In this document: piece by piece, positions 1 through 64,000 of the stretch
Layout: every line of letters begins with the position of its first letter
Numbering within the stretch: the stretch's first letter is position 1
From: Lentisphaerota bacterium
GTDB taxonomy: Bacteria; Verrucomicrobiota; Lentisphaeria; Victivallales; Victivallaceae
Assembly: GCA_015061615.1 (NCBI GenBank)
Contig: SUWE01000004.1
Span: 1 to 64,000 of the forward strand
DNA length: 64,000 nucleotides
Direction of reading: 5' to 3'
Notes under the pieces: model-generated
Told to the model about the DNA's origin: nothing
Databases searched by the model: none
Seen by the model: only the letters and a program-made list of their open reading frames with translations
Translations under genes and position numbers: made by a program

Positions 1-89
1 CGAAGCCTTGTGCGAAGACGGATCGCGGCGGCGTGCAACGCTCGCCGCAACTCTTACGGCGTAACTGCAATACTTGAACTTGAAATCTG

Positions 90-127
90 CCATTGCTCAA
101 ACATCAGTTTTGAGCAATGGATTTTTT
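90..127 (+). terminator. Rho-independent terminator
   Basis: CCATTGCTCAAA (90-101) pairs perfectly with TTTGAGCAATGG (109-120) and is followed by a run of six T. It would end a plus-strand transcript entering from the left of the window. Confidence 0.85.
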
Positions 128-307
128 GCCTGCCAATCCTTCCAAGTGAATTTATTTTACGCTGAAAAGAGACCGCCGCAAAACATCAGGTTTTGCGCTC
201 AGCCCCATTGTTTTAGCGGGCATTGTTTCAGCGGCGCCCCGGCTGATTTGCGGAAATAGTGTTTTTATTCTGTTTCGGGGTATTTTTTATTTGCATAAAC
301 AGTTTTG

Positions 308-330
308 CCGATGTATATTATTATATAGTA
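308..330 (+). promoter_or_regulatory. Shared pseudopilin promoter element, copy 1
   Basis: This 23-base A/T-rich element, beginning CCGATGTATA and ending TATATAGTA, recurs with one difference at 1236-1258, in front of the second pseudopilin gene. It contains a good -10 candidate (TATAGT) about 50 bases before the start codon. A clear -35 box is not obvious, so an activator or alternative sigma factor is possible. Confidence 0.6.
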
Positions 331-378
331 TTGCACAAAGAGCCTTCTGAAACTTCAAAAACAGAAAGAATTTTGACA

Positions 379-1155
379 ATGAAAAAACATTCACTCCTGC
401 ACGCAGGAGTGAAGCCCATGGGCTTCACCCTGATCGAACTTCTGGTCGTGATCGCTATTATTGCTATTCTTGCGGCAATACTGCTGCCTGCACTCAACAG
501 TGCCCGTCAGCGCGGTAAAGCGGCAAGCTGTATGAATAATCTCAAACAGATCGCTTCAGCTGCGGCAATGTACATGGATAACTTCGACGATTACACCGTT
601 CCCTACAAACTTGCCCCGACAAGCGGAACAACTGCATACAGCTATGAGTATTACCTCAACAAAATGTATGTCAATGCCGGTATGACCTTCGTCTGCCCCA
701 ACAAAGAAAAAAACTTCCCGCCTGCGGAAATGCAGGTGAACTACTCAATGGGCTACGGCATCAACCACTTCACCATTGCCGGAAGTTACTGGACAACCAA
801 AGCCGCAGGAGAAAAAGCCGGCGGCGACAACTGGTCTTATATTCCTGCAAAGGCTTCTGAAATCGGCAGTTTTTCTCAGGCGATACAGTTCACCGACTGC
901 TACAACTGGGGAGCAAAGACCAGCGGCGGCGACGGACTTTATCCTTATCTGCGTACTGAATCCCAGAAGGGTGTGATCATCTACGGAGAACACTCCAACG
1001 CCGCCAATATCGCATGGTGCGACGCCTCTGTACGCAGTGTCAGATTCGCCGACCCGATGAACGGTTATGCTGAACTCGGCAAAATCACCGGTTCCGGACA
1101 GATCGGCAACGGAAACTACTGGGACCGTTCCAAATTCCGCAAAGGCAGTTTCTGA
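379..1155 (+). CDS. Pseudopilin-like protein with H-X9-DG-type C-terminus (paralog 1)
   Basis: A type II secretion/type IV pilin-like protein of about 258 residues. After a short leader it has the prepilin motif [18 protein letters not shown], a hydrophobic helix with the conserved Glu at +5, then a soluble periplasmic domain. Near the C-terminus a His is followed nine residues later by Asp-Ala (H-X9-DA, where the family has DG). The tail NGYAELG...NGNYWDR is shared with the next gene, so they are paralogs. I choose the ATG at 379 because it gives a KHS-containing leader like that of the pseudopilin at 16487; its ribosome site is weak. An ATG at 418 has a better Shine-Dalgarno (AGGAG, 8 bases away) but sits inside palindromes (391-428). 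Substrate and partners are unknown; such proteins are very numerous in Lentisphaerota and Planctomycetes. Confidence 0.85.
391..428 (+). repeat. Two overlapping palindromes inside pseudopilin leader
   Basis: TCACTCCTGC (391-400) is complementary to GCAGGAGTGA (403-412), and 409-428 is a perfect 20-base palindrome centred on CCATGG. The two share the bases GTGA (409-412), so only one can form fully at a time in RNA. The 3' arm of the first carries a Shine-Dalgarno-like AGGAG and the centre of the second carries an in-frame ATG (418). The arrangement recurs with different bases at 16441-16479. Confidence 0.85.
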
Positions 1156-1235
1156 CCGGAATAACGCCTCTTTCAAGCCCGTTTGCAAAGTACAGCTTTT
1201 TTATTCGCGTAACTCTTGCATAACTCATTGTCAAA

Positions 1236-1258
1236 CCGATGTATAGTATTATATAGTA
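1236..1258 (+). promoter_or_regulatory. Shared pseudopilin promoter element, copy 2
   Basis: Matches 308-330 in 22 of 23 bases. A TTGTCA at about 1229-1234 lies 18 bases before TATAGT, giving a plausible sigma-70 promoter for the pseudopilin at 1317 and the genes behind it. Confidence 0.6.
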
Positions 1259-1316
1259 CGAACTTTAACAAATAACAAAAGATAACTGCAAAAGTCAATC
1301 AGAAAAGAGGATAAAA

Positions 1317-2048
1317 ATGAAACGCAGATTCACTTTGATCGAACTGCTCGTTGTGATCGCCATTATCGCCATTCTGGCGGCGATACTGCTGCCTGCACTC
1401 AACAGCGCCCGTGAACGCGGCAAATCAGCAAGCTGTGTATCCAATTTGAAACAGCTCGGATTAGCGGCGGCGATGTATGAGGATAACTTTGACGGCTATA
1501 TGGTTCCGCATTTGCTGTATGATGCAGAGCAGGATAAAGGCTATTCAACTTATGCTTACTACACCAACAAAATGTACCTCAACTCACCCATGTCTTATAT
1601 CTGCCCTGCGAAAGAGCGCAATGTTCTCGGTAAAACCATGTCTGCAACATTCAGCACAGGATACGGCGGCAGTTACTTCACCATCACAGGAAGTTACTGG
1701 ACAGAAAAAACTGCAGGATCTCCTGCATTCAGCAACTATCAATATGTCCCTCCTAAAACCACAGAGATCGGAAACCACTCCAAAACCATTCATTTTGCCG
1801 ACAGTTATAATGGAACTGATCCGACTATCGGAGGTGCTGCAATGGAGTGCCGGAAAAAGAGTGGGATCATCATTTACGGTCAGCATATGAATTCCTGCAA
1901 TATCGTCTGGTGTGACGGTTCCGTCCGCGGAGTCAAGTTCGCTGACCCCCTCAACGGTTATGCGGAACTTGGCAACTGCAACGGACGCAGTGACATCGGC
2001 AACGGAAACTACTGGGACCGTACCAAAATCCGTAACGGCAACTACTGA
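1317..2048 (+). CDS. Pseudopilin-like protein with H-X9-DG C-terminus (paralog 2)
   Basis: 243 residues. The start MKRR is directly followed by [18 protein letters not shown], so the leader is very short and lacks the usual Gly at -1; Glu at +5 is present. The soluble part aligns along its length with the upstream pseudopilin ([21 protein letters not shown]) and ends with a proper H-X9-DG motif. AGAGGATAAAA upstream is a good ribosome site. It precedes, by 21 bases, a secreted phosphodiesterase-fold enzyme and then a large glycosidase-like lipoprotein, probably in one transcript. Likely an inner-membrane-anchored pseudopilin; its assembly partners are not in the window. Confidence 0.9.
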
Positions 2049-2069
2049 TAATAAAGGATGATCAGACTT

Positions 2070-2882
2070 ATGAAAAAGACTCTTCTTGCCGCGACTGCCG
2101 CTGTCGCAATGTGTGCCGCCGATACCGATGCGGCTCCCCGCTATACCGATGTAAAGCTCATGCAGTGGAATCTGCACATTGCCATTGATATGAACTTCAA
2201 ATACAATATCAAGACCCAGGCGGATGTGATTTTGAAAAACGACCCCGATGTGGTCATTCTCAACGAGGTCGATAAAAACTGCGCCCGCACCGGCTATGTC
2301 GATATGACCAAAGAACTTGCGACACTTACAGGCATGTGTTTTTCACAGTTCGCCGCCTGCCGCGTTCTGCCGCCGGAAGGTCTCTACGGCAATGCGATAC
2401 TTTCCCGTTACCGCATGGAACTGGTCGGTTCGTGGCTGATACCCGCTTCCGTTGATGAAACGCGCGGCATGACACTGATGAAAATTTACGCTCCCAACCC
2501 CTTTCTTGTGGCGATCACCCATTTGTGCTGGCGCCAGACCCCCGAAGAAAACGCCCAGCGTGTCAAAGCGGTGGAATATATCGATCAGCTTATTTCCAAA
2601 AACAATCCCGGCAAACTCCCGGTCATTCTGGCGGGCGACTTCAACTGCTATCCCAAGAGCGACCCGGTGGATAAACTTGCGGAACTGGGCTGGACTCTGG
2701 AAAAACCGATCCCGACTTTCCCATCCAAAGCACCCGAACGCGAAATCGACTTTGTTTTCCGCAAAACAGCGGACAACCGTATGGAGGTGGTCGACCGCAT
2801 CGGTATCGACGAAAAGATCGCTTCCGACCATATCCCTGTAATCAATGTATTGAAAGTTTATCGTAATAACGAAAGGAAATAA
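2070..2882 (+). CDS. Secreted endonuclease/exonuclease/phosphatase-family protein
   Basis: About 270 residues. A signal peptide (MKKTLLAATAAVAMCAAD) is followed by a DNase I-like fold: QWNLH near residue 35, NEVDKN near 67 (metal-binding Glu), GDFN near 189 and SDHIPV near 254 with the catalytic His. The family cleaves phosphodiester bonds in nucleic acids, inositol phosphates or sphingolipids, and the substrate cannot be told here. I prefer ATG 2070 because AAGGA lies 12 bases upstream and it begins a clean signal peptide; an in-frame ATG at 2058 directly abuts that AAGGA. It sits between a pseudopilin (21 bases upstream) and a lipoprotein (4 bases downstream), so export with those proteins is likely. 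Confidence 0.85.
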   Translation: MKKTLLAATAAVAMCAADTDAAPRYTDVKLMQWNLHIAIDMNFKYNIKTQADVILKNDPDVVILNEVDKNCARTGYVDMTKELATLTGMCFSQFAACRVLPPEGLYGNAILSRYRMELVGSWLIPASVDETRGMTLMKIYAPNPFLVAITHLCWRQTPEENAQRVKAVEYIDQLISKNNPGKLPVILAGDFNCYPKSDPVDKLAELGWTLEKPIPTFPSKAPEREIDFVFRKTADNRMEVVDRIGIDEKIASDHIPVINVLKVYRNNERK

Positions 2883-2886
2883 AGTC

Positions 2887-5682
2887 ATGAAATTCACCAA
2901 ACTTCTTGCTATATCAGCAATTGCAGCATTGAGTGGCTGTAATCTTGTTGCTGATAAAGACAAAAATTTCAAAATTGCGGCGAATATTGAAGATATCCGC
3001 GCCGCGCAGACCTTCGCTGTAAACTACACGCTGAGTCAGGAAACTGTAAAAGCTCAGTTTGCCAAAGGCAATCCCGAAGGAACGCTCCTGCCCCAAGGTA
3101 TACCCATGCGTTTTGACTTTGATGTGCTTTCAACGACCAACTACGGTCTGCATATCGGTCCGAAAAGAGCGTGTGTCCGTTACGACGGAAAAGGCAACTT
3201 CCCCCTCAAAGGCGGTACTATTGAGTTGACAATAAAGAACATGGACTGGGAATATCCGGAGAAAAAAGTCCACATGTTCATCAAACCCATGTCCAAAGAT
3301 ATCACCATGTATGTCTACAAACACAGCCATGACGGACTGGGTGTCTATGTTCAGAATGTGAAAACGAAAAAATCCCTTTTCCTGCGTTCAATGCCCAAAG
3401 ACTGGAAGAGCAACTCCATCCACCACCTTGCGTATACATGGGATGGTTACGGCAACTCCGTACTCTACCTCGACGGACTCATGGTCAGCAAAGGATACAT
3501 TCCGCTGCCGGATACCAATGTGAGAAATTTCACCATCGGCACCACCGGAAAGTGGGGCAATGCCGGAGACAGCTCCATCGGACACGTCCGCATGTATGAT
3601 CGCGCACTGACCGCCGACGAAATCATCATCGTCGCCGGAGAATTGATCCCCGAACTCAAGAAAAAAGGTCTTCAGGCGGTCAAAGAGACTGTCATGGCGG
3701 GCAGTCCGTGGTTCAAAACAAACAGACCCAAACTCGGACTTGAAGCACTTGACGGCGATTATGTCCCCTTCCCCTTTGAAAATGTTGCCGCTAAGGATGA
3801 CACCCTTTCCGTCTGGGCGCGCAAATACAGCTTCGGCGGCAAAGGTCTGCTCGATCAGGTCAAAGTGAAAAACGAAGAACTTCTGCGCAAAAGTGTCAAC
3901 CTCACTCTTAACGGCAAAGAGCTTGATTTCAAAGATTACAAAGTCGTCAAAGCTCAGAAAGGCAGAGTGGAATTCACCAAATCCGCCGCCAATGCCGAAG
4001 TCAAAGGTACTTTTGAGTATGACGGCATGGTTCACTTCAAAGTGACTCTCAAACCGGGCGAAAAGGTCAACGAACTTACTCTGCGTATGCCGATGACCAA
4101 AGAAGCGTCAGAACTGCTGCACTTTGTCGGTGCAACTGACCGTATCGGCGGTGACTACGGTCCATCCAGCCCGAAAGGGAGCAACACCATTGAATTGTCA
4201 AAAACTCCCGGAGTCATCTGGACAAAGCGTTTCGGAACCCACACCTGGCTCGGTTCAACCCGCAGCGGATTGCAGTTCTTCGTCGGCAGTGAACAGTGGT
4301 ACTACCCGCGCAAACGCACCGATCTCTTTGAAATCGTCCGCAACGCCGACGGCAGTGCCGATTTTGTCGTGAAGATGATCATCAAACCCCTGCCGGAAAA
4401 TGCTCCGGAAGAATTCACCGTTGAATTCGGTTTCATCGCCACTCCCGTCAAACCGCTGCCCAAAGGATGGCGTGCAATGACCATGAGCGCCCAGTATAAA
4501 GCATTCAAAGGCACTGACCGCGGCAATATCCTTGTCTACTGGCCCGACGAATGGGCGCAGATCTCCCTCGACCCCGAACCGCACCGCGGCTTGAACAAAC
4601 CCCGTACACAGGCAAAAGTCAAAGCTGACCGTGCAACCGGCAGAAAAGTCGTCCCCTACTGGGATCGCCGCCATTTACCCATCAGTCAGGATCACAAGAT
4701 CAACCCCGATGCGGAACTTATCTACGAAGAGTGGAGTCCGGAACCCCAGCGCGCCCGCGCCGGAAAGTATGACTGGATGCGCTGTTCAGGAACCAGTGAA
4801 TGGGCAGATTACCTCACCTGGTGTATCGACCAGTGGGGTGAAGTCTTCGGCACCATCGACGGAGCGTATCTGGATGAGATGATCCTCGACCCCAACATGA
4901 ATGCCCGTTCCGGCGGCGGATATGTCGACTATGACGGCGAGCGCCGTCCGACCTACTCATGGCTGGCGGACAGAAATCTTTATAAACGCATCCATTATGT
5001 TATCGCCAAACGCAATGAGAACAAACAGCTCTGGAGCATCGCGCACAACAGTGCCACCAGCATGATGGAAATCATGTCACCGTTCACCGTCTTCCTCACC
5101 GGAGAACACCTTTACAGCGGATATTTCCCCGATGATCCCAACCTCATCCCGCCCGCCCACGACCGCATGTACTATTACAGCTACTGTCTGCCGATGGAGC
5201 GCGTCAAAGGTGAGTTTTACCACCGCCAGTGGGGTGCGGTCATCGCATGGCTGCCCTGCATGAAAAATCAGAAAGATATCATGGAACTGCCGGCGCCGAC
5301 CCGCGATATGATGAGCCGTATCATGCACGCCGACGTGATCTTCTGGCCGTTGTGGTGCAACAAGTACGAAATCTACAAGATGGATGAGATCCGCCGTGCA
5401 TGGGATATCGGCAATGAAGCAGTCGAGTTCATTCCCTACTGGGAAAATACAACTGTCACTTCAGAAAACGAAGGAGCATGCATAAGCTACTACGACAAAA
5501 AAGGTGAAAAACTTGTCATCGTCAGTAACCTTTCCCGCAAAGATCAGGTGTTGAAAATCGTTGTTCCCGCAGAGACAAAGCGGGTCATCAATGCTGAAAC
5601 CAACACCCGTCTTGAACTCAAAGGCAATGTGGTCAGTCTGCCAGTCAAACGCAATGACTTCGGTGTACTTATCATAAAGTAA
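2887..5682 (+). CDS. LamG and glycosidase-like lipoprotein (paralog A)
   Basis: 931 residues. The signal peptide ends in a lipobox (LSGC, Cys near 19), so it should be lipid-anchored. Residues about 90-260 form a LamG/concanavalin-like domain (HHLAYTWDGYGN, LYLDG). Residues about 270-480 are a beta-rich domain resembling DUF6067-type modules. Residues about 520-830 look like a TIM-barrel glycosidase with acidic candidates in DGAYLDEM and WPDEWAQ. The C-terminus is a small beta domain. I cannot assign a numbered GH family. A stop four bases upstream and AAAGGAAAT make the start secure. A terminator (5699-5726) follows. It has a second copy next door that lacks the lipobox Cys. Confidence 0.75.
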   Translation: MKFTKLLAISAIAALSGCNLVADKDKNFKIAANIEDIRAAQTFAVNYTLSQETVKAQFAKGNPEGTLLPQGIPMRFDFDVLSTTNYGLHIGPKRACVRYDGKGNFPLKGGTIELTIKNMDWEYPEKKVHMFIKPMSKDITMYVYKHSHDGLGVYVQNVKTKKSLFLRSMPKDWKSNSIHHLAYTWDGYGNSVLYLDGLMVSKGYIPLPDTNVRNFTIGTTGKWGNAGDSSIGHVRMYDRALTADEIIIVAGELIPELKKKGLQAVKETVMAGSPWFKTNRPKLGLEALDGDYVPFPFENVAAKDDTLSVWARKYSFGGKGLLDQVKVKNEELLRKSVNLTLNGKELDFKDYKVVKAQKGRVEFTKSAANAEVKGTFEYDGMVHFKVTLKPGEKVNELTLRMPMTKEASELLHFVGATDRIGGDYGPSSPKGSNTIELSKTPGVIWTKRFGTHTWLGSTRSGLQFFVGSEQWYYPRKRTDLFEIVRNADGSADFVVKMIIKPLPENAPEEFTVEFGFIATPVKPLPKGWRAMTMSAQYKAFKGTDRGNILVYWPDEWAQISLDPEPHRGLNKPRTQAKVKADRATGRKVVPYWDRRHLPISQDHKINPDAELIYEEWSPEPQRARAGKYDWMRCSGTSEWADYLTWCIDQWGEVFGTIDGAYLDEMILDPNMNARSGGGYVDYDGERRPTYSWLADRNLYKRIHYVIAKRNENKQLWSIAHNSATSMMEIMSPFTVFLTGEHLYSGYFPDDPNLIPPAHDRMYYYSYCLPMERVKGEFYHRQWGAVIAWLPCMKNQKDIMELPAPTRDMMSRIMHADVIFWPLWCNKYEIYKMDEIRRAWDIGNEAVEFIPYWENTTVTSENEGACISYYDKKGEKLVIVSNLSRKDQVLKIVVPAETKRVINAETNTRLELKGNVVSLPVKRNDFGVLIIK

Positions 5683-5698
5683 AACAGATAATGAAAAG

Positions 5699-5726
5699 CG
5701 GAATCTGTCAGAGATTCCGTTTTTTC
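5699..5726 (+). terminator. Rho-independent terminator between paralogs
   Basis: CGGAATCT and AGATTCCG pair around a five-base loop and are followed by TTTTTT. It lies only a few bases before the ribosome site (GAGGT) of the next gene, so downstream expression must come from read-through or an internal promoter. Confidence 0.8.
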
Positions 5727-5740
5727 CATTGAGGTAAAAA

Positions 5741-8533
5741 ATGAAATATCGCAAAATTGCATTATTATCGCTGACGGCACTCTTTTTTTCCACACTTTCA
5801 GGTGCGGAAAAAGAGGTCAGATTTTCCATTGCTCCCAAAGCGGAAAATATTGCCGCCGCAAGGACTTTCGATGCCAATTACATTTTGAGTCAGGATACGG
5901 TCAAAGCGCAGTTTGCCAAAGGAAATCCCAACGCGATGCTCACCCCTGCCGGCATTCCGCTGCGTTTTGATTACGATATTCTTTCCACCACCAACTACGG
6001 TTTGCAGATCGGTGAAAACAGAGCAAGTGCCCGTTATGACGGCAAAGATAACTTTCCTGTCAAAAGCGGTACGATCGAAATGACGGTCAAAAATATCGAC
6101 TGGGAATATTCCGATAAAAAAATCCATCTGTTTTTCTGCACTGTTTCACCCGCGATCACGCTTTACATTTACAAACACAGCGGCGACGGTATCGGTGTTT
6201 ACATCAAAAACAATAAAACAGGTAAATCCATTTTCCAGCGCACCATGCCCAAAGATTGGAAACTCAACTCCATTCACCACCTTGCTTACACTTGGGATGG
6301 TTACGGCAACTTTGCGTTTTTCCTTGACGGCAAACAGATCAGCAGAAAGTACATGCCGCTTGAAAGCAGTGAAGTGAAATACTTTGCCGTCGGTCCCCTC
6401 GGAAAATTCGGCAGAAACGGTCAGAGTTCCGTCAGCCGTCTGCGTATTTACGACCGCGCACTGCGCGATAAAGAGGTCGCACTCGTTGCCGGGGAACTTA
6501 TCCCCGAACTCAAAAGCACTCTGGTAACAGCAAAAGATACCATCATGCAGGGCAGTCCGTGGTTCAAAACAAACAGACCCAAACTCGGACTTGAAGCACT
6601 TGACGGCGATTATGTCCCCTTCCCCTTTGAAAATGTTGCCGCTAAGGATGACACCCTTTCCGTCTGGGCGCGTAAATACAGCTTCGGCGGCAAAGGTCTG
6701 CTCGATCAGGTCAACGTAAAAAACGAAAAACTTCTGCGTAAAAGCATCACTCTCACCCTCAACGGCAAAGAGCTTGATTTCAAAGATTACAAAGTCGTCA
6801 AACAGCAAAAAGGCAGAGTGGAGTTCACCAAATCCGCCGCCAATGCCGAAGTCAAAGGAACTTTTGAGTATGACGGAATGGTTCACTTCAAAGTGACTCT
6901 CAAACCGGGCGAAAAGGTCAGTGAACTTACTCTGCGTATGCCGATGACCAAAGCGGCATCGGAACTGCTCAACTTTATCGGCGTCACCGACCGCATCGGC
7001 GGCGGCGACAGTCCGACCAGCCCGAAAAGCAGCAATACGATCGAACTTTCCGCCAAACCCGGTGTGATCTGGCAGAAGCGTTTCGGCTCCCATGTCTGGC
7101 TCGGTTCCACCCGCAGCGGATTGCAGTTCTTCGTCGGCAAAGAGCAATATTATTACCCCCGTCAGCGCAACGACGCCTTTGAAATCGTCCGCAACGCCGA
7201 CGGCAGTGCTGACTTTGTCGTGAAAATGATCGTCAAACCGCTGCCGGAAAATGCTCCGGCAGAGTTCACCTTTGAGTTCGGTTTCATCGCCACACCCGTC
7301 AAGCCGCTGCCCAAAGGTTGGCGTGCCAAGACCGTCAGCGCCCAGTATGACGCCTTCAAAGGCGATATCCGGGGCGGACTGCTCGTTTACTGGCCCAATG
7401 AGTGGGCGCAGATCTCCCTCGACCCCGAACCGCACCGGGGCTTGAATAAAGAAAAAACTCAGGCAAAAGTCAAAGCTGACCGTGCTTCCGGCAGAAAGGT
7501 CATTCCTTATTGGAACCGCCGTCACCTGCCGATTTCTGAAAAAGGCAAGGTCAATCCTGATGTGGAACTTATCTACGATGACTGGAGTACCACTCCCCAG
7601 CGCCCCAGAGCAGGCAGATTTGACTGGATGCGCTGTTCCGGAACGACCGAATGGCTGGATTACCTTGTCTGGTGCATCGACCAGTGGAGCGAAGTTTACG
7701 GAACTATCGACGGAGCGTATTTTGATGAAATGATCCTCGACCCGAATATCAATGCCCGTTCCGGCGGCGGATATGTCGACTATGACGGTGAGCGCCGTCC
7801 GACCTACTCCTGGCTGGAGGATAGAAATTTTTACAAGCGGATGCACTATGTCATCGCACAGCGCAATCCGGGCAAACAGCCGTGGAGCATCGCCCACAAC
7901 AGCGCGACCAGCATGATGCAGATGATGTCGCAGTTCACCGTCTTCCTTACCGGAGAACACCTTTACAGCGGCTATTTCAACGATATGCCGGAAATGCTCC
8001 CGCCGCCGGAGGACAAACTCTATTATTACAGCTATTGTATGCCGATGGAGCGCGTCAAAGGTGAGTTTTACCACCGCCAGTGGGGTGCGGTCATCGCATG
8101 GCTGCCCTGCATGAAAAATCAGAAAGATATCATGACTCAGGTAATCCCGACCCGTGATATGATGAGCCGTATCATGCACGCCGACGTGATCTTCTGGCCG
8201 TTGTGGTGCAACAAGTATGAAATCCTCAAAATGGATGATATCCGCCGCAAATGGGATATCGGCAACGAAACAGTCGAGTTCATTCCCTACTGGGAAAATA
8301 CAACTGTCACTTCTGAAAATGAAGGCAGCTGCATCAGTTACTACGACAAAAACGGTGAAAAACTTGTCATCGTCAGTAATCTTTCACGCAAAAATCAGGA
8401 GTTGAAAATCACGGTTCCTGCCGGAACAAAAAGTGTTGTCAATGCCGAAACCGGAAAATCCGTGGAACTTGCGGGCAATATCGTGACCCTGCCGGTAAAA
8501 CGGAATGACTTCGGCGTACTTATAATCAAATGA
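5741..8533 (+). CDS. LamG and glycosidase-like secreted protein (paralog B)
   Basis: 930 residues with the same domain order as paralog A: signal peptide, LamG-like domain (about 90-255), beta-rich DUF6067-like domain, TIM-barrel-like region containing DGAYFDEM, and a small C-terminal beta domain. The signal peptide ends in LSGA rather than LSGC, so this copy should be a soluble periplasmic or exported protein. The N-terminal third has diverged from paralog A, while blocks such as 6550-6714 and 8040-8134 are almost or fully identical in DNA, including silent sites. GAGGT six bases before ATG supports the start. It is followed after nine bases by the DUF4434-like gene. Confidence 0.75.
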   Translation: MKYRKIALLSLTALFFSTLSGAEKEVRFSIAPKAENIAAARTFDANYILSQDTVKAQFAKGNPNAMLTPAGIPLRFDYDILSTTNYGLQIGENRASARYDGKDNFPVKSGTIEMTVKNIDWEYSDKKIHLFFCTVSPAITLYIYKHSGDGIGVYIKNNKTGKSIFQRTMPKDWKLNSIHHLAYTWDGYGNFAFFLDGKQISRKYMPLESSEVKYFAVGPLGKFGRNGQSSVSRLRIYDRALRDKEVALVAGELIPELKSTLVTAKDTIMQGSPWFKTNRPKLGLEALDGDYVPFPFENVAAKDDTLSVWARKYSFGGKGLLDQVNVKNEKLLRKSITLTLNGKELDFKDYKVVKQQKGRVEFTKSAANAEVKGTFEYDGMVHFKVTLKPGEKVSELTLRMPMTKAASELLNFIGVTDRIGGGDSPTSPKSSNTIELSAKPGVIWQKRFGSHVWLGSTRSGLQFFVGKEQYYYPRQRNDAFEIVRNADGSADFVVKMIVKPLPENAPAEFTFEFGFIATPVKPLPKGWRAKTVSAQYDAFKGDIRGGLLVYWPNEWAQISLDPEPHRGLNKEKTQAKVKADRASGRKVIPYWNRRHLPISEKGKVNPDVELIYDDWSTTPQRPRAGRFDWMRCSGTTEWLDYLVWCIDQWSEVYGTIDGAYFDEMILDPNINARSGGGYVDYDGERRPTYSWLEDRNFYKRMHYVIAQRNPGKQPWSIAHNSATSMMQMMSQFTVFLTGEHLYSGYFNDMPEMLPPPEDKLYYYSYCMPMERVKGEFYHRQWGAVIAWLPCMKNQKDIMTQVIPTRDMMSRIMHADVIFWPLWCNKYEILKMDDIRRKWDIGNETVEFIPYWENTTVTSENEGSCISYYDKNGEKLVIVSNLSRKNQELKITVPAGTKSVVNAETGKSVELAGNIVTLPVKRNDFGVLIIK

Positions 8534-8542
8534 GGTAATATT

Positions 8543-9622
8543 ATGGCACCTAAAAAAAACTGGAAAATCATCAACTGTGACGACTTTGTTATTTTCAAAG
8601 CCTCCGACGACATCATTGACGAAGCAAACGGCGCTTATGCCCGTGCCAATGAGATAAACCGCAAATATATCGAAACTCACGAAACCCCTGTTCCGCCGTG
8701 TCCCATCACCGGAACATTCATCTGCGCCCAGCCGCCCAATTACCGCGGCGTGCCGATGGTTCACGCCACGGTTGAAGAGTGGGTGAAAAAATTTGAATTG
8801 TTCAAAACCTACGGTGTCGATACTGTCATCTATCAGGCGGCAGTGTGGAATGAGCTGGAAACGGTCTACTATCCCAGTAAAAGATTTGCCAAATACCGCC
8901 TGTTTGACCAGATCGGCAATGTTCTTAAAGCGGCAAAAGAGACCGATATCGAAGTGTTCCTCGGCGCCTACGGTTCAGTTTCCGGCTGGTGCATGGGCAA
9001 AGACCCCGCCTTTGTTGAACAGGAAAAACTCAATCACTTCGCCGTTCAGGATGAGCTGTTTGAGCTTTATGAAGGGCAGTTCAAAGGTATCTATTTTGCT
9101 CCGGAGACCGCCTACCGCGGCGAGCGTGACCTTTATACGGAAAAGACCCTCAACAGCATCTACCGCGACTTCTGCGACAGATTGAAAAATCTGCATCCGG
9201 AGTGCGAGATCCTCATGTCGCCTGCCACCAAATACTATGAAGGCAAACTCGATGAAATGGTCGATTCATGGAACACCATTCTCGAAGGAGTCAAGCTGGA
9301 TATCATGGCTCCGCAGGACTCCATCGGCTGCTGCGGCAACAACCTTGAATATCAGCAGATCATGTTCAAAGTCTGGCGCAAGATCTGCGATGACAAAAAT
9401 ATCCGTTTCTGGAGCAACGTGGAACTCTTTGAGGATGTCGACTGCTCTCAGATCAATACTGCCATCCCCGCCGACCCGCGCCGTATCGCCCACCAGATGA
9501 CCAACGCCGCCGCTGTCGCGGAAAAACTCATCTCATGGGAAATGCTCTTCTTCACCGATGAAGAAAGCAACGGCGAAAGAGCCGCCGCACTGAAGAAATT
9601 CCTGCAGAGCTGCAACAAATAA
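8543..9622 (+). CDS. DUF4434-like TIM-barrel protein
   Basis: 359 residues, no signal peptide, so probably cytoplasmic. Residues about 55-110 (ITGTFICAQ... then VEEWVKKFELFKTYGVDTVI) match the pattern of DUF4434 proteins, which have a glycosidase-like barrel fold. Acidic residues in FAPETAYRGERD (about 190) and in VELFEDVD (about 300) are catalytic candidates. The ribosome site GAGGT overlaps the stop region of the upstream gene (gap nine bases), so it is co-translated with paralog B. It may process oligosaccharides delivered by the secreted partners; that role is inferred only from position. A strong terminator follows. Confidence 0.65.
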   Translation: MAPKKNWKIINCDDFVIFKASDDIIDEANGAYARANEINRKYIETHETPVPPCPITGTFICAQPPNYRGVPMVHATVEEWVKKFELFKTYGVDTVIYQAAVWNELETVYYPSKRFAKYRLFDQIGNVLKAAKETDIEVFLGAYGSVSGWCMGKDPAFVEQEKLNHFAVQDELFELYEGQFKGIYFAPETAYRGERDLYTEKTLNSIYRDFCDRLKNLHPECEILMSPATKYYEGKLDEMVDSWNTILEGVKLDIMAPQDSIGCCGNNLEYQQIMFKVWRKICDDKNIRFWSNVELFEDVDCSQINTAIPADPRRIAHQMTNAAAVAEKLISWEMLFFTDEESNGERAAALKKFLQSCNK

Positions 9623-9638
9623 AGCCATCAAATACGCC

Positions 9639-9672
9639 AAAACTGCCGCAAAAAACTTGCGGCAGTTTTTTT
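9639..9672 (+). terminator. Rho-independent terminator
   Basis: AACTGCCGCAA (9641-9651) pairs with TTGCGGCAGTT (9657-9667), flanked by A and T runs. It closes the plus-strand unit ending at 9622. Confidence 0.9.
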
Positions 9673-9952
9673 ATTGCCCAACTCTCAGGTGGAACGGACA
9701 ACTAAGAATTTTAAGAATACTAAGAATATTATATTTGCTCTTGTGTGTAAAACTGCGGCACACCGATAAATACCCAGTATTCGCAGTATTCATAGAATTC
9801 CCAGTAATTACAGTCAGTGCCGCCCCCCATAAGCCCGCAAGCCTCATCGGGTATACCGGACCGCAAGCCGCAAACGGTATCACCGCCGATGCAACAAAAA
9901 AAACGGCTTATGCGTTTTACCGCATAAACCGTTTTGCAATTACTCAAAAGAG
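9673..9952. other. Intergenic region between convergent genes
   Basis: No gene seen. It holds an A/T-rich stretch with imperfect short repeats of AAGAAT (about 9704-9732) and, at its right end, the terminator for the symporter gene. Confidence 0.6.
9896..9935 (-). terminator. Rho-independent terminator of the symporter gene
   Basis: On the minus strand, AAACGGTTTATGCG and CGCATAAGCCGTTT pair with one mismatch and are followed by a T run. It lies 18 bases after the symporter stop. Confidence 0.85.
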
Positions 9953-11482
9953 TCAGGCTTCAGCTTTTTCCTCAGCTTTTTCAGCGGTTTCTTCAACCGC
10001 TTTGTACGCTTTGACATCGTCAAAACTTTTGAGGATATCCTCATCTTCCTGCTTGACGAAAAGATTGACGACGAAGATCACCACGAAGTTGACAATGAAT
10101 CCGGGCAGGATCTCATACATGTAACGGTTCAATCCGAGGAAATACCACACCAGCATCACCACCGTACCGGCAACCATACCCGCAAGAGCGGAAATCCATG
10201 TGGTGCGTTTGGAGTAAAGCGACATGATGACCACCGGTCCGAAAGCCGCACCGAAGCCGCCCCATGCAAATTTAACGATATTGAAGATCGTGTCACTGGG
10301 AAAGAGTGCGAATCCGGTCGCCACAAGAGCGATCACCACCACAAATCCTCTGCTGACCCAGAGCGCCTCTTTAACAGAAGCGTTGCGGCGGATAACACGG
10401 CGGTAGAAGTCCTCTGTAAGCGCGCTGGTGGTGACCAGAAGCTGGGAGTCGATAGTGGACATGATCGCCGCCATGATCGCCGCCAGAAGCACTCCGCCAA
10501 GCCACGGATTGAAATAGTCTGAAATAAGTTTGATGAAAATCTTTTCCGCTTCACCAGCGGGCAATCCGGTATAAAGCGGCATTGCAGTCAGGGCAACGGC
10601 AACGGCTCCGGCAAGGGAGATGATGACCCAGATCATCGCGATCGTGGTGGTGCGCGGGAAAAGTTTCACGCTTTTGATACTCATAAAACGGCTCAGGATG
10701 TGCGGCTGACCGAAGTAGCCCAATCCCCACACGGCGCAGGAAATGATCGAAAGCCAGGTAAGTTTGCTCCCTTCTCCGGGGAAAAGTGAAAGTCCCTTGC
10801 TTGCACACGCATTAACGATCGGGTCGATCCCGCCGCCGGCATGGAGCGCGACAATTGGAACCGCAATAATGGCAATGAACATCAGCGTTCCCTGAATAAG
10901 GTCAGTCCAGCAGACAGCAAGGTAACCGCCCATGAGGGTATAGGCAAGAACGACGACCGCTCCGATAATCACCGAAGTGGTGTAGGGTATTTTAAGCATG
11001 GATTCAAAAAGTTTTCCTGCCGCAACCATTCCGGAAGCGGCATAAATGGTAAAGAAAAGCAGGATGATGAAGGCGGAAACCACGCGGAGCAGTCCGGTGG
11101 GGTCCTTGAAACGTTTGGAAAAATAGGTCGAAAGCGTAAGCGCATCAGTTTTTTCCGTATAAACACGCAGACGGGGACCTACGATCAGCCAGTTGAGCAG
11201 AGTTCCGAGCGCCAGACCGATAGCGACCCACGCATCGCCCATTCCGCCGAGGTAGATCGCACCGGGCAACCCCATCAACAGCCAGCCGGACATATCGCTT
11301 GCCTGCGCCGAAAGCGCAGTCACCCAGCTGCCGACACCTCTGCCGCCGAGCAGATAGCCGGAAATAGTATCAGCTTTTTTACAGAAAAGTGCGCCGACAA
11401 CAACCATCAGCACCAGATAAGCGGCAAACGCCGCCAGTGTTCCCGGAACCACACCGGCAAACATGGTATTAAACCATTCCAT
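9953..11482 (-). CDS. Sodium/solute symporter, PutP-like (SSS family)
   Basis: 509 residues, close to the usual PutP length, with about 13 hydrophobic membrane segments. LLGGRGVGSWVTALSAQASD near residue 50 is a typical SSS signature including the Ser/Ala-rich Na+ region. It resembles Na+/proline symporters most, but SSS members also carry sugars, sialic acid and carboxylates, so the substrate is uncertain. The C-terminus is charged (KAVEETAEKAEEKAEA). The start has a GGGGGGAAAG ribosome site, and a strong promoter lies 55-83 bases upstream. It stands alone between its own promoter and terminator, beside glycan-degrading genes. Confidence 0.85.
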   Translation of the reverse strand: MEWFNTMFAGVVPGTLAAFAAYLVLMVVVGALFCKKADTISGYLLGGRGVGSWVTALSAQASDMSGWLLMGLPGAIYLGGMGDAWVAIGLALGTLLNWLIVGPRLRVYTEKTDALTLSTYFSKRFKDPTGLLRVVSAFIILLFFTIYAASGMVAAGKLFESMLKIPYTTSVIIGAVVVLAYTLMGGYLAVCWTDLIQGTLMFIAIIAVPIVALHAGGGIDPIVNACASKGLSLFPGEGSKLTWLSIISCAVWGLGYFGQPHILSRFMSIKSVKLFPRTTTIAMIWVIISLAGAVAVALTAMPLYTGLPAGEAEKIFIKLISDYFNPWLGGVLLAAIMAAIMSTIDSQLLVTTSALTEDFYRRVIRRNASVKEALWVSRGFVVVIALVATGFALFPSDTIFNIVKFAWGGFGAAFGPVVIMSLYSKRTTWISALAGMVAGTVVMLVWYFLGLNRYMYEILPGFIVNFVVIFVVNLFVKQEDEDILKSFDDVKAYKAVEETAEKAEEKAEA

Positions 11483-11536
11483 GGTCTTTCCCCCCGTTTT
11501 TGTTTTTTGTTATTAATGAACAGAATACATGGATAT

Positions 11537-11565
11537 AATATAGCACAAAACGGCGTTTTTGTCAA
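11537..11565 (-). promoter_or_regulatory. Promoter of the symporter gene
   Basis: Minus-strand TTGACA (11565-11560), 17 bases, TATATT (11542-11537). The -35 box lies within the hairpin at 11549-11588. Confidence 0.8.
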
Positions 11566-11588
11566 TGTTTCATAACAAAAACGCCGTT
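11549..11588 (-). terminator. Hairpin, possible terminator of the GH123-like gene
   Basis: AACGGCGTTTTTGT and ACAAAAACGCCGTT form a 14-pair stem, followed on the minus strand by a short T run. It lies 25 bases after the stop at 11614 and overlaps the -35 box of the symporter promoter. Confidence 0.55.
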
Positions 11589-11613
11589 ATTATGACTTTC
11601 AGACAGAAACAGC

Positions 11614-14600
11614 TCACCTGCCGGCGGCAGCGCGGAATGAGGCATCATCCAGCACATTTTCCAAGCCGCGCAGCTTGATTTTGAAGGTCAGCGTGTTTCC
11701 GGGCAGGATATCAAACGGCATATTCTGGAACTTCGCCGTATTGCTCTGACCATAGCGGCTTCTGGGGAACTCAAGCGTATAGCGCTTGCCTTCGCCCTTG
11801 TGATTGCCTCTGGAGTTGAACCAGATGTAACCGTGGGTGATCTCTTTGCCGCCAAGCATTGCAAAACCTTTGCCGGATGCCGGGTCGTAAGCTCCTGCAA
11901 GCGGCTGGGCAAGCAGGAAGTTCGGACGCTCGTAGAACGCGGGATTTTTCATATCGAACTTCGTCTGCGGCAATGTGATATTCGCCGCCGGAACATAAAG
12001 AACGTCATTCTGCGCGCCGTCGGTACCGATAGCGGGAACAAATCTGCCGCGCCATGAGAACTGGTAGTGACCGGGGTCGTCGGAACGCATTCCTTCAGGC
12101 ATGACATTGACCACCTCATAACGGATATCCAGATCAGCGGAACCGGCGCTCATGGTCATGATGCGTTTGAAACGGAAGGGATTATCCGGGAAACGGATGG
12201 AAAATGCCACACTGATGCGCTCAGGCGACAACTCGATCAACTCCATATCCCAATCGACCAGCGAGACCGTCCAGTGTCCCATCGCGGCTTCGTCGGCGAA
12301 TCCGGCGTAATCCACATGATGCTGGACAAGCTCTTTGGAAACCTTCTGGGTCATTCTTCTTTCACGGCTCAGTGCATTGCTGTAATCTCCGGCGTGCAGA
12401 CACTCTGTTCCTTTGACTTTGAAAGAGTAGAATCTGCCGGCAGTTTCCACAAATCCGGCGCTGATGATACCGTTATCCAGCACAAAACCGGGGTGTCCCT
12501 GATACTCTGACGGGATGAGTTTCACCTTGAAATTCTTCATGGTCTGCGCCTTTTCCGCACGTTTGGCAAGGTCAAGATAGTATGCCGCACGGTCGAAACA
12601 GCCGTTTTTCTCCGCCTCAAGTGCGCGGTCGACAAAACGTTTTTCCACGGCATTGCGGAAACTCTTTTTGCCCGCAAGCTGTTTTTTCAGGAGCGCCTGT
12701 TTGGTCGAAGAAAGAAGTTTCGCCGCAGTGGTGCGCTCACTTTCCCCGTAAACCGGACTCTTGGCAACTTTATCGAGGAACGCTTTTACCGGAGCAATAA
12801 GTTCCTTTTCATTTCCGGCAGTTTTGACCAGTTTTTCCAGTTCCGCAAGATTGGCATCGCGTTTGAGGAAGTAGGTACGGGTGAATTTGGCGGTTTTTCC
12901 GTTGGAAGTCACCTCAAAGGTGCAGACATTTTTGCCGATCTTATTCAGCTGGGCGGCAAGTTTCATCACTCCGTCAGCGGGAACTTTGCCCGCCGCTTTT
13001 CCGTTGAGTGCGACCAGACTGCCCGCAGGAGCGCGGAGCGTGAAATCAACGGTGGTAACTTCCACATTACTGTATTCCGCCGGGTTGGAAGATACCAGAA
13101 CCGGCATACCCTTAACCGCTTCGATCTCATCGGCGATCTTGTCGCGCAGACGGTACATCAGCGCCTGATCGTTGTGGAACTCAAAGGGGATATCCCAGAT
13201 AAGTTCGCTGATGATCTCCTTCACACGCGCCTTGCCGCATCCGGGGAAGCGCTTGTCGATCTCGTTGGCAAGTATCGCCATATAGTCGTAGTCATCAAAG
13301 CTCTCTTTGATCTGCATACTGCGGATGGAAGGAACCGCGCCGTCACTACCCTCTTTGGGCGGATAGAAGATAGTCGCGCCGCCGATCCTGTGGGTCTTAT
13401 CCATCTGAGTCCACGGATTGTATCCCGCAGGAGAAATAGTGGTGTTCCAGAGCAGTCCGCCGTCACCGTCGGCGGCATAAATCTGCCACGCATACAGACG
13501 GGTGCGGATATAGTCGTGATCGTCCATGCAGACGGTCCAGTTGTAATACCAGATCTCTCCGCCTTTTTTCTGGTGCAGACGCTGCTGCGGCAGTTTCAGC
13601 AATCCCGGAGCAAGCGGAACACACCAGCTCTGCACCGGGCCGATCTCGTCAGTAACATCTTTGGGGATAAAGATATTCAGATCAGGAGCCGCCTCATGCA
13701 GTGCAGTGGTGATCTTTTTCAGATCAGCATACGCCGCCGGCTGGGGTTCATCGAACAAATAGGCGTAGAAGCGTGCTTCAGGGAACTTCGCCTTGACATG
13801 ATCCATGTACTGTTTGGCGAACTGCGCGGCATATTTCAAACCGTTGGGCGAAACCCATGATTCATTGCAGAAGGGGGATTTGCCCGGTTTGGGAAGAGTC
13901 TTGTTCCCCTCTATCCAGCCGTGATAGTGACCGAGAAAGTTCAATGGCGGAGTGACGAAATAGCGCATTCCGTCAGCGTACCAGCGGGTAATGGCGGCAT
14001 CGAATTTTTCAAAGCTGGTGATGACCAGATTGCCGTCTTTGATCTCCCATTCCACTTTGGGCGGATGCTTCGCCTGATTGCCGACCATGCGGTGTTCTTT
14101 GAAGATTTTTTCAAAATCCGCTTCGACCTCTTTGAGCGGGCGCTTGTCGTGCATACGGTAAGTCGGCTGATTTGCCCAGAGATAGAAGAAGTTGCGCATG
14201 TGCGGAGTCGTCGGCAATTCAAAGTTGCGGACTTTCACCGTCAGGGGAACTTCGGCAATAACACTGCCTGCGGAAGCAACTTTCACACTGCCTTTGTAGG
14301 TTCCTGCGCTCTGTCCGGCAGGGACGGCAACCATGACGTAAAAGGGCAGATTTCTGCCGACTTTGGCATCAAAGGGCTTGCCGGGCATCAACGGGTCGGC
14401 GTTCCACCCCTTCAGGGTAAGGTTGTATTCGGCATCTTTCATGAAGATGAAATCAATACGTTTCCATGAAAGATTTTCTTTGGCGATGGTGTTTTTACCG
14501 TCGGTAAGGTCGGAAAAAAGCAGTTCGACCTGCTTCAAATCTTTTTTGGGAGCAAGAGCAAGGGAAAAGGGTTCGGATTCATTGGCGGCGCAACTGACAG

Positions 14601-15747
14601 TAACGCCGCTGCTTTTGGGCATATTGGCGGGAATGCCGCTCATATCGGGTTTGATATAGGCGGCATCCTGCCACAAAGTGAACGCATCAGACTCCTTTAT
14701 CAGGGCTGCGGCGGGGCGTTCAATCTTTTTTTTTTCGGTCTCCACCGGACCGAAGTAGAAGTCGTCAAGATAGACTTCGATTTTTCCGGTGACCCAGAAA
14801 AGGATTTTGAACTCCACGGTATCCGCAGGCGCGAAGAACTCGCATTTAAGCTCTTTCCAGTCGCCGGGGGTAGTATCAACACGGGGATAATTATATTTGA
14901 TATCGCCCTTGGCGTTGACACTGCCGACGCTGGCGGAAATTCCGGTTTTACCTTCGGCGCCAACGACTTTTACCCAGCAGGAAAAACGGTAACGTTTCGC
15001 GCCGAGGTAAGGGATATTCATAATGTTGATGAGCGTGGAAGTTTCTTTAAGCTCATTTTTCACATACTGTGCATATTCACCGGTATGGGCGATACCCGGA
15101 CGGCGATCGTAGGTGAAAAATCCTTTGCCGCGGTAGATTTTTTTATCTTTCCAGAAGTTGTGATAGAATCCCGGAGTTTGATTCTTTTCAAAAGAGGGGT
15201 TCCAGAAAAGGTTGCCGGTGACGGAATCCTGCGGAGTCTGTCTGCCGAGGTTGAAATTGTACGCATCAGCAGAGTAAATTCCCTGAAAATAGACAACGAT
15301 TTCCGCTTGGGGAGCATCCTCTTTCACCCGGAAAAGGTGGAAGAAATCCTGTTTGCCGGTCGTGGCAAAAGCGGCTTTGCGGCTCCAGTAGGATTTGATA
15401 TTCTTACCTGAAGCATCTTTCAGGTTGAGAACGACTATCACACCGCTGCCGGGTTCAAAGGAAAGCAGATCGTAATCGAAGGTCAGATAGTAATCTTTAT
15501 TCGGCTGAAGTTTTTCGATTCCCCGGAAAATCAGCTGGGAAGAACCTTTCGGATTATCCGATTTCATCTCAACGACCGCAGAACCGTCATCCTTTTTGGC
15601 AAGTCTGGAAACTATCGGTCCGGCAGGAGTTTTATCCGTGGTAAACTTGCTGCAATGGGGGTCCTGAGTCAACATACCGCTGGAAACCAGCGCGGCGGAA
15701 AGCGGCAGCAGTGCCGCCCCGAAAAAGAATGCAAGAAATTTTTTCAT
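11614..15747 (-). CDS. Large secreted GH123-like (DUF4091-type) protein
   Basis: About 1377 residues from the ATG at 15747, which starts the signal peptide MKKFLAFFFGAALLPLSA and has GAGGT nine bases upstream; the longer open frame has no support. Residues about 190-335 look like a carbohydrate-binding module of the CBM4/9 type (YRFSCWVKV, VYLDDFYFGPVE). The middle has the GH123-like/DUF4091 catalytic pattern: YAYLFDEPQP with an acidic pair near 690 and a closing segment RSMQIKESFDDYDYM near 880. About 450 further residues follow, including an unassigned beta-rich C-terminus. GH123 founders act on N-acetylgalactosamine, but this family is broad. A pseudopilin gene ends 11 bases before the start, so the two are co-translated. 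Confidence 0.75.
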   Translation of the reverse strand: MKKFLAFFFGAALLPLSAALVSSGMLTQDPHCSKFTTDKTPAGPIVSRLAKKDDGSAVVEMKSDNPKGSSQLIFRGIEKLQPNKDYYLTFDYDLLSFEPGSGVIVVLNLKDASGKNIKSYWSRKAAFATTGKQDFFHLFRVKEDAPQAEIVVYFQGIYSADAYNFNLGRQTPQDSVTGNLFWNPSFEKNQTPGFYHNFWKDKKIYRGKGFFTYDRRPGIAHTGEYAQYVKNELKETSTLINIMNIPYLGAKRYRFSCWVKVVGAEGKTGISASVGSVNAKGDIKYNYPRVDTTPGDWKELKCEFFAPADTVEFKILFWVTGKIEVYLDDFYFGPVETEKKKIERPAAALIKESDAFTLWQDAAYIKPDMSGIPANMPKSSGVTVSCAANESEPFSLALAPKKDLKQVELLFSDLTDGKNTIAKENLSWKRIDFIFMKDAEYNLTLKGWNADPLMPGKPFDAKVGRNLPFYVMVAVPAGQSAGTYKGSVKVASAGSVIAEVPLTVKVRNFELPTTPHMRNFFYLWANQPTYRMHDKRPLKEVEADFEKIFKEHRMVGNQAKHPPKVEWEIKDGNLVITSFEKFDAAITRWYADGMRYFVTPPLNFLGHYHGWIEGNKTLPKPGKSPFCNESWVSPNGLKYAAQFAKQYMDHVKAKFPEARFYAYLFDEPQPAAYADLKKITTALHEAAPDLNIFIPKDVTDEIGPVQSWCVPLAPGLLKLPQQRLHQKKGGEIWYYNWTVCMDDHDYIRTRLYAWQIYAADGDGGLLWNTTISPAGYNPWTQMDKTHRIGGATIFYPPKEGSDGAVPSIRSMQIKESFDDYDYMAILANEIDKRFPGCGKARVKEIISELIWDIPFEFHNDQALMYRLRDKIADEIEAVKGMPVLVSSNPAEYSNVEVTTVDFTLRAPAGSLVALNGKAAGKVPADGVMKLAAQLNKIGKNVCTFEVTSNGKTAKFTRTYFLKRDANLAELEKLVKTAGNEKELIAPVKAFLDKVAKSPVYGESERTTAAKLLSSTKQALLKKQLAGKKSFRNAVEKRFVDRALEAEKNGCFDRAAYYLDLAKRAEKAQTMKNFKVKLIPSEYQGHPGFVLDNGIISAGFVETAGRFYSFKVKGTECLHAGDYSNALSRERRMTQKVSKELVQHHVDYAGFADEAAMGHWTVSLVDWDMELIELSPERISVAFSIRFPDNPFRFKRIMTMSAGSADLDIRYEVVNVMPEGMRSDDPGHYQFSWRGRFVPAIGTDGAQNDVLYVPAANITLPQTKFDMKNPAFYERPNFLLAQPLAGAYDPASGKGFAMLGGKEITHGYIWFNSRGNHKGEGKRYTLEFPRSRYGQSNTAKFQNMPFDILPGNTLTFKIKLRGLENVLDDASFRAAAGR

Positions 15748-15758
15748 CGGTTCTGACC

Positions 15759-16487
15759 TCAATCGTATTCGTGAGTGGTACCGAAAGCATCCCACGGACC
15801 GCGCCAGAAGAGACTGACACCGAGTTCATAAACGCGGGCATAGCTTCTGGAATCCACATGTCCGTCAAAGTAGAGGCAGTTGGTACTCTTGTTGTGACGG
15901 TCGGAAAGCAAACCGGATGAAAACGGGTCAAACAACCACGCCGGTTCAATATTCTTTTTCACATCAACGACAAAGAATTTTTTGGAGGCATGTCTGATCT
16001 GATTGATTTTGGCATTTCTCACACCTGTGACATCAGAAGCGCGGCTGGCAAGATAGGTGCTTGCAGCATAGTTGACAAATCTCTGATCTTTGTATTCATA
16101 ACCGTCATCCTGCGGACAATCGAAAATGATACCGGGCTTGGCATTTTTGATTTTGTCGGGACTCTGAACTTCCAAACCGACATAAGGAGCAAGACGGCAG
16201 AACCATGCAGGGGCGCTCGCACTGCCCATATAACGCCAGCCGGAAACACCCGATGCGGTATCCTGACCGTAGGGGATATAGTCTTCATTATCATCAATAT
16301 AGTTCAGCATTGCAGTACCGATCTGTTTCAGCTGGCTGATACAGCTTGCGGAGTTACCGCGCATACGGGCGGAGTTCAGTGCGGGCAGCAGAATCGCCGC
16401 AAGTATCGCGATTATCGCGATGACTACGAGGAGTTCTATCAGTGTAAACAGCTTGCTGTTTACACTCTTGCAAGAGTGTTTCGACAT
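15759..16487 (-). CDS. Pseudopilin-like protein with H-X9-DG C-terminus (paralog 3)
   Basis: About 242 residues. I choose the ATG at 16487 because AAGGAG lies eight bases upstream; an ATG at 16493 is too close to it. The leader [13 protein letters not shown] precedes [18 protein letters not shown], with Leu rather than Gly at -1. The C-terminus has H-X9-DG ([12 protein letters not shown]). The leader-coding DNA holds two overlapping palindromes (16441-16479) laid out like those of the pseudopilin at 379. It ends 11 bases before the GH123-like gene, forming a pseudopilin-enzyme pair. Role in assembly or export of that enzyme is an inference from this repeated pairing. Confidence 0.85.
16441..16479 (-). 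repeat. Two overlapping palindromes inside pseudopilin leader
   Basis: 16462-16479 is a perfect 18-base palindrome (ACACTCTTG / CAAGAGTGT). 16441-16466 is an 11-pair hairpin with a four-base loop (AGTGTAAACAG / CTGTTTACACT). They share five bases (16462-16466). Position, order and overlap match 391-428 while most bases differ. Confidence 0.85.
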
Positions 16488-16673
16488 TTTCATATCTCCT
16501 TTTTTAGGGTTGTTTGTTGATATATGTCTATACGAAAACAAATCAGCACATCATATAATATACAGGATTTTTTTCAATATGCATTGTATTTTTTTGAAAA
16601 TTCATGGTATTTTTTGGACATTCACTTTGAAAAATGGTATTTTTTGTAGCAAAACACGCATCACAGGAGTCTT
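16488..16673. other. A/T-rich intergenic region
   Basis: No gene seen. Read on the minus strand it has TTGAAA, 16 bases, TATGAT (around 16550-16577), a plausible promoter for the pseudopilin-GH123 pair, with a TATATTATAT stretch similar to the elements at 308 and 1236. The upstream part contains repeated TTTTTTG/GGTATTTTTT runs. Confidence 0.45.
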
Positions 16674-17966
16674 TCAGCGTGCAAACACACTGTCGATAAA
16701 TTCACCCAGAATTTTACGGGATTCAGCGCTGTTGCGGTGTCCGGCGCGCGGGAGCGTAACTATCTTCTTTTCACCTTTAAGGTTGTTGTACGCCGCATAG
16801 ATCGAAGCCGGATAGCAGGTATCATCCACATAGCCGACGGAAATGATTGTCGGTACTTTGATGAATGAAGCAAAAGTCGCTCCGTCAAAATAGGGCAGTG
16901 CCGTATGTTTTTTGTTCGGCATACCCAGATTGAGGCGCGGCCAGCCCGGAACACGTTTGAGCAGAACTCCGTCATGGTCGCACAACGCCGGAACACTTGC
17001 GGCGACACAGGTGATTTTTTTATTGAGATATCCCAGAGCCAGAGCCGTTCCGCCGCCCTGACTGTTGCCGCTTGCCGCAATATTTTTTCCGTCAAACTCA
17101 GGGAGTGATGCCACAAAATCAACCGCGCGGCTCAATGCCAGAAACGCGTTGCGGTAGATGAATTTATCTCTGTTTTCTGAATAGACATGGTAATATGGTT
17201 TACCTTCAGGCAGAGTTTTTGTCCACTCATTATAGCGGGCGGTCTGTTCCTTTGCCGTTGCCGCAGTACGGAAGGGAAATATGTTCATAAAAAGGCGTAT
17301 CGACGGCTTGAAATTGCAGATATAAGGCACTGGCTTTACCACCCCTGGTCCCGCACCTGGAACACCTGCGATGATGGGATATTTGCCTTTTTTGACAGGA
17401 ATGGAAAGAAATCCGTCAATAAATCCTGATTTATCAGGGAATGTCACTGTTATGCGGGAAACTTTGTATCCGGGGTAATCCAGTTCCGGCGCACGGACGA
17501 CCGCAACTTCAGCTTTTTCAAACGCTTTGAGTCCATCAGCCCAGAATTTGTGGAAATCTTCCGGCACACTGCCTGCCTGACGGATTTTTTCCGGCTCAAC
17601 AGCGGCTCCTCCGGCGGCGGGAAGCTCGCGGGTGTTCGCCCATTTCACCACCTTGCCGTCGGGCATGGTGCAGTCGGTCGGCTTGACGAAGACAAATCCC
17701 GGACGGTTCAGTTTCGTTTTGAAGGTGAAGGGGTTGCCCTTGGATAAATCCGCTTTTACCGGAATCGCATTCAAGCCGGAATCGGTGATTTTCAGCGTGA
17801 ATGTTCCTGCATCCATGAGTTTATCTTTACTCTCATAAGCGGTAACTTTGAAAGTAATTTCCTCACCGGTTTTATAATCGCGGTTTTCAGCAGCAACGAT
17901 ATCTATCGTTGCGGCGTACACTGCGGCACAAATCACTGCCGCCAGCAGGACAAAAAGTTTTTTCAT
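16674..17966 (-). CDS. Secreted acetyl-xylan-esterase-like hydrolase
   Basis: About 430 residues from ATG 17966, which has the strong ribosome site AGGAGGAGCAAAAA and starts the signal peptide MKKLFVLLAAVICAAVYA. Residues about 25-110 are an N-terminal beta domain. The rest is an alpha/beta hydrolase of the Axe1/cephalosporin-deacetylase type: nucleophile in SGNSQGGG (about 295), acid in GYVDDTCYP (about 375) and His in RAGHRNS (about 410). The family removes acetyl groups from xylan or other sugars. It has its own near-consensus promoter upstream and stands alone, next to the GH123-like unit. Confidence 0.8.
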   Translation of the reverse strand: MKKLFVLLAAVICAAVYAATIDIVAAENRDYKTGEEITFKVTAYESKDKLMDAGTFTLKITDSGLNAIPVKADLSKGNPFTFKTKLNRPGFVFVKPTDCTMPDGKVVKWANTRELPAAGGAAVEPEKIRQAGSVPEDFHKFWADGLKAFEKAEVAVVRAPELDYPGYKVSRITVTFPDKSGFIDGFLSIPVKKGKYPIIAGVPGAGPGVVKPVPYICNFKPSIRLFMNIFPFRTAATAKEQTARYNEWTKTLPEGKPYYHVYSENRDKFIYRNAFLALSRAVDFVASLPEFDGKNIAASGNSQGGGTALALGYLNKKITCVAASVPALCDHDGVLLKRVPGWPRLNLGMPNKKHTALPYFDGATFASFIKVPTIISVGYVDDTCYPASIYAAYNNLKGEKKIVTLPRAGHRNSAESRKILGEFIDSVFAR

Positions 17967-18016
17967 TTTTTGCTCCTCCTTTGATATCTGCGGTTTCATA
18001 AAGGCACACTGCAGAT

Positions 18017-18045
18017 AATATAACACATTGATAGTGATTTGTCAA
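18017..18045 (-). promoter_or_regulatory. Promoter of the esterase gene
   Basis: Minus-strand TTGACA (18045-18040), 17 bases, TATATT (18022-18017); start codon about 50 bases downstream. Confidence 0.85.
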
Positions 18046-18068
18046 AGAAATTCTGCACACAGCAGAAT

Positions 18069-18914
18069 TTACGCCTCAAACTCCCTTATACTCTTATTGC
18101 CCTGCACAAATTTGCGGTATTCCCAATACTCCGGTTCAAAACCGAGTTCAGGAGCAAGCGGAAGAGTCCGCATGGAAACTTTATTTCCGGAAATTTCCAC
18201 AACTTTGCACTCAAACGGAGTTTCCGCCGTACTGGAAACCGCCGCGGCATACGTTCCATTGATTTTATCCAGCAGATTTATATGGATATGTCCGGAAAGC
18301 ACCAGCGCCGGATGGAACTCCTCAATAAGCGCCCTTCCGGTGGCGGCAAAGTTGTTTTCCGGTTCCATCAAATCCTCTTCCAGTCCAGTCTGTTCAGGGC
18401 GCGCGGGAGCAAGCTGGCAGTGCATCACCAGAACTCTTGGCAGCTTCTGTTCACCGGAACGCAGAAACTCATACTGTTCCTCACTCAGGCGGATAAGCTG
18501 TCCATCATCATGGCGCCACGTCCGCTCTCTGCCCCAGAGGAGACTGAGTATATCAATGCGCACTCCGTCACGGATGATCGTGGTATCGACATTGCCGTCA
18601 GGGAAAAACTCCGGAGCATTATTCAGCCACAACCCGGTGCAGTTATCCTGCATACAATCGTGATTACCCAATGCCAGATACAGCGGAACAGAAAGGTATT
18701 CCTTTGCAAGTTTAACAACCATGCTTATTTCTTCAGCACTTCCGTTATCGGTCAGGTCTCCGCCGGAAATCACCATATCGGCATTTTCCTGCCGCACCAG
18801 ACGGTCAACGGCGCAAAAAATCTCTTTGGCGTGTTCGACATAGCGCGGCTGCATCTGGAATCCGCACAGATTTTTACCCCCGAAGTGGGTGTCAGAAATA
18901 AAAATAAATTTCAT
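18069..18914 (-). CDS. Calcineurin-like metallophosphoesterase
   Basis: 281 residues. The dinuclear-metal motifs are in order: SDTHFGG (residue 7), GGDLTDNG (about 51), GNHDC (about 84) and SGHIHINL (about 205). The C-terminal 50 residues form a small cap. No signal peptide, so cytoplasmic. The family hydrolyses phosphomono- or diesters, and the substrate is unknown. It starts one base after the stop of the PHP gene and is the third gene of a GH38-PHP-phosphoesterase operon, which suggests removal of phosphate from sugars or glycans handled by the mannosidase. Confidence 0.85.
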   Translation of the reverse strand: MKFIFISDTHFGGKNLCGFQMQPRYVEHAKEIFCAVDRLVRQENADMVISGGDLTDNGSAEEISMVVKLAKEYLSVPLYLALGNHDCMQDNCTGLWLNNAPEFFPDGNVDTTIIRDGVRIDILSLLWGRERTWRHDDGQLIRLSEEQYEFLRSGEQKLPRVLVMHCQLAPARPEQTGLEEDLMEPENNFAATGRALIEEFHPALVLSGHIHINLLDKINGTYAAAVSSTAETPFECKVVEISGNKVSMRTLPLAPELGFEPEYWEYRKFVQGNKSIREFEA

Positions 18915-18915
18915 T

Positions 18916-19701
18916 TTATCTGTTCCTTATGAGTTCATACATTTTATCGTTTTCAGGGGATATCCCAAGTTCCGCAAGCAGCTGTTCCGCTTCCAGCCAT
19001 TTTGCAGAAACATCCTGCGGACGGTGCGCATCTATGCCGATGACCGTGGGCGCTTTCATTTCAGAAGCAAGCTCCCAGAAGGGCAGTAACGGGTACTGCC
19101 ATCTGCCGTTGCGAAGCGGTTTACGCATTCCGTAGGTATTGAATTCAAGAAAAACTTTGCAGTCGCAAGCGGCAGTGATCAGCTTGCGGGCAAGGGAAGA
19201 GTATTCCTTCTGCCAATTTCCGGCAATGGCGCCGAAAATATCCGGATGCGCCATGCAGACAAAAAGTCCTGATTCGATCATCTGGATATTTTCCTTCACC
19301 ATACGGCGGTAGATTTCAAGCAATCCTTCGTCGGTGTCGGCATCTTCCCAATAATAAACCCCGGGGTGAACGGCACCGATAAGGTAATCGAATTTATGCT
19401 CTTCAACATAAATTTTCCGCACACTTTCAAAACTGCCGAAGTGGGGGAAACGCTCAACTTCCGCCCCCAGAAGAACATCCAGCTGCGGGAATTTCTCTGC
19501 GGCAGAACGCACCTCACCTATGTAATCGTCAAGCTCCGCCATCGGCATACGGCAGGTGGTGGAATCCAGCGGCTCCGGGGCGTGATCGGATATACCGATG
19601 ACCTTTATGCCCGCTTCGGCGGCTGATTTCAGATATTCTTCAACGGTTCCGGATGCGTGATGACAGCGGTATGTATGGGTGTGAAAGTTGATTATTTCCA
19701 T
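18916..19701 (-). CDS. PHP-domain phosphoesterase, histidinol-phosphatase-like
   Basis: 261 residues. N-terminal NFHTHTYRCHHA and GISDHAPEP are PHP metal-binding motifs; a GAEVE motif (about 97), a GAVHPG motif (about 125) and a late GIDAHRP motif complete the family pattern. Similar proteins include histidinol phosphatase HisK, but there are no histidine genes here. The start follows the mannosidase stop by three bases and the stop precedes the metallophosphoesterase by one base, so this is one transcript. Likely a cytosolic sugar- or small-molecule phosphatase. Confidence 0.8.
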   Translation of the reverse strand: MEIINFHTHTYRCHHASGTVEEYLKSAAEAGIKVIGISDHAPEPLDSTTCRMPMAELDDYIGEVRSAAEKFPQLDVLLGAEVERFPHFGSFESVRKIYVEEHKFDYLIGAVHPGVYYWEDADTDEGLLEIYRRMVKENIQMIESGLFVCMAHPDIFGAIAGNWQKEYSSLARKLITAACDCKVFLEFNTYGMRKPLRNGRWQYPLLPFWELASEMKAPTVIGIDAHRPQDVSAKWLEAEQLLAELGISPENDKMYELIRNR

Positions 19702-19704
19702 TAT

Positions 19705-22700
19705 TTACTCCATTTCAACCAGATATGTTGCTATTTTGAATCCGTCAAGTGTTATCGGCAGTTCACCGGATACGGGAATGGCGGTTCCCGCTTCCCACTC
19801 GATCATATTGCAGGGAATAACGGCGCGGACGGCAGATGAAAAGTGCAATACTCCATCGCTCTTTCTGCCTGAATTTTCCACCAGACGGATAACGGGATGA
19901 TTGCTCTTTTCCGCCTTTTTCAACACCTCAAGGGTGATATTTTCACTTTCAATACTCACAGGGAAAAGAGCTTCTCTTTTCTTTGCCATGCCGTCAAAAA
20001 CAGTTGGCGGACGGTTGAGCATGGCGCTTGCAGACATGACACAGGAATTAATCAAATCACCCTCATGCGGCAAAAGCGAATAGGTGAACTGGTGCTCATC
20101 GCCCATATCAGCCATGCGGTCAGGATATTTCGGCGCACGCAGAAGCGTAAGCGAAAGGGTTTTATCTTTCACACAGCAGCCGTATTTGCAGTCATTGAGA
20201 ACGGCAAAACCGTATTCATGGTCGGATAAATCCATGTAACGCCGCGCGGCAACCTCAAATTTTGCCCAATCCCAACTGGTATCAGCGTGTGTCGGACGGC
20301 GGATATATCCATACTGTATATCGTATGCGGCATCACAGGCGGTGATACCGGTGGGGAAATATACGCGCAGTATCTTTCTATCCTCATGCCATGACACATC
20401 GGTGACAAAATCAAGCTGACGGCTCTGCTGTAAACGGATTTTCTGGATAATGGAACAGCGGGAACCGATTTTTACGCGAAATGTCAACTCTGAAAAAAGT
20501 TCTCCGGAAAATCCCTCTGCAGGAGCAAAAGCCTCTGCAAATTCGGCTTTATTTGCCTCATAATCCATGTCAATATCCCACGCTTCACCTGTGCTGTAAT
20601 AGTCCATATAAAGACGCAGTTCGTTGCTCCTGCAATTTTCAGGCAGCAATTCTTTATCCAGCACCTTATCAAAGATGGATATTATTCTGCCTGTTTCATC
20701 AAAAATATAACGGATAAGGCTGTTTTCCAAAATATTTTCTTTCAACGGCATCGAATGTAAAGGAATAGTATTGACTTTGCGGATTTCAACACTTCCCCAT
20801 GCAGGAATACTCACAAATGCAATAACTTTGCCATTGGGGAGTTTCTGACAGGCAAGCTCTTTACCATCAACATCCGCCCCCTGCCATGTTTCAGGCAGTT
20901 CGATAACGCCTGAATACTCATAACTCAAGGTGTTGACAATAACCGCAGAATTTTCATCACGGATAAACAGTTTTTCTGATGCGCGTTTCTGTAATGCAAT
21001 ACACTCAGAGACCGTTTTTTCATAATCTCTGGCAGTGTCTTCGTAAACTTCAGCAATAGATGAGCCGGGCAGAATATCGTGGAATTGATTGTTCAGTACC
21101 CTTTTCCAGATGATATCAAGCTCTTTTACAGGATAATCATCCACTCCTGATGCGACAGCAAGAGCTTCTGTCACTGTAAGCATTTCTTCACAGTGACGGT
21201 TCTGTTTTTTGATATCGGCATGAGTGGTGAGTGTACCCTGATGCAGTTCAAGGTAAAGTTCATTTGCCCACACATCAAGTTTATCCCGATATTTTTCCAT
21301 GCGTTCAAAAAATTGGTCGACTCTGCCGAATTTCACACGGGGAACTCCGTCAAGGTCGGCACAGCGCACAGCGCGCTCAAGATGTCCTTCTGCCGGTCCA
21401 CCGCCTCCGTCACCGATGCCGAAAGCACAAATATACTCATTGATGATATCTTTTTCGGCAAAGTTGTTCTGTCCGTAACAAAGGCTTGATTGCGGAAGCA
21501 TTTCACTGTTATAGGTATCTTCAGGCGGGAAATGAGTCAGAACCTCACTGCCGTCGATTCCCCGCCAGATAAAGGTGTTGAAGGGGAATTTATTGAACAT
21601 ATTCCATGATATTTTCTGTGAAAGGAAATATTTGCATCCGCAACCGAGCAAAATCTGCGGCATTGATGCGGAATAACCGAAAACGTCGGGCTGCCACAGG
21701 AGATTACTTTCAAAACCGAACTCATCTTTGAAAAAGTTTTTACCGTGCAGAAACTGGCGGATAAGCGACTCACCGCTTGGTATATTGCAGTCGGCTTCGA
21801 CCCATACCCCGCCGAGGATTTCCCAACTGCCTTCAGCGATCTTTTCTTTGATCTGATTGTAAAGCCCGGGATAATTTTCCTTGACCATTTGATAGTGAAT
21901 CGCTTGCGATGCGCCAAACACATATCCTTTATAATTTTCTATATTCCTCAGCTGACTGGCAAAAGTGCGGGCGCTTTTGCGGATACTTTCCTTTGTACGC
22001 CAGAGCCATGCAAGATCAAGGTGGGCATTGCCGATAGCAACAGCGGTAAGCGTTCCCCCTGAAGCACGAAAATTCAGAACCTCTTCAAGTGCCTTTGCCG
22101 CTTCTATGGCATTGGCGGGGTCTTCACGGTAAATTTCAATGGCATCGTTGAAAGCCCTCAGCCACTTCGGACGGCGGAAATCAGTTTCAGGCAGAGCGTA
22201 AAGAAGCGACATGATAACTTCTGCATCAAAATAAAGTTTGCGCACATCATTATCAATGACACCCAGCTGCATCACATTGACCATACCGCACCAGTTCCCG
22301 CGCGGATGAGGAGAGTTTTCACGCGGTTCACGGTCAAGATTCATCCCCAAATAACTTGAGGCGCATGCCTCCACCCAGATATCAAGTCTGCCTTCTTTGA
22401 TCCAATCTGCAGGGATATCAAACCACTCTTTGATATAAGTGCGGTCGAAAACCGACTTGTCAGTAAGGGAAAAATACGGGATGCCGAAACTGTCAAAAAT
22501 AAGCACTTCACCATTGAGATTGAGTCTCAACGCAAGAGGGACATTTCTGAGATGTTCAGGAATATTTGCTGTGATATGAAACCATGCGTATTCCCAATTC
22601 GTTCCATAAACACCGCCTTCTGCAATGGGGAGAAAATCCCCTTTTTCACGATCGCTCCACGGTACAGCTTCGCCGACATTGCAGAACTCTGCCTGAACGG

Positions 22701-22788
22701 GGATAAATTCCCTCATCCAGTGACGCGGCAGACGGCGGATAAAAAGTTCAGCATTAGTGAACAGAAGTTTGGCAAATTCCGGTCTCAT
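19705..22788 (-). CDS. GH38 alpha-mannosidase
   Basis: 1027 residues, the usual length of bacterial GH38 enzymes, without a signal peptide (cytoplasmic). An N-terminal beta domain is followed at about 255 by NAHLDLAWLW (zinc-binding His-x-Asp) and near 365 by WQPDVFGYSASMPQ, carrying the catalytic Asp nucleophile. The middle three-helix region and large C-terminal beta domain are present. GH38 removes alpha-mannose residues with a zinc ion. It heads an operon with a PHP enzyme and a metallophosphoesterase, so the mannose may come from phosphorylated glycans. A consensus promoter is 36-64 bases upstream. Confidence 0.92.
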   Translation of the reverse strand: MRPEFAKLLFTNAELFIRRLPRHWMREFIPVQAEFCNVGEAVPWSDREKGDFLPIAEGGVYGTNWEYAWFHITANIPEHLRNVPLALRLNLNGEVLIFDSFGIPYFSLTDKSVFDRTYIKEWFDIPADWIKEGRLDIWVEACASSYLGMNLDREPRENSPHPRGNWCGMVNVMQLGVIDNDVRKLYFDAEVIMSLLYALPETDFRRPKWLRAFNDAIEIYREDPANAIEAAKALEEVLNFRASGGTLTAVAIGNAHLDLAWLWRTKESIRKSARTFASQLRNIENYKGYVFGASQAIHYQMVKENYPGLYNQIKEKIAEGSWEILGGVWVEADCNIPSGESLIRQFLHGKNFFKDEFGFESNLLWQPDVFGYSASMPQILLGCGCKYFLSQKISWNMFNKFPFNTFIWRGIDGSEVLTHFPPEDTYNSEMLPQSSLCYGQNNFAEKDIINEYICAFGIGDGGGGPAEGHLERAVRCADLDGVPRVKFGRVDQFFERMEKYRDKLDVWANELYLELHQGTLTTHADIKKQNRHCEEMLTVTEALAVASGVDDYPVKELDIIWKRVLNNQFHDILPGSSIAEVYEDTARDYEKTVSECIALQKRASEKLFIRDENSAVIVNTLSYEYSGVIELPETWQGADVDGKELACQKLPNGKVIAFVSIPAWGSVEIRKVNTIPLHSMPLKENILENSLIRYIFDETGRIISIFDKVLDKELLPENCRSNELRLYMDYYSTGEAWDIDMDYEANKAEFAEAFAPAEGFSGELFSELTFRVKIGSRCSIIQKIRLQQSRQLDFVTDVSWHEDRKILRVYFPTGITACDAAYDIQYGYIRRPTHADTSWDWAKFEVAARRYMDLSDHEYGFAVLNDCKYGCCVKDKTLSLTLLRAPKYPDRMADMGDEHQFTYSLLPHEGDLINSCVMSASAMLNRPPTVFDGMAKKREALFPVSIESENITLEVLKKAEKSNHPVIRLVENSGRKSDGVLHFSSAVRAVIPCNMIEWEAGTAIPVSGELPITLDGFKIATYLVEME

Positions 22789-22823
22789 AGTTATTTTTTA
22801 CCTTTGCACATCGGTTTACATTT

Positions 22824-22852
22824 AATATAGTGTAGATTGTGATTTTTTTCAA
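22824..22852 (-). promoter_or_regulatory. Promoter of the GH38 operon
   Basis: Minus-strand TTGAAA (22852-22847), 17 bases, TATATT (22829-22824). It begins directly after the terminator of the upstream unit. Confidence 0.85.
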
Positions 22853-22853
22853 G

Positions 22854-22887
22854 AAAAAAGCGGCTTGCAGGGTAAAATGCAAGCCGC
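22854..22887 (-). terminator. Rho-independent terminator of the GH92-pseudopilin-GH123 operon
   Basis: GCGGCTTGCA (22860-22869) and TGCAAGCCGC (22878-22887) form a 10-pair stem, followed on the minus strand by six T. Confidence 0.9.
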
Positions 22888-22902
22888 CTGCGACAATAAC
22901 AG

Positions 22903-25900
22903 TTACTTCAATGCCAGAATTATTTCTGCTATTTTCATTCTTGCATTGTCGAAATCTTTGCGGGTTTTACAGCGCAATTCACCGATAGCAATCAGTTTTT
23001 TACGCATTTCCGGGTTGTTCCCGGTGCGTTTGAGTGCTTCGCGGTAATAGAGCGCATCGGTGATACCGTCACGCATATCTTCCACACGGATACAGCTCAC
23101 CGGCTTGTAGAAATCACCCTGTTTGCGGATATAAACCAACTGACAGGTACTCTGATTTTCCGGCGGGAAATTGTGTGCAGGCACTTTGTAAGCACTGTCA
23201 TAACCCAGAGCGCAATCAAGAGTAACATAGGGTGACGCTGTCCAGACACAGAAACCATCCAGACCTTCACGGATGAGAACTTCCCAGATATCAACTCTGC
23301 CGGCAAATCTTCCGCTGCGTTCCGCCCAGCTGGTGCGGTTGGTATAGCGGGAAATTTTGATGCCGTTGGCACGGAGCGTTTTCAAATCCTTTTCACCCTG
23401 ATCATTGATGGTCATTGCCGCGCGGCTGTAGGTCATATTGGTGAATCCGCCGATAATGCTCTTCAAATCCCAATACTCATAACCTGCGGGGATAAAAGAT
23501 ACATCCAGTGTCGGAACCTGCTTGCGTATCGCTTTGGCTAAAGGCACATACCACGGACTGTGATCTTCATCACCAAGTTTATAGTCCCACTCCTTCACGC
23601 CGAGAGCCTTGATATGAGCATCAAGTTCATCTATAAGATCGACATAAACTGATCCTGTGCGGTTGGTCAACTGCGGGATAAGTCCCCAGCGGCCGCAAAT
23701 GGCGATACGGTCGTCAAAATCATAGAGTTTGCCGTCGATGGTGAATTTTGAGTTGGCAGGCTGTTTCCATGCAGTAATATTATTTATATAATCTTTACTG
23801 CGCCAGCCCGGGGATTTCAGCTCTTTGCCGTCAAGGAACATACGCGGATGCTCAAAACTGATTTCATTCACATAGCGTTCCTGATACAACTTTGCCCACG
23901 CTTCACCTGATTTGCCGCCGTAAGGCAGACTGGAAAAGAGATAGACACGGTAAGGATTGTTTGCCGCATCGGGCAGAGCAAAATCCATAACCTCACAATT
24001 CACTGGCAGATCGTAATTTTTTCCGCCGCAGTTTACAGCGATTTTTCCGCTGTATTTGCCGGCAGTCACTTTACGGCTGTCGATTACCAGACGGAACTGG
24101 ACGGACTGGAACTCATCAAGAGTAAGCGCTCCATCGACCTCTTCAACAAGTTCAGGTATCGGGCGTTTGCTCCATGAATCGTAACGGCTCTTCCAGAGAG
24201 CTTTAGAGGGTTCAAGATAGCCGATTTTCCAGACACTCAAATTTGCGGCAGGAATTTTTCTGCCGTCGGCACTGACCAGATCGCTCAGAACAAATTTCAT
24301 ATCCTTTGCCCCTGCAATGGCAGAAACAATAAAGGATTTATGGGCGAACTCATTGATTGCCTGTTTGTATGAAAGAACAGCTTTGCAATTCTTTTTCATC
24401 CGTTCAGAGAGGAAACGCACCTGATAGTTGGGGTCTTTTTCAAAGTCCGCTTCATCATCCCAGAGTGAGAAAATAACACCGTTGCCTGAAAGCTCTTTGC
24501 GTGCCTTTTCACTGGCGGCAATCTCTGCACGCTGTTTTTCCATGGCATCGGCATTTTTAAGAGCGATAAAGGATGCGGCATCCTTTGCCTTGCCGAAACT
24601 GTCGGCAACGACAAAGCCCATGCCTGCCGCTTCAGAGTAGCCGCGTGAATGGATACTCCAACAGCTTGCCTGACCGAAAGTAACTGTTCGGCAGAAGTTG
24701 GCTCTGAACTCTTTTGGTACGGCGGTAAAGCCGACACTTTTCCATGGAACAGCTATTTCAACAACCCAGCCGTTGTCATTGACTTTATACGCTTTTTTCC
24801 ATGAGAAATTGACCATACCATCACCTTCGGCGCCGTCATAGGTCTGACCGTTGGCACCGACAGCAAGCTGATAAAAACCGTTGCCGTGTTCAGGGACGAT
24901 GAAAATTTCAACGCTGTCACTTCTCCATATTTCATCACCGTCATGAGGAACAGCATTGCCCGCTCTGCCGACTTTGCCGTTGAGACGGAACGCAAGATAG
25001 AGATTATCCTTGTCATATCCTGCGGCGACATCTGTCTGCGGAACAGCGGCTTCGTGTGCGCCACGGGAATTTTTGAAATTATTGGTAAAACTGCTCCACT
25101 CATTAAGATTACCGTCAAGAACGGGGGCTTTATCCATTTTACGCATGACAACAGCGTTGATATTTTTGCCGAAAGGCGGCTTGACTTCAACTTTGAATGC
25201 CGCTTCACGGAGCTGTTTACGCAAAGCATCGGCACCTTTGGTTTCAATGAGTTTGGCGCGTTTTGCCAATTCCTGACGGACATCCAATGCAGTGTAAGCA
25301 CTGATATTGCCAGCGATTTTCGCTTTCAAGTCCTTATTTTCGGGCATGGCAAGCAGTTTTTCAAATCCGGCGGCGGCGGCTTTTGAGTAGCTTTTGGCAA
25401 AGCGGTCATAACCAGTGAATTTTGTCGGCTGTATCTTTCTGCCCGAAGTTTCCCGCGTAACGAAAGTCGGCACACTTTCTGCTCTGGGATAACGGATTAT
25501 CACCTTGCCGTCAGCAGTCATCACAGAACAGCCGAAAGAGAGTTTCACGCCCCACGGACGGGGCTGGATGAGTTTTTCCAGACGGATGGTCTGTTTGTCG
25601 CCCGCACGGAACTGTCCGTAGTGCGGTCCCTGCTGTTCCTTGCCCGCCTTGTTGCGTTCACCGCCGACAAGAACGACGCCGTGACCGACAAGGTTGAAAA
25701 GTTCCACTTCCGCAGAAATACGGTATTTGCGGTCATGCAGATAATTTGCCCCCTCAAGCAGACAGAATCCCCATGAAGCGTTGCTTTTGCGGTCAAGAGA
25801 GACCGTTTCCAGACGGTCAGCAAAACGGCGCATTTCGTTGCAGTAAAGATTGCTTGTCCATGCGGTGCAGAAACGCAGATCTTCCGGGTTCTGGATAAAG

Positions 25901-26232
25901 TTTTCCAGAACTTTCACGCCGTCGGCAGTAACGGTAAGATGAGCAGGAACTCCCGCTTTATCAAAGGTGATATCTGCTTCATATTTACCAGCTGCAACTT
26001 TTTTTACTGCGCTGATTTTTGCAGGTTTGTCACAGGAAAGAGCAATTTTTGCCGCATCCGCGGCTTTGCCGGAAGCATCCCGGAGAAAAATCGAAACTTT
26101 TACAGGAACATTCACTCCCGGCTGATGATTGCCGACAGTAAAATAACTTTTTTTACCGTCAACTGCGCCGAAGAGAATAACGGCGGCAAAAACCGCCGTT
26201 ATGCAGGAAAGCTTTTTCAGTATGTCCACCAT
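22903..26232 (-). CDS. Secreted GH123-like protein with CBM9-type domain
   Basis: 1109 residues with an N-terminal signal peptide ([19 protein letters not shown]). Residues about 360-540 resemble a CBM9/DOMON-type sugar-binding domain ([26 protein letters not shown]). Residues about 700-1080 resemble GH123/DUF4091 catalytic regions: [10 protein letters not shown] carries acidic candidates, and a closing segment [17 protein letters not shown]. The start codon lies inside the end of the pseudopilin gene (16-base overlap) with GAAGGTG five bases upstream, so translation is coupled. The early coding region holds a 10-pair hairpin (26177-26202). It is the last gene of its operon and is followed by a strong terminator. 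Confidence 0.7.
26177..26202 (-). other. Hairpin in signal-peptide coding region
   Basis: ATAACGGCGG and CCGCCGTTAT form a perfect 10-pair stem with a six-base loop at roughly codons 11-19 of the GH123-like gene. It could slow early translation of the exported protein, or be chance in Ala/Val-rich codons. Confidence 0.5.
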
Positions 26233-27038
26233 GATTCACCTTCGGAGTGAGGATTGGTGTTCTTGTGGGGAATGGATTCATAGAGACTGTTGGAACCGGC
26301 TTTATCCAGAGTACCGGAACCGCCTCTCTGCAGCTGAACATGTCCGTCAACAAAGAGGATGTTTGCTCCACCTTTGTGGACCGGCCAGAGGAATCCGCGG
26401 GCTCCGGTGGAGTCATTTGCACGGTGATCGAGCCACCAGCGTCCGGCAGGTTCATCACCCTTCTGACCATTGGTATCGGCAAATGCGATCGTGGTACTCG
26501 GTGATTTGGCTTTTCCGTCTTTGTAAGGACCTCTGGCACCTTCTTTGCCGTAGTTTTCAGTAACATAACCGATTCCGAGATAGGTGAAGTTCATACCGTA
26601 TGTGGTAAAGGTCATGCCGCGATGTGTCCAGGCGGCAGAATAATTGGCAGGCATATCCAGAGAGTTGCCGATAGCCGCATTCCACTGATACATATCGTTG
26701 TTGCCCGCAGTGAATGAGGGGCAGTTCAAAACGGCTGTATCAAGATTTACGGTACGGACAAGCTGCCCCTGCGGGATACTCCAGTTGATAGCATTGAGGT
26801 TCTGGACATCTCCGTTGGGTTTGAGCCATGAAGGACCGCAGGGATACATTTCGTATGCACCTGAATAAAGCGCCAGAGAAGCACCGATTTGTTTGAGATT
26901 GTTCACACAGCTTGCTCCGTGTCCGCTCTGACGGGCGCTGTTGAGCGCAGGGAGCAGGATCGCCGCAAGGATCGCGATAATAGCAATGACCACCAAGAGT
27001 TCGATCAGAGTGAAGGCACGTTGATTTTCTTTTTTCAT
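26217..27038 (-). CDS. Pseudopilin-like protein with H-X9-DG C-terminus (paralog 4)
   Basis: 273 residues. MKKENQRA precedes [18 protein letters not shown], so -1 is Ala and Glu +5 is present. The soluble domain ends with [12 protein letters not shown], an exact H-X9-DG motif. AAAGGAGAAAATAAAAA gives a good ribosome site. The gene follows the GH92 stop by 27 bases and overlaps the start of the GH123-like gene by 16, so all three are one operon. Unlike the pseudopilins at 379 and 16487 its leader has no palindromes. Confidence 0.88.
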
Positions 27039-27065
27039 TTTTTATTTTCTCCTTTGTTTAGGGGG

Positions 27066-29084
27066 TTAAAGCCAATCAGGTATGCAAAATGAGCCGTCCG
27101 GTTCATCTTTAAGTACAAATTTCAATACACCGCCCGAAGCCAACTCGCTCCACGGCAGGTAAGCTCCGTCAAGTTTTCTGCCGTTGAATGTGTATTCAAC
27201 CGGATATATCGACGAGGCACTTTCCCTTTCAACTTCAATTTTCAACACACCTCTGGCAAGGGTGATTTCCGCTGATTTTATTTCAGGCGAAGTAAGAAGC
27301 ACCATACCAGTTCCAGTCAGAGGATAAATCCCCAGAACACTTAAAACATACCATGAACTCAATGCACCGGAATCATTGTTGCCGGGACAACCGCCAGAGC
27401 CGTTGAGGAACATATTTTTGCGGATGGTATCGTGGATAAGTGCCTGTTTATCCACTCTGCCGCACCAGAGATACGCCGCAGGTGTTTCCATGTCGGATTC
27501 ATTGTTCATCCCCTCAAAACGATGGTCGATAAGGGGGCGGGTACAGCTGTATTCATCCGTACAGCCGAAGCCGAAAAACTTATCGAGAAGTTTTTCAAAA
27601 CCCTCTTGACCGCCGGCAAGGGCGACTCTTTCTGCCATATCGACGTGGGGACGGAAGGAGTAGTTCCAGTAAGTTCCTTCATAATAATCGGCATTGGAAA
27701 TCAGCAATCCGGTCGCCGGTTCATAGACTTTTTTCCAGACGGAACTTTCCTTTTCCCACATTTCCGCCGTAACACTGTCGCCGCACTCTTTTGCGATCAA
27801 TGCCGCCGCATGGTAAGCTCCGGCAAGGTCAAGGGTGTGGGGGGGTGATTTGCCTTCAAGTGAAGCTGTGGCAAAGACCTTTTCAATGGCGCTTTTCATT
27901 GCAGGGTAATCGGCTTTGGTCAACACTCCGGAGAAAAATCCGTCACAGAAGGTATAGACACTCAGCGCCGTCGCCTGAACATCATGTTTGGCAAAAAGCA
28001 TGCTCATCATGTAACAGCAGGGGAAAAATCCCTTCTTTTCGATCGTCGCCATTATCGACAGCAGCATCCGGCGTGCTGTTTCAGGAGCGGTTATCATCGT
28101 CAGAGGCAGCTGGGTGCGGTAAATATCCCACATCGTCTGAAAGTCGATAAATTCACTGCCCGCATCACAAGGTTTGACAAAACTGTGATAAAGAGCGCTG
28201 TAAAAAAGTTTCGTTTTATCATCACTTGCGGTATTGACACAGATTTTGCCGAGAAGTTCCTCCCACGCCTGAGCCGCTGCGGAACGGTGGGCATCAAAAC
28301 CTTTTTCCGCCGCAAGTTTAACTCTTTCAAGCGCTTCGGCTTCACTGACCAGACTGAAGGCAAGCACACACTCTGCCTGAGTTCCGTCAAGCTCAAAGGT
28401 GATCACGCCATTGATGAACTTCTGCCGTTTGAGTCCGCCCTTGCAGCAAACGGCATAATAAAGCAGTGCGCCGTGGGCGTTGACAAATCCGCAGTAAATT
28501 CCGTTATCCACAGCTTCACCGTGGAACGCACCGATTTTTTCGCTGTACGCCCCCATCGTGATACGCAAACCGAGCTGAGTGATATCGACTTTGATTTTTC
28601 CGGAGTCTTCAGCAAAATAGTAACGGTGGAGTGCGGCAAATTTTCCGCAGGTCAATTCAAAATCGACTCCGTAATCGACAAGTTTGCCGGAAAAATATCC
28701 GCACGAAGCGTACTCATCTTTAAGTTCGGAAATTTCCCGGCAATCACAGCCACTGCTGCACGGAGTCACCAGAAAATAGTTGTAAAACTCACCGACATAA
28801 CCGGTTCCGCTGGGGTGAAAATGGGTTATCCCGTATGCGGCGGCAGTGTCGGAAACCTGCGGCGGCTTGCCTTCACAGGAGTTGCCGTTCCTGCCGTATC
28901 CGGTCGGATACGCACCGCTGTAAGGCAGTGCCGTCACCCATCCGAAGGGAAGCATCGCACCGGGGTGGTTGTTGCCGGTCTGCGCCTTGAGCCAGTTCCA
29001 ATGTTTTGCCAATCCTTCACCGGGAGGAGCTTCGACCGCTCCATACCCCCAGAACAAATCAACTTTTGTAGTATTTTTTGTCAT
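27066..29084 (-). CDS. GH92-family alpha-mannosidase-like protein
   Basis: 672 residues, slightly shorter than many GH92 enzymes, without a clear signal peptide. The C-terminal half carries the family hallmarks: NNESDMETPAAYLW (about 545) and GCPGNNDSGALSSWYV (about 590), where the catalytic acids and calcium ligands lie. GH92 members remove alpha-mannose with inversion, in a calcium-dependent way. The missing signal peptide suggests action in the cytoplasm on imported oligosaccharides. It heads an operon with a pseudopilin and a secreted GH123-like enzyme and is divergent from an AraC regulator, its probable controller. Confidence 0.88.
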   Translation of the reverse strand: MTKNTTKVDLFWGYGAVEAPPGEGLAKHWNWLKAQTGNNHPGAMLPFGWVTALPYSGAYPTGYGRNGNSCEGKPPQVSDTAAAYGITHFHPSGTGYVGEFYNYFLVTPCSSGCDCREISELKDEYASCGYFSGKLVDYGVDFELTCGKFAALHRYYFAEDSGKIKVDITQLGLRITMGAYSEKIGAFHGEAVDNGIYCGFVNAHGALLYYAVCCKGGLKRQKFINGVITFELDGTQAECVLAFSLVSEAEALERVKLAAEKGFDAHRSAAAQAWEELLGKICVNTASDDKTKLFYSALYHSFVKPCDAGSEFIDFQTMWDIYRTQLPLTMITAPETARRMLLSIMATIEKKGFFPCCYMMSMLFAKHDVQATALSVYTFCDGFFSGVLTKADYPAMKSAIEKVFATASLEGKSPPHTLDLAGAYHAAALIAKECGDSVTAEMWEKESSVWKKVYEPATGLLISNADYYEGTYWNYSFRPHVDMAERVALAGGQEGFEKLLDKFFGFGCTDEYSCTRPLIDHRFEGMNNESDMETPAAYLWCGRVDKQALIHDTIRKNMFLNGSGGCPGNNDSGALSSWYVLSVLGIYPLTGTGMVLLTSPEIKSAEITLARGVLKIEVERESASSIYPVEYTFNGRKLDGAYLPWSELASGGVLKFVLKDEPDGSFCIPDWL

Positions 29085-29126
29085 TCTGTCACTCCCTTAT
29101 ATCTGCACTTTTTTGCAAACAACGCT

Positions 29127-29155
29127 AATATACATTACAGAAAAAATATTTTCAA
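29127..29155 (-). promoter_or_regulatory. Promoter of the GH92 operon
   Basis: Minus-strand TTGAAA (29155-29150), 17 bases, TATATT (29132-29127), 43 bases before the ATG. The space up to the divergent araC gene is the likely operator region; a TATAAT at 29203-29208 may be the -10 of that gene. Confidence 0.8.
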
Positions 29156-29224
29156 CAGCTTTACTTTTGAAAAAAGTGTGATATATTCTCAAAAACACAA
29201 GATATAATATCACAGAGAAATAAA

Positions 29225-30094
29225 ATGGTAAAGAAACAGCGTTTTGAAGAACATCTGCCCAACGGAAGTCAGCTTTCAGGATACAATTATCTGCATTATC
29301 CGCTGCACAAATTCCATGTGTTCGGCAGTTTTGACACGGTTTATCCGCTTTATCCGAACAGCGTGGGTGATGATTACTGGCACAAGGAGTGTTTCCGCCA
29401 GAGAAAGAACTGCAACACTTTCGCGGTGGAATATGTCAAAGAAGGAGTTTTCATTTTCACTCACAACGGAATGGAAGTTGAGTGCCAGCCGGGTGAAATC
29501 TTTCTCGTTCAGATGGGGAGTAACAACTCCATGCGCTGCAAGACCCTCACCGCAGTAAAACGGGTTGCCAATATCGGCGGACCGCTCCTGCAGACGCTCC
29601 TTTCCTCAACGGGGCTTGACCGGGTTTTCTGCATCCGCCCTGAGGATAACCGCGAGATCGACAGAATTTTCGATGAACTTTACAGAGAATCAGAAAGAAC
29701 ACCTTATGACAGCGGAAAATTGAGCGCGTTATGCTATAAACTTCTGCTGACTCTTGCCGAACAGAGTGTCAACACTTCGCGTCCGGAGGAGCTGCAAAAA
29801 GCGATATATTTTATCCGCCAATCTCTGGATAAACCAATCACCCTGACCGATATCGCCCACCATGCCGGAGTGAGCAAAGCGACTCTGAACCGTCTTTTTC
29901 AGGAGCATTTGCAGTGTTCGCCGGTAAACTTTTTCCTCGACATGAAAATGGATAAGGCGCGTTCACTGCTGCCTTATTATCAGGTGAAACAGGTGGCGGC
30001 GATGCTGAATTTTTCCAGCAGTCAGTATTTTTCAGCGGAGTTCAGGAAGCACTACGGAGTTTCGCCCAAAGCGTTCCGCTGTTTGAAGCCGTAA
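29225..30094 (+). CDS. AraC-family transcriptional regulator
   Basis: 289 residues. Residues about 50-110 form a cupin-like sensor domain (GMEVECQPGEIFLVQMG). Residues about 190-288 hold two helix-turn-helix units: LTDIAHHAGVSKATLNRLF, and VKQVAAMLNFSSSQYFSAEF followed by GVSPKAFR, which is the classical AraC signature. Such proteins usually activate sugar-use genes on binding a sugar. The divergent GH92 operon is the obvious target. The start is supported by its distance from TATAAT; the ribosome site is weak. Confidence 0.9.
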   Translation: MVKKQRFEEHLPNGSQLSGYNYLHYPLHKFHVFGSFDTVYPLYPNSVGDDYWHKECFRQRKNCNTFAVEYVKEGVFIFTHNGMEVECQPGEIFLVQMGSNNSMRCKTLTAVKRVANIGGPLLQTLLSSTGLDRVFCIRPEDNREIDRIFDELYRESERTPYDSGKLSALCYKLLLTLAEQSVNTSRPEELQKAIYFIRQSLDKPITLTDIAHHAGVSKATLNRLFQEHLQCSPVNFFLDMKMDKARSLLPYYQVKQVAAMLNFSSSQYFSAEFRKHYGVSPKAFRCLKP

Positions 30095-30275
30095 GCCGTG
30101 CGCAGCACTCAAACTGCGCGAAGCGCCCAAGCCGTGCGCAGCACAAAACAAGCGCGAAGCGCTCAAGAGCAGCTTGCGAAGCAAGCGTGAAAAGTTTTTG
30201 CAGGGGGCATGGGGGAGCTTTTTACAAAAAGCGCCCCCATAATAAAGCGCGAAGCGCATAAACAAGCGCGAAGCG
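30092..30275 (+). repeat. Array of GCGCGAAGCGC hairpin repeats
   Basis: GCGCGAAGCGC occurs at 30115, 30151, 30246 and 30265. AAGCCGTGCGCAGCAC occurs at 30092 (entering the araC stop codon) and 30128. GCTTGCGAAGCAAGC at 30171 has the same stem-GAA-stem design. A longer hairpin lies at 30209-30239 (14 pairs, one mismatch). No open frame is conserved. Confidence 0.75.
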
Positions 30276-30313
30276 CAAAAAATAAACCCCTTGCTGCTTG
30301 CGGGCAACACCGC

Positions 30314-30342
30314 TTGAATTATCAAGCCGGACAGTGTATAGT
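30314..30342 (+). promoter_or_regulatory. Promoter of the nitroreductase gene
   Basis: TTGAAT (30314-30319), 17 bases, TATAGT (30337-30342), 31 bases before the ATG. Confidence 0.8.
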
Positions 30343-30373
30343 AAAGTACAGTTAACCCCAAGGAGAAATCACA

Positions 30374-30925
30374 ATGGACTTTCTTGAAATGATGAAAAAC
30401 CGCCGTTCCTGCCGCTCATTTGTTCCGGGCAGAGAAATTTCCCGCGAAGATCTGCTCAAAATAGTCGAAGCCGGCAGACTCACCCCAAGCGGATGCAACT
30501 CACAGCCGTGGAAATTCATCGTCGTAGATTCCCCCGAAGCCAAAGCAAAACTCTGCGATGCCCTCGTTCTGCCCAACGGTTCAACTGGGGCTCCGTGGAG
30601 AGATCAGGTTTCCGCATTCATCATCTTCACCGAAATCGAAGCCAAAGTGATGAAAGCTGTCATTGATTACTATAATGACTCACAGCGTTTTGCCAGAGGG
30701 GATATCGGTGCAGCGTGCATGAATATGTGCCATGAAGCTTTCTCCCTCGGTATCGACAGCTGTATCATCGGTATGTGCGATCAGAGAAAAATGGAAGAAT
30801 ATTTCGGTATTCCTTCCGGATGCACCGTCCGCATGACTCTCGCCCTCGGTTACGCCGCAGGTGAAGCCCCGTTTGCCAAAGTCCGCAAAACGCTCGATGA
30901 GGTCTGTTCTTTCAATCAGTGGTAA
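30374..30925 (+). CDS. Nitroreductase-family flavoprotein
   Basis: 183 residues, normal for the family. MKNRRSCRSF and SGCNSQPWKF near the N-terminus are the FMN-binding motifs, and GACMNMCHEAFSLGIDSC (about 116-133) is the dimer helix pattern. These enzymes use NAD(P)H and FMN to reduce nitro compounds, quinones or enones, and the true substrate is unknown. It has its own promoter and AAGGAGAAATCACA ribosome site. A composite repeat follows its stop. Confidence 0.9.
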   Translation: MDFLEMMKNRRSCRSFVPGREISREDLLKIVEAGRLTPSGCNSQPWKFIVVDSPEAKAKLCDALVLPNGSTGAPWRDQVSAFIIFTEIEAKVMKAVIDYYNDSQRFARGDIGAACMNMCHEAFSLGIDSCIIGMCDQRKMEEYFGIPSGCTVRMTLALGYAAGEAPFAKVRKTLDEVCSFNQW

Positions 30926-30977
30926 ATATCGTTCCCGTTTTTTTATCGTAACATTTGAGATAATACGGTTTGTTTAC

Positions 30978-31029
30978 TATCGGTGGATGCAGCGTGCGAC
31001 AAGGTCGTGTTTTGCGACGAGCATGGTGC
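30978..31029 (+). repeat. Composite repeat head, copy A
   Basis: 52 bases starting CTATCGGTGGATGCAGCGTG and ending GAGCATGGTG. It matches 32216-32267 at 49 of 52 positions. A shorter related head (GGCGGATGCAG, then CAAGGTCG) is at 62280-62302. Confidence 0.9.
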
Positions 31030-31235
31030 AGGATCCGTCTTCGCCAAGGCTGCGACGGGACAGGGTGTACTTAATAAATTAAAAACAACCTCTCTCGCAG
31101 GGATGAGTACGGCGTAAGCCGCACGGAAGACCGAAGAGCGTGGTCTCCGAAAAATCGACTGTAACCGCTGAGTGCGAAGCACGAGCGGCGAGGCGGCTCT
31201 TCTGCCGCCGCAGGGAGATTTTTTGGAGTATAAGC

Positions 31236-31270
31236 GAGATTGACCACGATGCGCCACCGCAGGTTGGATT
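31236..31270 (+). repeat. Composite repeat tail, copy A
   Basis: GAGATTGACCACGATGCGCC followed by ACCGCAGG. Related tails are at 32316-32352, 62169-62191 and 62378-62414. Confidence 0.8.
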
Positions 31271-31324
31271 TTTTGCAAAAAATAAAAAACTTAAAAAAAA
31301 TTCAAAATTTTTTTGTTTTTACAG

Positions 31325-31353
31325 TTGAAAAATCATACTTCATGCGTTAAATT
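31325..31353 (+). promoter_or_regulatory. Promoter of the rubrerythrin gene
   Basis: TTGAAA (31325-31330), 17 bases, TAAATT (31348-31353), leaving an untranslated leader of roughly 100 bases. Confidence 0.6.
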
Positions 31354-31460
31354 ATTGCAGAATTTAGACAAGGCTAACAAAAAAACAAATAACACGGCAG
31401 TGAAAGCTGCCAAACAAAAGAGGCTGTCACAGATCGCCTCAGAATAGAAGGAGAAAAATC

Positions 31461-31997
31461 ATGAAGTATGTATGCACCGTTTGCGGTTATGTCCACGAAG
31501 GCGATGAAGCACCTGCCAACTGCCCCCAGTGCAAAGCCCCCGCCGCCAAATTCAAAGCAGTCACTGGCGCCCAGAGCTACGCCTGCGAACACGTCGTTGC
31601 CTCAACCGAGGGTATCGATCCTGAAATCGTTGCAGGTCTGCGCGCCAACTTTGAAGGCGAATGCTGCGAAGTCGGTATGTACCTTGCAATGAGCCGTCAG
31701 GCTGAACGCGAAGGTTATCCCGAAATCGCCGAGGCTTACAAACGCTACGCCTTTGAAGAAGCCGAACACGCCGCCAAATTTGCTGAACTGCTCGGTGAAG
31801 TCCTCACCTCAAGCACCAAGAAAAATCTGGAAATGCGTGCGGAAGCCGAATGCGGCGCCTGCGCCGGCAAGTTCGATATCGCCAAACGCGCCAAAGAGCT
31901 GGGCTACGATGCCATCCATGACACCGTTCACGAAATGGCAAAAGACGAGGCCCGTCACGGCAAAGGTTTTGAAGGTCTGCTCAAACGCTACTTCTGA
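31461..31997 (+). CDS. Reverse rubrerythrin (NADH peroxidase-type)
   Basis: 178 residues. The rubredoxin-like domain is at the N-terminus (CTVC at 5-8, CPQC at about 21-24) and the di-iron domain follows ([11 protein letters not shown] at about 70, EEAEHAAKF at about 98, DEARHGKGF at about 165). This domain order is that of reverse rubrerythrins, which in anaerobes reduce hydrogen peroxide with electrons from NADH. GAAGGAGAAAAATC is a strong ribosome site. It has its own promoter. A cytoplasmic oxidative-stress role fits a strict anaerobe. It is flanked on both sides by composite repeats. Confidence 0.92.
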
Positions 31998-32090
31998 GCC
32001 GATGCGTACAAACAAGGGAGCTGAAAATGCTCCCTTTTTTGTTGACAGTTACAATCCTGTCAAGGGGTGCACTCTTATCATGGGGACAAT

Positions 32091-32224
32091 CCTATCGGCG
32101 GGAATATCACTCAGAACATATCGGGCTTCGATCCTATCGGCGATTCGCTCCTATCGGTGGAATATCGGGCTTCGATCCTATCGGCGGGAAACTCAGAACA
32201 TATCGGGCTTCGATCCTATCGGCG
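32091..32224 (+). repeat. Iterated CCTATCGGCG units, locus B
   Basis: CCTATCGG(C/T)G occurs at 32091, 32133, 32150, 32177 and 32215. ATATCGGGCTTCGATCC occurs at 32118, 32162 and 32200. A 34-base exact direct repeat lies at 32109-32142 and 32191-32224. The last unit runs directly into the repeat head. Confidence 0.9.
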
Positions 32225-32267
32225 GATGCAGCGTGTGGCAAGGTCGTGTTTTGCGACGAGCATGGTG
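32216..32267 (+). repeat. Composite repeat head, copy B
   Basis: Matches 30978-31029 in 49 of 52 bases. It starts inside the last iterated unit. Confidence 0.9.
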
Positions 32268-32315
32268 AGGGAGTGTACTATCGTACTCGACCGAACCAGC
32301 GCAGGAGCAAGGCAC

Positions 32316-32352
32316 GAGATTGCCCGCGAGAACCCGCCGCAGGTAAATTTGG
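32316..32352 (+). repeat. Composite repeat tail, copy B
   Basis: GAGATTGCCCGCGAG, then CCGCCGCAGGTAAATTTGG. It resembles the tails at 31236 and 62378, differing mostly in the middle. Confidence 0.75.
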
Positions 32353-32379
32353 AAAATCAAAGAAAATTATTATTAAAAA

Positions 32380-33111
32380 ATGAAAATACAATTAAAAACC
32401 AAAACCGCCATCATCACCGGTGCCGGCGGAGGCATCGGCAGAGCCGTTGCCGTAAAACTTGCCCGAAGCGGCATGAATATCATCCTTTTTGGAGGCAACA
32501 ATGCAGAAAAACTCCAAACCACAGCGGCGATGGTTGAAGAACACTCCAATGCGCTTATCATTCAGGGCAACCTGACAAATCTGGAATTTCTTTCATCGGC
32601 AATAAAAACTGCTGCGGAAAAATTCGGCGGCGCCGACGTTCTCATCAACAATGCCGGAGTAGCCCAAAGCACTCCGTTTGAAGAAGTTACTCCGGAGGAG
32701 TTCGACCGCATAATGGCGATAAACACAAGAGTTCCGTTTTTCCTGACAAAGTACGCCCTGCCGTATCTGAAAAAGTCAGAAACTCCCACAGTGATAAATA
32801 TCGCCTCAGTCGTCGCCCATGCCGGATATCCGCTGCAAAGTGTGTATACCGCATCGAAACACGCACTGCTGGGTATGACAAAAAGTTTTGCCAGAGAGTA
32901 TTATAAGGATAATATCCGCGTTCATGCCATCTGTCCGGGGGGAGTCTATACCGATATGGTGAAAATTTCCCGCCCCGACCTGTCACCGGAAGGTATGATA
33001 ATGCCGGAAGAAGTGGCGGATATCATCCATTTTCTGCTTGAAAACCGCGGCAATGCCGTCATTGATGAGATAATGCTCCACAGGGTGAATAAAGAGCCGT
33101 TTCTGGTCTGA
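32380..33111 (+). CDS. Short-chain dehydrogenase/reductase
   Basis: 243 residues, the usual SDR length. TGAGGGIGRAVA near residue 12 binds NAD(P). NNAGVAQ (about 88), the Ser in NIASVVAH (about 138) and YTASK (about 152) complete the catalytic set. It resembles FabG/3-oxoacyl reductase-like or sugar-alcohol dehydrogenases, and the substrate cannot be named. No clear Shine-Dalgarno precedes the ATG, which follows only A/T-rich sequence after composite repeat B. Confidence 0.88.
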   Translation: MKIQLKTKTAIITGAGGGIGRAVAVKLARSGMNIILFGGNNAEKLQTTAAMVEEHSNALIIQGNLTNLEFLSSAIKTAAEKFGGADVLINNAGVAQSTPFEEVTPEEFDRIMAINTRVPFFLTKYALPYLKKSETPTVINIASVVAHAGYPLQSVYTASKHALLGMTKSFAREYYKDNIRVHAICPGGVYTDMVKISRPDLSPEGMIMPEEVADIIHFLLENRGNAVIDEIMLHRVNKEPFLV

Positions 33112-33272
33112 ATTATTGAGGAAAACTCTTGCGATGACCTCTTTTTTGCAATTTTTTTCAAAAAAATATTAAGGGATGCAAAATAATTAGGATATCCTTA
33201 GCGTTATAGGGTTGGAAAGCAACCAATCGGGGGCTTGAAAAAAACAACTTCTCCAAACGAAAGGGTAGAAAA

Positions 33273-33554
33273 ATGAAAAGAATTGCCAAAGTTATGATGA
33301 TCGCCGCCGTGATGATGATGGGAGCCGCCGTCTTTGCCGGACCGTGCAAAGCGCCGAAAAAAGTGAAACCGACATTTTTCGGCTGGATCTTCGGTAAGAG
33401 AGTTCCTCCCCGTCCGAGAGTCTGCCCGCCGCCGAAAAAGCCGGTGGTCCGCAAACCCGCTCACACAGTGAGAAAACCCGCTCACACAGCGAGAAAACCC
33501 GCTCACACAGTGAGAAAACCCGCTCCCGCACCTGTCCGTCACGGCAGATGGTAA
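33273..33554 (+). CDS. Small secreted, strongly basic repeat protein
   Basis: 93 residues. A signal peptide (MMIAAVMMMGAAVFAG) is followed by a Pro/Lys/Arg-rich mature part of about 70 residues. Its C-terminal half has the 7-residue repeat RKPAHT(V/A) three times, then RKPAPAPVRHGRW. The repeat DNA contains CTCACACAGTGAG-like palindromes. The charge suggests binding to LPS, DNA or another polyanion at the surface; nothing identifies a family. AACGAAAGGGTAGAAAA is the ribosome site. A terminator directly follows, so it is a monocistronic gene. Confidence 0.75.
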   Translation: MKRIAKVMMIAAVMMMGAAVFAGPCKAPKKVKPTFFGWIFGKRVPPRPRVCPPPKKPVVRKPAHTVRKPAHTARKPAHTVRKPAPAPVRHGRW

Positions 33555-33561
33555 ACAATGA

Positions 33562-33604
33562 AACAAACGGGGCTGAGCGTAAAACTCAGCTCCGTTTGTT
33601 TTGC
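33562..33604 (+). terminator. Rho-independent terminator
   Basis: AACAAACGGGGCTGAG (33562-33577) pairs with CTCAGCTCCGTTTGTT (33585-33600) with one G-T pair, then T residues. It ends the small basic protein gene. Confidence 0.85.
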
Positions 33605-33708
33605 AGGGGTGCTAACGACTTGTCACGGCGTAGTGTAACGAAGACGGACGCCCCCTGCAAAAAAATGACAGTTTTTGCGCTCAGCTCCGTTTGTTTTGCA
33701 GGGGTGCT
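33585..33708. repeat. 29-base direct repeat and long stem-loop
   Basis: The 29 bases from CTCAGCTCCG to GGGGTGCT occur exactly at 33585-33613 and 33680-33708. TTTTGCAGGGG (33599-33609) pairs with CCCCTGCAAAA (33652-33662), enclosing about 40 bases that include ACGAAGACGGA, similar to the left edge of the window. Confidence 0.8.
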
Positions 33709-33714
33709 TGCAAA

Positions 33715-34878
33715 TCAGAAGATTTTGCGCAAACGGTCAAGGGCAGGCTCAAGCAGAGCTTTGGGCATACCGACTGCCAGACGGAAATGGTGCTGTATTC
33801 CGGAGTATCCGGCAATATGCCATGTGTCGTAATAGTGGCCGGGATCGGCGGAAATTCCGGCATCGGCAAGTTTGCGGGCAAGGGTATCGGTATCCCAGTT
33901 CAATTTGGAGCAATCGACCCAGAGGAGAAACGATGCTTCCGGACGGCAGACGGCAACAGGCAGGTCTTTGAGATACTCCATTGCCATATCAATATTGCTG
34001 TTGAGGTATGAAATCATCTCATCGAGATATTTTTCACCGTATTTGTATGCGGCGGTCTGGGCGACAAGCGAAAACAAGGGCGGTCTGCCGCACTCATGAC
34101 CGTATTCATAGAGCAAAGAGCGTATCTTATCTTTGAGTTCTGCGTCGGCGATCACGGCGGAACCGATATGACAACCGCCGAGGTTGAAGGTTTTTGAGGC
34201 GGAAAATACGGTGATGACCCGTTCCGCCATACCGGGGAGCGACGCCAGCGGAATATGTTTGTTTCCGGGGTAGACAAGATCGCGGTGTATCTCATCGCAA
34301 ATAACGGTACAGTTGTACTTTTTCACAAGTTCGGCAAGCGGGGAAAGTTCTTCCATGCGCCAGACACGTCCGGTGGGATTGTGTGGAGCGCACATCATCA
34401 GCACCCTTGCACCGGAAGCAAAATGCTTTTCAATATCGTCAAGGTCAAGGGTGTAATTGCCGTCAGCGGTACGCTTCATCCACGATTCACAGGCGATACG
34501 CCCCTGCATGTACGCACTGCGGATGGATGGTGTGTGCAACGGCAGTATCACAACAACTTTATCTCCCGGCTGAGTAAGGGCGTACATGGAACAGCGCATA
34601 GTGTTCAAAACTCCGGGAGTGGCAAGCAGGTGTTCGCGGGGAATGGTGATGCCGTGACGGGATTTTACAAAGTCGATGACCGCCTGATAATCCTCATCGA
34701 CCATCATGGTGTAGCCGAAGTTTCCGTGTGCGGCGCGTTTTTGCAGAGCGTCAACGACCTCCGGCGGAGCGGCGAACTCCATATCGGCAATGGTCATGGG
34801 GAGGATATTTTCCGGCACGCCGAGATATTTGCATGCTCCGATGCCGCGGCGGTTTACAATTTTGTCGAAATCGTACAT
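33715..34878 (-). CDS. MalY/PatB-like PLP aminotransferase (C-S lyase)
   Basis: About 387 residues from ATG 34878 (AAAGGA is well placed; a TTG six bases earlier is also in frame). MTIADMEFAAPPEV near the N-terminus is typical of the MalY/PatB group. The PLP lysine is in SASKTFNLGG (about 230) and the substrate arginine is expected near the C-terminus. These fold-type I enzymes cleave cystathionine or cysteine conjugates to pyruvate, ammonia and a thiol. It begins two bases after the helicase stop and is the last gene of the long minus-strand run. Confidence 0.88.
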   Translation of the reverse strand: MYDFDKIVNRRGIGACKYLGVPENILPMTIADMEFAAPPEVVDALQKRAAHGNFGYTMMVDEDYQAVIDFVKSRHGITIPREHLLATPGVLNTMRCSMYALTQPGDKVVVILPLHTPSIRSAYMQGRIACESWMKRTADGNYTLDLDDIEKHFASGARVLMMCAPHNPTGRVWRMEELSPLAELVKKYNCTVICDEIHRDLVYPGNKHIPLASLPGMAERVITVFSASKTFNLGGCHIGSAVIADAELKDKIRSLLYEYGHECGRPPLFSLVAQTAAYKYGEKYLDEMISYLNSNIDMAMEYLKDLPVAVCRPEASFLLWVDCSKLNWDTDTLARKLADAGISADPGHYYDTWHIAGYSGIQHHFRLAVGMPKALLEPALDRLRKIF

Positions 34879-34880
34879 AC

Positions 34881-37800
34881 TCAAAATCCTTTCTGTTTCT
34901 TATACGGGGATAATTGTAAAAATAATTTGCGGTAAAACTCCGCATCAAAACGGTCACTGCCGATAAATGCTTCGGCGATATCCTGCTGGCGCTGTTGTCC
35001 CAGAGTCAGACGGTAGTGGGTCAGGAGCTTTTTCAACCGGGAAAAAGCCGCTATCGAGGAGCTGTACTTTATCAGCGGCACGAGACGTTCGATTTTCACC
35101 GGCTGATTTTCCCGCATACACCAGAATGGGGACATTTGAGAGTAATCACCGCAACAGGCGGCGGCTTCGCGTTCATCGGCATAGTCAAAAAGTTCTTTCC
35201 AGCTGCGGCATGTTTTATCAGCAGCCGCGACAAGACTTCTGCGGATGGCAAAACACTGAAAACGGTTGATACGTCCTTCACGCTGTTCAAGTTCGACCGG
35301 ATTGGCAGGCAGGTTCCAGTGCATGATCTTACGGCAGTAAGTGTGAAAATCCAACCCTTCCTGACCGACGGAGGTAGAGGCAAGCACGAAGGGGTAAAAC
35401 GGCGAATTGAATGCGGTACGCAAGCTCTCTTTGCGGTTGCCGGATTTGGCATCGGCACTGCTGCCTTTATCTCTGTTGAAACTGGCGGCGAAGTGAGACC
35501 GCATGGAAAATTTGTTCTCATGCCGGCTTTTATCCGCCGGATTTTCAATGCGTGAAGCAAACGCCGTCCGGGTATCGACATCGTAGACCGCGGTGGTGAA
35601 TTTCAGAACGGAAACAGCCGTTTCGACCATCGTCTGCCAATTTTCCGCCCCGATATCCGCCTGAAGGACAAAGAAATATTCGTCGAGCATCGCCTGAAAT
35701 CCGCCTTCGGCACAGTAACGCAAAAGTTTGAACTGATAACGGTCGATATCGTGATTTGTGCTGCAAACTGCTCCAACACTTTCCGGACGGCAGAATCTGG
35801 CGGCGAAGGCGGCGGCAAGCGCAAAAACGCCTTGAGAGATTTCTTTTTCATCTGATGCGTATTTCTGCAAAGTTCTTCTGGCGCACACCGCCGGAGAAGC
35901 CAGCGCCATATCGGTCAGAATATCAGGAAAGTCCTCACTCAGAGGAGTGCGGTTTTCACCGTTGTAAACCGCGCCATCCAATGCGGATAAAAGTTCTTCA
36001 AAAGATGAGTACTGCCCATTGCAATGTTGTGATATATTCTCAAAGACCCGTTGGCGGCAGACGGAATAATCTTCACATGTTCCCGAAGGGGTGAAACAGG
36101 CGGCAAGGAACTTGGAATCCCACAGGAGCAGGTTCAATTTGCCAGCCGCAACCCGTTTGCCGGGATAGCGTTCAACGCCATGTTTCACATTGTATGACAG
36201 GGCGGCGATGCCGCTTTTTTTGCGTTTTTTCCGCTTTTTATTGGCAATCTGCGCCTTTATCAATGTTCCGATGGAGCGCCGTTCAGCTTCGTATGAAGTG
36301 AGGACGGCGATCATGCGCGGAACCATCTCCCACGCGGAAAATATGAGGATTTTGGAAAAATCCTGCTGATTTTTGAAAACTCCCTGAAGTTCGTAATCCG
36401 GCTTTGACGGCGGAACCCAGAGCAGTTTTGATGAATCGCCGTTTTCACGGAACAGGATATCAAACAGCGCATCAAGTTTGGCGTTGCAGCGGGGAATTTC
36501 ACCGTAACGGCTGATATTTCCGGTATCGAGCCACGACCATTGGAGCTTTTTATTGCGGGCAAGGCGGGCGCACTCCGGATTTTTTGTAATATTTTCCTTG
36601 AGCTGATAATGCTCCATAAATGAGAGCAGAAAGGGGGCGCTTTTGACGTAATCCACCGGGAGATTTTCTGACAGCGGCGCAAGGATGGCGCTCATTTCCA
36701 GAAAAGAACATATATCACCGTAACCGGCATCAAGGAGCATTTCCGGCTCGTGGAGAAAATCTTTATCTCCGGAAATGAATCCGATGCGTTCAGTGCGGCA
36801 TATCCCGGAATCATAAAGTGCTTTTTCAGCGTTGTTTTTGCTCTCAAGAAGCGTTCCGGCAGATTTTTCCGGCGCATGGAGAAGTGCGGAGTAACTGCCC
36901 CAGACAGTTTGAAAATCTTCAAAACGCTCACTGCTGCCGCTGTGCAGAAATTTTACCACATCCTTAAATTCACGGTATTGATCCTCGCCGCTTGCTTCAG
37001 CTTCTTCAAGCGTGGAGTAAAGCTTGAAAGGCGTTGCCGATAAAAGCAGTACACGGGGGGAATTTTCCGCATCGCCCTGCAGAAAACGTTTGGCAAGTTC
37101 CGCCATATCCCCCTCACCGGACAATAATGTGCGGAAACGCTGAAACTCATCCATTATCACCAGGTCGGGAGCAAGTGATTCAGCGGAAAATGCGGCAAAA
37201 TGTTTGCGGAACTCAGTGAGCATTCTGCGCTGTCCGGAACCTGCGGGCAAAGCATTATCTGTCAGACAACGCTGAAAATCAGAAAAAATATCCGTCTTTG
37301 CGACCTTGTCAAGAAGCCGCTCCGGATAACCGCTGCCGGAAACTTTATCCACCCGTTTGCGGTAATATTCAACACTGTTATTCCAGCCGGTCTCCCCCAC
37401 GCCGTAACGGAAAAATTCTGAAATTTCACCGTGGAACTTCTCCTCAACAAGCCGTTGCAGCATTACAGCGGTCAATGCGCGCTCCTCCATGCACCCGGCA
37501 CTTTCTGTAAGCTGGAAACTTGTTCCGGGCGTAAGCGCAAGCATCTGGATAAACTGCTTTTTTTCAAGTGCCGCCGCCTCATCTTCAGCGATACGCAAAT
37601 GTTGCATGGATAAGCGCATTTCGCAGAGATTTCCCACTTGTTTCTGCTCAACAAGCTGAAGTTTGCGGATATTCTGGCGGGAAACGGTCTGATTTGAGCA
37701 GACGTAAACCACCTTGAAAAGATCATCCCCTTCATGAAAACGCATCCTTGCCGTTTCAGCGGTCACACTGCGGGCGATGATCGTTTTGCCCAGTCCGACC

Positions 37801-37958
37801 TCATCGGCGACCAGCACGCGGCGCTGACCGGATTTAAAAAGTTCACAAATACGGTCAACGGTCGCTTTCTGAAAATTTTTCAGCTTGCCGTAAGCTCCGG
37901 CACAGATATTGTCTAAAGTTTTTTCCACATTTTCACCGTATCCAAAAAGTTGCCGCAA
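34881..37958 (-). CDS. Swi2/Snf2-type DEAD/DEAH helicase of a DUF6361-PLD module
   Basis: 1025 residues. Motif I ADEVGLGKT (51-59), motif II MDEFQRF (about 270), motif III LLSATPF (about 305), then a helicase C domain with FVLASTSVGQEGLDF and motif VI EQREGRINRF (about 890). A long, less conserved region separates the two helicase halves (about 350-560). It should use ATP to move on or remodel nucleic acid. The start is uncertain: TTG at 37958 overlaps the PLD gene by 46 bases, and an in-frame GTG at 37928 is an alternative. Tight overlap with the PLD-like and DUF6361 genes suggests one complex or pathway. Confidence 0.85.
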   Translation of the reverse strand: MRQLFGYGENVEKTLDNICAGAYGKLKNFQKATVDRICELFKSGQRRVLVADEVGLGKTIIARSVTAETARMRFHEGDDLFKVVYVCSNQTVSRQNIRKLQLVEQKQVGNLCEMRLSMQHLRIAEDEAAALEKKQFIQMLALTPGTSFQLTESAGCMEERALTAVMLQRLVEEKFHGEISEFFRYGVGETGWNNSVEYYRKRVDKVSGSGYPERLLDKVAKTDIFSDFQRCLTDNALPAGSGQRRMLTEFRKHFAAFSAESLAPDLVIMDEFQRFRTLLSGEGDMAELAKRFLQGDAENSPRVLLLSATPFKLYSTLEEAEASGEDQYREFKDVVKFLHSGSSERFEDFQTVWGSYSALLHAPEKSAGTLLESKNNAEKALYDSGICRTERIGFISGDKDFLHEPEMLLDAGYGDICSFLEMSAILAPLSENLPVDYVKSAPFLLSFMEHYQLKENITKNPECARLARNKKLQWSWLDTGNISRYGEIPRCNAKLDALFDILFRENGDSSKLLWVPPSKPDYELQGVFKNQQDFSKILIFSAWEMVPRMIAVLTSYEAERRSIGTLIKAQIANKKRKKRKKSGIAALSYNVKHGVERYPGKRVAAGKLNLLLWDSKFLAACFTPSGTCEDYSVCRQRVFENISQHCNGQYSSFEELLSALDGAVYNGENRTPLSEDFPDILTDMALASPAVCARRTLQKYASDEKEISQGVFALAAAFAARFCRPESVGAVCSTNHDIDRYQFKLLRYCAEGGFQAMLDEYFFVLQADIGAENWQTMVETAVSVLKFTTAVYDVDTRTAFASRIENPADKSRHENKFSMRSHFAASFNRDKGSSADAKSGNRKESLRTAFNSPFYPFVLASTSVGQEGLDFHTYCRKIMHWNLPANPVELEQREGRINRFQCFAIRRSLVAAADKTCRSWKELFDYADEREAAACCGDYSQMSPFWCMRENQPVKIERLVPLIKYSSSIAAFSRLKKLLTHYRLTLGQQRQQDIAEAFIGSDRFDAEFYRKLFLQLSPYKKQKGF

Positions 37959-39745
37959 AATTGCAGAAGTTCATCAAGTCCATCGTGTTTTACAGGTGAG
38001 TTTTTCAATTCCCCGATCACTTTGCGCAGATCGGAAAGTTTATCCGGCTCCAGCGCCGCTGCACGCAAAAGCTGTTCATAAATGCCCGCACTTTTTTCAG
38101 CGGAAAACCGGTTACTGCCCGCTTCGGCGCAAGAAAATATATCCGTTTTCTGGCGCAGGGCAAACACCGCCTGATCGGGAGCTGAAGCGAACTCCAAAAA
38201 TGCCAGAAGTTTGCCTGCGGAGTCAAAAATTTTTGCCGAGACCGCGCAATCGCGTTCACTTGCAAAATCAGCGGCAGTTTTCAAGATCATCATCCGTTTG
38301 ACTTCGGCAGTGCCGTTGGAAAGAGTCAAAGCGTAAAAGTCGGAAAGTTTCTCAGGGGCAATAGCAGAAAAGCGCATTTTTTCCGACAGAGGAACAGCTT
38401 CCGCCGCTCCCAGATGGCGCAGTTCACAGCGGATACCGGGTAAATCCGGCGGGGGTTCAGAACTTGCCAATGTGACGGAAAATCTGCCGTCTGTACCTTT
38501 TTCAACACTTGTTTTGCAACGGTTCAAATAGTTTGCAACCGGACGGAAAAAGTTTTTCAACACATCTTCAGGTTGTTCATCTCCGGACAGTTCAACTTCT
38601 GTATGCAAGTTGAATGTTTCAAAACAGCTCTGTTCATCCTCAAGTTTCAAGCCGTCAATGACCGAAAAGAATACCGCATCACCGCGCGGACGGATTTTCA
38701 CCATAAGTTCCGTATTATGGAATTTGCCGTTTTCCGTAAGATTCATCGAACCGAGGTAAAAGTCATGCTGCACAACGTAAAATTTGGCGTGGATATCCGA
38801 AGGCAGATAAAACTCATCATCATCGCTTTGCACCCCGTGGACAGCATCGTCGCAAAGGTGATAAATTTCAAAATTCTTTTTACCGTCCTTTCCGTGAAAT
38901 TCCGGCGGAGCAAAGCCGTTAAAGGTTTTGGCAAGCTCATTTTTGCGGGAAACAAGCACCATTTTCGAGTAGTCTTTATCCGGCTTGAAGTACGAAGTGA
39001 ATACCTTCACCGCTTCAGGCGTAAGAAATGGCGATATGGCAAGCAGACGGGAAAATTTTTCACCTTCAGCTATCTTCTCTTTGCCGCCTTTCAAGGGAGC
39101 CGGGAGCTTTTCCCTTGCTTTTGAAGCCGGGTAAAGCGGAATAAAAAGCGTTTCATCATCATCGAGATTTTTTCCGGTAAAGCGCACACTGTCAAGTTCA
39201 GCGGCAAATCCGGCAAGTTTTTTTGGAGCAAGCCAGCGGAGAAAATCCCCCAGTTCCTTACCGTTGGCGCGTTCACTTTCAGCAGCGGAAGTGCCCTCAA
39301 AACTCACGCACATATCCCAGCTGCGGTCAAAAGCGAGATTGCGGCTCAAGAGTGCCGCGCGGTAAGAAAGAGTGGTGCTTTTTTTATCCTTGAAACGCAA
39401 AAGCCACATTTTGGGGTGAAAAGCTCCGCTTTCAGGGAATACCGGATAGATCATGCGGTCAAGCAGCGGGAAAAACGGGGAATCCTTTTCCGGCAGTTTC
39501 ACCGCACTGCTGTCGCAGAAAATCAGCACTTTGTCAATGATTTTGCGGATGGCGAAAAAGACCGATACCGGATTGTCGCGGCAGACACCGGACATTTCAC
39601 CGCCGAGCGCAAGCGGAACAAGCGCCGATATCAACGTCGGCAGATCGAGGGAATAGGTCGCTGCCACGGCAAGATCAAGCTCAAATCCGGCAGGGGGACG
39701 GAGTATGGATGAGTAATTTATCCGCTCTTTTTCAGGGTCGAACAT
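37913..39745 (-). CDS. Phospholipase D-like (two HKD motifs) protein
   Basis: About 610 residues from ATG 39745, with AAGGAG seven bases upstream. Two HKD-type motifs are visible: FHPKMWLL with SRNLAFDRSWD (about 110-145), and IHAKFYVV with LGSMNLTENGKFHNTE (about 325-355). This is the pattern of PLD-superfamily nucleases and phosphodiesterases, as in restriction or defence proteins, rather than lipid enzymes. No signal peptide. The C-terminal 200 residues are unassigned. It overlaps DUF6361 by 14 bases and the helicase by up to 46, so the three are translated together. Confidence 0.82.
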   Translation of the reverse strand: MFDPEKERINYSSILRPPAGFELDLAVAATYSLDLPTLISALVPLALGGEMSGVCRDNPVSVFFAIRKIIDKVLIFCDSSAVKLPEKDSPFFPLLDRMIYPVFPESGAFHPKMWLLRFKDKKSTTLSYRAALLSRNLAFDRSWDMCVSFEGTSAAESERANGKELGDFLRWLAPKKLAGFAAELDSVRFTGKNLDDDETLFIPLYPASKAREKLPAPLKGGKEKIAEGEKFSRLLAISPFLTPEAVKVFTSYFKPDKDYSKMVLVSRKNELAKTFNGFAPPEFHGKDGKKNFEIYHLCDDAVHGVQSDDDEFYLPSDIHAKFYVVQHDFYLGSMNLTENGKFHNTELMVKIRPRGDAVFFSVIDGLKLEDEQSCFETFNLHTEVELSGDEQPEDVLKNFFRPVANYLNRCKTSVEKGTDGRFSVTLASSEPPPDLPGIRCELRHLGAAEAVPLSEKMRFSAIAPEKLSDFYALTLSNGTAEVKRMMILKTAADFASERDCAVSAKIFDSAGKLLAFLEFASAPDQAVFALRQKTDIFSCAEAGSNRFSAEKSAGIYEQLLRAAALEPDKLSDLRKVIGELKNSPVKHDGLDELLQFCGNFLDTVKMWKKL

Positions 39746-40955
39746 CTTCAAGCTCCTTTACTCCCATATCTTTCAGCAAGGTACTGGCAACGCGGAAACG
39801 GAAAGAGAGTTTTTCGCCGGAAAACATCGTACCGCCGTTTTGAAAATCCTCACGGTGACAGAGTTTTGCCCGTTTTACCCCCTTGAGATACTTTTCACGG
39901 TCAGTAAGAAGTTCATCAAGGGCATACTCATCAAGTTTTTCCGCAAGAAAAAGCGTTTTCAGATCGTTGAGGAACTTTTCCGTCCGCTTTCTGCGGATAA
40001 GCGCCGCCGGGGATGCCGCAGGCAGGATTTTGAAAATCCCGTCGATATCAACTTTTTCCGCCCGCTGTTGAAAAGTCCCCTGCAATCCGCGCCATTCTTC
40101 AGCAGATTTTCTGCGTTGCAAAAGAAGATTGAAATATATCTGCGCAGGATAGATAAATTCCGCAAAACCGTTGGCAAGCTGCCACAATTTTTCCAGTTCC
40201 GCGCCCAGCGGCAGACGGTTGGCGTACTTAAACTCTCCAGGCAGACCGTTTTCAAGCATGGTGCAAAGAAGAGTGCCGCTGAACTTTTCTCTTATCTGCT
40301 GACGGAAAAATGATTTTTCTTCTTCACTCAAAGCCGGAGTGGGGGATTTCTGCCAGTTCTCCGGTTGCAAAAGCTGCCAGTGCCAGAATTTTTCTTCTGC
40401 ATCATTGCGGTCGCAATCCTCATCTTCATCGCCTTTCTGACGGATATAACCGTTATCGGCAGATGATTCCGTTTCAAGGATGCGGATAAATTCCGCAAGG
40501 GAAATACCTTTTTTGCTCTCATCAAACCGGATGAAACCGAACTGCTTTATACCACTCCAGTAGACCTCTGACGGCGGGCGCCTGACCCATGATTTATTGT
40601 CGGAATCAAAGAAACGGGTACCGAAAATACCCTCTTTATCTTCGTCAGAGGTATTTTTATAAAGCGCTTTTGAGTAATCTTTTTCGATCGTGTAAAGTTT
40701 TGATGCAAAATTTTTACGGTCGGTGTTTTCAAAAACCTCTCTGAGCGCATAACATACGGCAAAAAAGTACTTTGCCCGCGTCTGGATGGTCGAAGTTCCG
40801 GGGAAAAATCTGTCGGCAAAAGCACTCTGGATAACTCCGAGACCAAGTTCATCGACCGCCCCCTGTTCCCGAAGTGCGTTGATGATATCGGCGGCAAGCC
40901 GGGAGTCTTCGCGGGAAAAATCGACCCATCCGAAAGGATAATCTCTTTCAGCCAT
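39732..40955 (-). CDS. DUF6361-family protein
   Basis: About 407 residues from ATG 40955, which has GGAGGG a few bases upstream; the longer GTG form is less likely. The N-terminus has WVDFSREDSR, then VDELGLGVIQSAFADRFFPG and STIQTRAKYFF, the pattern I know for DUF6361. No catalytic motif is evident and the rest is charged and helical. The family is of unknown function and is often next to PLD-like and helicase genes, as here. It follows the phosphotyrosine phosphatase gene by 20 bases, so it lacks its own promoter space. Confidence 0.75.
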   Translation of the reverse strand: MAERDYPFGWVDFSREDSRLAADIINALREQGAVDELGLGVIQSAFADRFFPGTSTIQTRAKYFFAVCYALREVFENTDRKNFASKLYTIEKDYSKALYKNTSDEDKEGIFGTRFFDSDNKSWVRRPPSEVYWSGIKQFGFIRFDESKKGISLAEFIRILETESSADNGYIRQKGDEDEDCDRNDAEEKFWHWQLLQPENWQKSPTPALSEEEKSFFRQQIREKFSGTLLCTMLENGLPGEFKYANRLPLGAELEKLWQLANGFAEFIYPAQIYFNLLLQRRKSAEEWRGLQGTFQQRAEKVDIDGIFKILPAASPAALIRRKRTEKFLNDLKTLFLAEKLDEYALDELLTDREKYLKGVKRAKLCHREDFQNGGTMFSGEKLSFRFRVASTLLKDMGVKELEDVRP

Positions 40956-40975
40956 ACACCCTCCGCCCACCGGAC

Positions 40976-41431
40976 TCAGCAGATATCAAGAGTATCGAAA
41001 AACGCCGTCAGACCGCGGTGGATATCACTCCAGGTGCCGTCGAAATTTCCGCAGTACCACGGATCGGCAACGTCACCGGGAGCAGAAGTAAAATCAAGAA
41101 GTTTGTACATCTTGTTATCTTTATCGCCGCCGCAGATGCGCTGCATGTTGCGCATGTTGGAAGAATCCATACAGATAAGGTAATCGAAATACTCATAATC
41201 TTTCACACTCATTTTGCGTGCGTATTTGCCGCGGCAGTCGATACCGTGTTCAGCAAGCACTCTCCTTGCCGGAGGATAAACGGGATTGCCCAGCTCTTCA
41301 CTGCTGACGGCGGCAGATTCGATCTCAAACTTATCCGCGACACCGGCTTTCTGCACCATATCTTTGAACATGAATTCCGCCATCGGACTGCGGCAGATGT
41401 TGCCGTGACAGACAAAGAGAACTTTGATCAT
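40976..41431 (-). CDS. Low-molecular-weight protein-tyrosine phosphatase
   Basis: About 151 residues from ATG 41431 (GGGAGG ten bases upstream; a TTG nine bases earlier is also in frame). VLFVCHGNICRSPMAEF has the C-X5-R phosphate loop, and DPWYCGNF near the C-terminus has the general-acid Asp. LMW-PTPs dephosphorylate tyrosine on proteins, often the tyrosine kinases that control exopolysaccharide export, or arsenate. No kinase is visible here. It starts five bases after the upstream esterase stop. Confidence 0.9.
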   Translation of the reverse strand: MIKVLFVCHGNICRSPMAEFMFKDMVQKAGVADKFEIESAAVSSEELGNPVYPPARRVLAEHGIDCRGKYARKMSVKDYEYFDYLICMDSSNMRNMQRICGGDKDNKMYKLLDFTSAPGDVADPWYCGNFDGTWSDIHRGLTAFFDTLDIC

Positions 41432-41436
41432 GAAAT

Positions 41437-43407
41437 TCAAACCTCCCGGCGCATGAAGTTATCTACGAAATTCACCACTTCGCACTTATCTCCCAGCGCC
41501 GCATACATATCCGGCAGATCGGTGTATTTCAATATTCCCCGCATCATCAGCGCCGCCGGGAAGAGAGTAACTCTTTCCCGTGCCATTTTATCGAAGGATT
41601 CCGGAGCATCAAAGAGCTTGACCGATCGGATGTCATCGCAGAGTATCGCCGCAAATATCGCCGCCACTGCCCCCTGACCTCTGCCGATAAGGCGTATCGC
41701 GGAAGCGTTGCGGCTTTTGGCAATGGCAACGGCGCTGAGAATATCCCGTACCCGCGCCGCAAGGGTGGAGGAACCGAAAAGTATCTCACAGGAGTTGTAG
41801 TGATAATCTTCACCGTAAAGGTAAAAAAAGTCATCCATCAGATCGACATCGCAGTTGTTGCTTCTTGCCGCGCCGATACCGCGCACATCGACACCGCAGA
41901 GAATACGCTCCGAAGAGAAAAGGGGCAGTTCATCCGCCGAAGAAAGGTGGGGGATATAAAGGTCGATCTCCTGATTTTCCGGGAAATAATGGCGGCAGTC
42001 TGTCGGTTCCGGCATCTTCAGCCAGAGCGGCACGATCAATCCTTTTTCACACTCCATGCCGAAGCGGGAGTAAATGAACATGGGCAAAGAACCCTGTTCC
42101 TGATAATACGCCATGCGCAACGCCCGCAAATAAGGTTCCGGCATGGAAAGAGGCAGATCATATTTTTCCGCAAGCAGTTTTTTCAACTCCTCCCGGCTGA
42201 GTTTTTTTCTTCCGGCGGCCAAGGTGTCGATTTTTTCCACAATGAAATCGTGGAGCAGTTTTTTTCCTGCAAGTTCAGCAACTTTGCCGTTGGCAGTACA
42301 GGAAAAATCTTTTACCGTAATATCCGATATATCCGCTTCGCTTTCCGCAGTTGCCTTTGGAGCGGATAATCCGGCATGGGTGTTGAAGAAATCATACATC
42401 GCACAGCGGTTTTCAACGGAGTAACCGTGATTGGTTGGGCCGATGAAAAGCTGAAGATTCTCTTCCACACCCAGAAGTTTGTAGACTTTGCGGCATTCAG
42501 CAAAGGTCTCTTTCAAACCTCTGGGGTCGAAGAAATCATTTCTCTGACCGAGCAGAATGACCGGGCGCGGCGCATAGGCAAGCACAAGGTCGCCCATTTC
42601 ACACCCGGCGGCAAGGATACCGGGGATCATCTGTTCGACATCGGCGGGCAGTTCATTTTCAATATTGCGCTGCCAGCTGGTGACGTAACAGCTTGGCGCA
42701 GCCATCGTAAAACGGGGATCAAGCGCCTGAACGAAGGTGGTCATCGTGCCGCCGCCGGAATTGCCGGTGATACCGACTCTTGAGGTATCGACTTCAGGAC
42801 GGGAAAGCAGATAATCCAGCGCACTCAAGGCATCATGCGCCCGCCATGAGCCGAAAAATTCATCCGCCAGCCAGAGCTGTTTACCCAGCATATTGTGTTC
42901 AATGACACAACTGCCGCTGACGCGCCATGCGCCTTTTACTCCGTCGAACTGGTAACGCTCACCCTGACCGGCAGGGTCGACCACCAGCACGGCAAATCCG
43001 CGCATTGCCAGAGTTGCGGCACCGGCAGCGTAAGCACCGGCGGCTTTGCCCTCCTGAGCGTGTCCGCAAAGGAAAAGCACCGCCGGGAGCTGAGCAGAAA
43101 ACTCTTCCGGCAAATAAAAATTGACCGTTACCGGGTAATCTTTTCTGCTCTCGATAATAAGTTTTTCAATGGAAAATCCTTTGTGCTTCACCACTCCGCA
43201 AAGGGTGGAAACCGGAACTGTTTTACGCTCAGGCAAAGCGAAGGCAGCGGCGATTTTTTCCCGCACACAGTTCACATATTTTTCCGCATCTTCGCGGGTT
43301 TTCAAATCGGCGATGCGGGCGGAACGCTCCAGATTGACTTTACGGACTTTATTCACATAATATTCATTGAGCAGAGAACCGTATACTCCGTTGTAACTCG
43401 CTTTCAT
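41437..43407 (-). CDS. Large alpha/beta-hydrolase, acetyl-xylan-esterase-like, tandem domains
   Basis: 656 residues, no signal peptide. The N-terminal half is an intact hydrolase: LFLCGHAQEGK (oxyanion loop, about 110), TGNSGGGTM (nucleophile Ser, about 215), DFFDPRG (acid, about 290) and TNHGYS (His, about 325). The C-terminal half (about 400-650) resembles a second hydrolase fold, but its elbow reads GRGQGAV, with no Ser, so it is probably inactive. The substrate is unknown; carbohydrate or peptide esters are possible. GAGGT precedes the start. It lies ten bases after the CdsA/polyprenol-kinase-like gene. Confidence 0.75.
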   Translation of the reverse strand: MKASYNGVYGSLLNEYYVNKVRKVNLERSARIADLKTREDAEKYVNCVREKIAAAFALPERKTVPVSTLCGVVKHKGFSIEKLIIESRKDYPVTVNFYLPEEFSAQLPAVLFLCGHAQEGKAAGAYAAGAATLAMRGFAVLVVDPAGQGERYQFDGVKGAWRVSGSCVIEHNMLGKQLWLADEFFGSWRAHDALSALDYLLSRPEVDTSRVGITGNSGGGTMTTFVQALDPRFTMAAPSCYVTSWQRNIENELPADVEQMIPGILAAGCEMGDLVLAYAPRPVILLGQRNDFFDPRGLKETFAECRKVYKLLGVEENLQLFIGPTNHGYSVENRCAMYDFFNTHAGLSAPKATAESEADISDITVKDFSCTANGKVAELAGKKLLHDFIVEKIDTLAAGRKKLSREELKKLLAEKYDLPLSMPEPYLRALRMAYYQEQGSLPMFIYSRFGMECEKGLIVPLWLKMPEPTDCRHYFPENQEIDLYIPHLSSADELPLFSSERILCGVDVRGIGAARSNNCDVDLMDDFFYLYGEDYHYNSCEILFGSSTLAARVRDILSAVAIAKSRNASAIRLIGRGQGAVAAIFAAILCDDIRSVKLFDAPESFDKMARERVTLFPAALMMRGILKYTDLPDMYAALGDKCEVVNFVDNFMRREV

Positions 43408-43417
43408 AGTAAAGACC

Positions 43418-44161
43418 TCATTTTATGGAATTGGAAAGGTTGTCAAATATTTTTTCTGCGGTCGAAGATACCTCATCGACGGCTTTTTCCATTTTGCTTT
43501 CAGGTGTCTGCATACAAGGCAGAAGCGAAGCTGCGAAAAGCACCGCTCCGATGCAGAGGGGAATGGAGAAGTTGTCATCAAGTTTGAGCTGTTTTTCAAA
43601 AAGCTCAACCAAAGCGGCAAGAAGTACCGCCGGAATACCGGCAAGATAGTAACCGCCCGGCGCTCCGGCAATCGCCAGAACCGCCGCCAGAGCGCCATAA
43701 CCGACGATGACAAAGGCGATCACCCCTTCCCACGATTTATTGTTGGGAGCTTTGTGTCTGCCGAATTTTCTGCCGACCAGTGCCGCCGCCGCATCAGCGG
43801 TGAGCATCACCGCCAGAGACGGAGCGGCGATCATCGGGACAAAGAGCAGATTCACCAGAAGTGCCGCCGCCAAAACGAAAGCGCCGCCGGAAACTATCCA
43901 CATTCCCGGATGGACCTCTTTGCGGAGCATTTTACCGAAAAGGATTCCGTAAAGTCTGCCCAGATAACGCCCGTTGTTCGCATAATCGTGTTCAGAAAAG
44001 AGTGTCAGCAGTAAAAGCGCGGCAAAAACTCCGCAGGATATCCAGCGGCCGTACTCCGGAAAGAAATAAGGGAAAAGCAGTGTTGCCGCCACCATCCACA
44101 GTGACGAAAGGTGGACACATTTGCGTTTGACTTCTTCAAGATAGCTTATTTCGATGCTCAT
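43418..44161 (-). CDS. CDP-diglyceride synthase / polyprenol kinase-like membrane protein
   Basis: 247 residues with about six to seven hydrophobic segments. TADAAAALVGRKFGRHKAPN and KSWEG (about 120-145) match the signature shared by phosphatidate cytidylyltransferases and the dolichol/phytol kinase group. The length and the N-terminal RKCVHLSS fit the kinase-like group (Sec59/VTE5) better than CdsA. Such enzymes phosphorylate a lipid alcohol or make CDP-diacylglycerol in the inner membrane. AAAAGGAAAATAAATC is the ribosome site. Confidence 0.75.
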   Translation of the reverse strand: MSIEISYLEEVKRKCVHLSSLWMVAATLLFPYFFPEYGRWISCGVFAALLLLTLFSEHDYANNGRYLGRLYGILFGKMLRKEVHPGMWIVSGGAFVLAAALLVNLLFVPMIAAPSLAVMLTADAAAALVGRKFGRHKAPNNKSWEGVIAFVIVGYGALAAVLAIAGAPGGYYLAGIPAVLLAALVELFEKQLKLDDNFSIPLCIGAVLFAASLLPCMQTPESKMEKAVDEVSSTAEKIFDNLSNSIK

Positions 44162-44217
44162 GATTTATTTTCCTTTTTATTAATTATCTTCATATTTGCA
44201 GATGGATAAAGCCGGTA

Positions 44218-45327
44218 TCACCGCTCATATTTATCCATCTCTGCTTTGAAATTTCTGTAAGTTTCTGCTATTTCTGTCTTCAGCCGGTTGAAAGCGGCGA
44301 TCTTCATGCGGAGCTTTTTCTTCGGACCGCGTTTTTTCCCTTTGCGTTTGATGACCGGTGTACGCGACGGCCATTTATCAGCTTTTATCAGGCGCACACG
44401 TTCCACGATGCGAAACGTTCTGAGCATTTTCCAATCCATCAACCCCTCATGCAAAGCCTGTCTTGCCGCGGGATTGCGTTTGAACTTGATGCGGTATCCG
44501 CCGGGAACAACATCCGCCTCACTCTCATCGGGAATATTCGGGGATATGCCGCGCATGTGTTCCAGAAGATTCAGCGGACGGGTTTTCGGCAGACGTGAGG
44601 GACGGTAAAAACGCTGAACATCGACAACGACTCCGTAGATAAGATTTTCCTCCTTCTGCACCAGCATCGGATTGGTCGTACCGCCTTCGTAAAGGGTATG
44701 AAAAAGCATACTCGCAGTAAAAACGAAACGGCGCACGGTGATATGATTTGTTCCGGGTATACGGCAAACCACCATATCCCCCTCTCCGGGACGCAGATTG
44801 GATACCGCCGCGATGCGGTCACCCTTGCAGATACCGTCATTGACCATGCAGTTATCGGGCATTATCATGCCGAAATAGAAGAAATATTCACCGTAGAGAA
44901 AATCGGCGGAAACGAAAAATTTTTCCCGGTTTCTGACTTTGCGCCACTCATTGTTTCGCGCAAAAATCTCCTCCTGAGTCAGCACCGGAACTGTTACAAC
45001 GCGGCGGTCTTTATTGACTTTACGCTCAAGCAAATGCTGGAACTTCTGATTTTCAGCGATCTCTTTGAGCGTCATACGCTGCCACGGCGGAGCGGAAAAA
45101 TCCATCTTTTTCCGGATGCCGAGACCGCGGAGAAATGCCTCGCGGGAACGGACTTTTTTCCGGTGGAGTATACGCACTTTCCGGTGGTAGAGAAAATAGC
45201 CGAGAGTTATCAGACTCTTTTTTCTTCCCCGTTTTTTGCGTATTTTGATTTTCGGGTCACGCTCAAGCCGCCGGAGATACTCCGGAACCATGCTTGCCTG
45301 TTGTGTGATAAAAGGTTCTCTGTTCAA
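44218..45327 (-). CDS. LexA/S24-like protein with replaced catalytic dyad, basic tails
   Basis: 369 residues. The middle (about 130-245) follows the LexA C-terminal pattern: MIMPDNCMVNDGICKGDRIA where LexA has GDSM then GI..GD, GEGDMVVCRI, ITVRRFV where LexA has TVKR, and IYGVVVDVQRF. The catalytic Ser thus reads Cys and the Lys reads Arg. The N-terminus (KIRKKRGRKKS) and C-terminus (KRKGKKRGPKKKLRMK) are very basic, suggesting nucleic-acid contact. I see no clear HTH. The start is TTG, overlapping the upstream stop as TTGA, with GGAG ten bases before; ATG 45291 is an alternative. Function unknown. Confidence 0.6.
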   Translation of the reverse strand: MNREPFITQQASMVPEYLRRLERDPKIKIRKKRGRKKSLITLGYFLYHRKVRILHRKKVRSREAFLRGLGIRKKMDFSAPPWQRMTLKEIAENQKFQHLLERKVNKDRRVVTVPVLTQEEIFARNNEWRKVRNREKFFVSADFLYGEYFFYFGMIMPDNCMVNDGICKGDRIAAVSNLRPGEGDMVVCRIPGTNHITVRRFVFTASMLFHTLYEGGTTNPMLVQKEENLIYGVVVDVQRFYRPSRLPKTRPLNLLEHMRGISPNIPDESEADVVPGGYRIKFKRNPAARQALHEGLMDWKMLRTFRIVERVRLIKADKWPSRTPVIKRKGKKRGPKKKLRMKIAAFNRLKTEIAETYRNFKAEMDKYER

Positions 45328-45806
45328 AATAACTTGACTCCGAATCCGTTGATTGCCGGTGCTTTATCCTTTTCGCAATGCACCCTCACAAAATAGACGA
45401 CTTCAAACTTCTCCTTCGCGGCATCTTTGCCTTTTTCAAAGCTCAGAGCCCACAGATAGCTGTGGAGCTTTCCGGTGACCAGTCTGCCGAGATAAGCGGC
45501 GGAAGAAAAGCCGCCGAAAGTATTGATAAGCTCGCTGCGCATTGCATCAAACTTTTTCTGATCGATATTGGCGCGTCTGTCAGCGGGGATAAACGTTTCC
45601 CAATACCCGTAATTTCCGGTTTCAAGCGCTTTGATGAAACCGCCGGCAAAATTTGCCGCGATACTCTTTGCCGCCGCCTCGTTTTCCGCAGAGATCTCCT
45701 GAAAATCCGGTGTCGCCTTCCCCTCTTTGTTTCCGGTCGTGGAGCATGACGGGATAAAGATCAGCAGCACCGCCGCCAACGCGGCAAAATCACGTTTGTT
45801 CATCAT
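45324..45806 (-). CDS. Small uncharacterised lipoprotein
   Basis: About 160 residues from ATG 45806 (GAGGTG seven bases upstream). The signal peptide MMNKRDFAALAAVLLIFIPS is followed by Cys, a lipobox-like site, so it is likely lipid-anchored. The mature domain (about 45-160) has a helix, FAGGFIKALETGNYGYW, and beta strands, resembling NTF2-like or DUF4019/DUF3887-type small folds, though I cannot name it. Its start overlaps the fpg stop in ATGATGA and its stop overlaps the next start, so expression is coupled on both sides. Confidence 0.7.
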   Translation of the reverse strand: MMNKRDFAALAAVLLIFIPSCSTTGNKEGKATPDFQEISAENEAAAKSIAANFAGGFIKALETGNYGYWETFIPADRRANIDQKKFDAMRSELINTFGGFSSAAYLGRLVTGKLHSYLWALSFEKGKDAAKEKFEVVYFVRVHCEKDKAPAINGFGVKLF

Positions 45807-46624
45807 TTTTGACACCTCGGACAATAAAAACTCGACCTGCCGCCCTGGCGGACAGTTTCCACAACAGCAGAGCAGACCGGACAAAGTTCACCTGCTTTAC
45901 CGTAAATTTTAAGATTCTGAGCAAATTTGCCTTCACTGCCGTCGACATGGCGGAAGTCGGAAATGGTCGTTCCGCCGGATTCGATCGCTTCAAGCAATAT
46001 TTTTTTAGCATTTTTCACAATGGACTCCGCCTCTTTTAACGTAAGCTCCCTGCCGGATCTGCGCGGATCGACCCCGGCGGCAAAAAGCGTTTCAGCGGCG
46101 TAGATATTGCCGATACCGGTTACGATGGAGTTATCCATAAGCAGAAGTTTCACCGGAGCGGAACGTTTTGAACAGCACTCAAAAAACTTTTTTCCGGTGA
46201 ACTCAAGTGACAGCGGCTCCATTCCCAGTCCGGCAAGCGGAGCAGGTATGCCGTTTTCATCCGGGGTGTGGACTTCAAGCAGACTGAAACGTCTGGTACA
46301 CTCAAAGCGGAAAATGTTCCCGTCATCAAGGTGGATAAAGACATGTTCATGCTTGCGTCTGGGAACTCCGGAACTTTCTATACGGACAACACCGGACATG
46401 CCGAAGTGCATAAGCAGTATACGCTTATCTGAAAGATCAGCCATCAGATAGCGGCCGCGCCGTCTGACTCCGGCAAAGCGCAATCCTTCAAGTCCGGCAT
46501 CAAGCAGAGGCGTAAGGGGAGTACGCATGGCGGGGGAAAAAACTTCCACCTGCGTTATCACTCTTTCTTTCAAAGCCCGGTCAAGGGCTCTGCCGATAGT
46601 TTCTGCTTCGGGTAATTCCGGCAT
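45803..46624 (-). CDS. mutM: Formamidopyrimidine-DNA glycosylase (Fpg/MutM)
   Basis: 273 residues, the standard length. After the initiator Met, PELPEAETIG supplies the catalytic Pro1 and Glu2. VRRRGRYLM (about 55) holds the family basic patch. The C-terminus has a zinc finger, CPVC...CPRC. The enzyme removes 8-oxoguanine and ring-opened purines and nicks the DNA. It is the first gene of the long minus-strand operon and has a promoter 41-69 bases upstream, divergent from that of lpxK. Confidence 0.95.
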   Translation of the reverse strand: MPELPEAETIGRALDRALKERVITQVEVFSPAMRTPLTPLLDAGLEGLRFAGVRRRGRYLMADLSDKRILLMHFGMSGVVRIESSGVPRRKHEHVFIHLDDGNIFRFECTRRFSLLEVHTPDENGIPAPLAGLGMEPLSLEFTGKKFFECCSKRSAPVKLLLMDNSIVTGIGNIYAAETLFAAGVDPRRSGRELTLKEAESIVKNAKKILLEAIESGGTTISDFRHVDGSEGKFAQNLKIYGKAGELCPVCSAVVETVRQGGRSSFYCPRCQK

Positions 46625-46664
46625 ATTTCATACTTTCCATGCAAAAAAACATACTTCTGCAAAT

Positions 46665-46693
46665 AATGTAACACCGTTTGTGTAAAAAATCAA
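46665..46693 (-). promoter_or_regulatory. Promoter of the fpg operon
   Basis: Minus-strand TTGATT (46693-46688), 17 bases, TACATT (46670-46665). Only nine bases separate its -35 box from that of the divergent lpxK promoter. Confidence 0.65.
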
Positions 46694-46702
46694 CCAAAAA
46701 CC

Positions 46703-46731
46703 TTGCATGAAACATAAAACAGCACTATATT
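46703..46731 (+). promoter_or_regulatory. Promoter of the lpxK unit
   Basis: TTGCAT (46703-46708), 17 bases, TATATT (46726-46731), 23 bases before the start codon. Confidence 0.8.
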
Positions 46732-46754
46732 ATATGTAATAACGGGAGTTGACA

Positions 46755-47927
46755 ATGCACAAATTCAAATTTGATACCGAACATCTGGAACAGTATTTTC
46801 TGGAAGTTATGTCCGGCAGACGGCGGCGCTGGTTCGATCTGGCGTTGGTGAATCTGCTTTTTGTATCATCCCGTTTTTACCGCATGGCGGTACAGTTCCG
46901 TGTCTGGATGTACGATAAAAGAGTCATCCGCAATCACGCTCTGGGCTGTCTGGTGGTCAGCATCGGCAACCTCACCTGCGGCGGAACCGGTAAAACTCCG
47001 GTGGTGGAGGTCTTTGCCCGCACTCTGTCAGAAAACGGCAGAAAAGTCGCCATTTTGAGCCGGGGTTACCGGAGCAAAAAACGTACATTCCGCGAAAAAC
47101 TTGCCCACTTCTTCCGGAAGGGAAAGATAGAATCACCGCCCAAAGTCGTTTCCGACGGCAAAGATCTGCTGCTGAACTCCGAATATGCCGGTGATGAGCC
47201 GTACATGCTTGCTTCAAATCTGCCGGAAGTGGCGGTGGTCGTGGATAAAGACCGTGTTAAATCCGGGATTTACGCCATCGACAATTTTCAAAGCGACGTG
47301 ATAATCCTCGATGACGGATTCCAGTATCTCATGCTCAAACCGCATATCAACATTGTGCTTGTGGACTCCACCGACCCCTTCGGCAACGGTCACGTTCTGC
47401 CGCGCGGAGTTCTGCGTGAACCGATAAAAAATATCCGGCGGGCAGATTACATTTTTCTGACCAAATCCGACGGAAGCCACAAACTTGAACACCTCAAACG
47501 TTTCATCCGCCGCCACACCCGCCGCGCGGAGATCATCGAATGCTGTCACAAACCGCAGAATCTGGTGACGCTTGAAAGCAAGGTAGTTCATCCGCTTTCA
47601 AAACTCAAAGGTGCCAAAGTGGCGGCACTTTCCGCCATTGCCCGTCCGGAAAGTTTTGAGAAATTCCTTGAAGACTTCGGTGCGGAACTCGTTCTCAAAG
47701 ATCACTTTGCCGACCATCACCGCTACACGCAGCAGGAGATAATCGACTTTGTCAATCAGGCAAAAGCCGCCGGTGCGGAAATGATAATGACCACGGAAAA
47801 AGATGCCGTGCGCATACCCAGACTTGACCGCTGCGATGTGCCGATACTCTATTTGAGGATACAGATCGATATTTTGAGCGGTCAGGAAAGTTTCAATCAG
47901 TGTATTTCAAGAATTTGTTTTATGTAA
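46755..47927 (+). CDS. lpxK: Tetraacyldisaccharide 4'-kinase LpxK
   Basis: About 390 residues from ATG 46755 (GGGAG six bases upstream; a TTG six bases earlier is possible). An N-terminal amphipathic/hydrophobic helix precedes the P-loop [14 protein letters not shown] (about 77-90). ILSRGYRSK, the DDGFQ motif (about 196), [10 protein letters not shown] (about 215) and TTEKDAVR (about 355) are LpxK hallmarks. It phosphorylates the lipid A disaccharide at the 4' position at the inner membrane, so this organism makes LPS. The insert with basic residues at 110-140 is slightly long. Confidence 0.95.
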
Positions 47928-47938
47928 GGATGTTTATT

Positions 47939-49096
47939 ATGAAAGAGTTGATCAGAAAATTCACCGATTTTTACGGGATTCCCCCCGTTATCGCCGCCGC
48001 CGCTCCCGGAAGACTGGAAGTTCTGGGCAATCACACCGACTACAATGAAGGTTTCGTCCTTTCCTGCGCGGTCGGACAGACGACCAAGTTCGTGCTGGCT
48101 CCGGCGGAAGGAACTCTCTGCAAAGTCAAAGACTTCCGCGACGGAACCGAAATGAGTTTCGATCTGGACTCCCTCGACCGCAAACCGCCGCGCAACGGCA
48201 GCAAATACATTATCGGTATGCTCAGCGAACTGCGCAAACGCGGATTTGAACCGTTTGCCTTCACCGCCGGCTTGCAGAGTGATGTGCCGCTTTCTGCGGG
48301 CATGAGCAGCTCCGCCGCGCTCGAAGTATCCTGCGCACTGGCATTCACCGGTTTGAAAAATTTTGCGATCAGCCGCGCCGAACTTGCCCGTGCCGGTCAG
48401 GGCGTTGAAAACAATTTCCTCGGTCTGAAAACCGGTCTGCTCGACCAGTTCAGCTCACTTTTCGGTGAAAAAGACTCCATCATCATGAGCGACTTCCGCA
48501 AGGTGGAAGTCATCGACACTTTGAAACTCCCCGCCGGTTACGCCTTTGTGGTCATCAACTCGATGAAAAAGCACACCCTTGTCGACTCTGACTACAATGT
48601 GCGCCGCGAAGATTGCGAAAATGCGGCAAAGATCCTTTCCGGAATTTACGAAAACAGCCGCACCCTGCGCGATATCACTCCGGAACAGCTGGAAAATGCC
48701 AAAGATAAACTTTCTGAACGTGAATATCTCCGCGCCAAACATGTCGTTTGTGAATGTGACCGTGTCAAAAAAGCCGCTTCACTGCTCAAAAACGGCGACG
48801 TTTCCGGATTCGGTCAGCTGCTCTTTGACTCCCATGAATCCAGCCGGAAGAATTTTGAAAACAGCACTTCCGAACTCGATATCCTCGTCGATATCGCCCG
48901 CAAAGACGGCGAGTGTCTCGGCGCCCGTCTTTCCGGCGGCGGTTTCGGCGGCATCACCATTCATCTGGTCAAAGCCGATGCCGCAGAAGCATACGCTGAA
49001 CGCGTCAAGTCTGAGTATTTCAAACAAACTGCCGTCGAAGCGGAAGTTTTTATCTGCTCCCTCGGTGCCGGAGCAGAAGCACAACTGCTGAAATAA
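47939..49096 (+). CDS. galK: Galactokinase-like GHMP kinase
   Basis: About 385 residues from ATG 47939, with AAGGA eight bases upstream, overlapping the lpxK stop region. GRLEVLGNHTDYNEG (about 22-36) is the galactokinase signature with Asn where most enzymes have Glu. PLSAGMSSSAALEVS (about 117) is the ATP-binding GHMP loop, and LSGGGFGG (about 335) is the third motif. It phosphorylates galactose or a related sugar at C1. The Glu-to-Asn change leaves room for another sugar. It lies 11 bases after lpxK, before the nucleotide-sugar genes. Confidence 0.85.
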   Translation: MKELIRKFTDFYGIPPVIAAAAPGRLEVLGNHTDYNEGFVLSCAVGQTTKFVLAPAEGTLCKVKDFRDGTEMSFDLDSLDRKPPRNGSKYIIGMLSELRKRGFEPFAFTAGLQSDVPLSAGMSSSAALEVSCALAFTGLKNFAISRAELARAGQGVENNFLGLKTGLLDQFSSLFGEKDSIIMSDFRKVEVIDTLKLPAGYAFVVINSMKKHTLVDSDYNVRREDCENAAKILSGIYENSRTLRDITPEQLENAKDKLSEREYLRAKHVVCECDRVKKAASLLKNGDVSGFGQLLFDSHESSRKNFENSTSELDILVDIARKDGECLGARLSGGGFGGITIHLVKADAAEAYAERVKSEYFKQTAVEAEVFICSLGAGAEAQLLK

Positions 49097-49119
49097 AGTG
49101 ATTATTCTGCCGGAAAAAC

Positions 49120-49148
49120 TTGTATTTTCACACTTTCGGTGTTATACT
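49120..49148 (+). promoter_or_regulatory. Promoter of the nucleotide-sugar operon
   Basis: TTGTAT (49120-49125), 17 bases, TATACT (49143-49148), 33 bases before the dehydrogenase start. Confidence 0.75.
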
Positions 49149-49181
49149 AATTTCCGACATGGAATGTAATAACGGAGTTTT

Positions 49182-50462
49182 ATGAAAACAATAAATGAAA
49201 ATCTGCGGATAGCCATTATCGGCATGGGATATGTCGGCCTGCCGCTGGCAATAGAGTTCGGCAAAAAATTTGCCGCAACCGGATTCGATATCAAAAGTGA
49301 CAGACTGGAAAAACTCCGCGCCGGTATCGACGTTACCTGCGAAACGACTCCGGAGGAACTTGCCGCCGCCAAAAAACTCTCTTTCACCGGCGACGAAAAC
49401 GACCTTGCCGGATGCGACGTCTTTATCGTCACCGTCCCGACTCCGGTGGATAAGTACAAACGCCCTGACCTGACTCCGCTCTACCGTGCCAGTGAGACCG
49501 TCGGACGCGCAATGAAACCGGGAGCAGTGGTCATTTACGAAAGTACCGTTTATCCCGGATGCACCGAAGAAGAGTGCGTACCTGTTCTGGAAAAATTCAG
49601 CGGCTTGAAGTTCAATAAAGATTTCTTCTGCGGCTACTCTCCGGAGCGGATAAATCCCGGCGACAAAACCCACAGTCTGCTCAATACGGTGAAAATCACC
49701 TCCGGTTCCACTCCTGAAGCGGCGAAGTTTGTCGATGATCTTTACAACTCGATACTCACTGCGGGGACTCATCCGGCAAGTTCCATAAAAGTTGCCGAAG
49801 CGGCGAAGGTCATAGAAAACTCCCAGCGCGACATAAATATCGCCTTTGTCAACGAACTGGCAAAAATATTCCACCTTATCGGCATCGACACCGCCGAAGT
49901 CCTTGAAGCGGCAGGAACCAAGTGGAACTTTCTCAAATTCCGTCCCGGTCTTGTCGGCGGTCACTGCATCGGTGTTGACCCCTATTACCTGACCCACAAG
50001 GCGCAATCTCTGGGATATCACCCCGAAGTTATCCTTGCCGGCAGACGCATCAACGATGAAATGGGCAGATACACCGCAACCGAAATCGTCAAAATGATGA
50101 TAAAAAAAGGATTGACGGTCCTCGATGCCAATATCCTTCAGCTCGGAATAACTTTCAAGGAAAATTGTCCGGACTGCCGCAACTCACGCGCTGTCGATGT
50201 CGTGGAAAATCTGAAGGAGTTCGGCTGCAAAGTCGATATCTTCGACCCCTGGGCAGCTCCGGAAGATATTGAAAAAGAGTACGGTTTATCCGCCTTTTCC
50301 AACGCTGAACAGCTTGCAGGTAAAAAATACGACGTCATCGTACTGGCAGTATCTCACAAAGAGTTTTTCACTTTGGATATCAAAAGTTTGCGCAAACAAC
50401 GCTCGATCGTTTTCGATATAAAATCCGTTCTTCCCGAAGATGAGATCGACGCACGGCTGTGA
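49182..50462 (+). CDS. UDP-N-acetylhexosamine/UDP-sugar 6-dehydrogenase (TviB/WbpO-like)
   Basis: 426 residues. NAD-binding IIGMGYVGLPLA near the N-terminus, FIVTVPTPVDKYKRPDL (about 87) and ESTVYPGCTEE (about 120) are typical of the TviB/WbpO/VipA group. The catalytic Cys is in GGHCIGVDPYYL (about 260), and a C-terminal domain follows. These enzymes oxidise C6 of UDP-GlcNAc or UDP-GalNAc to the uronic acid in two steps. It opens the surface-polysaccharide run and has its own promoter. Confidence 0.88.
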   Translation: MKTINENLRIAIIGMGYVGLPLAIEFGKKFAATGFDIKSDRLEKLRAGIDVTCETTPEELAAAKKLSFTGDENDLAGCDVFIVTVPTPVDKYKRPDLTPLYRASETVGRAMKPGAVVIYESTVYPGCTEEECVPVLEKFSGLKFNKDFFCGYSPERINPGDKTHSLLNTVKITSGSTPEAAKFVDDLYNSILTAGTHPASSIKVAEAAKVIENSQRDINIAFVNELAKIFHLIGIDTAEVLEAAGTKWNFLKFRPGLVGGHCIGVDPYYLTHKAQSLGYHPEVILAGRRINDEMGRYTATEIVKMMIKKGLTVLDANILQLGITFKENCPDCRNSRAVDVVENLKEFGCKVDIFDPWAAPEDIEKEYGLSAFSNAEQLAGKKYDVIVLAVSHKEFFTLDIKSLRKQRSIVFDIKSVLPEDEIDARL

Positions 50463-50478
50463 AAGGAAAAGTGTTCAG

Positions 50479-51288
50479 ATGAAAAATCCCGGCGACATTC
50501 CACTGATGATACTCTGCGGCGGCAAAGGAACCCGTCTGCGTGATGTGACCGAACTGCTCCCCAAACCGATGGTCGCCATCGGAGAACAGCCCATTGTCTG
50601 GCATATCATGAAAAGTTATGCCGCATTCGGCGTGCGCCGTTTCATCCTCTGTCTGGGATACAAACGCGAAGCATTCGTCGATTACTTCATGAATTATCAT
50701 CTGCGCACTTCCGATGCGACCATCCGTCTCGGTCACACGCCGGAAATCACCTTTCACGGGGAATCCGACGAGGCGGACTGGGAAGTGACACTGGCTTATA
50801 CCGGTGAAGAATCCATGACCGGTTACCGCGTTTTCAAGGCGTCAAGATATCTCAAAGATGATGATGAAAACTTCTTCCTCACCTATGGTGACGGAGTAAG
50901 CGACGTCAATATCGACAAACTTTACAAAAGCCACCTGAAAAACAACAACACCGTTACCGTAACTGCCGTCCATCCCGAAGCGCGTTTCGGTCAGATGCTG
51001 CTTGACGGCGATCAGGTGAACAGTTTTGATGAAAAGCCGCCGCGCGGCGAAGGATATATCAACGGCGGATTCATGGTGATGAAAAAAGAGTTCGTTTCAG
51101 AATATCTTGCCGCTGATGAAAACCTCTTTCTGGAAAGGACTCCGCTCCGCGGAGCCGCCTCAGACGGGAAAATGGGTGTTTACCGCCACGAGGGATTTTG
51201 GCAGTGCATGGACAATCAGCGTGAATACATTCTGCTCAATGAGTTGTGGAACAAACGCAAAGCTCCGTGGACAAAATATTGGAAATAA
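50479..51288 (+). CDS. rfbF: Glucose-1-phosphate cytidylyltransferase
   Basis: About 269 residues from ATG 50479 (AAGGA 11 bases upstream). LCGGKGTRLRDVTELLPKPM at the N-terminus is the nucleotidyltransferase signature with RfbF spacing. YGDGVSDVNI (about 136) carries the metal Asp, and NGGFMVMKKE (about 195) follows. It makes CDP-glucose from CTP and glucose-1-phosphate, the first step toward CDP-3,6-dideoxyhexoses. The genes for the next two steps follow directly (gap six bases, then overlap). Confidence 0.93.
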   Translation: MKNPGDIPLMILCGGKGTRLRDVTELLPKPMVAIGEQPIVWHIMKSYAAFGVRRFILCLGYKREAFVDYFMNYHLRTSDATIRLGHTPEITFHGESDEADWEVTLAYTGEESMTGYRVFKASRYLKDDDENFFLTYGDGVSDVNIDKLYKSHLKNNNTVTVTAVHPEARFGQMLLDGDQVNSFDEKPPRGEGYINGGFMVMKKEFVSEYLAADENLFLERTPLRGAASDGKMGVYRHEGFWQCMDNQREYILLNELWNKRKAPWTKYWK

Positions 51289-51294
51289 TCAATC

Positions 51295-52383
51295 ATGTTC
51301 GATTCAATATACAAAGGCAGAAAAGTTCTGATCACCGGGCATACCGGATTCAAAGGTTCGTGGCTGGCGGCGTGGCTGAAAATGCTCGGCGCCGATGTGT
51401 GCGGTATCGCCCTTGAGCCGGAAACTGCTCCTGCCCACTGGAATTTGCTGGCTTTGGATGTAAAATCGGTCATCTGTGATATCCGCGACCGGGAAAAACT
51501 TCAAAAGATATTTGCGGAGTTTCAGCCGGAAACTGTCTTTCATCTGGCGGCGCAGCCGATCGTTCTGCGCTCATACGGGATACCGGTGGAAACTTTTGAA
51601 ATAAATGTGATGGGCACGGCAAATATCCTTGAGTGCTGCCGCAACACTCCGTCAGTACGGGCGATAGTCGCCGTGACCAGTGACAAATGCTATGAAAACA
51701 GGGAGCAGACAGCCGGCTACACCGAATCCGACCCGATGGGCGGTTACGACCCGTACAGCGCCTCAAAGGGATGCAGTGAACTGGTGATAAACTCCTGGCG
51801 CAGATCGTTTTTCAACATTGAAGATTACGGGAAAAAACACCATACGCTTCTGGCAAGCGGCAGAGCAGGCAATGTCATAGGCGGCGGGGACTGGGCGGCG
51901 AACCGGCTTATTCCTGATATCGTCAAAGCGGCGGCGGAAAAGAAAGCGGTACTTATCCGCAATCCGCGCTCGACCCGTCCGTGGCAGCATGTTCTTGAAC
52001 CTTTAAGCGGATATTTGCAGCTTGGTGCGGAACTGTTCAAGGGCAGCACCAACACGGCAGAGGCGTGGAACTTCGGTCCTGACAACAGCGGAATAATCGA
52101 CGTCGGTACCGCCGCAAAAAAAATGCAGGAGTATTGGGAGGATATCGAACTTGACTTCGGAACTCCACCAAAGCAGCCGCATGAAGCCGGATTGCTCCAC
52201 CTCAACTGCGAAAAAGCGGAAAAAAAGCTGCAATGGCACGGTGTGCTGAGCGCTGATGAAATGTTTGAATTTACCGCAACGTGGTACAAAGAATTTTATC
52301 TGAATAACAAAACAGTGAGCTTTGAACAGCTTGAAAAGTATCTGCATTTGGCAGAGGAACGGAATTTGAAATGGACGGAATAA
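51295..52383 (+). CDS. rfbG: CDP-glucose 4,6-dehydratase
   Basis: 362 residues. LITGHTGFKGSWLAAWLKML is the Rossmann motif typical of RfbG. TSDKCYENRE (about 130) and the YDPYSASKGCSE segment (catalytic YxxxK, about 155) match the extended SDR dehydratase family. It makes CDP-4-keto-6-deoxyglucose. The last 13 bases overlap the next gene, so the two are coupled. The ribosome site is weak. Confidence 0.93.
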   Translation: MFDSIYKGRKVLITGHTGFKGSWLAAWLKMLGADVCGIALEPETAPAHWNLLALDVKSVICDIRDREKLQKIFAEFQPETVFHLAAQPIVLRSYGIPVETFEINVMGTANILECCRNTPSVRAIVAVTSDKCYENREQTAGYTESDPMGGYDPYSASKGCSELVINSWRRSFFNIEDYGKKHHTLLASGRAGNVIGGGDWAANRLIPDIVKAAAEKKAVLIRNPRSTRPWQHVLEPLSGYLQLGAELFKGSTNTAEAWNFGPDNSGIIDVGTAAKKMQEYWEDIELDFGTPPKQPHEAGLLHLNCEKAEKKLQWHGVLSADEMFEFTATWYKEFYLNNKTVSFEQLEKYLHLAEERNLKWTE

Positions 52384-53708
52384 AAGCAAAAAAACTCCAT
52401 GATGAAATCATAGCGAAGGTGGCGGAGTATTATGAGACAGTCCACGCTCCGGCGCAGAACGCTCCTTTCGTTGCCGGCAAAAGCCGTGTCAACTATGCCG
52501 GAAGAGTCTTCGACGCGGCGGAAATGACCAATCTGGCAGATGCGGCGCTGGAATTCTGGCTGACCAGCGGCAGATACACAAAAGAGTTTGAAAAAAAACT
52601 GGCGGAGCATCTGGGGGTGAAATATGCCCTTATGGTCAACTCCGGCAGTTCGGCAAATCTGCTGGCATTTTCAGCATTGACCTCGCCGCTTCTGGGAGAG
52701 AGAAGAATCAAAAGAGGCGATGAAGTGATAACGGTGGCGTGTGCGTTCCCGACGACAGTGGCTCCGGTAATACAGTATGGAGCGGTTCCCGTTTTTGTCG
52801 ATGTGGAGTCAAAAAGCGCCAATATCGACGTGAATGAGCTGGAAAAGGCACTTTCAGAAAAGAGCAAGGCGGTGATGATAGCGCACACGCTGGGCAATCC
52901 GTTCAATTTGAAGAAGGTGAAGGAGTTCTGCGATAAACAGGGATTGTTCCTGATCGAAGACAACTGCGACGCGCTGGGGTCGAAATTTGCAGGGAAGTAT
53001 ACCGGAACATGGGGAGATATAGGAACCTCAAGTTTCTATCCTCCGCACCATTTGACAATGGGAGAAGGGGGAGCGGTCTATACGAATGATCCGCTTTTGA
53101 AAAAGGCGATGCTTTCGATAAGGGACTGGGGCAGAGAGTGTTGGTGCGACTCCGGGGTGGACAACAGTTGCGGATGCAGATTCACCAGACAGTTCGGCAA
53201 ACTTCCCAAAGGGTACGACCACAAATATGTGTACAGCCACTTCGGATACAACTTGAAAGCGACTGATTTGCAGGCGGCAATAGGAGTGGCACAGCTGGAT
53301 AAACTGGAAGGCTTCACAGCGAAACGCAAGGCGAACTTTGCAAAATTGTACGATGGCTTGAAAGATTTGAAAGAACTGGAAATATTTGAAAAGTATCCGG
53401 AAAGTGATCCGGCGTGGTTCGGATTTCTGCTGACGGTGACGGAAGAAGCCGGATTTACGAGAAATGAATTGACGGAGTATCTGGAAAAGAATCAGATACA
53501 GACGCGCAACCTGTTTGCGGGCAATCTGTTGAAACATCCCTGTTTTGAGGGGTTGGAAGAAAATAAAGATTACCGTGTGATCGGCGGTTTACCGAACACG
53601 GAAAGGATAATGAATAACAGCTTCTGGGTGGGAGTCTACCCCGGAATGACGGAAGAAAAGCTCGACTACATGATTTCAAAAATCCGGGAGTTTTGCGAAA
53701 AAGCTTGA
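52371..53708 (+). CDS. rfbH: CDP-6-deoxyhexulose 3-dehydrase (RfbH/E1)
   Basis: 445 residues, the usual length. It belongs to the sugar aminotransferase fold but has His in place of the PLP lysine (SSFYPPHHLTMGEGG, about 220-234). It has four Cys for a [2Fe-2S] cluster around CWCDSG and SCGCRF (about 253-267), both features being diagnostic of RfbH/E1. With a reductase partner (E3) it removes the 3-hydroxyl of CDP-4-keto-6-deoxyglucose. No E3 gene is in the window. Confidence 0.95.
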   Translation: MDGIKAKKLHDEIIAKVAEYYETVHAPAQNAPFVAGKSRVNYAGRVFDAAEMTNLADAALEFWLTSGRYTKEFEKKLAEHLGVKYALMVNSGSSANLLAFSALTSPLLGERRIKRGDEVITVACAFPTTVAPVIQYGAVPVFVDVESKSANIDVNELEKALSEKSKAVMIAHTLGNPFNLKKVKEFCDKQGLFLIEDNCDALGSKFAGKYTGTWGDIGTSSFYPPHHLTMGEGGAVYTNDPLLKKAMLSIRDWGRECWCDSGVDNSCGCRFTRQFGKLPKGYDHKYVYSHFGYNLKATDLQAAIGVAQLDKLEGFTAKRKANFAKLYDGLKDLKELEIFEKYPESDPAWFGFLLTVTEEAGFTRNELTEYLEKNQIQTRNLFAGNLLKHPCFEGLEENKDYRVIGGLPNTERIMNNSFWVGVYPGMTEEKLDYMISKIREFCEKA

Positions 53709-53732
53709 AAAAAGTATTTGCAGTGCTATATT
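53705..53732 (+). promoter_or_regulatory. Promoter overlapping the rfbH stop codon
   Basis: TTGAAA (53705-53710), 16 bases, TATATT (53727-53732). The -35 box contains the rfbH stop codon. It would drive the A/T-rich neuB-like block starting at 53779. Confidence 0.7.
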
Positions 53733-53778
53733 ACCCATGAATAAAGATAATTTTCCGTAAAAAAGGAAGTGGAATAAA

Positions 53779-55305
53779 ATGAAAAACAACTGTTTCGATC
53801 GACTGGTCATTCTGGAAATGGCAAACAATCACATGGGTGATGTTGAACATGGTATCAAACTGATACGCGCATTGAGAGATGCAGTTGCGGGAAAAAACTT
53901 CCGCTGCGCTGTAAAATTCCAATACCGCGATCTTGATACGCTCATCCATCCTGACTTCAAAAATCGCATGGATATAAAATATATCAAACGCTTTTCCGAA
54001 ACACGTCTTTCCGAAGAACAGTTTCTCACGCTGAAAAAAGAGGTGGAAAATTGCGGATTTATCCCGTTGTGTACCCCGTTTGATGAAAATTCAGTGGATA
54101 TGGTAGTCAAACACGGTTACAGCATGATAAAAATCGCCAGCTGTTCTTTCAATGACTGGCCGCTTCTGGAAAAAATAGCAGCGGCAGGCAAACCTGTTAT
54201 TGCCTCCACGGCAGGTGCGGCGCTTGAGGATATAGACAATGTGGTTTCATTCTTTGAACATCGCAACATTCCGCTGTGTCTGATGCACTGCGTAGGTTCT
54301 TATCCCACCCCTGATGCGGATTTGGAAATGAATCAAATCGATTTTTTCCGTCAGCGTTATCCTGAAATTTCAATCGGTTTTTCAACTCATGAAAACCCGG
54401 CAAACTTCGCGCCTGTAATGATTGCTGTTGCCAAAGGTGCAGAAATCATTGAAAGACACACTGGCTTGGCAACGGAAAAGTATGCGATCAACGGTTACTC
54501 TTCCACACCTGAACAGATCGCACAGTGGCTTGATGCGGCAGAAATGGCGTATACCATGTGCGGAAAAACTGGCATACGCCGTGATATTTCAGCAAAAGAA
54601 CACTCTGACTTGCGAGGTTTACAACGCGGAGCATTTGCCAAAGAACCTATCAGAAAAGGAGAGAAAATATCACCTGACAAACTCTTTTTTGCAATGCCCA
54701 ATGGCGAAGGGCAATTTATTGCCAATGATTGTTCCAAATACCGTACTCTTACCGCAGCGGCAGATATTGCTGCTAATGAAGCGGTCACAAAAGATAATGC
54801 TTTTATGACCGACAACCGTTCCAAAGTACGGGAAATAATCGGTGATCTCTGTAAACTTATAAAGGATTCAGGAATCCAGCTTCAGGATAAACTTGATCTT
54901 GAACTTTCGCACCACTACGGTCTGGATAAATTTTATGAAGTAGGTTGCTCAATAATCACTTGCGTAAATCGCGAATATTGCAAAAAGATTCTGCTTCAAC
55001 TCCCGGGACAATACAATCCAGTGCATACTCACCACAAAAAAGAAGAAACATTCCATGTGCTTTACGGGACTTTGGAAATAACTCTTGGCGGCGAGAAAAA
55101 AGTATATCAGGCAGGTGATATAGTAGTTGTTGAACGCGGAGTTCCCCATGACTTCGGCACACCGACAGGAGCAGTTATGGAAGAAATTTCCACCACGCAC
55201 TACAAAAGCGACTCATTCTATGATGACAAAAATATCGCCGAAACAGCACTGCGGAAGACATATATGACCTTCTACCGCAGCTGGCTTCAGGGAGAAATAA
55301 AATAA
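53779..55305 (+). CDS. NeuB-like sialic-acid-type synthase fused to a cupin domain
   Basis: 508 residues. Residues 1-270 follow the NeuB barrel: LEMANNHMGD, CAVKFQ, CTPFDENSVD, KIASCSFND, GFSTHE and IERH. Residues about 275-345 resemble the SAF/antifreeze-like domain (LRGLQRGAFAKEPIRKGE). Residues about 405-490 are an added cupin with HTHHKKE and GDIVVVERGVPHDFG metal motifs. NeuB enzymes condense phosphoenolpyruvate with an amino sugar to make nonulosonic acids. The substrate here is uncertain. Its stop overlaps the next start in TAATG. Confidence 0.85.
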   Translation: MKNNCFDRLVILEMANNHMGDVEHGIKLIRALRDAVAGKNFRCAVKFQYRDLDTLIHPDFKNRMDIKYIKRFSETRLSEEQFLTLKKEVENCGFIPLCTPFDENSVDMVVKHGYSMIKIASCSFNDWPLLEKIAAAGKPVIASTAGAALEDIDNVVSFFEHRNIPLCLMHCVGSYPTPDADLEMNQIDFFRQRYPEISIGFSTHENPANFAPVMIAVAKGAEIIERHTGLATEKYAINGYSSTPEQIAQWLDAAEMAYTMCGKTGIRRDISAKEHSDLRGLQRGAFAKEPIRKGEKISPDKLFFAMPNGEGQFIANDCSKYRTLTAAADIAANEAVTKDNAFMTDNRSKVREIIGDLCKLIKDSGIQLQDKLDLELSHHYGLDKFYEVGCSIITCVNREYCKKILLQLPGQYNPVHTHHKKEETFHVLYGTLEITLGGEKKVYQAGDIVVVERGVPHDFGTPTGAVMEEISTTHYKSDSFYDDKNIAETALRKTYMTFYRSWLQGEIK

Positions 55306-57095
55306 TGCTGGAAAAAGTTTCTGATTATATTTTCCGTTACCTGTATGAAAACGCGGGTGTAAAGGAGTGTTTTATGCTCCCGGGCGGCGGCTGTATGCAC
55401 CTTGTGGATTCTCTTGGAAAAAGTGCCATCCGTTACATACCGATGTTGCATGAACAGGCGTGTGCCATTGCTGCGGATGCAGCAGGGCAGTACACTGAAA
55501 ATCTCGGTGTAGCATTGGTTACGGCGGGACCCGGTTCCACAAATGCGATCACTGGCATAGCAGGCTCATGGATCGACTCTACACCTGTACTGATTCTTTC
55601 AGGTCAGGCGAAGCATACTGAACTGATGGAAAAACGCGGTATGCGGCAAATGGGTATTCAGGAAGTGGATACGGTTGAAATAGTTAAACCGCTGACCAAA
55701 TATGCAACATGTATAAAAGATGCCGCCAATGTGCGTTATGAAGTTGAAAAAGCCGTGTATATGGCGTGTAACGGCAGAAAAGGTCCGGTATGGCTGGATA
55801 TTCCAGTTGATATACAGGGGGCATTGATCGACCCTGAAACGCAGCAGGGTTTTACTCCGCCCGAAATTGAGGATGATTCAGCCAAGTACCGTCAGGCGGC
55901 GGAATTTATTCTTGAAGAAATTGCAAAATCCACCCGCCCGGCGATATATGCAGGCAACGGAATAAGGGCGGCAAAGCATGTTAAAGAGTTTTTACAGTTT
56001 GCAGAAAAATACGGCATACCTGTTCTGACCAGTTGGAAAGCAGCAGATTTCATAAAAGAGGACCATCCGCTGTATGCAGGCAGACCGGGTATAATCGCTT
56101 CACGCGGAGCAAACATCATTCAGCAGACAGCTGATTTCCTGCTGATTCTGGGAACCCGTCTCGACCTTTGCCAGACAGGATTCAATCATCCGGGATTTGC
56201 TCCGAAAGCTCGTAAGGTGATGGTGGATATAGAGTTGCCGGAAATCGACAAACTGGAAATGGAGTTTGTTGGAAAATTCGCTCTTGATGCAGGCAAATTA
56301 CTGGATACGCTTCTGTCGCTTCCAGTAAAAACTGAAGCGGTAAAATTTGCCCGCTGGGTGGAATTCGCCAAGGAATTGCAAAAACGTTATCCGATAATCA
56401 CCCCTGAAATGAAAGATGAAAGTGCAGAACTTATCAATCTGTACAACTTTGTCGATGAATTATCAGATGTACTGAAAGATGATGATCTGCTTATTCCCGG
56501 CAGTTCCGGAGCATGTGCAGAATTTGTCATGCAGGCAATAAAGATAAAATCTGATGCGAGGACTTTCAATACACCCGGATTGGGTTCAATGGGCTTTGGT
56601 CTGCCCGCTGTGATTGGCGGTGCGGTAGTCTCTGGCAAACGCACGATCGGCATTATCGGTGACGGGGGGCTTCAGCACAATATTCAGGAGCTGCAAACGC
56701 TGAAAAATCTCAATTTGCCGATAAAATTTTTCGTATTGAACAATGGCGGTTACGGTTCTATTGTCAATATGCAGAAGGCAAGATTTGATTCACATTTTGT
56801 GGCGAGCAATGCCCAAAGCGGTCTTCATCTGCCTGATTTGAGCAAACTTATTCCCGCCTACGGTTTGGAATACCGCAAACTGGAATCATCAAAAGATTTG
56901 AAAAAATCTATTGAAACTCTGCTTGATCTGCCAGATACAGTAGTTATTGAAGTGATGACAGATCTTGCGGTACCTTGCGGACCGCGGCTTTCCTCAAAGA
57001 TGATGCCCGATGGTTCAATGGTCTCACTGCCGATGGAAAATCTGGCACCATTCCTTGCGGAAGAAGAGTTGAATGAATTATTGAACTGGAAATAA
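55305..57095 (+). CDS. Thiamine-diphosphate enzyme, acetolactate-synthase/YerE-like
   Basis: 596 residues with the three-domain layout of acetolactate synthases. MLHEQACAIAADAAGQY (about 46-62) has the catalytic Glu, VTAGPGSTNAITG follows, the central FAD-like domain lies at about 200-330, and GDGGLQHNIQEL then LNNGGYGS (about 455-490) bind ThDP and Mg. In a CDP-deoxysugar locus this resembles YerE, which adds a two-carbon unit from pyruvate to a 4-keto sugar. That role is an inference from context; another carboligase activity is possible. It overlaps the previous gene by one base. Confidence 0.8.
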   Translation: MLEKVSDYIFRYLYENAGVKECFMLPGGGCMHLVDSLGKSAIRYIPMLHEQACAIAADAAGQYTENLGVALVTAGPGSTNAITGIAGSWIDSTPVLILSGQAKHTELMEKRGMRQMGIQEVDTVEIVKPLTKYATCIKDAANVRYEVEKAVYMACNGRKGPVWLDIPVDIQGALIDPETQQGFTPPEIEDDSAKYRQAAEFILEEIAKSTRPAIYAGNGIRAAKHVKEFLQFAEKYGIPVLTSWKAADFIKEDHPLYAGRPGIIASRGANIIQQTADFLLILGTRLDLCQTGFNHPGFAPKARKVMVDIELPEIDKLEMEFVGKFALDAGKLLDTLLSLPVKTEAVKFARWVEFAKELQKRYPIITPEMKDESAELINLYNFVDELSDVLKDDDLLIPGSSGACAEFVMQAIKIKSDARTFNTPGLGSMGFGLPAVIGGAVVSGKRTIGIIGDGGLQHNIQELQTLKNLNLPIKFFVLNNGGYGSIVNMQKARFDSHFVASNAQSGLHLPDLSKLIPAYGLEYRKLESSKDLKKSIETLLDLPDTVVIEVMTDLAVPCGPRLSSKMMPDGSMVSLPMENLAPFLAEEELNELLNWK

Positions 57096-57099
57096 ATTG

Positions 57100-58227
57100 A
57101 TGTTTAACTGCCGTATATGTAAAAATAAATTGCCGGAACAGGCGGAATTGATTTACCGTCACATGCCGTCATGTTCCCAGCATTTGCCGGAATTTCCGGA
57201 TAAAAGCGGCATTGATCTTGAAATCGTCACCTGTCCGTGGTGCGGAGTCGTTCAGTTGCTCAATACTCCGGTAAGTTACTATCGGGAAGTCATCAGAGCG
57301 GCGGCATATTCTCCGGAAATGGGGGAATTCCGCAAAAGACAGTTTGCCCGCTGGGTGGAAAAATACAACTTGCAAGGTAAAAAAATTTTTGAAGCCGGAT
57401 GCGGAAAAGGTGAGTATTTGCAGTTGATGCAAAATTCTGCTCCGGTCGATGTTTACGGGATCGAGTACGGCGAAAAATCTGTCGAATCAGCCTGTAAATG
57501 CGGTTTGAAAGTTGAAAAAATATTTTTTGATCATGGCAATGAGAGATTGAAAGATGCTCCGTTTGATGGCTTTTTTATTCTCAATTATTTGGAGCATATT
57601 CCAGATTTTTCCGGTTTTATGCGGGGAATTTATAACAATTTGAATCCCGGTGCGATTGGCTTGGTGGAAGTTCCGAATTTCGATTTGATGCTGAAAAAAG
57701 AGATGTTCAGCGAATTTACCATCGACCATCTTTACTATTTTACTGCCGATTCATTAAAACGGGCTTTGGAAATACACGGTTTCGATGTTCTGGATTGTAA
57801 AGTGATATGGCATGATTACATAATCAGCGCAGAAGTACGCAAAAGAGCTGTTCCTGATTTTTCAGGATTCAAAAATGCAGAAAACAAACTTTTTGCGCAG
57901 TTGAAGGATTTTCTTGGGAATGCCCCCCCTGAAGATTGCGCTGTCTGGGGCGCCGGTCATCAGGCATTTGCATTGCTTGCAGGCGCCGGATTAGGGGAGA
58001 AAATCAGTGCGATAATAGATTCAGCTCCTTTCAAACAGGGAAAGTATTCTCCTGCAAGTGCTGTTAAAATCGTTCCGCCTGAGATACTTGAAAACACTCT
58101 TATCAAACGGATCATCATTATGACAGGGTCTTACTCTGATGAAATCGCCCGGTCAATAAATAAAAACCACCCCGGCAAATTCAAAGTTGCCATCGTTAGA
58201 GAAAATAATTTGGAAACAATTAAATAA
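57100..58227 (+). CDS. Sugar C-methyltransferase-like, SAM-dependent protein
   Basis: About 375 residues from ATG 57100, five bases after the previous stop (a TTG three bases earlier is in frame). An N-terminal zinc-ribbon-like CRIC...CPWC (4-50), a SAM-binding EAGCGKGEYL (about 92), LNYLEHIPDF (about 160) and a C-terminal domain with VWGAGHQAFALLAGAG (about 285). This three-part layout is typical of NDP-sugar C-methyltransferases (TylCIII/NovU-like). The N-terminal Cys pattern is not the full canonical four-Cys set in tight form. It probably methylates a keto-sugar made by the neighbours. Confidence 0.75.
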   Translation: MFNCRICKNKLPEQAELIYRHMPSCSQHLPEFPDKSGIDLEIVTCPWCGVVQLLNTPVSYYREVIRAAAYSPEMGEFRKRQFARWVEKYNLQGKKIFEAGCGKGEYLQLMQNSAPVDVYGIEYGEKSVESACKCGLKVEKIFFDHGNERLKDAPFDGFFILNYLEHIPDFSGFMRGIYNNLNPGAIGLVEVPNFDLMLKKEMFSEFTIDHLYYFTADSLKRALEIHGFDVLDCKVIWHDYIISAEVRKRAVPDFSGFKNAENKLFAQLKDFLGNAPPEDCAVWGAGHQAFALLAGAGLGEKISAIIDSAPFKQGKYSPASAVKIVPPEILENTLIKRIIIMTGSYSDEIARSINKNHPGKFKVAIVRENNLETIK

Positions 58228-58245
58228 AAAACAAATGAGGTTAAT

Positions 58246-59313
58246 ATGAGCGAAGAAAAAAGAGCATTGACAGCCGCAGAAACCCAAAAACGCAACCAGC
58301 TTCAGAAAGAAAAGCCATATGTTTATGAAAAGATCATGAAATATGCCGATAAGGTGAAGCGTGGCGAAAGTATTGCGATTTTGCAGTTTCAGTATGATTA
58401 CACCTGCAATTTCCGTTGCGACCACTGTTCGGTAAAACGTTTTCAGGGTAAAAAAAGCGGTCGTTACTTCACCATTCCCGATGTCAGGGAACTTTCAAGA
58501 CAGGCTGATGAACTCGGTCTTGCCCATCTGGTCATCACTGGCGGTGAACCGCTGGTGTTCCCCGACCTTGATCAGATCATTGAAGCAGTTGATCCGCAAA
58601 AATTCTATATTACCAGTGATACAAACGGCTGGTTGCTCGATGATAAAAAAGCAAAGCATCTCAAATCCATCGGGTTGGACAAAATTCAGCTTTCTCTGGA
58701 TAGTTTGAATGCCGAAGAACATGATTCTTTCCGTCATGCACCGGGTTCACATGCGCGGGCTCTGCGGGCGATCGACGCGGCTAAAAATGCTGGATTGAAT
58801 ATTATTCTTTCAACGGTAGTCACCCATGACAGGGTCCGTTCTGATGAATTTATCGAATATCTGGAATTTGCAAAATCAAAAGATGTTCCGGTGTTCGTAA
58901 CATACGCAAAACCGGTAGGTTCATGGGAAGGCAACTTCGATGTTCTCGTCAACCGTGATGATATGAAGTACATGGAAGAACTCGGCAAAACATACAATGT
59001 CTTTACCCATTTGACGCCCTCTTACGGCTTGGATTTGGGCTGTATCGCCGTCAAACGCATGATTTCCATCACCAAATACGGCGACATTATGCCGTGTCCG
59101 TACATTCATGTATCTCTGGGCAACTTCTTTAAAGAACCGCTCAAAGATATTATTGAACGCGGCTTGAATATCAAGTGTTTCGGCAAAAAGGTCGATACCT
59201 GTCTGATTGCGGAAAGTTTGCCATTCATCAAGAAGTACATTGTACCGACCTATTCAAAAGAGCTGCCGGTTCCGTGTGATGAAATTTTTTCCGATGCGGA
59301 CAAAATAAAATAA
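58246..59313 (+). CDS. Radical SAM protein in the polysaccharide locus
   Basis: 355 residues. CNFRCDHC (about 63) is a CX3CX2C [4Fe-4S] motif, followed by ITGGEPLVF (about 98) and IQLSLDS (about 147). The C-terminus has further Cys residues (CIAVKRM, MPCPY, DTCLIA, PVPCDE) consistent with an auxiliary-cluster SPASM or twitch region. GAGG eight bases upstream sets the start. The reaction cannot be named. Its place among sugar genes suggests modification of a sugar or an attached group, such as deoxygenation or epimerisation. Confidence 0.85.
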   Translation: MSEEKRALTAAETQKRNQLQKEKPYVYEKIMKYADKVKRGESIAILQFQYDYTCNFRCDHCSVKRFQGKKSGRYFTIPDVRELSRQADELGLAHLVITGGEPLVFPDLDQIIEAVDPQKFYITSDTNGWLLDDKKAKHLKSIGLDKIQLSLDSLNAEEHDSFRHAPGSHARALRAIDAAKNAGLNIILSTVVTHDRVRSDEFIEYLEFAKSKDVPVFVTYAKPVGSWEGNFDVLVNRDDMKYMEELGKTYNVFTHLTPSYGLDLGCIAVKRMISITKYGDIMPCPYIHVSLGNFFKEPLKDIIERGLNIKCFGKKVDTCLIAESLPFIKKYIVPTYSKELPVPCDEIFSDADKIK

Positions 59314-59332
59314 TATTTCCGGTATCAAAAAT

Positions 59333-60268
59333 ATGAATATTGCCATTATGGGAGCAACCTCCCATATCGCCCGTAATTTGATTATCCGCTTTGCACTTCA
59401 AGCGGATAATCATCTGACTCTTTTCTGCCGCAATGAGCAGGCAGTACAGGAGTTTGTGCGCCGTTATGTGCCTGACGGCAATATCCATATCGAATGCGGA
59501 TACCGCAGCTTAAACGATTTTGATTTTGATGCAATAATCAACTGCGTGGGTGCAGGCGCTCCGGGAACTCCGGGATTTGATATACGGAACTGGTTTGAAC
59601 TTACTCTGGAATTTGATACACTGTCACTGAATTATCTTGAAAAACGCAATCCGCAGACAATTTTGATCTCATTCAGCAGCGGAGCGGTGTATGGAACCGG
59701 AAAAAATTCACCGTTCACAGAAGAAAGTTGTTTCTCAATTCCGGTAAACAATGTTTCCGTTAGCGATTACTACTCTATTGCCAGAATCCACTCTGAAGCG
59801 CGTCACCGTTCCAGAAGCAATTTGAGAATCGCGGATTTGCGGATATTTTCATTTTTCAGCCGCTTTATCCGCCTTGATTCCGGATATTTTATGAGTGATG
59901 TTCTGAAAGCTCTGGTCAACAATACGGTTCTTGTCACCCGTCCGCAGGAGATGATACGCGATTATATTTCTCCGGATGATTTGTTCCGTGCTGTCAATGT
60001 GTGTATTGCTCAGGAAAAGATCAACGGTGCATTCGATATTCAAAGTGCCGCACCTGCGGGGAAATTTGAGATACTTGAAACATTCCGTTCAAAATTCGGA
60101 TTGAATTGGAAATTTGACAAAATAACCGATTCTCCCAACGGAGATAAATCAATATACATTTCAAGCTGTGACCCATTGAAAAAATTCGGGTTTGCTCCCC
60201 GTTTTACAAGTTTGGAAACAGTAATTGCCGAAACGGAAAAACATCTTTCTCAAGGAATTTATAAATGA
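59333..60268 (+). CDS. NAD-dependent epimerase/dehydratase-like protein
   Basis: 311 residues. An N-terminal IAIMGATSHIARNL nucleotide site (a slightly unusual form of GxxGxxG), FSSGAVYGTG (about 115), and YYSIARIHSEAR, with the Tyr near 143 but Arg four residues later where Lys is usual. RDYISPDDLFRAV (about 205) is typical of sugar-nucleotide SDRs. It probably reduces or epimerises a keto sugar, filling the place of a YerF-type reductase. Its stop overlaps the next ATG by four bases. Confidence 0.75.
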   Translation: MNIAIMGATSHIARNLIIRFALQADNHLTLFCRNEQAVQEFVRRYVPDGNIHIECGYRSLNDFDFDAIINCVGAGAPGTPGFDIRNWFELTLEFDTLSLNYLEKRNPQTILISFSSGAVYGTGKNSPFTEESCFSIPVNNVSVSDYYSIARIHSEARHRSRSNLRIADLRIFSFFSRFIRLDSGYFMSDVLKALVNNTVLVTRPQEMIRDYISPDDLFRAVNVCIAQEKINGAFDIQSAAPAGKFEILETFRSKFGLNWKFDKITDSPNGDKSIYISSCDPLKKFGFAPRFTSLETVIAETEKHLSQGIYK

Positions 60269-61212
60269 CTGGCAATAAACTTATAAGCATTGTAACCAGC
60301 TGTTACAACGAAGCAGGAAATATTGAAGAACTTTATGCAAGAATAAAAGCTGTAATGGAAAAATTCCCCGCTTATGCGTGGGAACTTATCATTGCAGATA
60401 ATTTTTCCACCGACGGTACCAGAGATATCATCCGCATGATGGCACAAAAAGATAAGAGAGTAAAAGCTATTTTCAATGCCAGAAACTTCGGTCATATCCG
60501 CTCGCCGATGAACGCATTGAAGCAGGCTGAAGGAGATGCTGTTATAAGTATGTGTTCCGATTTACAGGACCCGCCCGAACTGATTGAACAGATGCTTCAG
60601 GAATGGGAAAATGGAACTAAAGTCGTCATCGGTGTCAGAGATAAAACTGAATGCAGTATTTTTATGGAACTTTTCCGTAAATTTTACTATTCGTTACTGA
60701 AAAAAGCCGCTCCTGAAGAAAATCTTATCAGCGGTTTCACAGGGTATGGGCTTTACGACAAGCAGTTTATGGATGCGTTCAGAAGTTTTGATGACCCCTA
60801 TCCCTATTTTCGCGGAATCGTTTCTGAAATAGGTCTGAAACGGCTGGAAATCCCCTTTACTCAGCCGAAACGCAAGCACGGCAAGACCAAAAACAACTTT
60901 TTCACCCTCTACGATATGGCTATGACCGGATTTGTCAACCATACCAAACTCCCTTTGCGCCTTGCGGTTTTTTCCGGATTTTTCATCGCCTTTTTAAGTC
61001 TGCTCGTCGCTCTTGGCTACCTTGTTTACAAGCTCTGCAACTGGGATAATTTTCAAGTCGGTATGGCTCCATTGGTCATCGGACTGTTTTTCTTTTCCGC
61101 TGTACAACTCATCTTTATCGGCATCCTCGGTGAATATATCGGAGCAATTTATACTCAGGTGAAAAACCGTCCGCTGGTCATTGAAGAAGAACGCATAAAT
61201 TTCGATGAGTAA
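60265..61212 (+). CDS. GT2 glycosyltransferase, GtrB/polyprenyl-phosphate type
   Basis: 315 residues. N-terminal SIVTSCYNEAGNIEELYARI, then DNFSTDGT and MCSDLQDPPELIEQM (about 91-105, the metal-binding Asp region), then two membrane helices at about 230-255 and 265-290. This layout matches GtrB/DPM1-like enzymes that transfer glucose or another hexose to undecaprenyl phosphate at the inner membrane. It closes the A/T-rich block and overlaps the epimerase gene. The PHP gene follows after eight bases. Confidence 0.9.
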   Translation: MTGNKLISIVTSCYNEAGNIEELYARIKAVMEKFPAYAWELIIADNFSTDGTRDIIRMMAQKDKRVKAIFNARNFGHIRSPMNALKQAEGDAVISMCSDLQDPPELIEQMLQEWENGTKVVIGVRDKTECSIFMELFRKFYYSLLKKAAPEENLISGFTGYGLYDKQFMDAFRSFDDPYPYFRGIVSEIGLKRLEIPFTQPKRKHGKTKNNFFTLYDMAMTGFVNHTKLPLRLAVFSGFFIAFLSLLVALGYLVYKLCNWDNFQVGMAPLVIGLFFFSAVQLIFIGILGEYIGAIYTQVKNRPLVIEEERINFDE

Positions 61213-61220
61213 TTTTAACA

Positions 61221-62096
61221 ATGGACTATATCGATTTTCACACCCACAGCACCGCTTCGGATGGCTCGTTTACTCCCTCTGAGGTCTACAACTCCGCTCT
61301 CGAAGTCAACCTCACCGCGGTCGCCCTCACCGATCATGACACCGTAGAAGGAGTCGATGAATTCCTTGCCGCCGCTATCGACCACCCCGAATGTGAAGCC
61401 GTTCCCGGAGTCGAAATTTCCTGCAAACTTGCCAACAAAGAAATCCATATCCTCGGACTTTTCATCGATCACCGTTCTAAAACTCTCTCTGATTTTCTCG
61501 ACTCATGCCGGCATGAACGCATGAAACGCAACCGCGATATCTTCCTCAAACTCCGCTATCTCGGTTACGAACTGGAACAGGATATGCCCGAATTCAACTC
61601 CCGGCCGCTCGGCTCTATCTGCCGCCCCCACTTCGCCAAAGCTCTTTTCAACCGTTTCCCTGAAAAATTCACCTCGTTGCAAAACGTCTTTGAAAAACTC
61701 ATAGGTTACGGCAAACCCGCGTGGGTCGATCACCGCCATCCGCTGCCTGAAGATGTCATAAATGCCATCCACTCTGCCGGAGGAATCGCCGTCTGGGCGC
61801 ACCCCATACAGCGGGATGTCCCTGACAAAGCATTCCTCATGCGTTCCTGCAAGCGCTTAAAAAGCATGGGGTTGGACGGAATCGAAGGGTTTTACAGCAC
61901 CTTCAGCGCCCGCGAAAGCGCCCTCGTCGCCGAAGCCGCCGAAAAATACGGACTTTACATTTCCGGCGGCAGTGACTTCCACGGCGACAACCGCCCCAAC
62001 ACCCTGCTCGGTTTCGGTGCGGGCGGTCTGCGGGTTCCTGAAGAACTCTTTTTCAAACTCAAGGAACTCAAAACTCTGCGTTCCCTCGCAGAGTGA
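61221..62096 (+). CDS. PHP-domain nucleoside 3',5'-bisphosphate phosphatase-like (TrpH/YciV/RnaAM-like)
   Basis: 291 residues. DFHTHSTASDGSFTP (5-19), LTDHDT (about 36), GVEISC (about 63), VWAHPIQRD (about 193) and GSDFHGDN (about 250) form the full PHP metal set. The N-terminal pattern matches the TrpH/YciV (RnaAM) group, which cleave 3',5'-nucleotides or act as 5'-3' exonucleases. No clear Shine-Dalgarno precedes the ATG. More G/C-rich codon use returns here compared with the preceding block. A composite repeat array starts just after the stop. Confidence 0.85.
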   Translation: MDYIDFHTHSTASDGSFTPSEVYNSALEVNLTAVALTDHDTVEGVDEFLAAAIDHPECEAVPGVEISCKLANKEIHILGLFIDHRSKTLSDFLDSCRHERMKRNRDIFLKLRYLGYELEQDMPEFNSRPLGSICRPHFAKALFNRFPEKFTSLQNVFEKLIGYGKPAWVDHRHPLPEDVINAIHSAGGIAVWAHPIQRDVPDKAFLMRSCKRLKSMGLDGIEGFYSTFSARESALVAEAAEKYGLYISGGSDFHGDNRPNTLLGFGAGGLRVPEELFFKLKELKTLRSLAE

Positions 62097-62117
62097 TTTT
62101 CCTGCTCTCCTCATAAT

Positions 62118-62284
62118 CCAAACGGCGGACTTTTTCTCCCGGCTCCGCTCCAAACGGCGGATGCAGTGGGAGATTGCCCGCGATGCGCCGCTTTTTCCCG
62201 GCTCCGCTCCAAACGGCGGACTTTTTCTCCCGGCTCCGCTCCAAACGGCGGACTTTTTTTCCCGGCTCCGCTCCAAACGGCGGA
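62118..62284 (+). repeat. Iterated CCAAACGGCGGA units, locus C
   Basis: CCAAACGGCGGA occurs at 62118, 62150, 62209, 62241 and 62273. Three of the four intervals are exactly 32 bases, with a spacer of about CTTTTTCTCCCGGCTCCGCT. The 59-base interval contains a miniature head-tail copy. Confidence 0.9.
62161..62191 (+). repeat. Miniature head-tail copy of the composite repeat
   Basis: ATGCAGTGGGAG (head) joins GAGATTGCCCGCGATGCGCC (tail) directly, sharing GAG and lacking the core. Confidence 0.75.
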
Positions 62285-62302
62285 TGCAGTGGGAGGCAAG
62301 GT
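62280..62302 (+). repeat. Composite repeat head, copy C
   Basis: GCGGATGCAGTGGGAGGCAA followed by GGTCG. It resembles the beginnings of copies A and B but diverges after CAAGGTCG. Confidence 0.7.
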
Positions 62303-62377
62303 CGCCGCTGAATCAAGGCAGCGGAGCAGAAGTGAACAATCCGTTCTCGACTGCGACGGTGTCCGCTGATTCAGCAA

Positions 62378-62414
62378 GAGATTGCCCGCAATGCGCCGCC
62401 GCCGGTAAGATTGG
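62378..62414 (+). repeat. Composite repeat tail, copy C
   Basis: GAGATTGCCCGCAATGCGCC, then GCCGCCGGTAAGATTGG. Close to tails A and B. Confidence 0.8.
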
Positions 62415-62522
62415 AAAAATAACAATAAAATTCTTTTATTTATAGAATAAATAAGCATTCTTATACGTTATTTCCGGTAGACGTATTTTTTCAACATTTT
62501 CCAAACAGGAGACTCTATTATT

Positions 62523-63680
62523 ATGCGATGGTCCATATTGGCAGTTTCAGCACTGCTTCTGGCTGCGGGCTGTGAAAAACCCGTGATGCAAACCAAAGAA
62601 AAAACCACCCGTGTGAATATTTCCAAACTGCAAAAGCGCATTTTCCGCCAGCGCATCCCGCTTCAGGGAACGATTCAGCCGGTGGAGTTCGCCACGATTT
62701 CCGCAAAAATCGGCGGAACTCTGGAAATGCTGAAGGTCAGCGAGGGTGATAAAGTCAAAAAAGGCGATCTGCTTTTCGGTATCGACCGTCAGGTTTTGAA
62801 AAATCAGGTCGTCGTCAAGGAAGATGAGATCAAAGTCCGTCAGGCGGCTTTGCAGAGTGCGGAAATATCCCTCAATATCGCCAAAATTTCCTACGATCAG
62901 GCAAAACGCGACTTCGACCGCGCCAAAAACCTTTCCCGCAGTAAAGCGATCAGCGAATCAAGTCTGGAAAGTGCCGAAACCGATTTCCGCAAAGCAGAAA
63001 TGGCAGTCAACAACGCCAACGCCGCAATCGCCAACGCCAAAGCACTGCTCAAACAGGCAGAAAGCAATCTGGCAATCGCCCGCAAAAATCTCAACGACTC
63101 CACCACCGCAGCCCCCTTTGATTGTGTGGTGTTCGATAAGTTTGTGGAAGAAAATGAGTTCGTTTCCGCAGGTCAGGAAATACTCAAGCTGGAAAATCAC
63201 GATGCTCTTGAAGTCGTCTGTTTCATCAGTGCCGTCTACTACAACGCGGTCATTGAAGGCAAAACTCCGGTAGATTTCACCGACCGCAACGGCAAAGCGG
63301 TCGCCCGCAGTGTAATAACTTACAAAGCTCCCGGAATCGACCCGGAAAGCCGTACATTCAAAATCAAAGTTGCCATTCCCAAAGAGGCGAATCCGGTCAG
63401 CGGAATGCTCTGCGAACTGGATATCATTCTCGCTGAAAGAGAGGGCTACGGTCTGCCGGAATCAGCGATCCTTCTGCGTGCGGAAAACCGCATGATCGCC
63501 TACACCGTCAACGATAAATCGCGCGCCGAAAGCGTGGAGATCAAACGCGGTATCATCGACGGCGGATTCAGCGAAGTTCTCAATGCGGAAAATCTGCTCA
63601 GCCGCCGGTTCGTCATCACAGGTCAGACCTTCATCAACAACGGTTCACTTCTGGTGGATGCAGCAGCGGGGAAAAAATAA
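62523..63680 (+). CDS. RND efflux pump periplasmic adaptor (membrane fusion lipoprotein)
   Basis: 385 residues. The signal peptide ends in a lipobox (LLLAAGC, Cys near 17). Residues about 45-90 and 200-225 are the two halves of the lipoyl domain (ISAKIGGTLEMLKVSEGDKV; TAAPFDCVV), with an alpha-helical coiled-coil hairpin between them (about 100-195, Ala-rich). The beta-barrel and membrane-proximal domains follow. It links an inner-membrane RND pump to an outer-membrane channel. CAGGAGA gives the ribosome site. The pump gene begins immediately after the stop. Confidence 0.92.
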   Translation: MRWSILAVSALLLAAGCEKPVMQTKEKTTRVNISKLQKRIFRQRIPLQGTIQPVEFATISAKIGGTLEMLKVSEGDKVKKGDLLFGIDRQVLKNQVVVKEDEIKVRQAALQSAEISLNIAKISYDQAKRDFDRAKNLSRSKAISESSLESAETDFRKAEMAVNNANAAIANAKALLKQAESNLAIARKNLNDSTTAAPFDCVVFDKFVEENEFVSAGQEILKLENHDALEVVCFISAVYYNAVIEGKTPVDFTDRNGKAVARSVITYKAPGIDPESRTFKIKVAIPKEANPVSGMLCELDIILAEREGYGLPESAILLRAENRMIAYTVNDKSRAESVEIKRGIIDGGFSEVLNAENLLSRRFVITGQTFINNGSLLVDAAAGKK

Positions 63681-64000
63681 ATGTCGTTAAGTTCAATCTC
63701 TGTCCGCCGCCCGATCGCCATGACGGCGTTCATCATCGTTCTGGTGATGATCGGTGCGTCTCTTTACGAAAAAATCAGTATCGACCTGCTGCCGAGCATG
63801 GAAATACCGACCGTGCTGGTACGTTGTGAATATCAGGGGGCAAGTCCTTCGGAGATCGAAGTCGAAGTCATCCGCCGTATCGAAGATGCGGTATCCAGTC
63901 TGGATGGTATTCGCCACGTCACCAGTGTGGCAATGGAAGATCAGGCGCAGATACAGCTTGAGTTCAATATGGGAACTGACGTCGACGTTGCGGCAACGGA
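63681..64000 (+). CDS. RND efflux permease, N-terminal fragment (runs off window)
   Basis: Only the first ~106 codons are present. MSLSSISVRRPIAMTAFIIV starts with the typical amphipathic segment and first membrane helix of AcrB/MdtB-like pumps. YEKISIDLLPSMEIP, EYQGASPSEIE and VSSLDGIRHV are family motifs of the first porter subdomain. The ATG follows the adaptor stop without a gap. It continues beyond 64000; the true length and substrate cannot be judged. Confidence 0.92.
   Translation, partial: MSLSSISVRRPIAMTAFIIVLVMIGASLYEKISIDLLPSMEIPTVLVRCEYQGASPSEIEVEVIRRIEDAVSSLDGIRHVTSVAMEDQAQIQLEFNMGTDVDVAAT

Follow-up and report, generated by a model that had tools for sequence, protein, structure and literature searches.

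Three long ORFs lie on the minus strand of the window (the whole 64,000-nucleotide stretch of DNA analyzed here), where the ORF listing shows them overlapping one another across positions 34881 to 40955. The first, zacA (39732..40955, minus strand), encodes a predicted all-helical DUF6361 protein, as indicated by the PADLOC ZacA model, Pfam DUF6361, and an AF2 model. The second, zacB (37913..39745, minus strand), encodes a predicted bi-lobed protein of the PLD superfamily with two HxK motifs, a probable nuclease according to the PADLOC ZacB model, the NucT profile, and Foldseek. The third, zacC (34881..37958, minus strand), encodes an SF2 (SNF2/RapA-like) helicase-type ATPase recognized by the PADLOC ZacC model and by a Helicase_C match above the cut-off.

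The zacA ORF (39732-40970, 412 aa) is open up to a GTG at 40970, and the zacB ORF extends from 37913 to 39751. Because ribosome-binding sites precede them, we favor the ATG at 40955, with GGAGG upstream, for zacA and the ATG at 39745, behind AAAGGAG, as the probable start of zacB. The zacC ORF (34881-37958) starts with a TTG at 37958, and a GTG at 37928 is a possible alternative. Counted from the two ATG starts, zacA and zacB overlap by 14 bases; zacB and zacC overlap by 46 bases with the TTG start or 16 with the GTG start. The ORFs and their start sites confirm the initial annotation, which described three genes overlapping by 14 and up to 46 bases and placed the end of the trio at 40955, the position of the probable zacA ATG behind GGAGG. 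None of the three ORFs is broken, and ZacB and ZacC retain every catalytic residue. The GC content of the trio is 0.475–0.497, compared with 0.489 for the window, and thus shows no compositional mark of transfer.

Assignment of the trio to Azaca

The PADLOC ZacA model matches the DUF6361 protein with an E-value of 1.3e-76 over residues 13-402 of 412, and the ZacB model matches the PLD protein (1.3e-104, residues 3-597). The ZacC model matches the helicase at 2.5e-257, scoring 855 bits against 81 bits for the best other PADLOC model. The genes are adjacent on one strand in the order A-B-C, which is the Azaca arrangement, and the gene set is complete: ZacA, ZacB with its HxK motifs, and ZacC with its ATPase motifs. 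From these sequence comparisons, the trio is almost certainly a complete and intact Azaca system (ZacA-ZacB-ZacC). It had been proposed as an undescribed system that no named one would fit, a proposal to be given up if the trio already bore a name. It does: all three Zac models of PADLOC-DB match it in the order A-B-C, and the trio is a divergent, fresh copy of Azaca. Its interpretation as a defense system is supported by this identity.

From the common naming, we take ZacA and ZacB to be Azaca proteins. One later paper counts Azaca among those systems described by Millman et al. 2022 and credits it with a PLD-like domain (PMC10952713); another gives ZacC as its SF1/SF2 helicase (PMC12278908), and a third names Azaca too (PMC10121019). 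These papers attribute the anti-phage protection by Azaca to Millman et al. 2022 (PMC10952713, PMC12278908, PMC10121019). We found no mention of DUF6361 in the open-access literature searched, which may be why the trio could not be placed at first.

The window copy shares with Azaca all three genes, their order, their overlap, and their domain content, with near full-length profile matches. It differs in its divergence, the nearest ZacC, ZacA, and ZacB found being 43%, 39%, and 30% identical, respectively, and in the replacement of R48-D49 of ZacA by Q-S. At conserved positions, ZacA, ZacB, and ZacC of the window depart from the consensus 4, 4, and 8 times, compared with 0, 1, and 3 times in the median member; the change of R48-D49 is one of these departures in ZacA. 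Judged from its sequence, the window copy is likely, but not certain, to be functional. The question of a name is settled, and the known copies gain a divergent one whose empty site is clear.

Pfam places DEAD, ResIII, and Helicase_C on ZacC above their cut-offs; its two RecA halves are separated by about 450 residues. Walker A (DEVGLGKT, residues 52-59; 37782..37805, minus strand) is 93–99% conserved among 85 sequences and motif II (DEFQ, residues 270-273; 37140..37151, minus strand) 100% conserved. On the same strand follow a conserved SATP (residues 307-310), TSxGQEGLD (residues 862-870), and motif VI (QREGRINR, residues 892-899; 35262..35285), seven of whose eight residues are 94–99% conserved. 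These motifs bear out the early description of an ATPase with helicase motifs and indicate that ZacC is an SF2 motor. Its nearest named relatives by profile matches are DrmD, DpdE, BrxH, and RapA.

The combination of an SNF2-like helicase and a PLD protein is shared with DISARM. If the trio were an incomplete or aberrant DISARM, the helicase would be DrmD and the PLD protein DrmC, and weak matches of 68.9 and 12.2 bits, respectively, point that way. However, the curated NCBIfam equivalog cut-offs, 610 bits for DrmD and 133 bits for DrmC, lie far above these scores, and the Zac models score far higher. Moreover, the trio comes without DrmB/DUF1998 and without a DNA methyltransferase: the assembly, which is 85% complete, contains no DUF1998/MZB (DrmB) match, the neighboring genes scanned include no DNA methyltransferase, and a single methyltransferase was found in the window, the C-methyltransferase of a sugar cluster. 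An incomplete or aberrant DISARM is therefore extremely improbable, and the initial annotation was right to set it aside for want of the DUF1998 gene and the methyltransferase. Dpd also combines a helicase (DpdE) with a PLD protein (DpdK), and the local similarity to these two proteins is weak. We rejected it, as the scores obtained, 62.8 bits for DpdE against a cut-off of 500 and 17.5 for DpdK against 100, are far too low. Mokosh likewise associates a PLD-like domain with helicases in an anti-phage system (PMC10952713; MkoA and MkoC being the helicases, PMC12278908), but of the 25 top-scoring PADLOC models listed for ZacC none is from Mokosh, nor is any of those listed for the PLD protein.

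Insertion site, distribution, and joint evolution

Upstream of the trio and in the same direction, an AXE1-like esterase and a LMW phosphatase gene (40976..43407, minus strand) form a pair that does not belong to the system and delimits the insertion on its upstream side, as shown by synteny in loci L049-L056. In these eight congeners, the pair is kept with no trio behind it, an empty site; in four of the eight, further genes are conserved up to fpg and lpxK. The genes behind the esterase-phosphatase pair vary between genomes, and the site behind the phosphatase may be an insertion hotspot. Downstream, a class I/II aminotransferase gene (33715..34884, minus strand) lies outside the system. Its orthologues in two congeners, G001 and G020 (75% and 68%), are located away from Zac or LMW phosphatase genes. 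Neither this gene nor the phosphatase or esterase was retained as a fourth constant gene of the system, as their orthologues lie elsewhere or stay in place without the trio. The phosphatase gene and the trio behind it are 20 bases apart, and 2 bases lie between the end of the trio and the probable aminotransferase ATG; because of these short gaps on one strand, co-transcription with the flanking genes is likely.

Other features of the window were recorded. The block 40976-47927, conserved in several congeners, comprises the esterase, the LMW phosphatase, a CTP-transferase-like gene, two uncharacterized genes, fpg, and lpxK. Two adjoining proteins encoded at 44218-45884 have no Pfam match at E 0.001 and are about 40% conserved in congeners. 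A small ORF at 33273-33554 (93 aa) opens with a signal-like segment and contains tandem copies of the peptide VRKPAHT; its reverse frames are open too. A glycan-degrading cluster (2887-29084) encodes GH123-like proteins, two of them with laminin-G, together with GH38, GH92, an acetyl xylan esterase, CBM9, and a sodium:solute symporter. The sugar biosynthesis cluster at 49182-61212 (NeuB, DegT aminotransferase, TPP enzyme, C-methyltransferase, radical SAM, epimerases) is probably a nonulosonic acid or branched-sugar pathway.

ZacC was detected at 1e-60 or better in 4 of the 289 genomes of the phylum, including that of the window, and in none of 14 control genomes. A strong, full ZacB match was found in one of 33 other genomes of the genus, within a very divergent trio (congener G024). 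Four relatives gave weak hits with the PADLOC ZacB model; these cover the second HxK half only and were taken as other PLD proteins. Homologues of ZacC are present on 56 plasmid records, and in pESA3 an integrase gene immediately precedes the DUF6361-PLD-helicase genes. The trio is thus patchy, and the initial annotation's caution that the genes might be single-copy housekeeping ones does not apply. A housekeeping DNA-repair operon would account for a helicase beside a candidate nuclease, with a Fpg glycosylase gene 5 kb away, but most congeners lack the trio, as do 285 of the 289 genomes of the phylum, and homologues are plasmid-borne, which leaves this reading next to no likelihood. Acquisition by horizontal transfer, with insertion downstream of an esterase/phosphatase pair conserved in the genus, is the best explanation of these sequence comparisons.

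In the tree, L060, from another genus of the same family, stands closest to the window copy, although the long branch of the window makes its exact placement unsure. The trio of G024, a second A-B-C set (L033:4640-10582) whose ZacC is about 28–32% identical to that of the window, lies far away. Because the nearest relative belongs to another genus whereas the trio of a congener is distant, the genus seems, tentatively, to have acquired Azaca on more than one occasion. Among 114 genes neighboring Azaca at 16 loci, the commonest families, by raw, uncontrolled frequency, include type I restriction (R-M), Mrr, cytosine (C5) methylase, and WYL. No other defense gene was found among the neighboring genes scanned beside the window copy. 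Peptide patterns of the window ZacC, which probe for close relatives only, had no match in IMG/VR. One unannotated, "unverified" fecal phage scaffold carries a trio and may be bacterial DNA.

A ZacC scan of 84,980 species genomes yielded 248 relatives, 80 of whose loci were examined; adding four loci of the phylum to which the window belongs gives a comparison set of 84 other loci. The phyla of the examined loci include Bacillota, Bacteroidota, Actinomycetota, Methanobacteriota, Fibrobacterota, Kiritimatiellota, and Cloacimonadota. This gene-neighbor survey, a check proposed in the initial annotation, found the DUF6361, PLD, and helicase genes together and in the order A-B-C in every locus with enough DNA. 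The exceptions to a full A-B-C set are due to contig ends or to genes split in two. The zacB of Caloramator australicus (L070:6197-7965) and the zacC of Bacillus marasmi (L139:7989-11206) each consist of two ORFs, reflecting a broken copy or a sequencing error. With longest-ORF starts, zacA and zacB overlap in 63 of 71 loci and zacB and zacC in 55 of 71. As homologous trios occur in more than 70 genomes, their association goes beyond chance. The pairwise distances of ZacA, ZacB, and ZacC are correlated (r of 0.918, 0.896, and 0.935; permutation maxima below 0.19), indicating that the three proteins evolve as a unit. This is plain evidence that the three Azaca genes travel and diverge together.

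Predicted roles of the Zac proteins

Both HxK motifs of ZacB, H112-P-K114 (39410..39418, minus strand) and H321-A-K323 (38783..38791, minus strand), are invariant in an alignment of 72 sequences, and a GSxN (38741-38752, minus strand) follows the second. In neither half does the classical HxKx4D have its aspartate at the usual position, so the double HKD noted at the outset is correct with this reservation. The Pfam PLDc_2 match (1.4e-4) is below its cut-off. The confident structure model (pLDDT 89) predicts a bi-lobed PLD fold, which Foldseek places closest to PLD, the PLD3/PLD4 exonucleases, and Tdp1 (1e-9 to 1e-7); the list also contains phosphatidylserine synthase and polyphosphate kinase. 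By profile, ZacB comes closest, among solved sequences, to NucT and to two restriction endonucleases of the PLD type (2c1l, R.NgoVII). Because of these profile and fold matches, nuclease is the most likely activity of ZacB, with DNA as a putative substrate.

Lipids, polyphosphate, and Tyr-DNA links are further substrates within the PLD superfamily. ZacB could accordingly be a cell-killing effector of Azaca acting on membrane lipid, RNA, or the host chromosome by abortive infection, as the lipid enzymes of the superfamily and the matches of its fold to phospholipase D and phosphatidylserine synthase would allow. We regard this as unlikely, though far from negligible, since the sequence profile leads to nucleases and ZacB is partnered by a helicase-type motor. 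In DISARM, DrmC is dispensable (PMC9142583), and by this precedent ZacC might itself clear or stall phage DNA replication, the PLD protein being only accessory. The presence of the PLD gene in every Azaca locus with enough DNA and the invariant HxK residues give such a translocase-led block only a slim chance.

In Hachiman (HamA-HamB), the nuclease HamA is first held in check and later freed by the helicase HamB (PMC12278908). This system would be a functional analogue of Azaca, pairing a sensing helicase with the nuclease that it releases, but it has two genes and a Ski2-like helicase, and its nuclease is of the D-E(X)K rather than the PLD type. It is by analogy with HamB and HamA that ZacC may license ZacB while ZacA couples or restrains them. 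ZacC would bind foreign or abnormal DNA, such as ends, forks, or single-stranded stretches of replicating phage, and hydrolyze ATP while moving along it. This movement would release or deliver the PLD active site of ZacB, which both HxK halves may build jointly and which would cut DNA independently of metal. ZacA, the helical partner, would hold the complex together or keep it in check, sparing the host chromosome until infection. As a whole, the mechanism in which ZacC senses or moves on abnormal DNA, ZacB cuts, and ZacA couples or restrains is reasonably probable. The division of labor first suggested, with the helicase as sensor, the PLD protein as nuclease, and DUF6361 as adaptor, is likewise a sensible candidate model. 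We found no report of an activity of the Zac proteins in open-access papers.

The residual interest of the trio lies in the mechanism of Azaca as a whole and in the role of ZacA, which matches Pfam DUF6361 at 9.4e-18. Its AF2 model is a confident all-helical fold (pLDDT 87), for which neither sequence nor fold searches returned a convincing PDB relative; the 53 matches of the fold search, with a best E of 2.0, are all meaningless. The helical fold of ZacA might be new and so might its role, for example as a phage-state sensor gating the helicase-PLD nuclease, and the branch of the window and L060 might be a divergent subtype with altered gating, R48-D49 being lost in the window ZacA; that both hold is rather doubtful. 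Along with this model without PDB relatives, the residues D40, E41, G43, P57, S60, Y68, G117, Y137, L214, F333, E359, K363, and R391, invariant in the ZacA alignment, provide targets for mutation.
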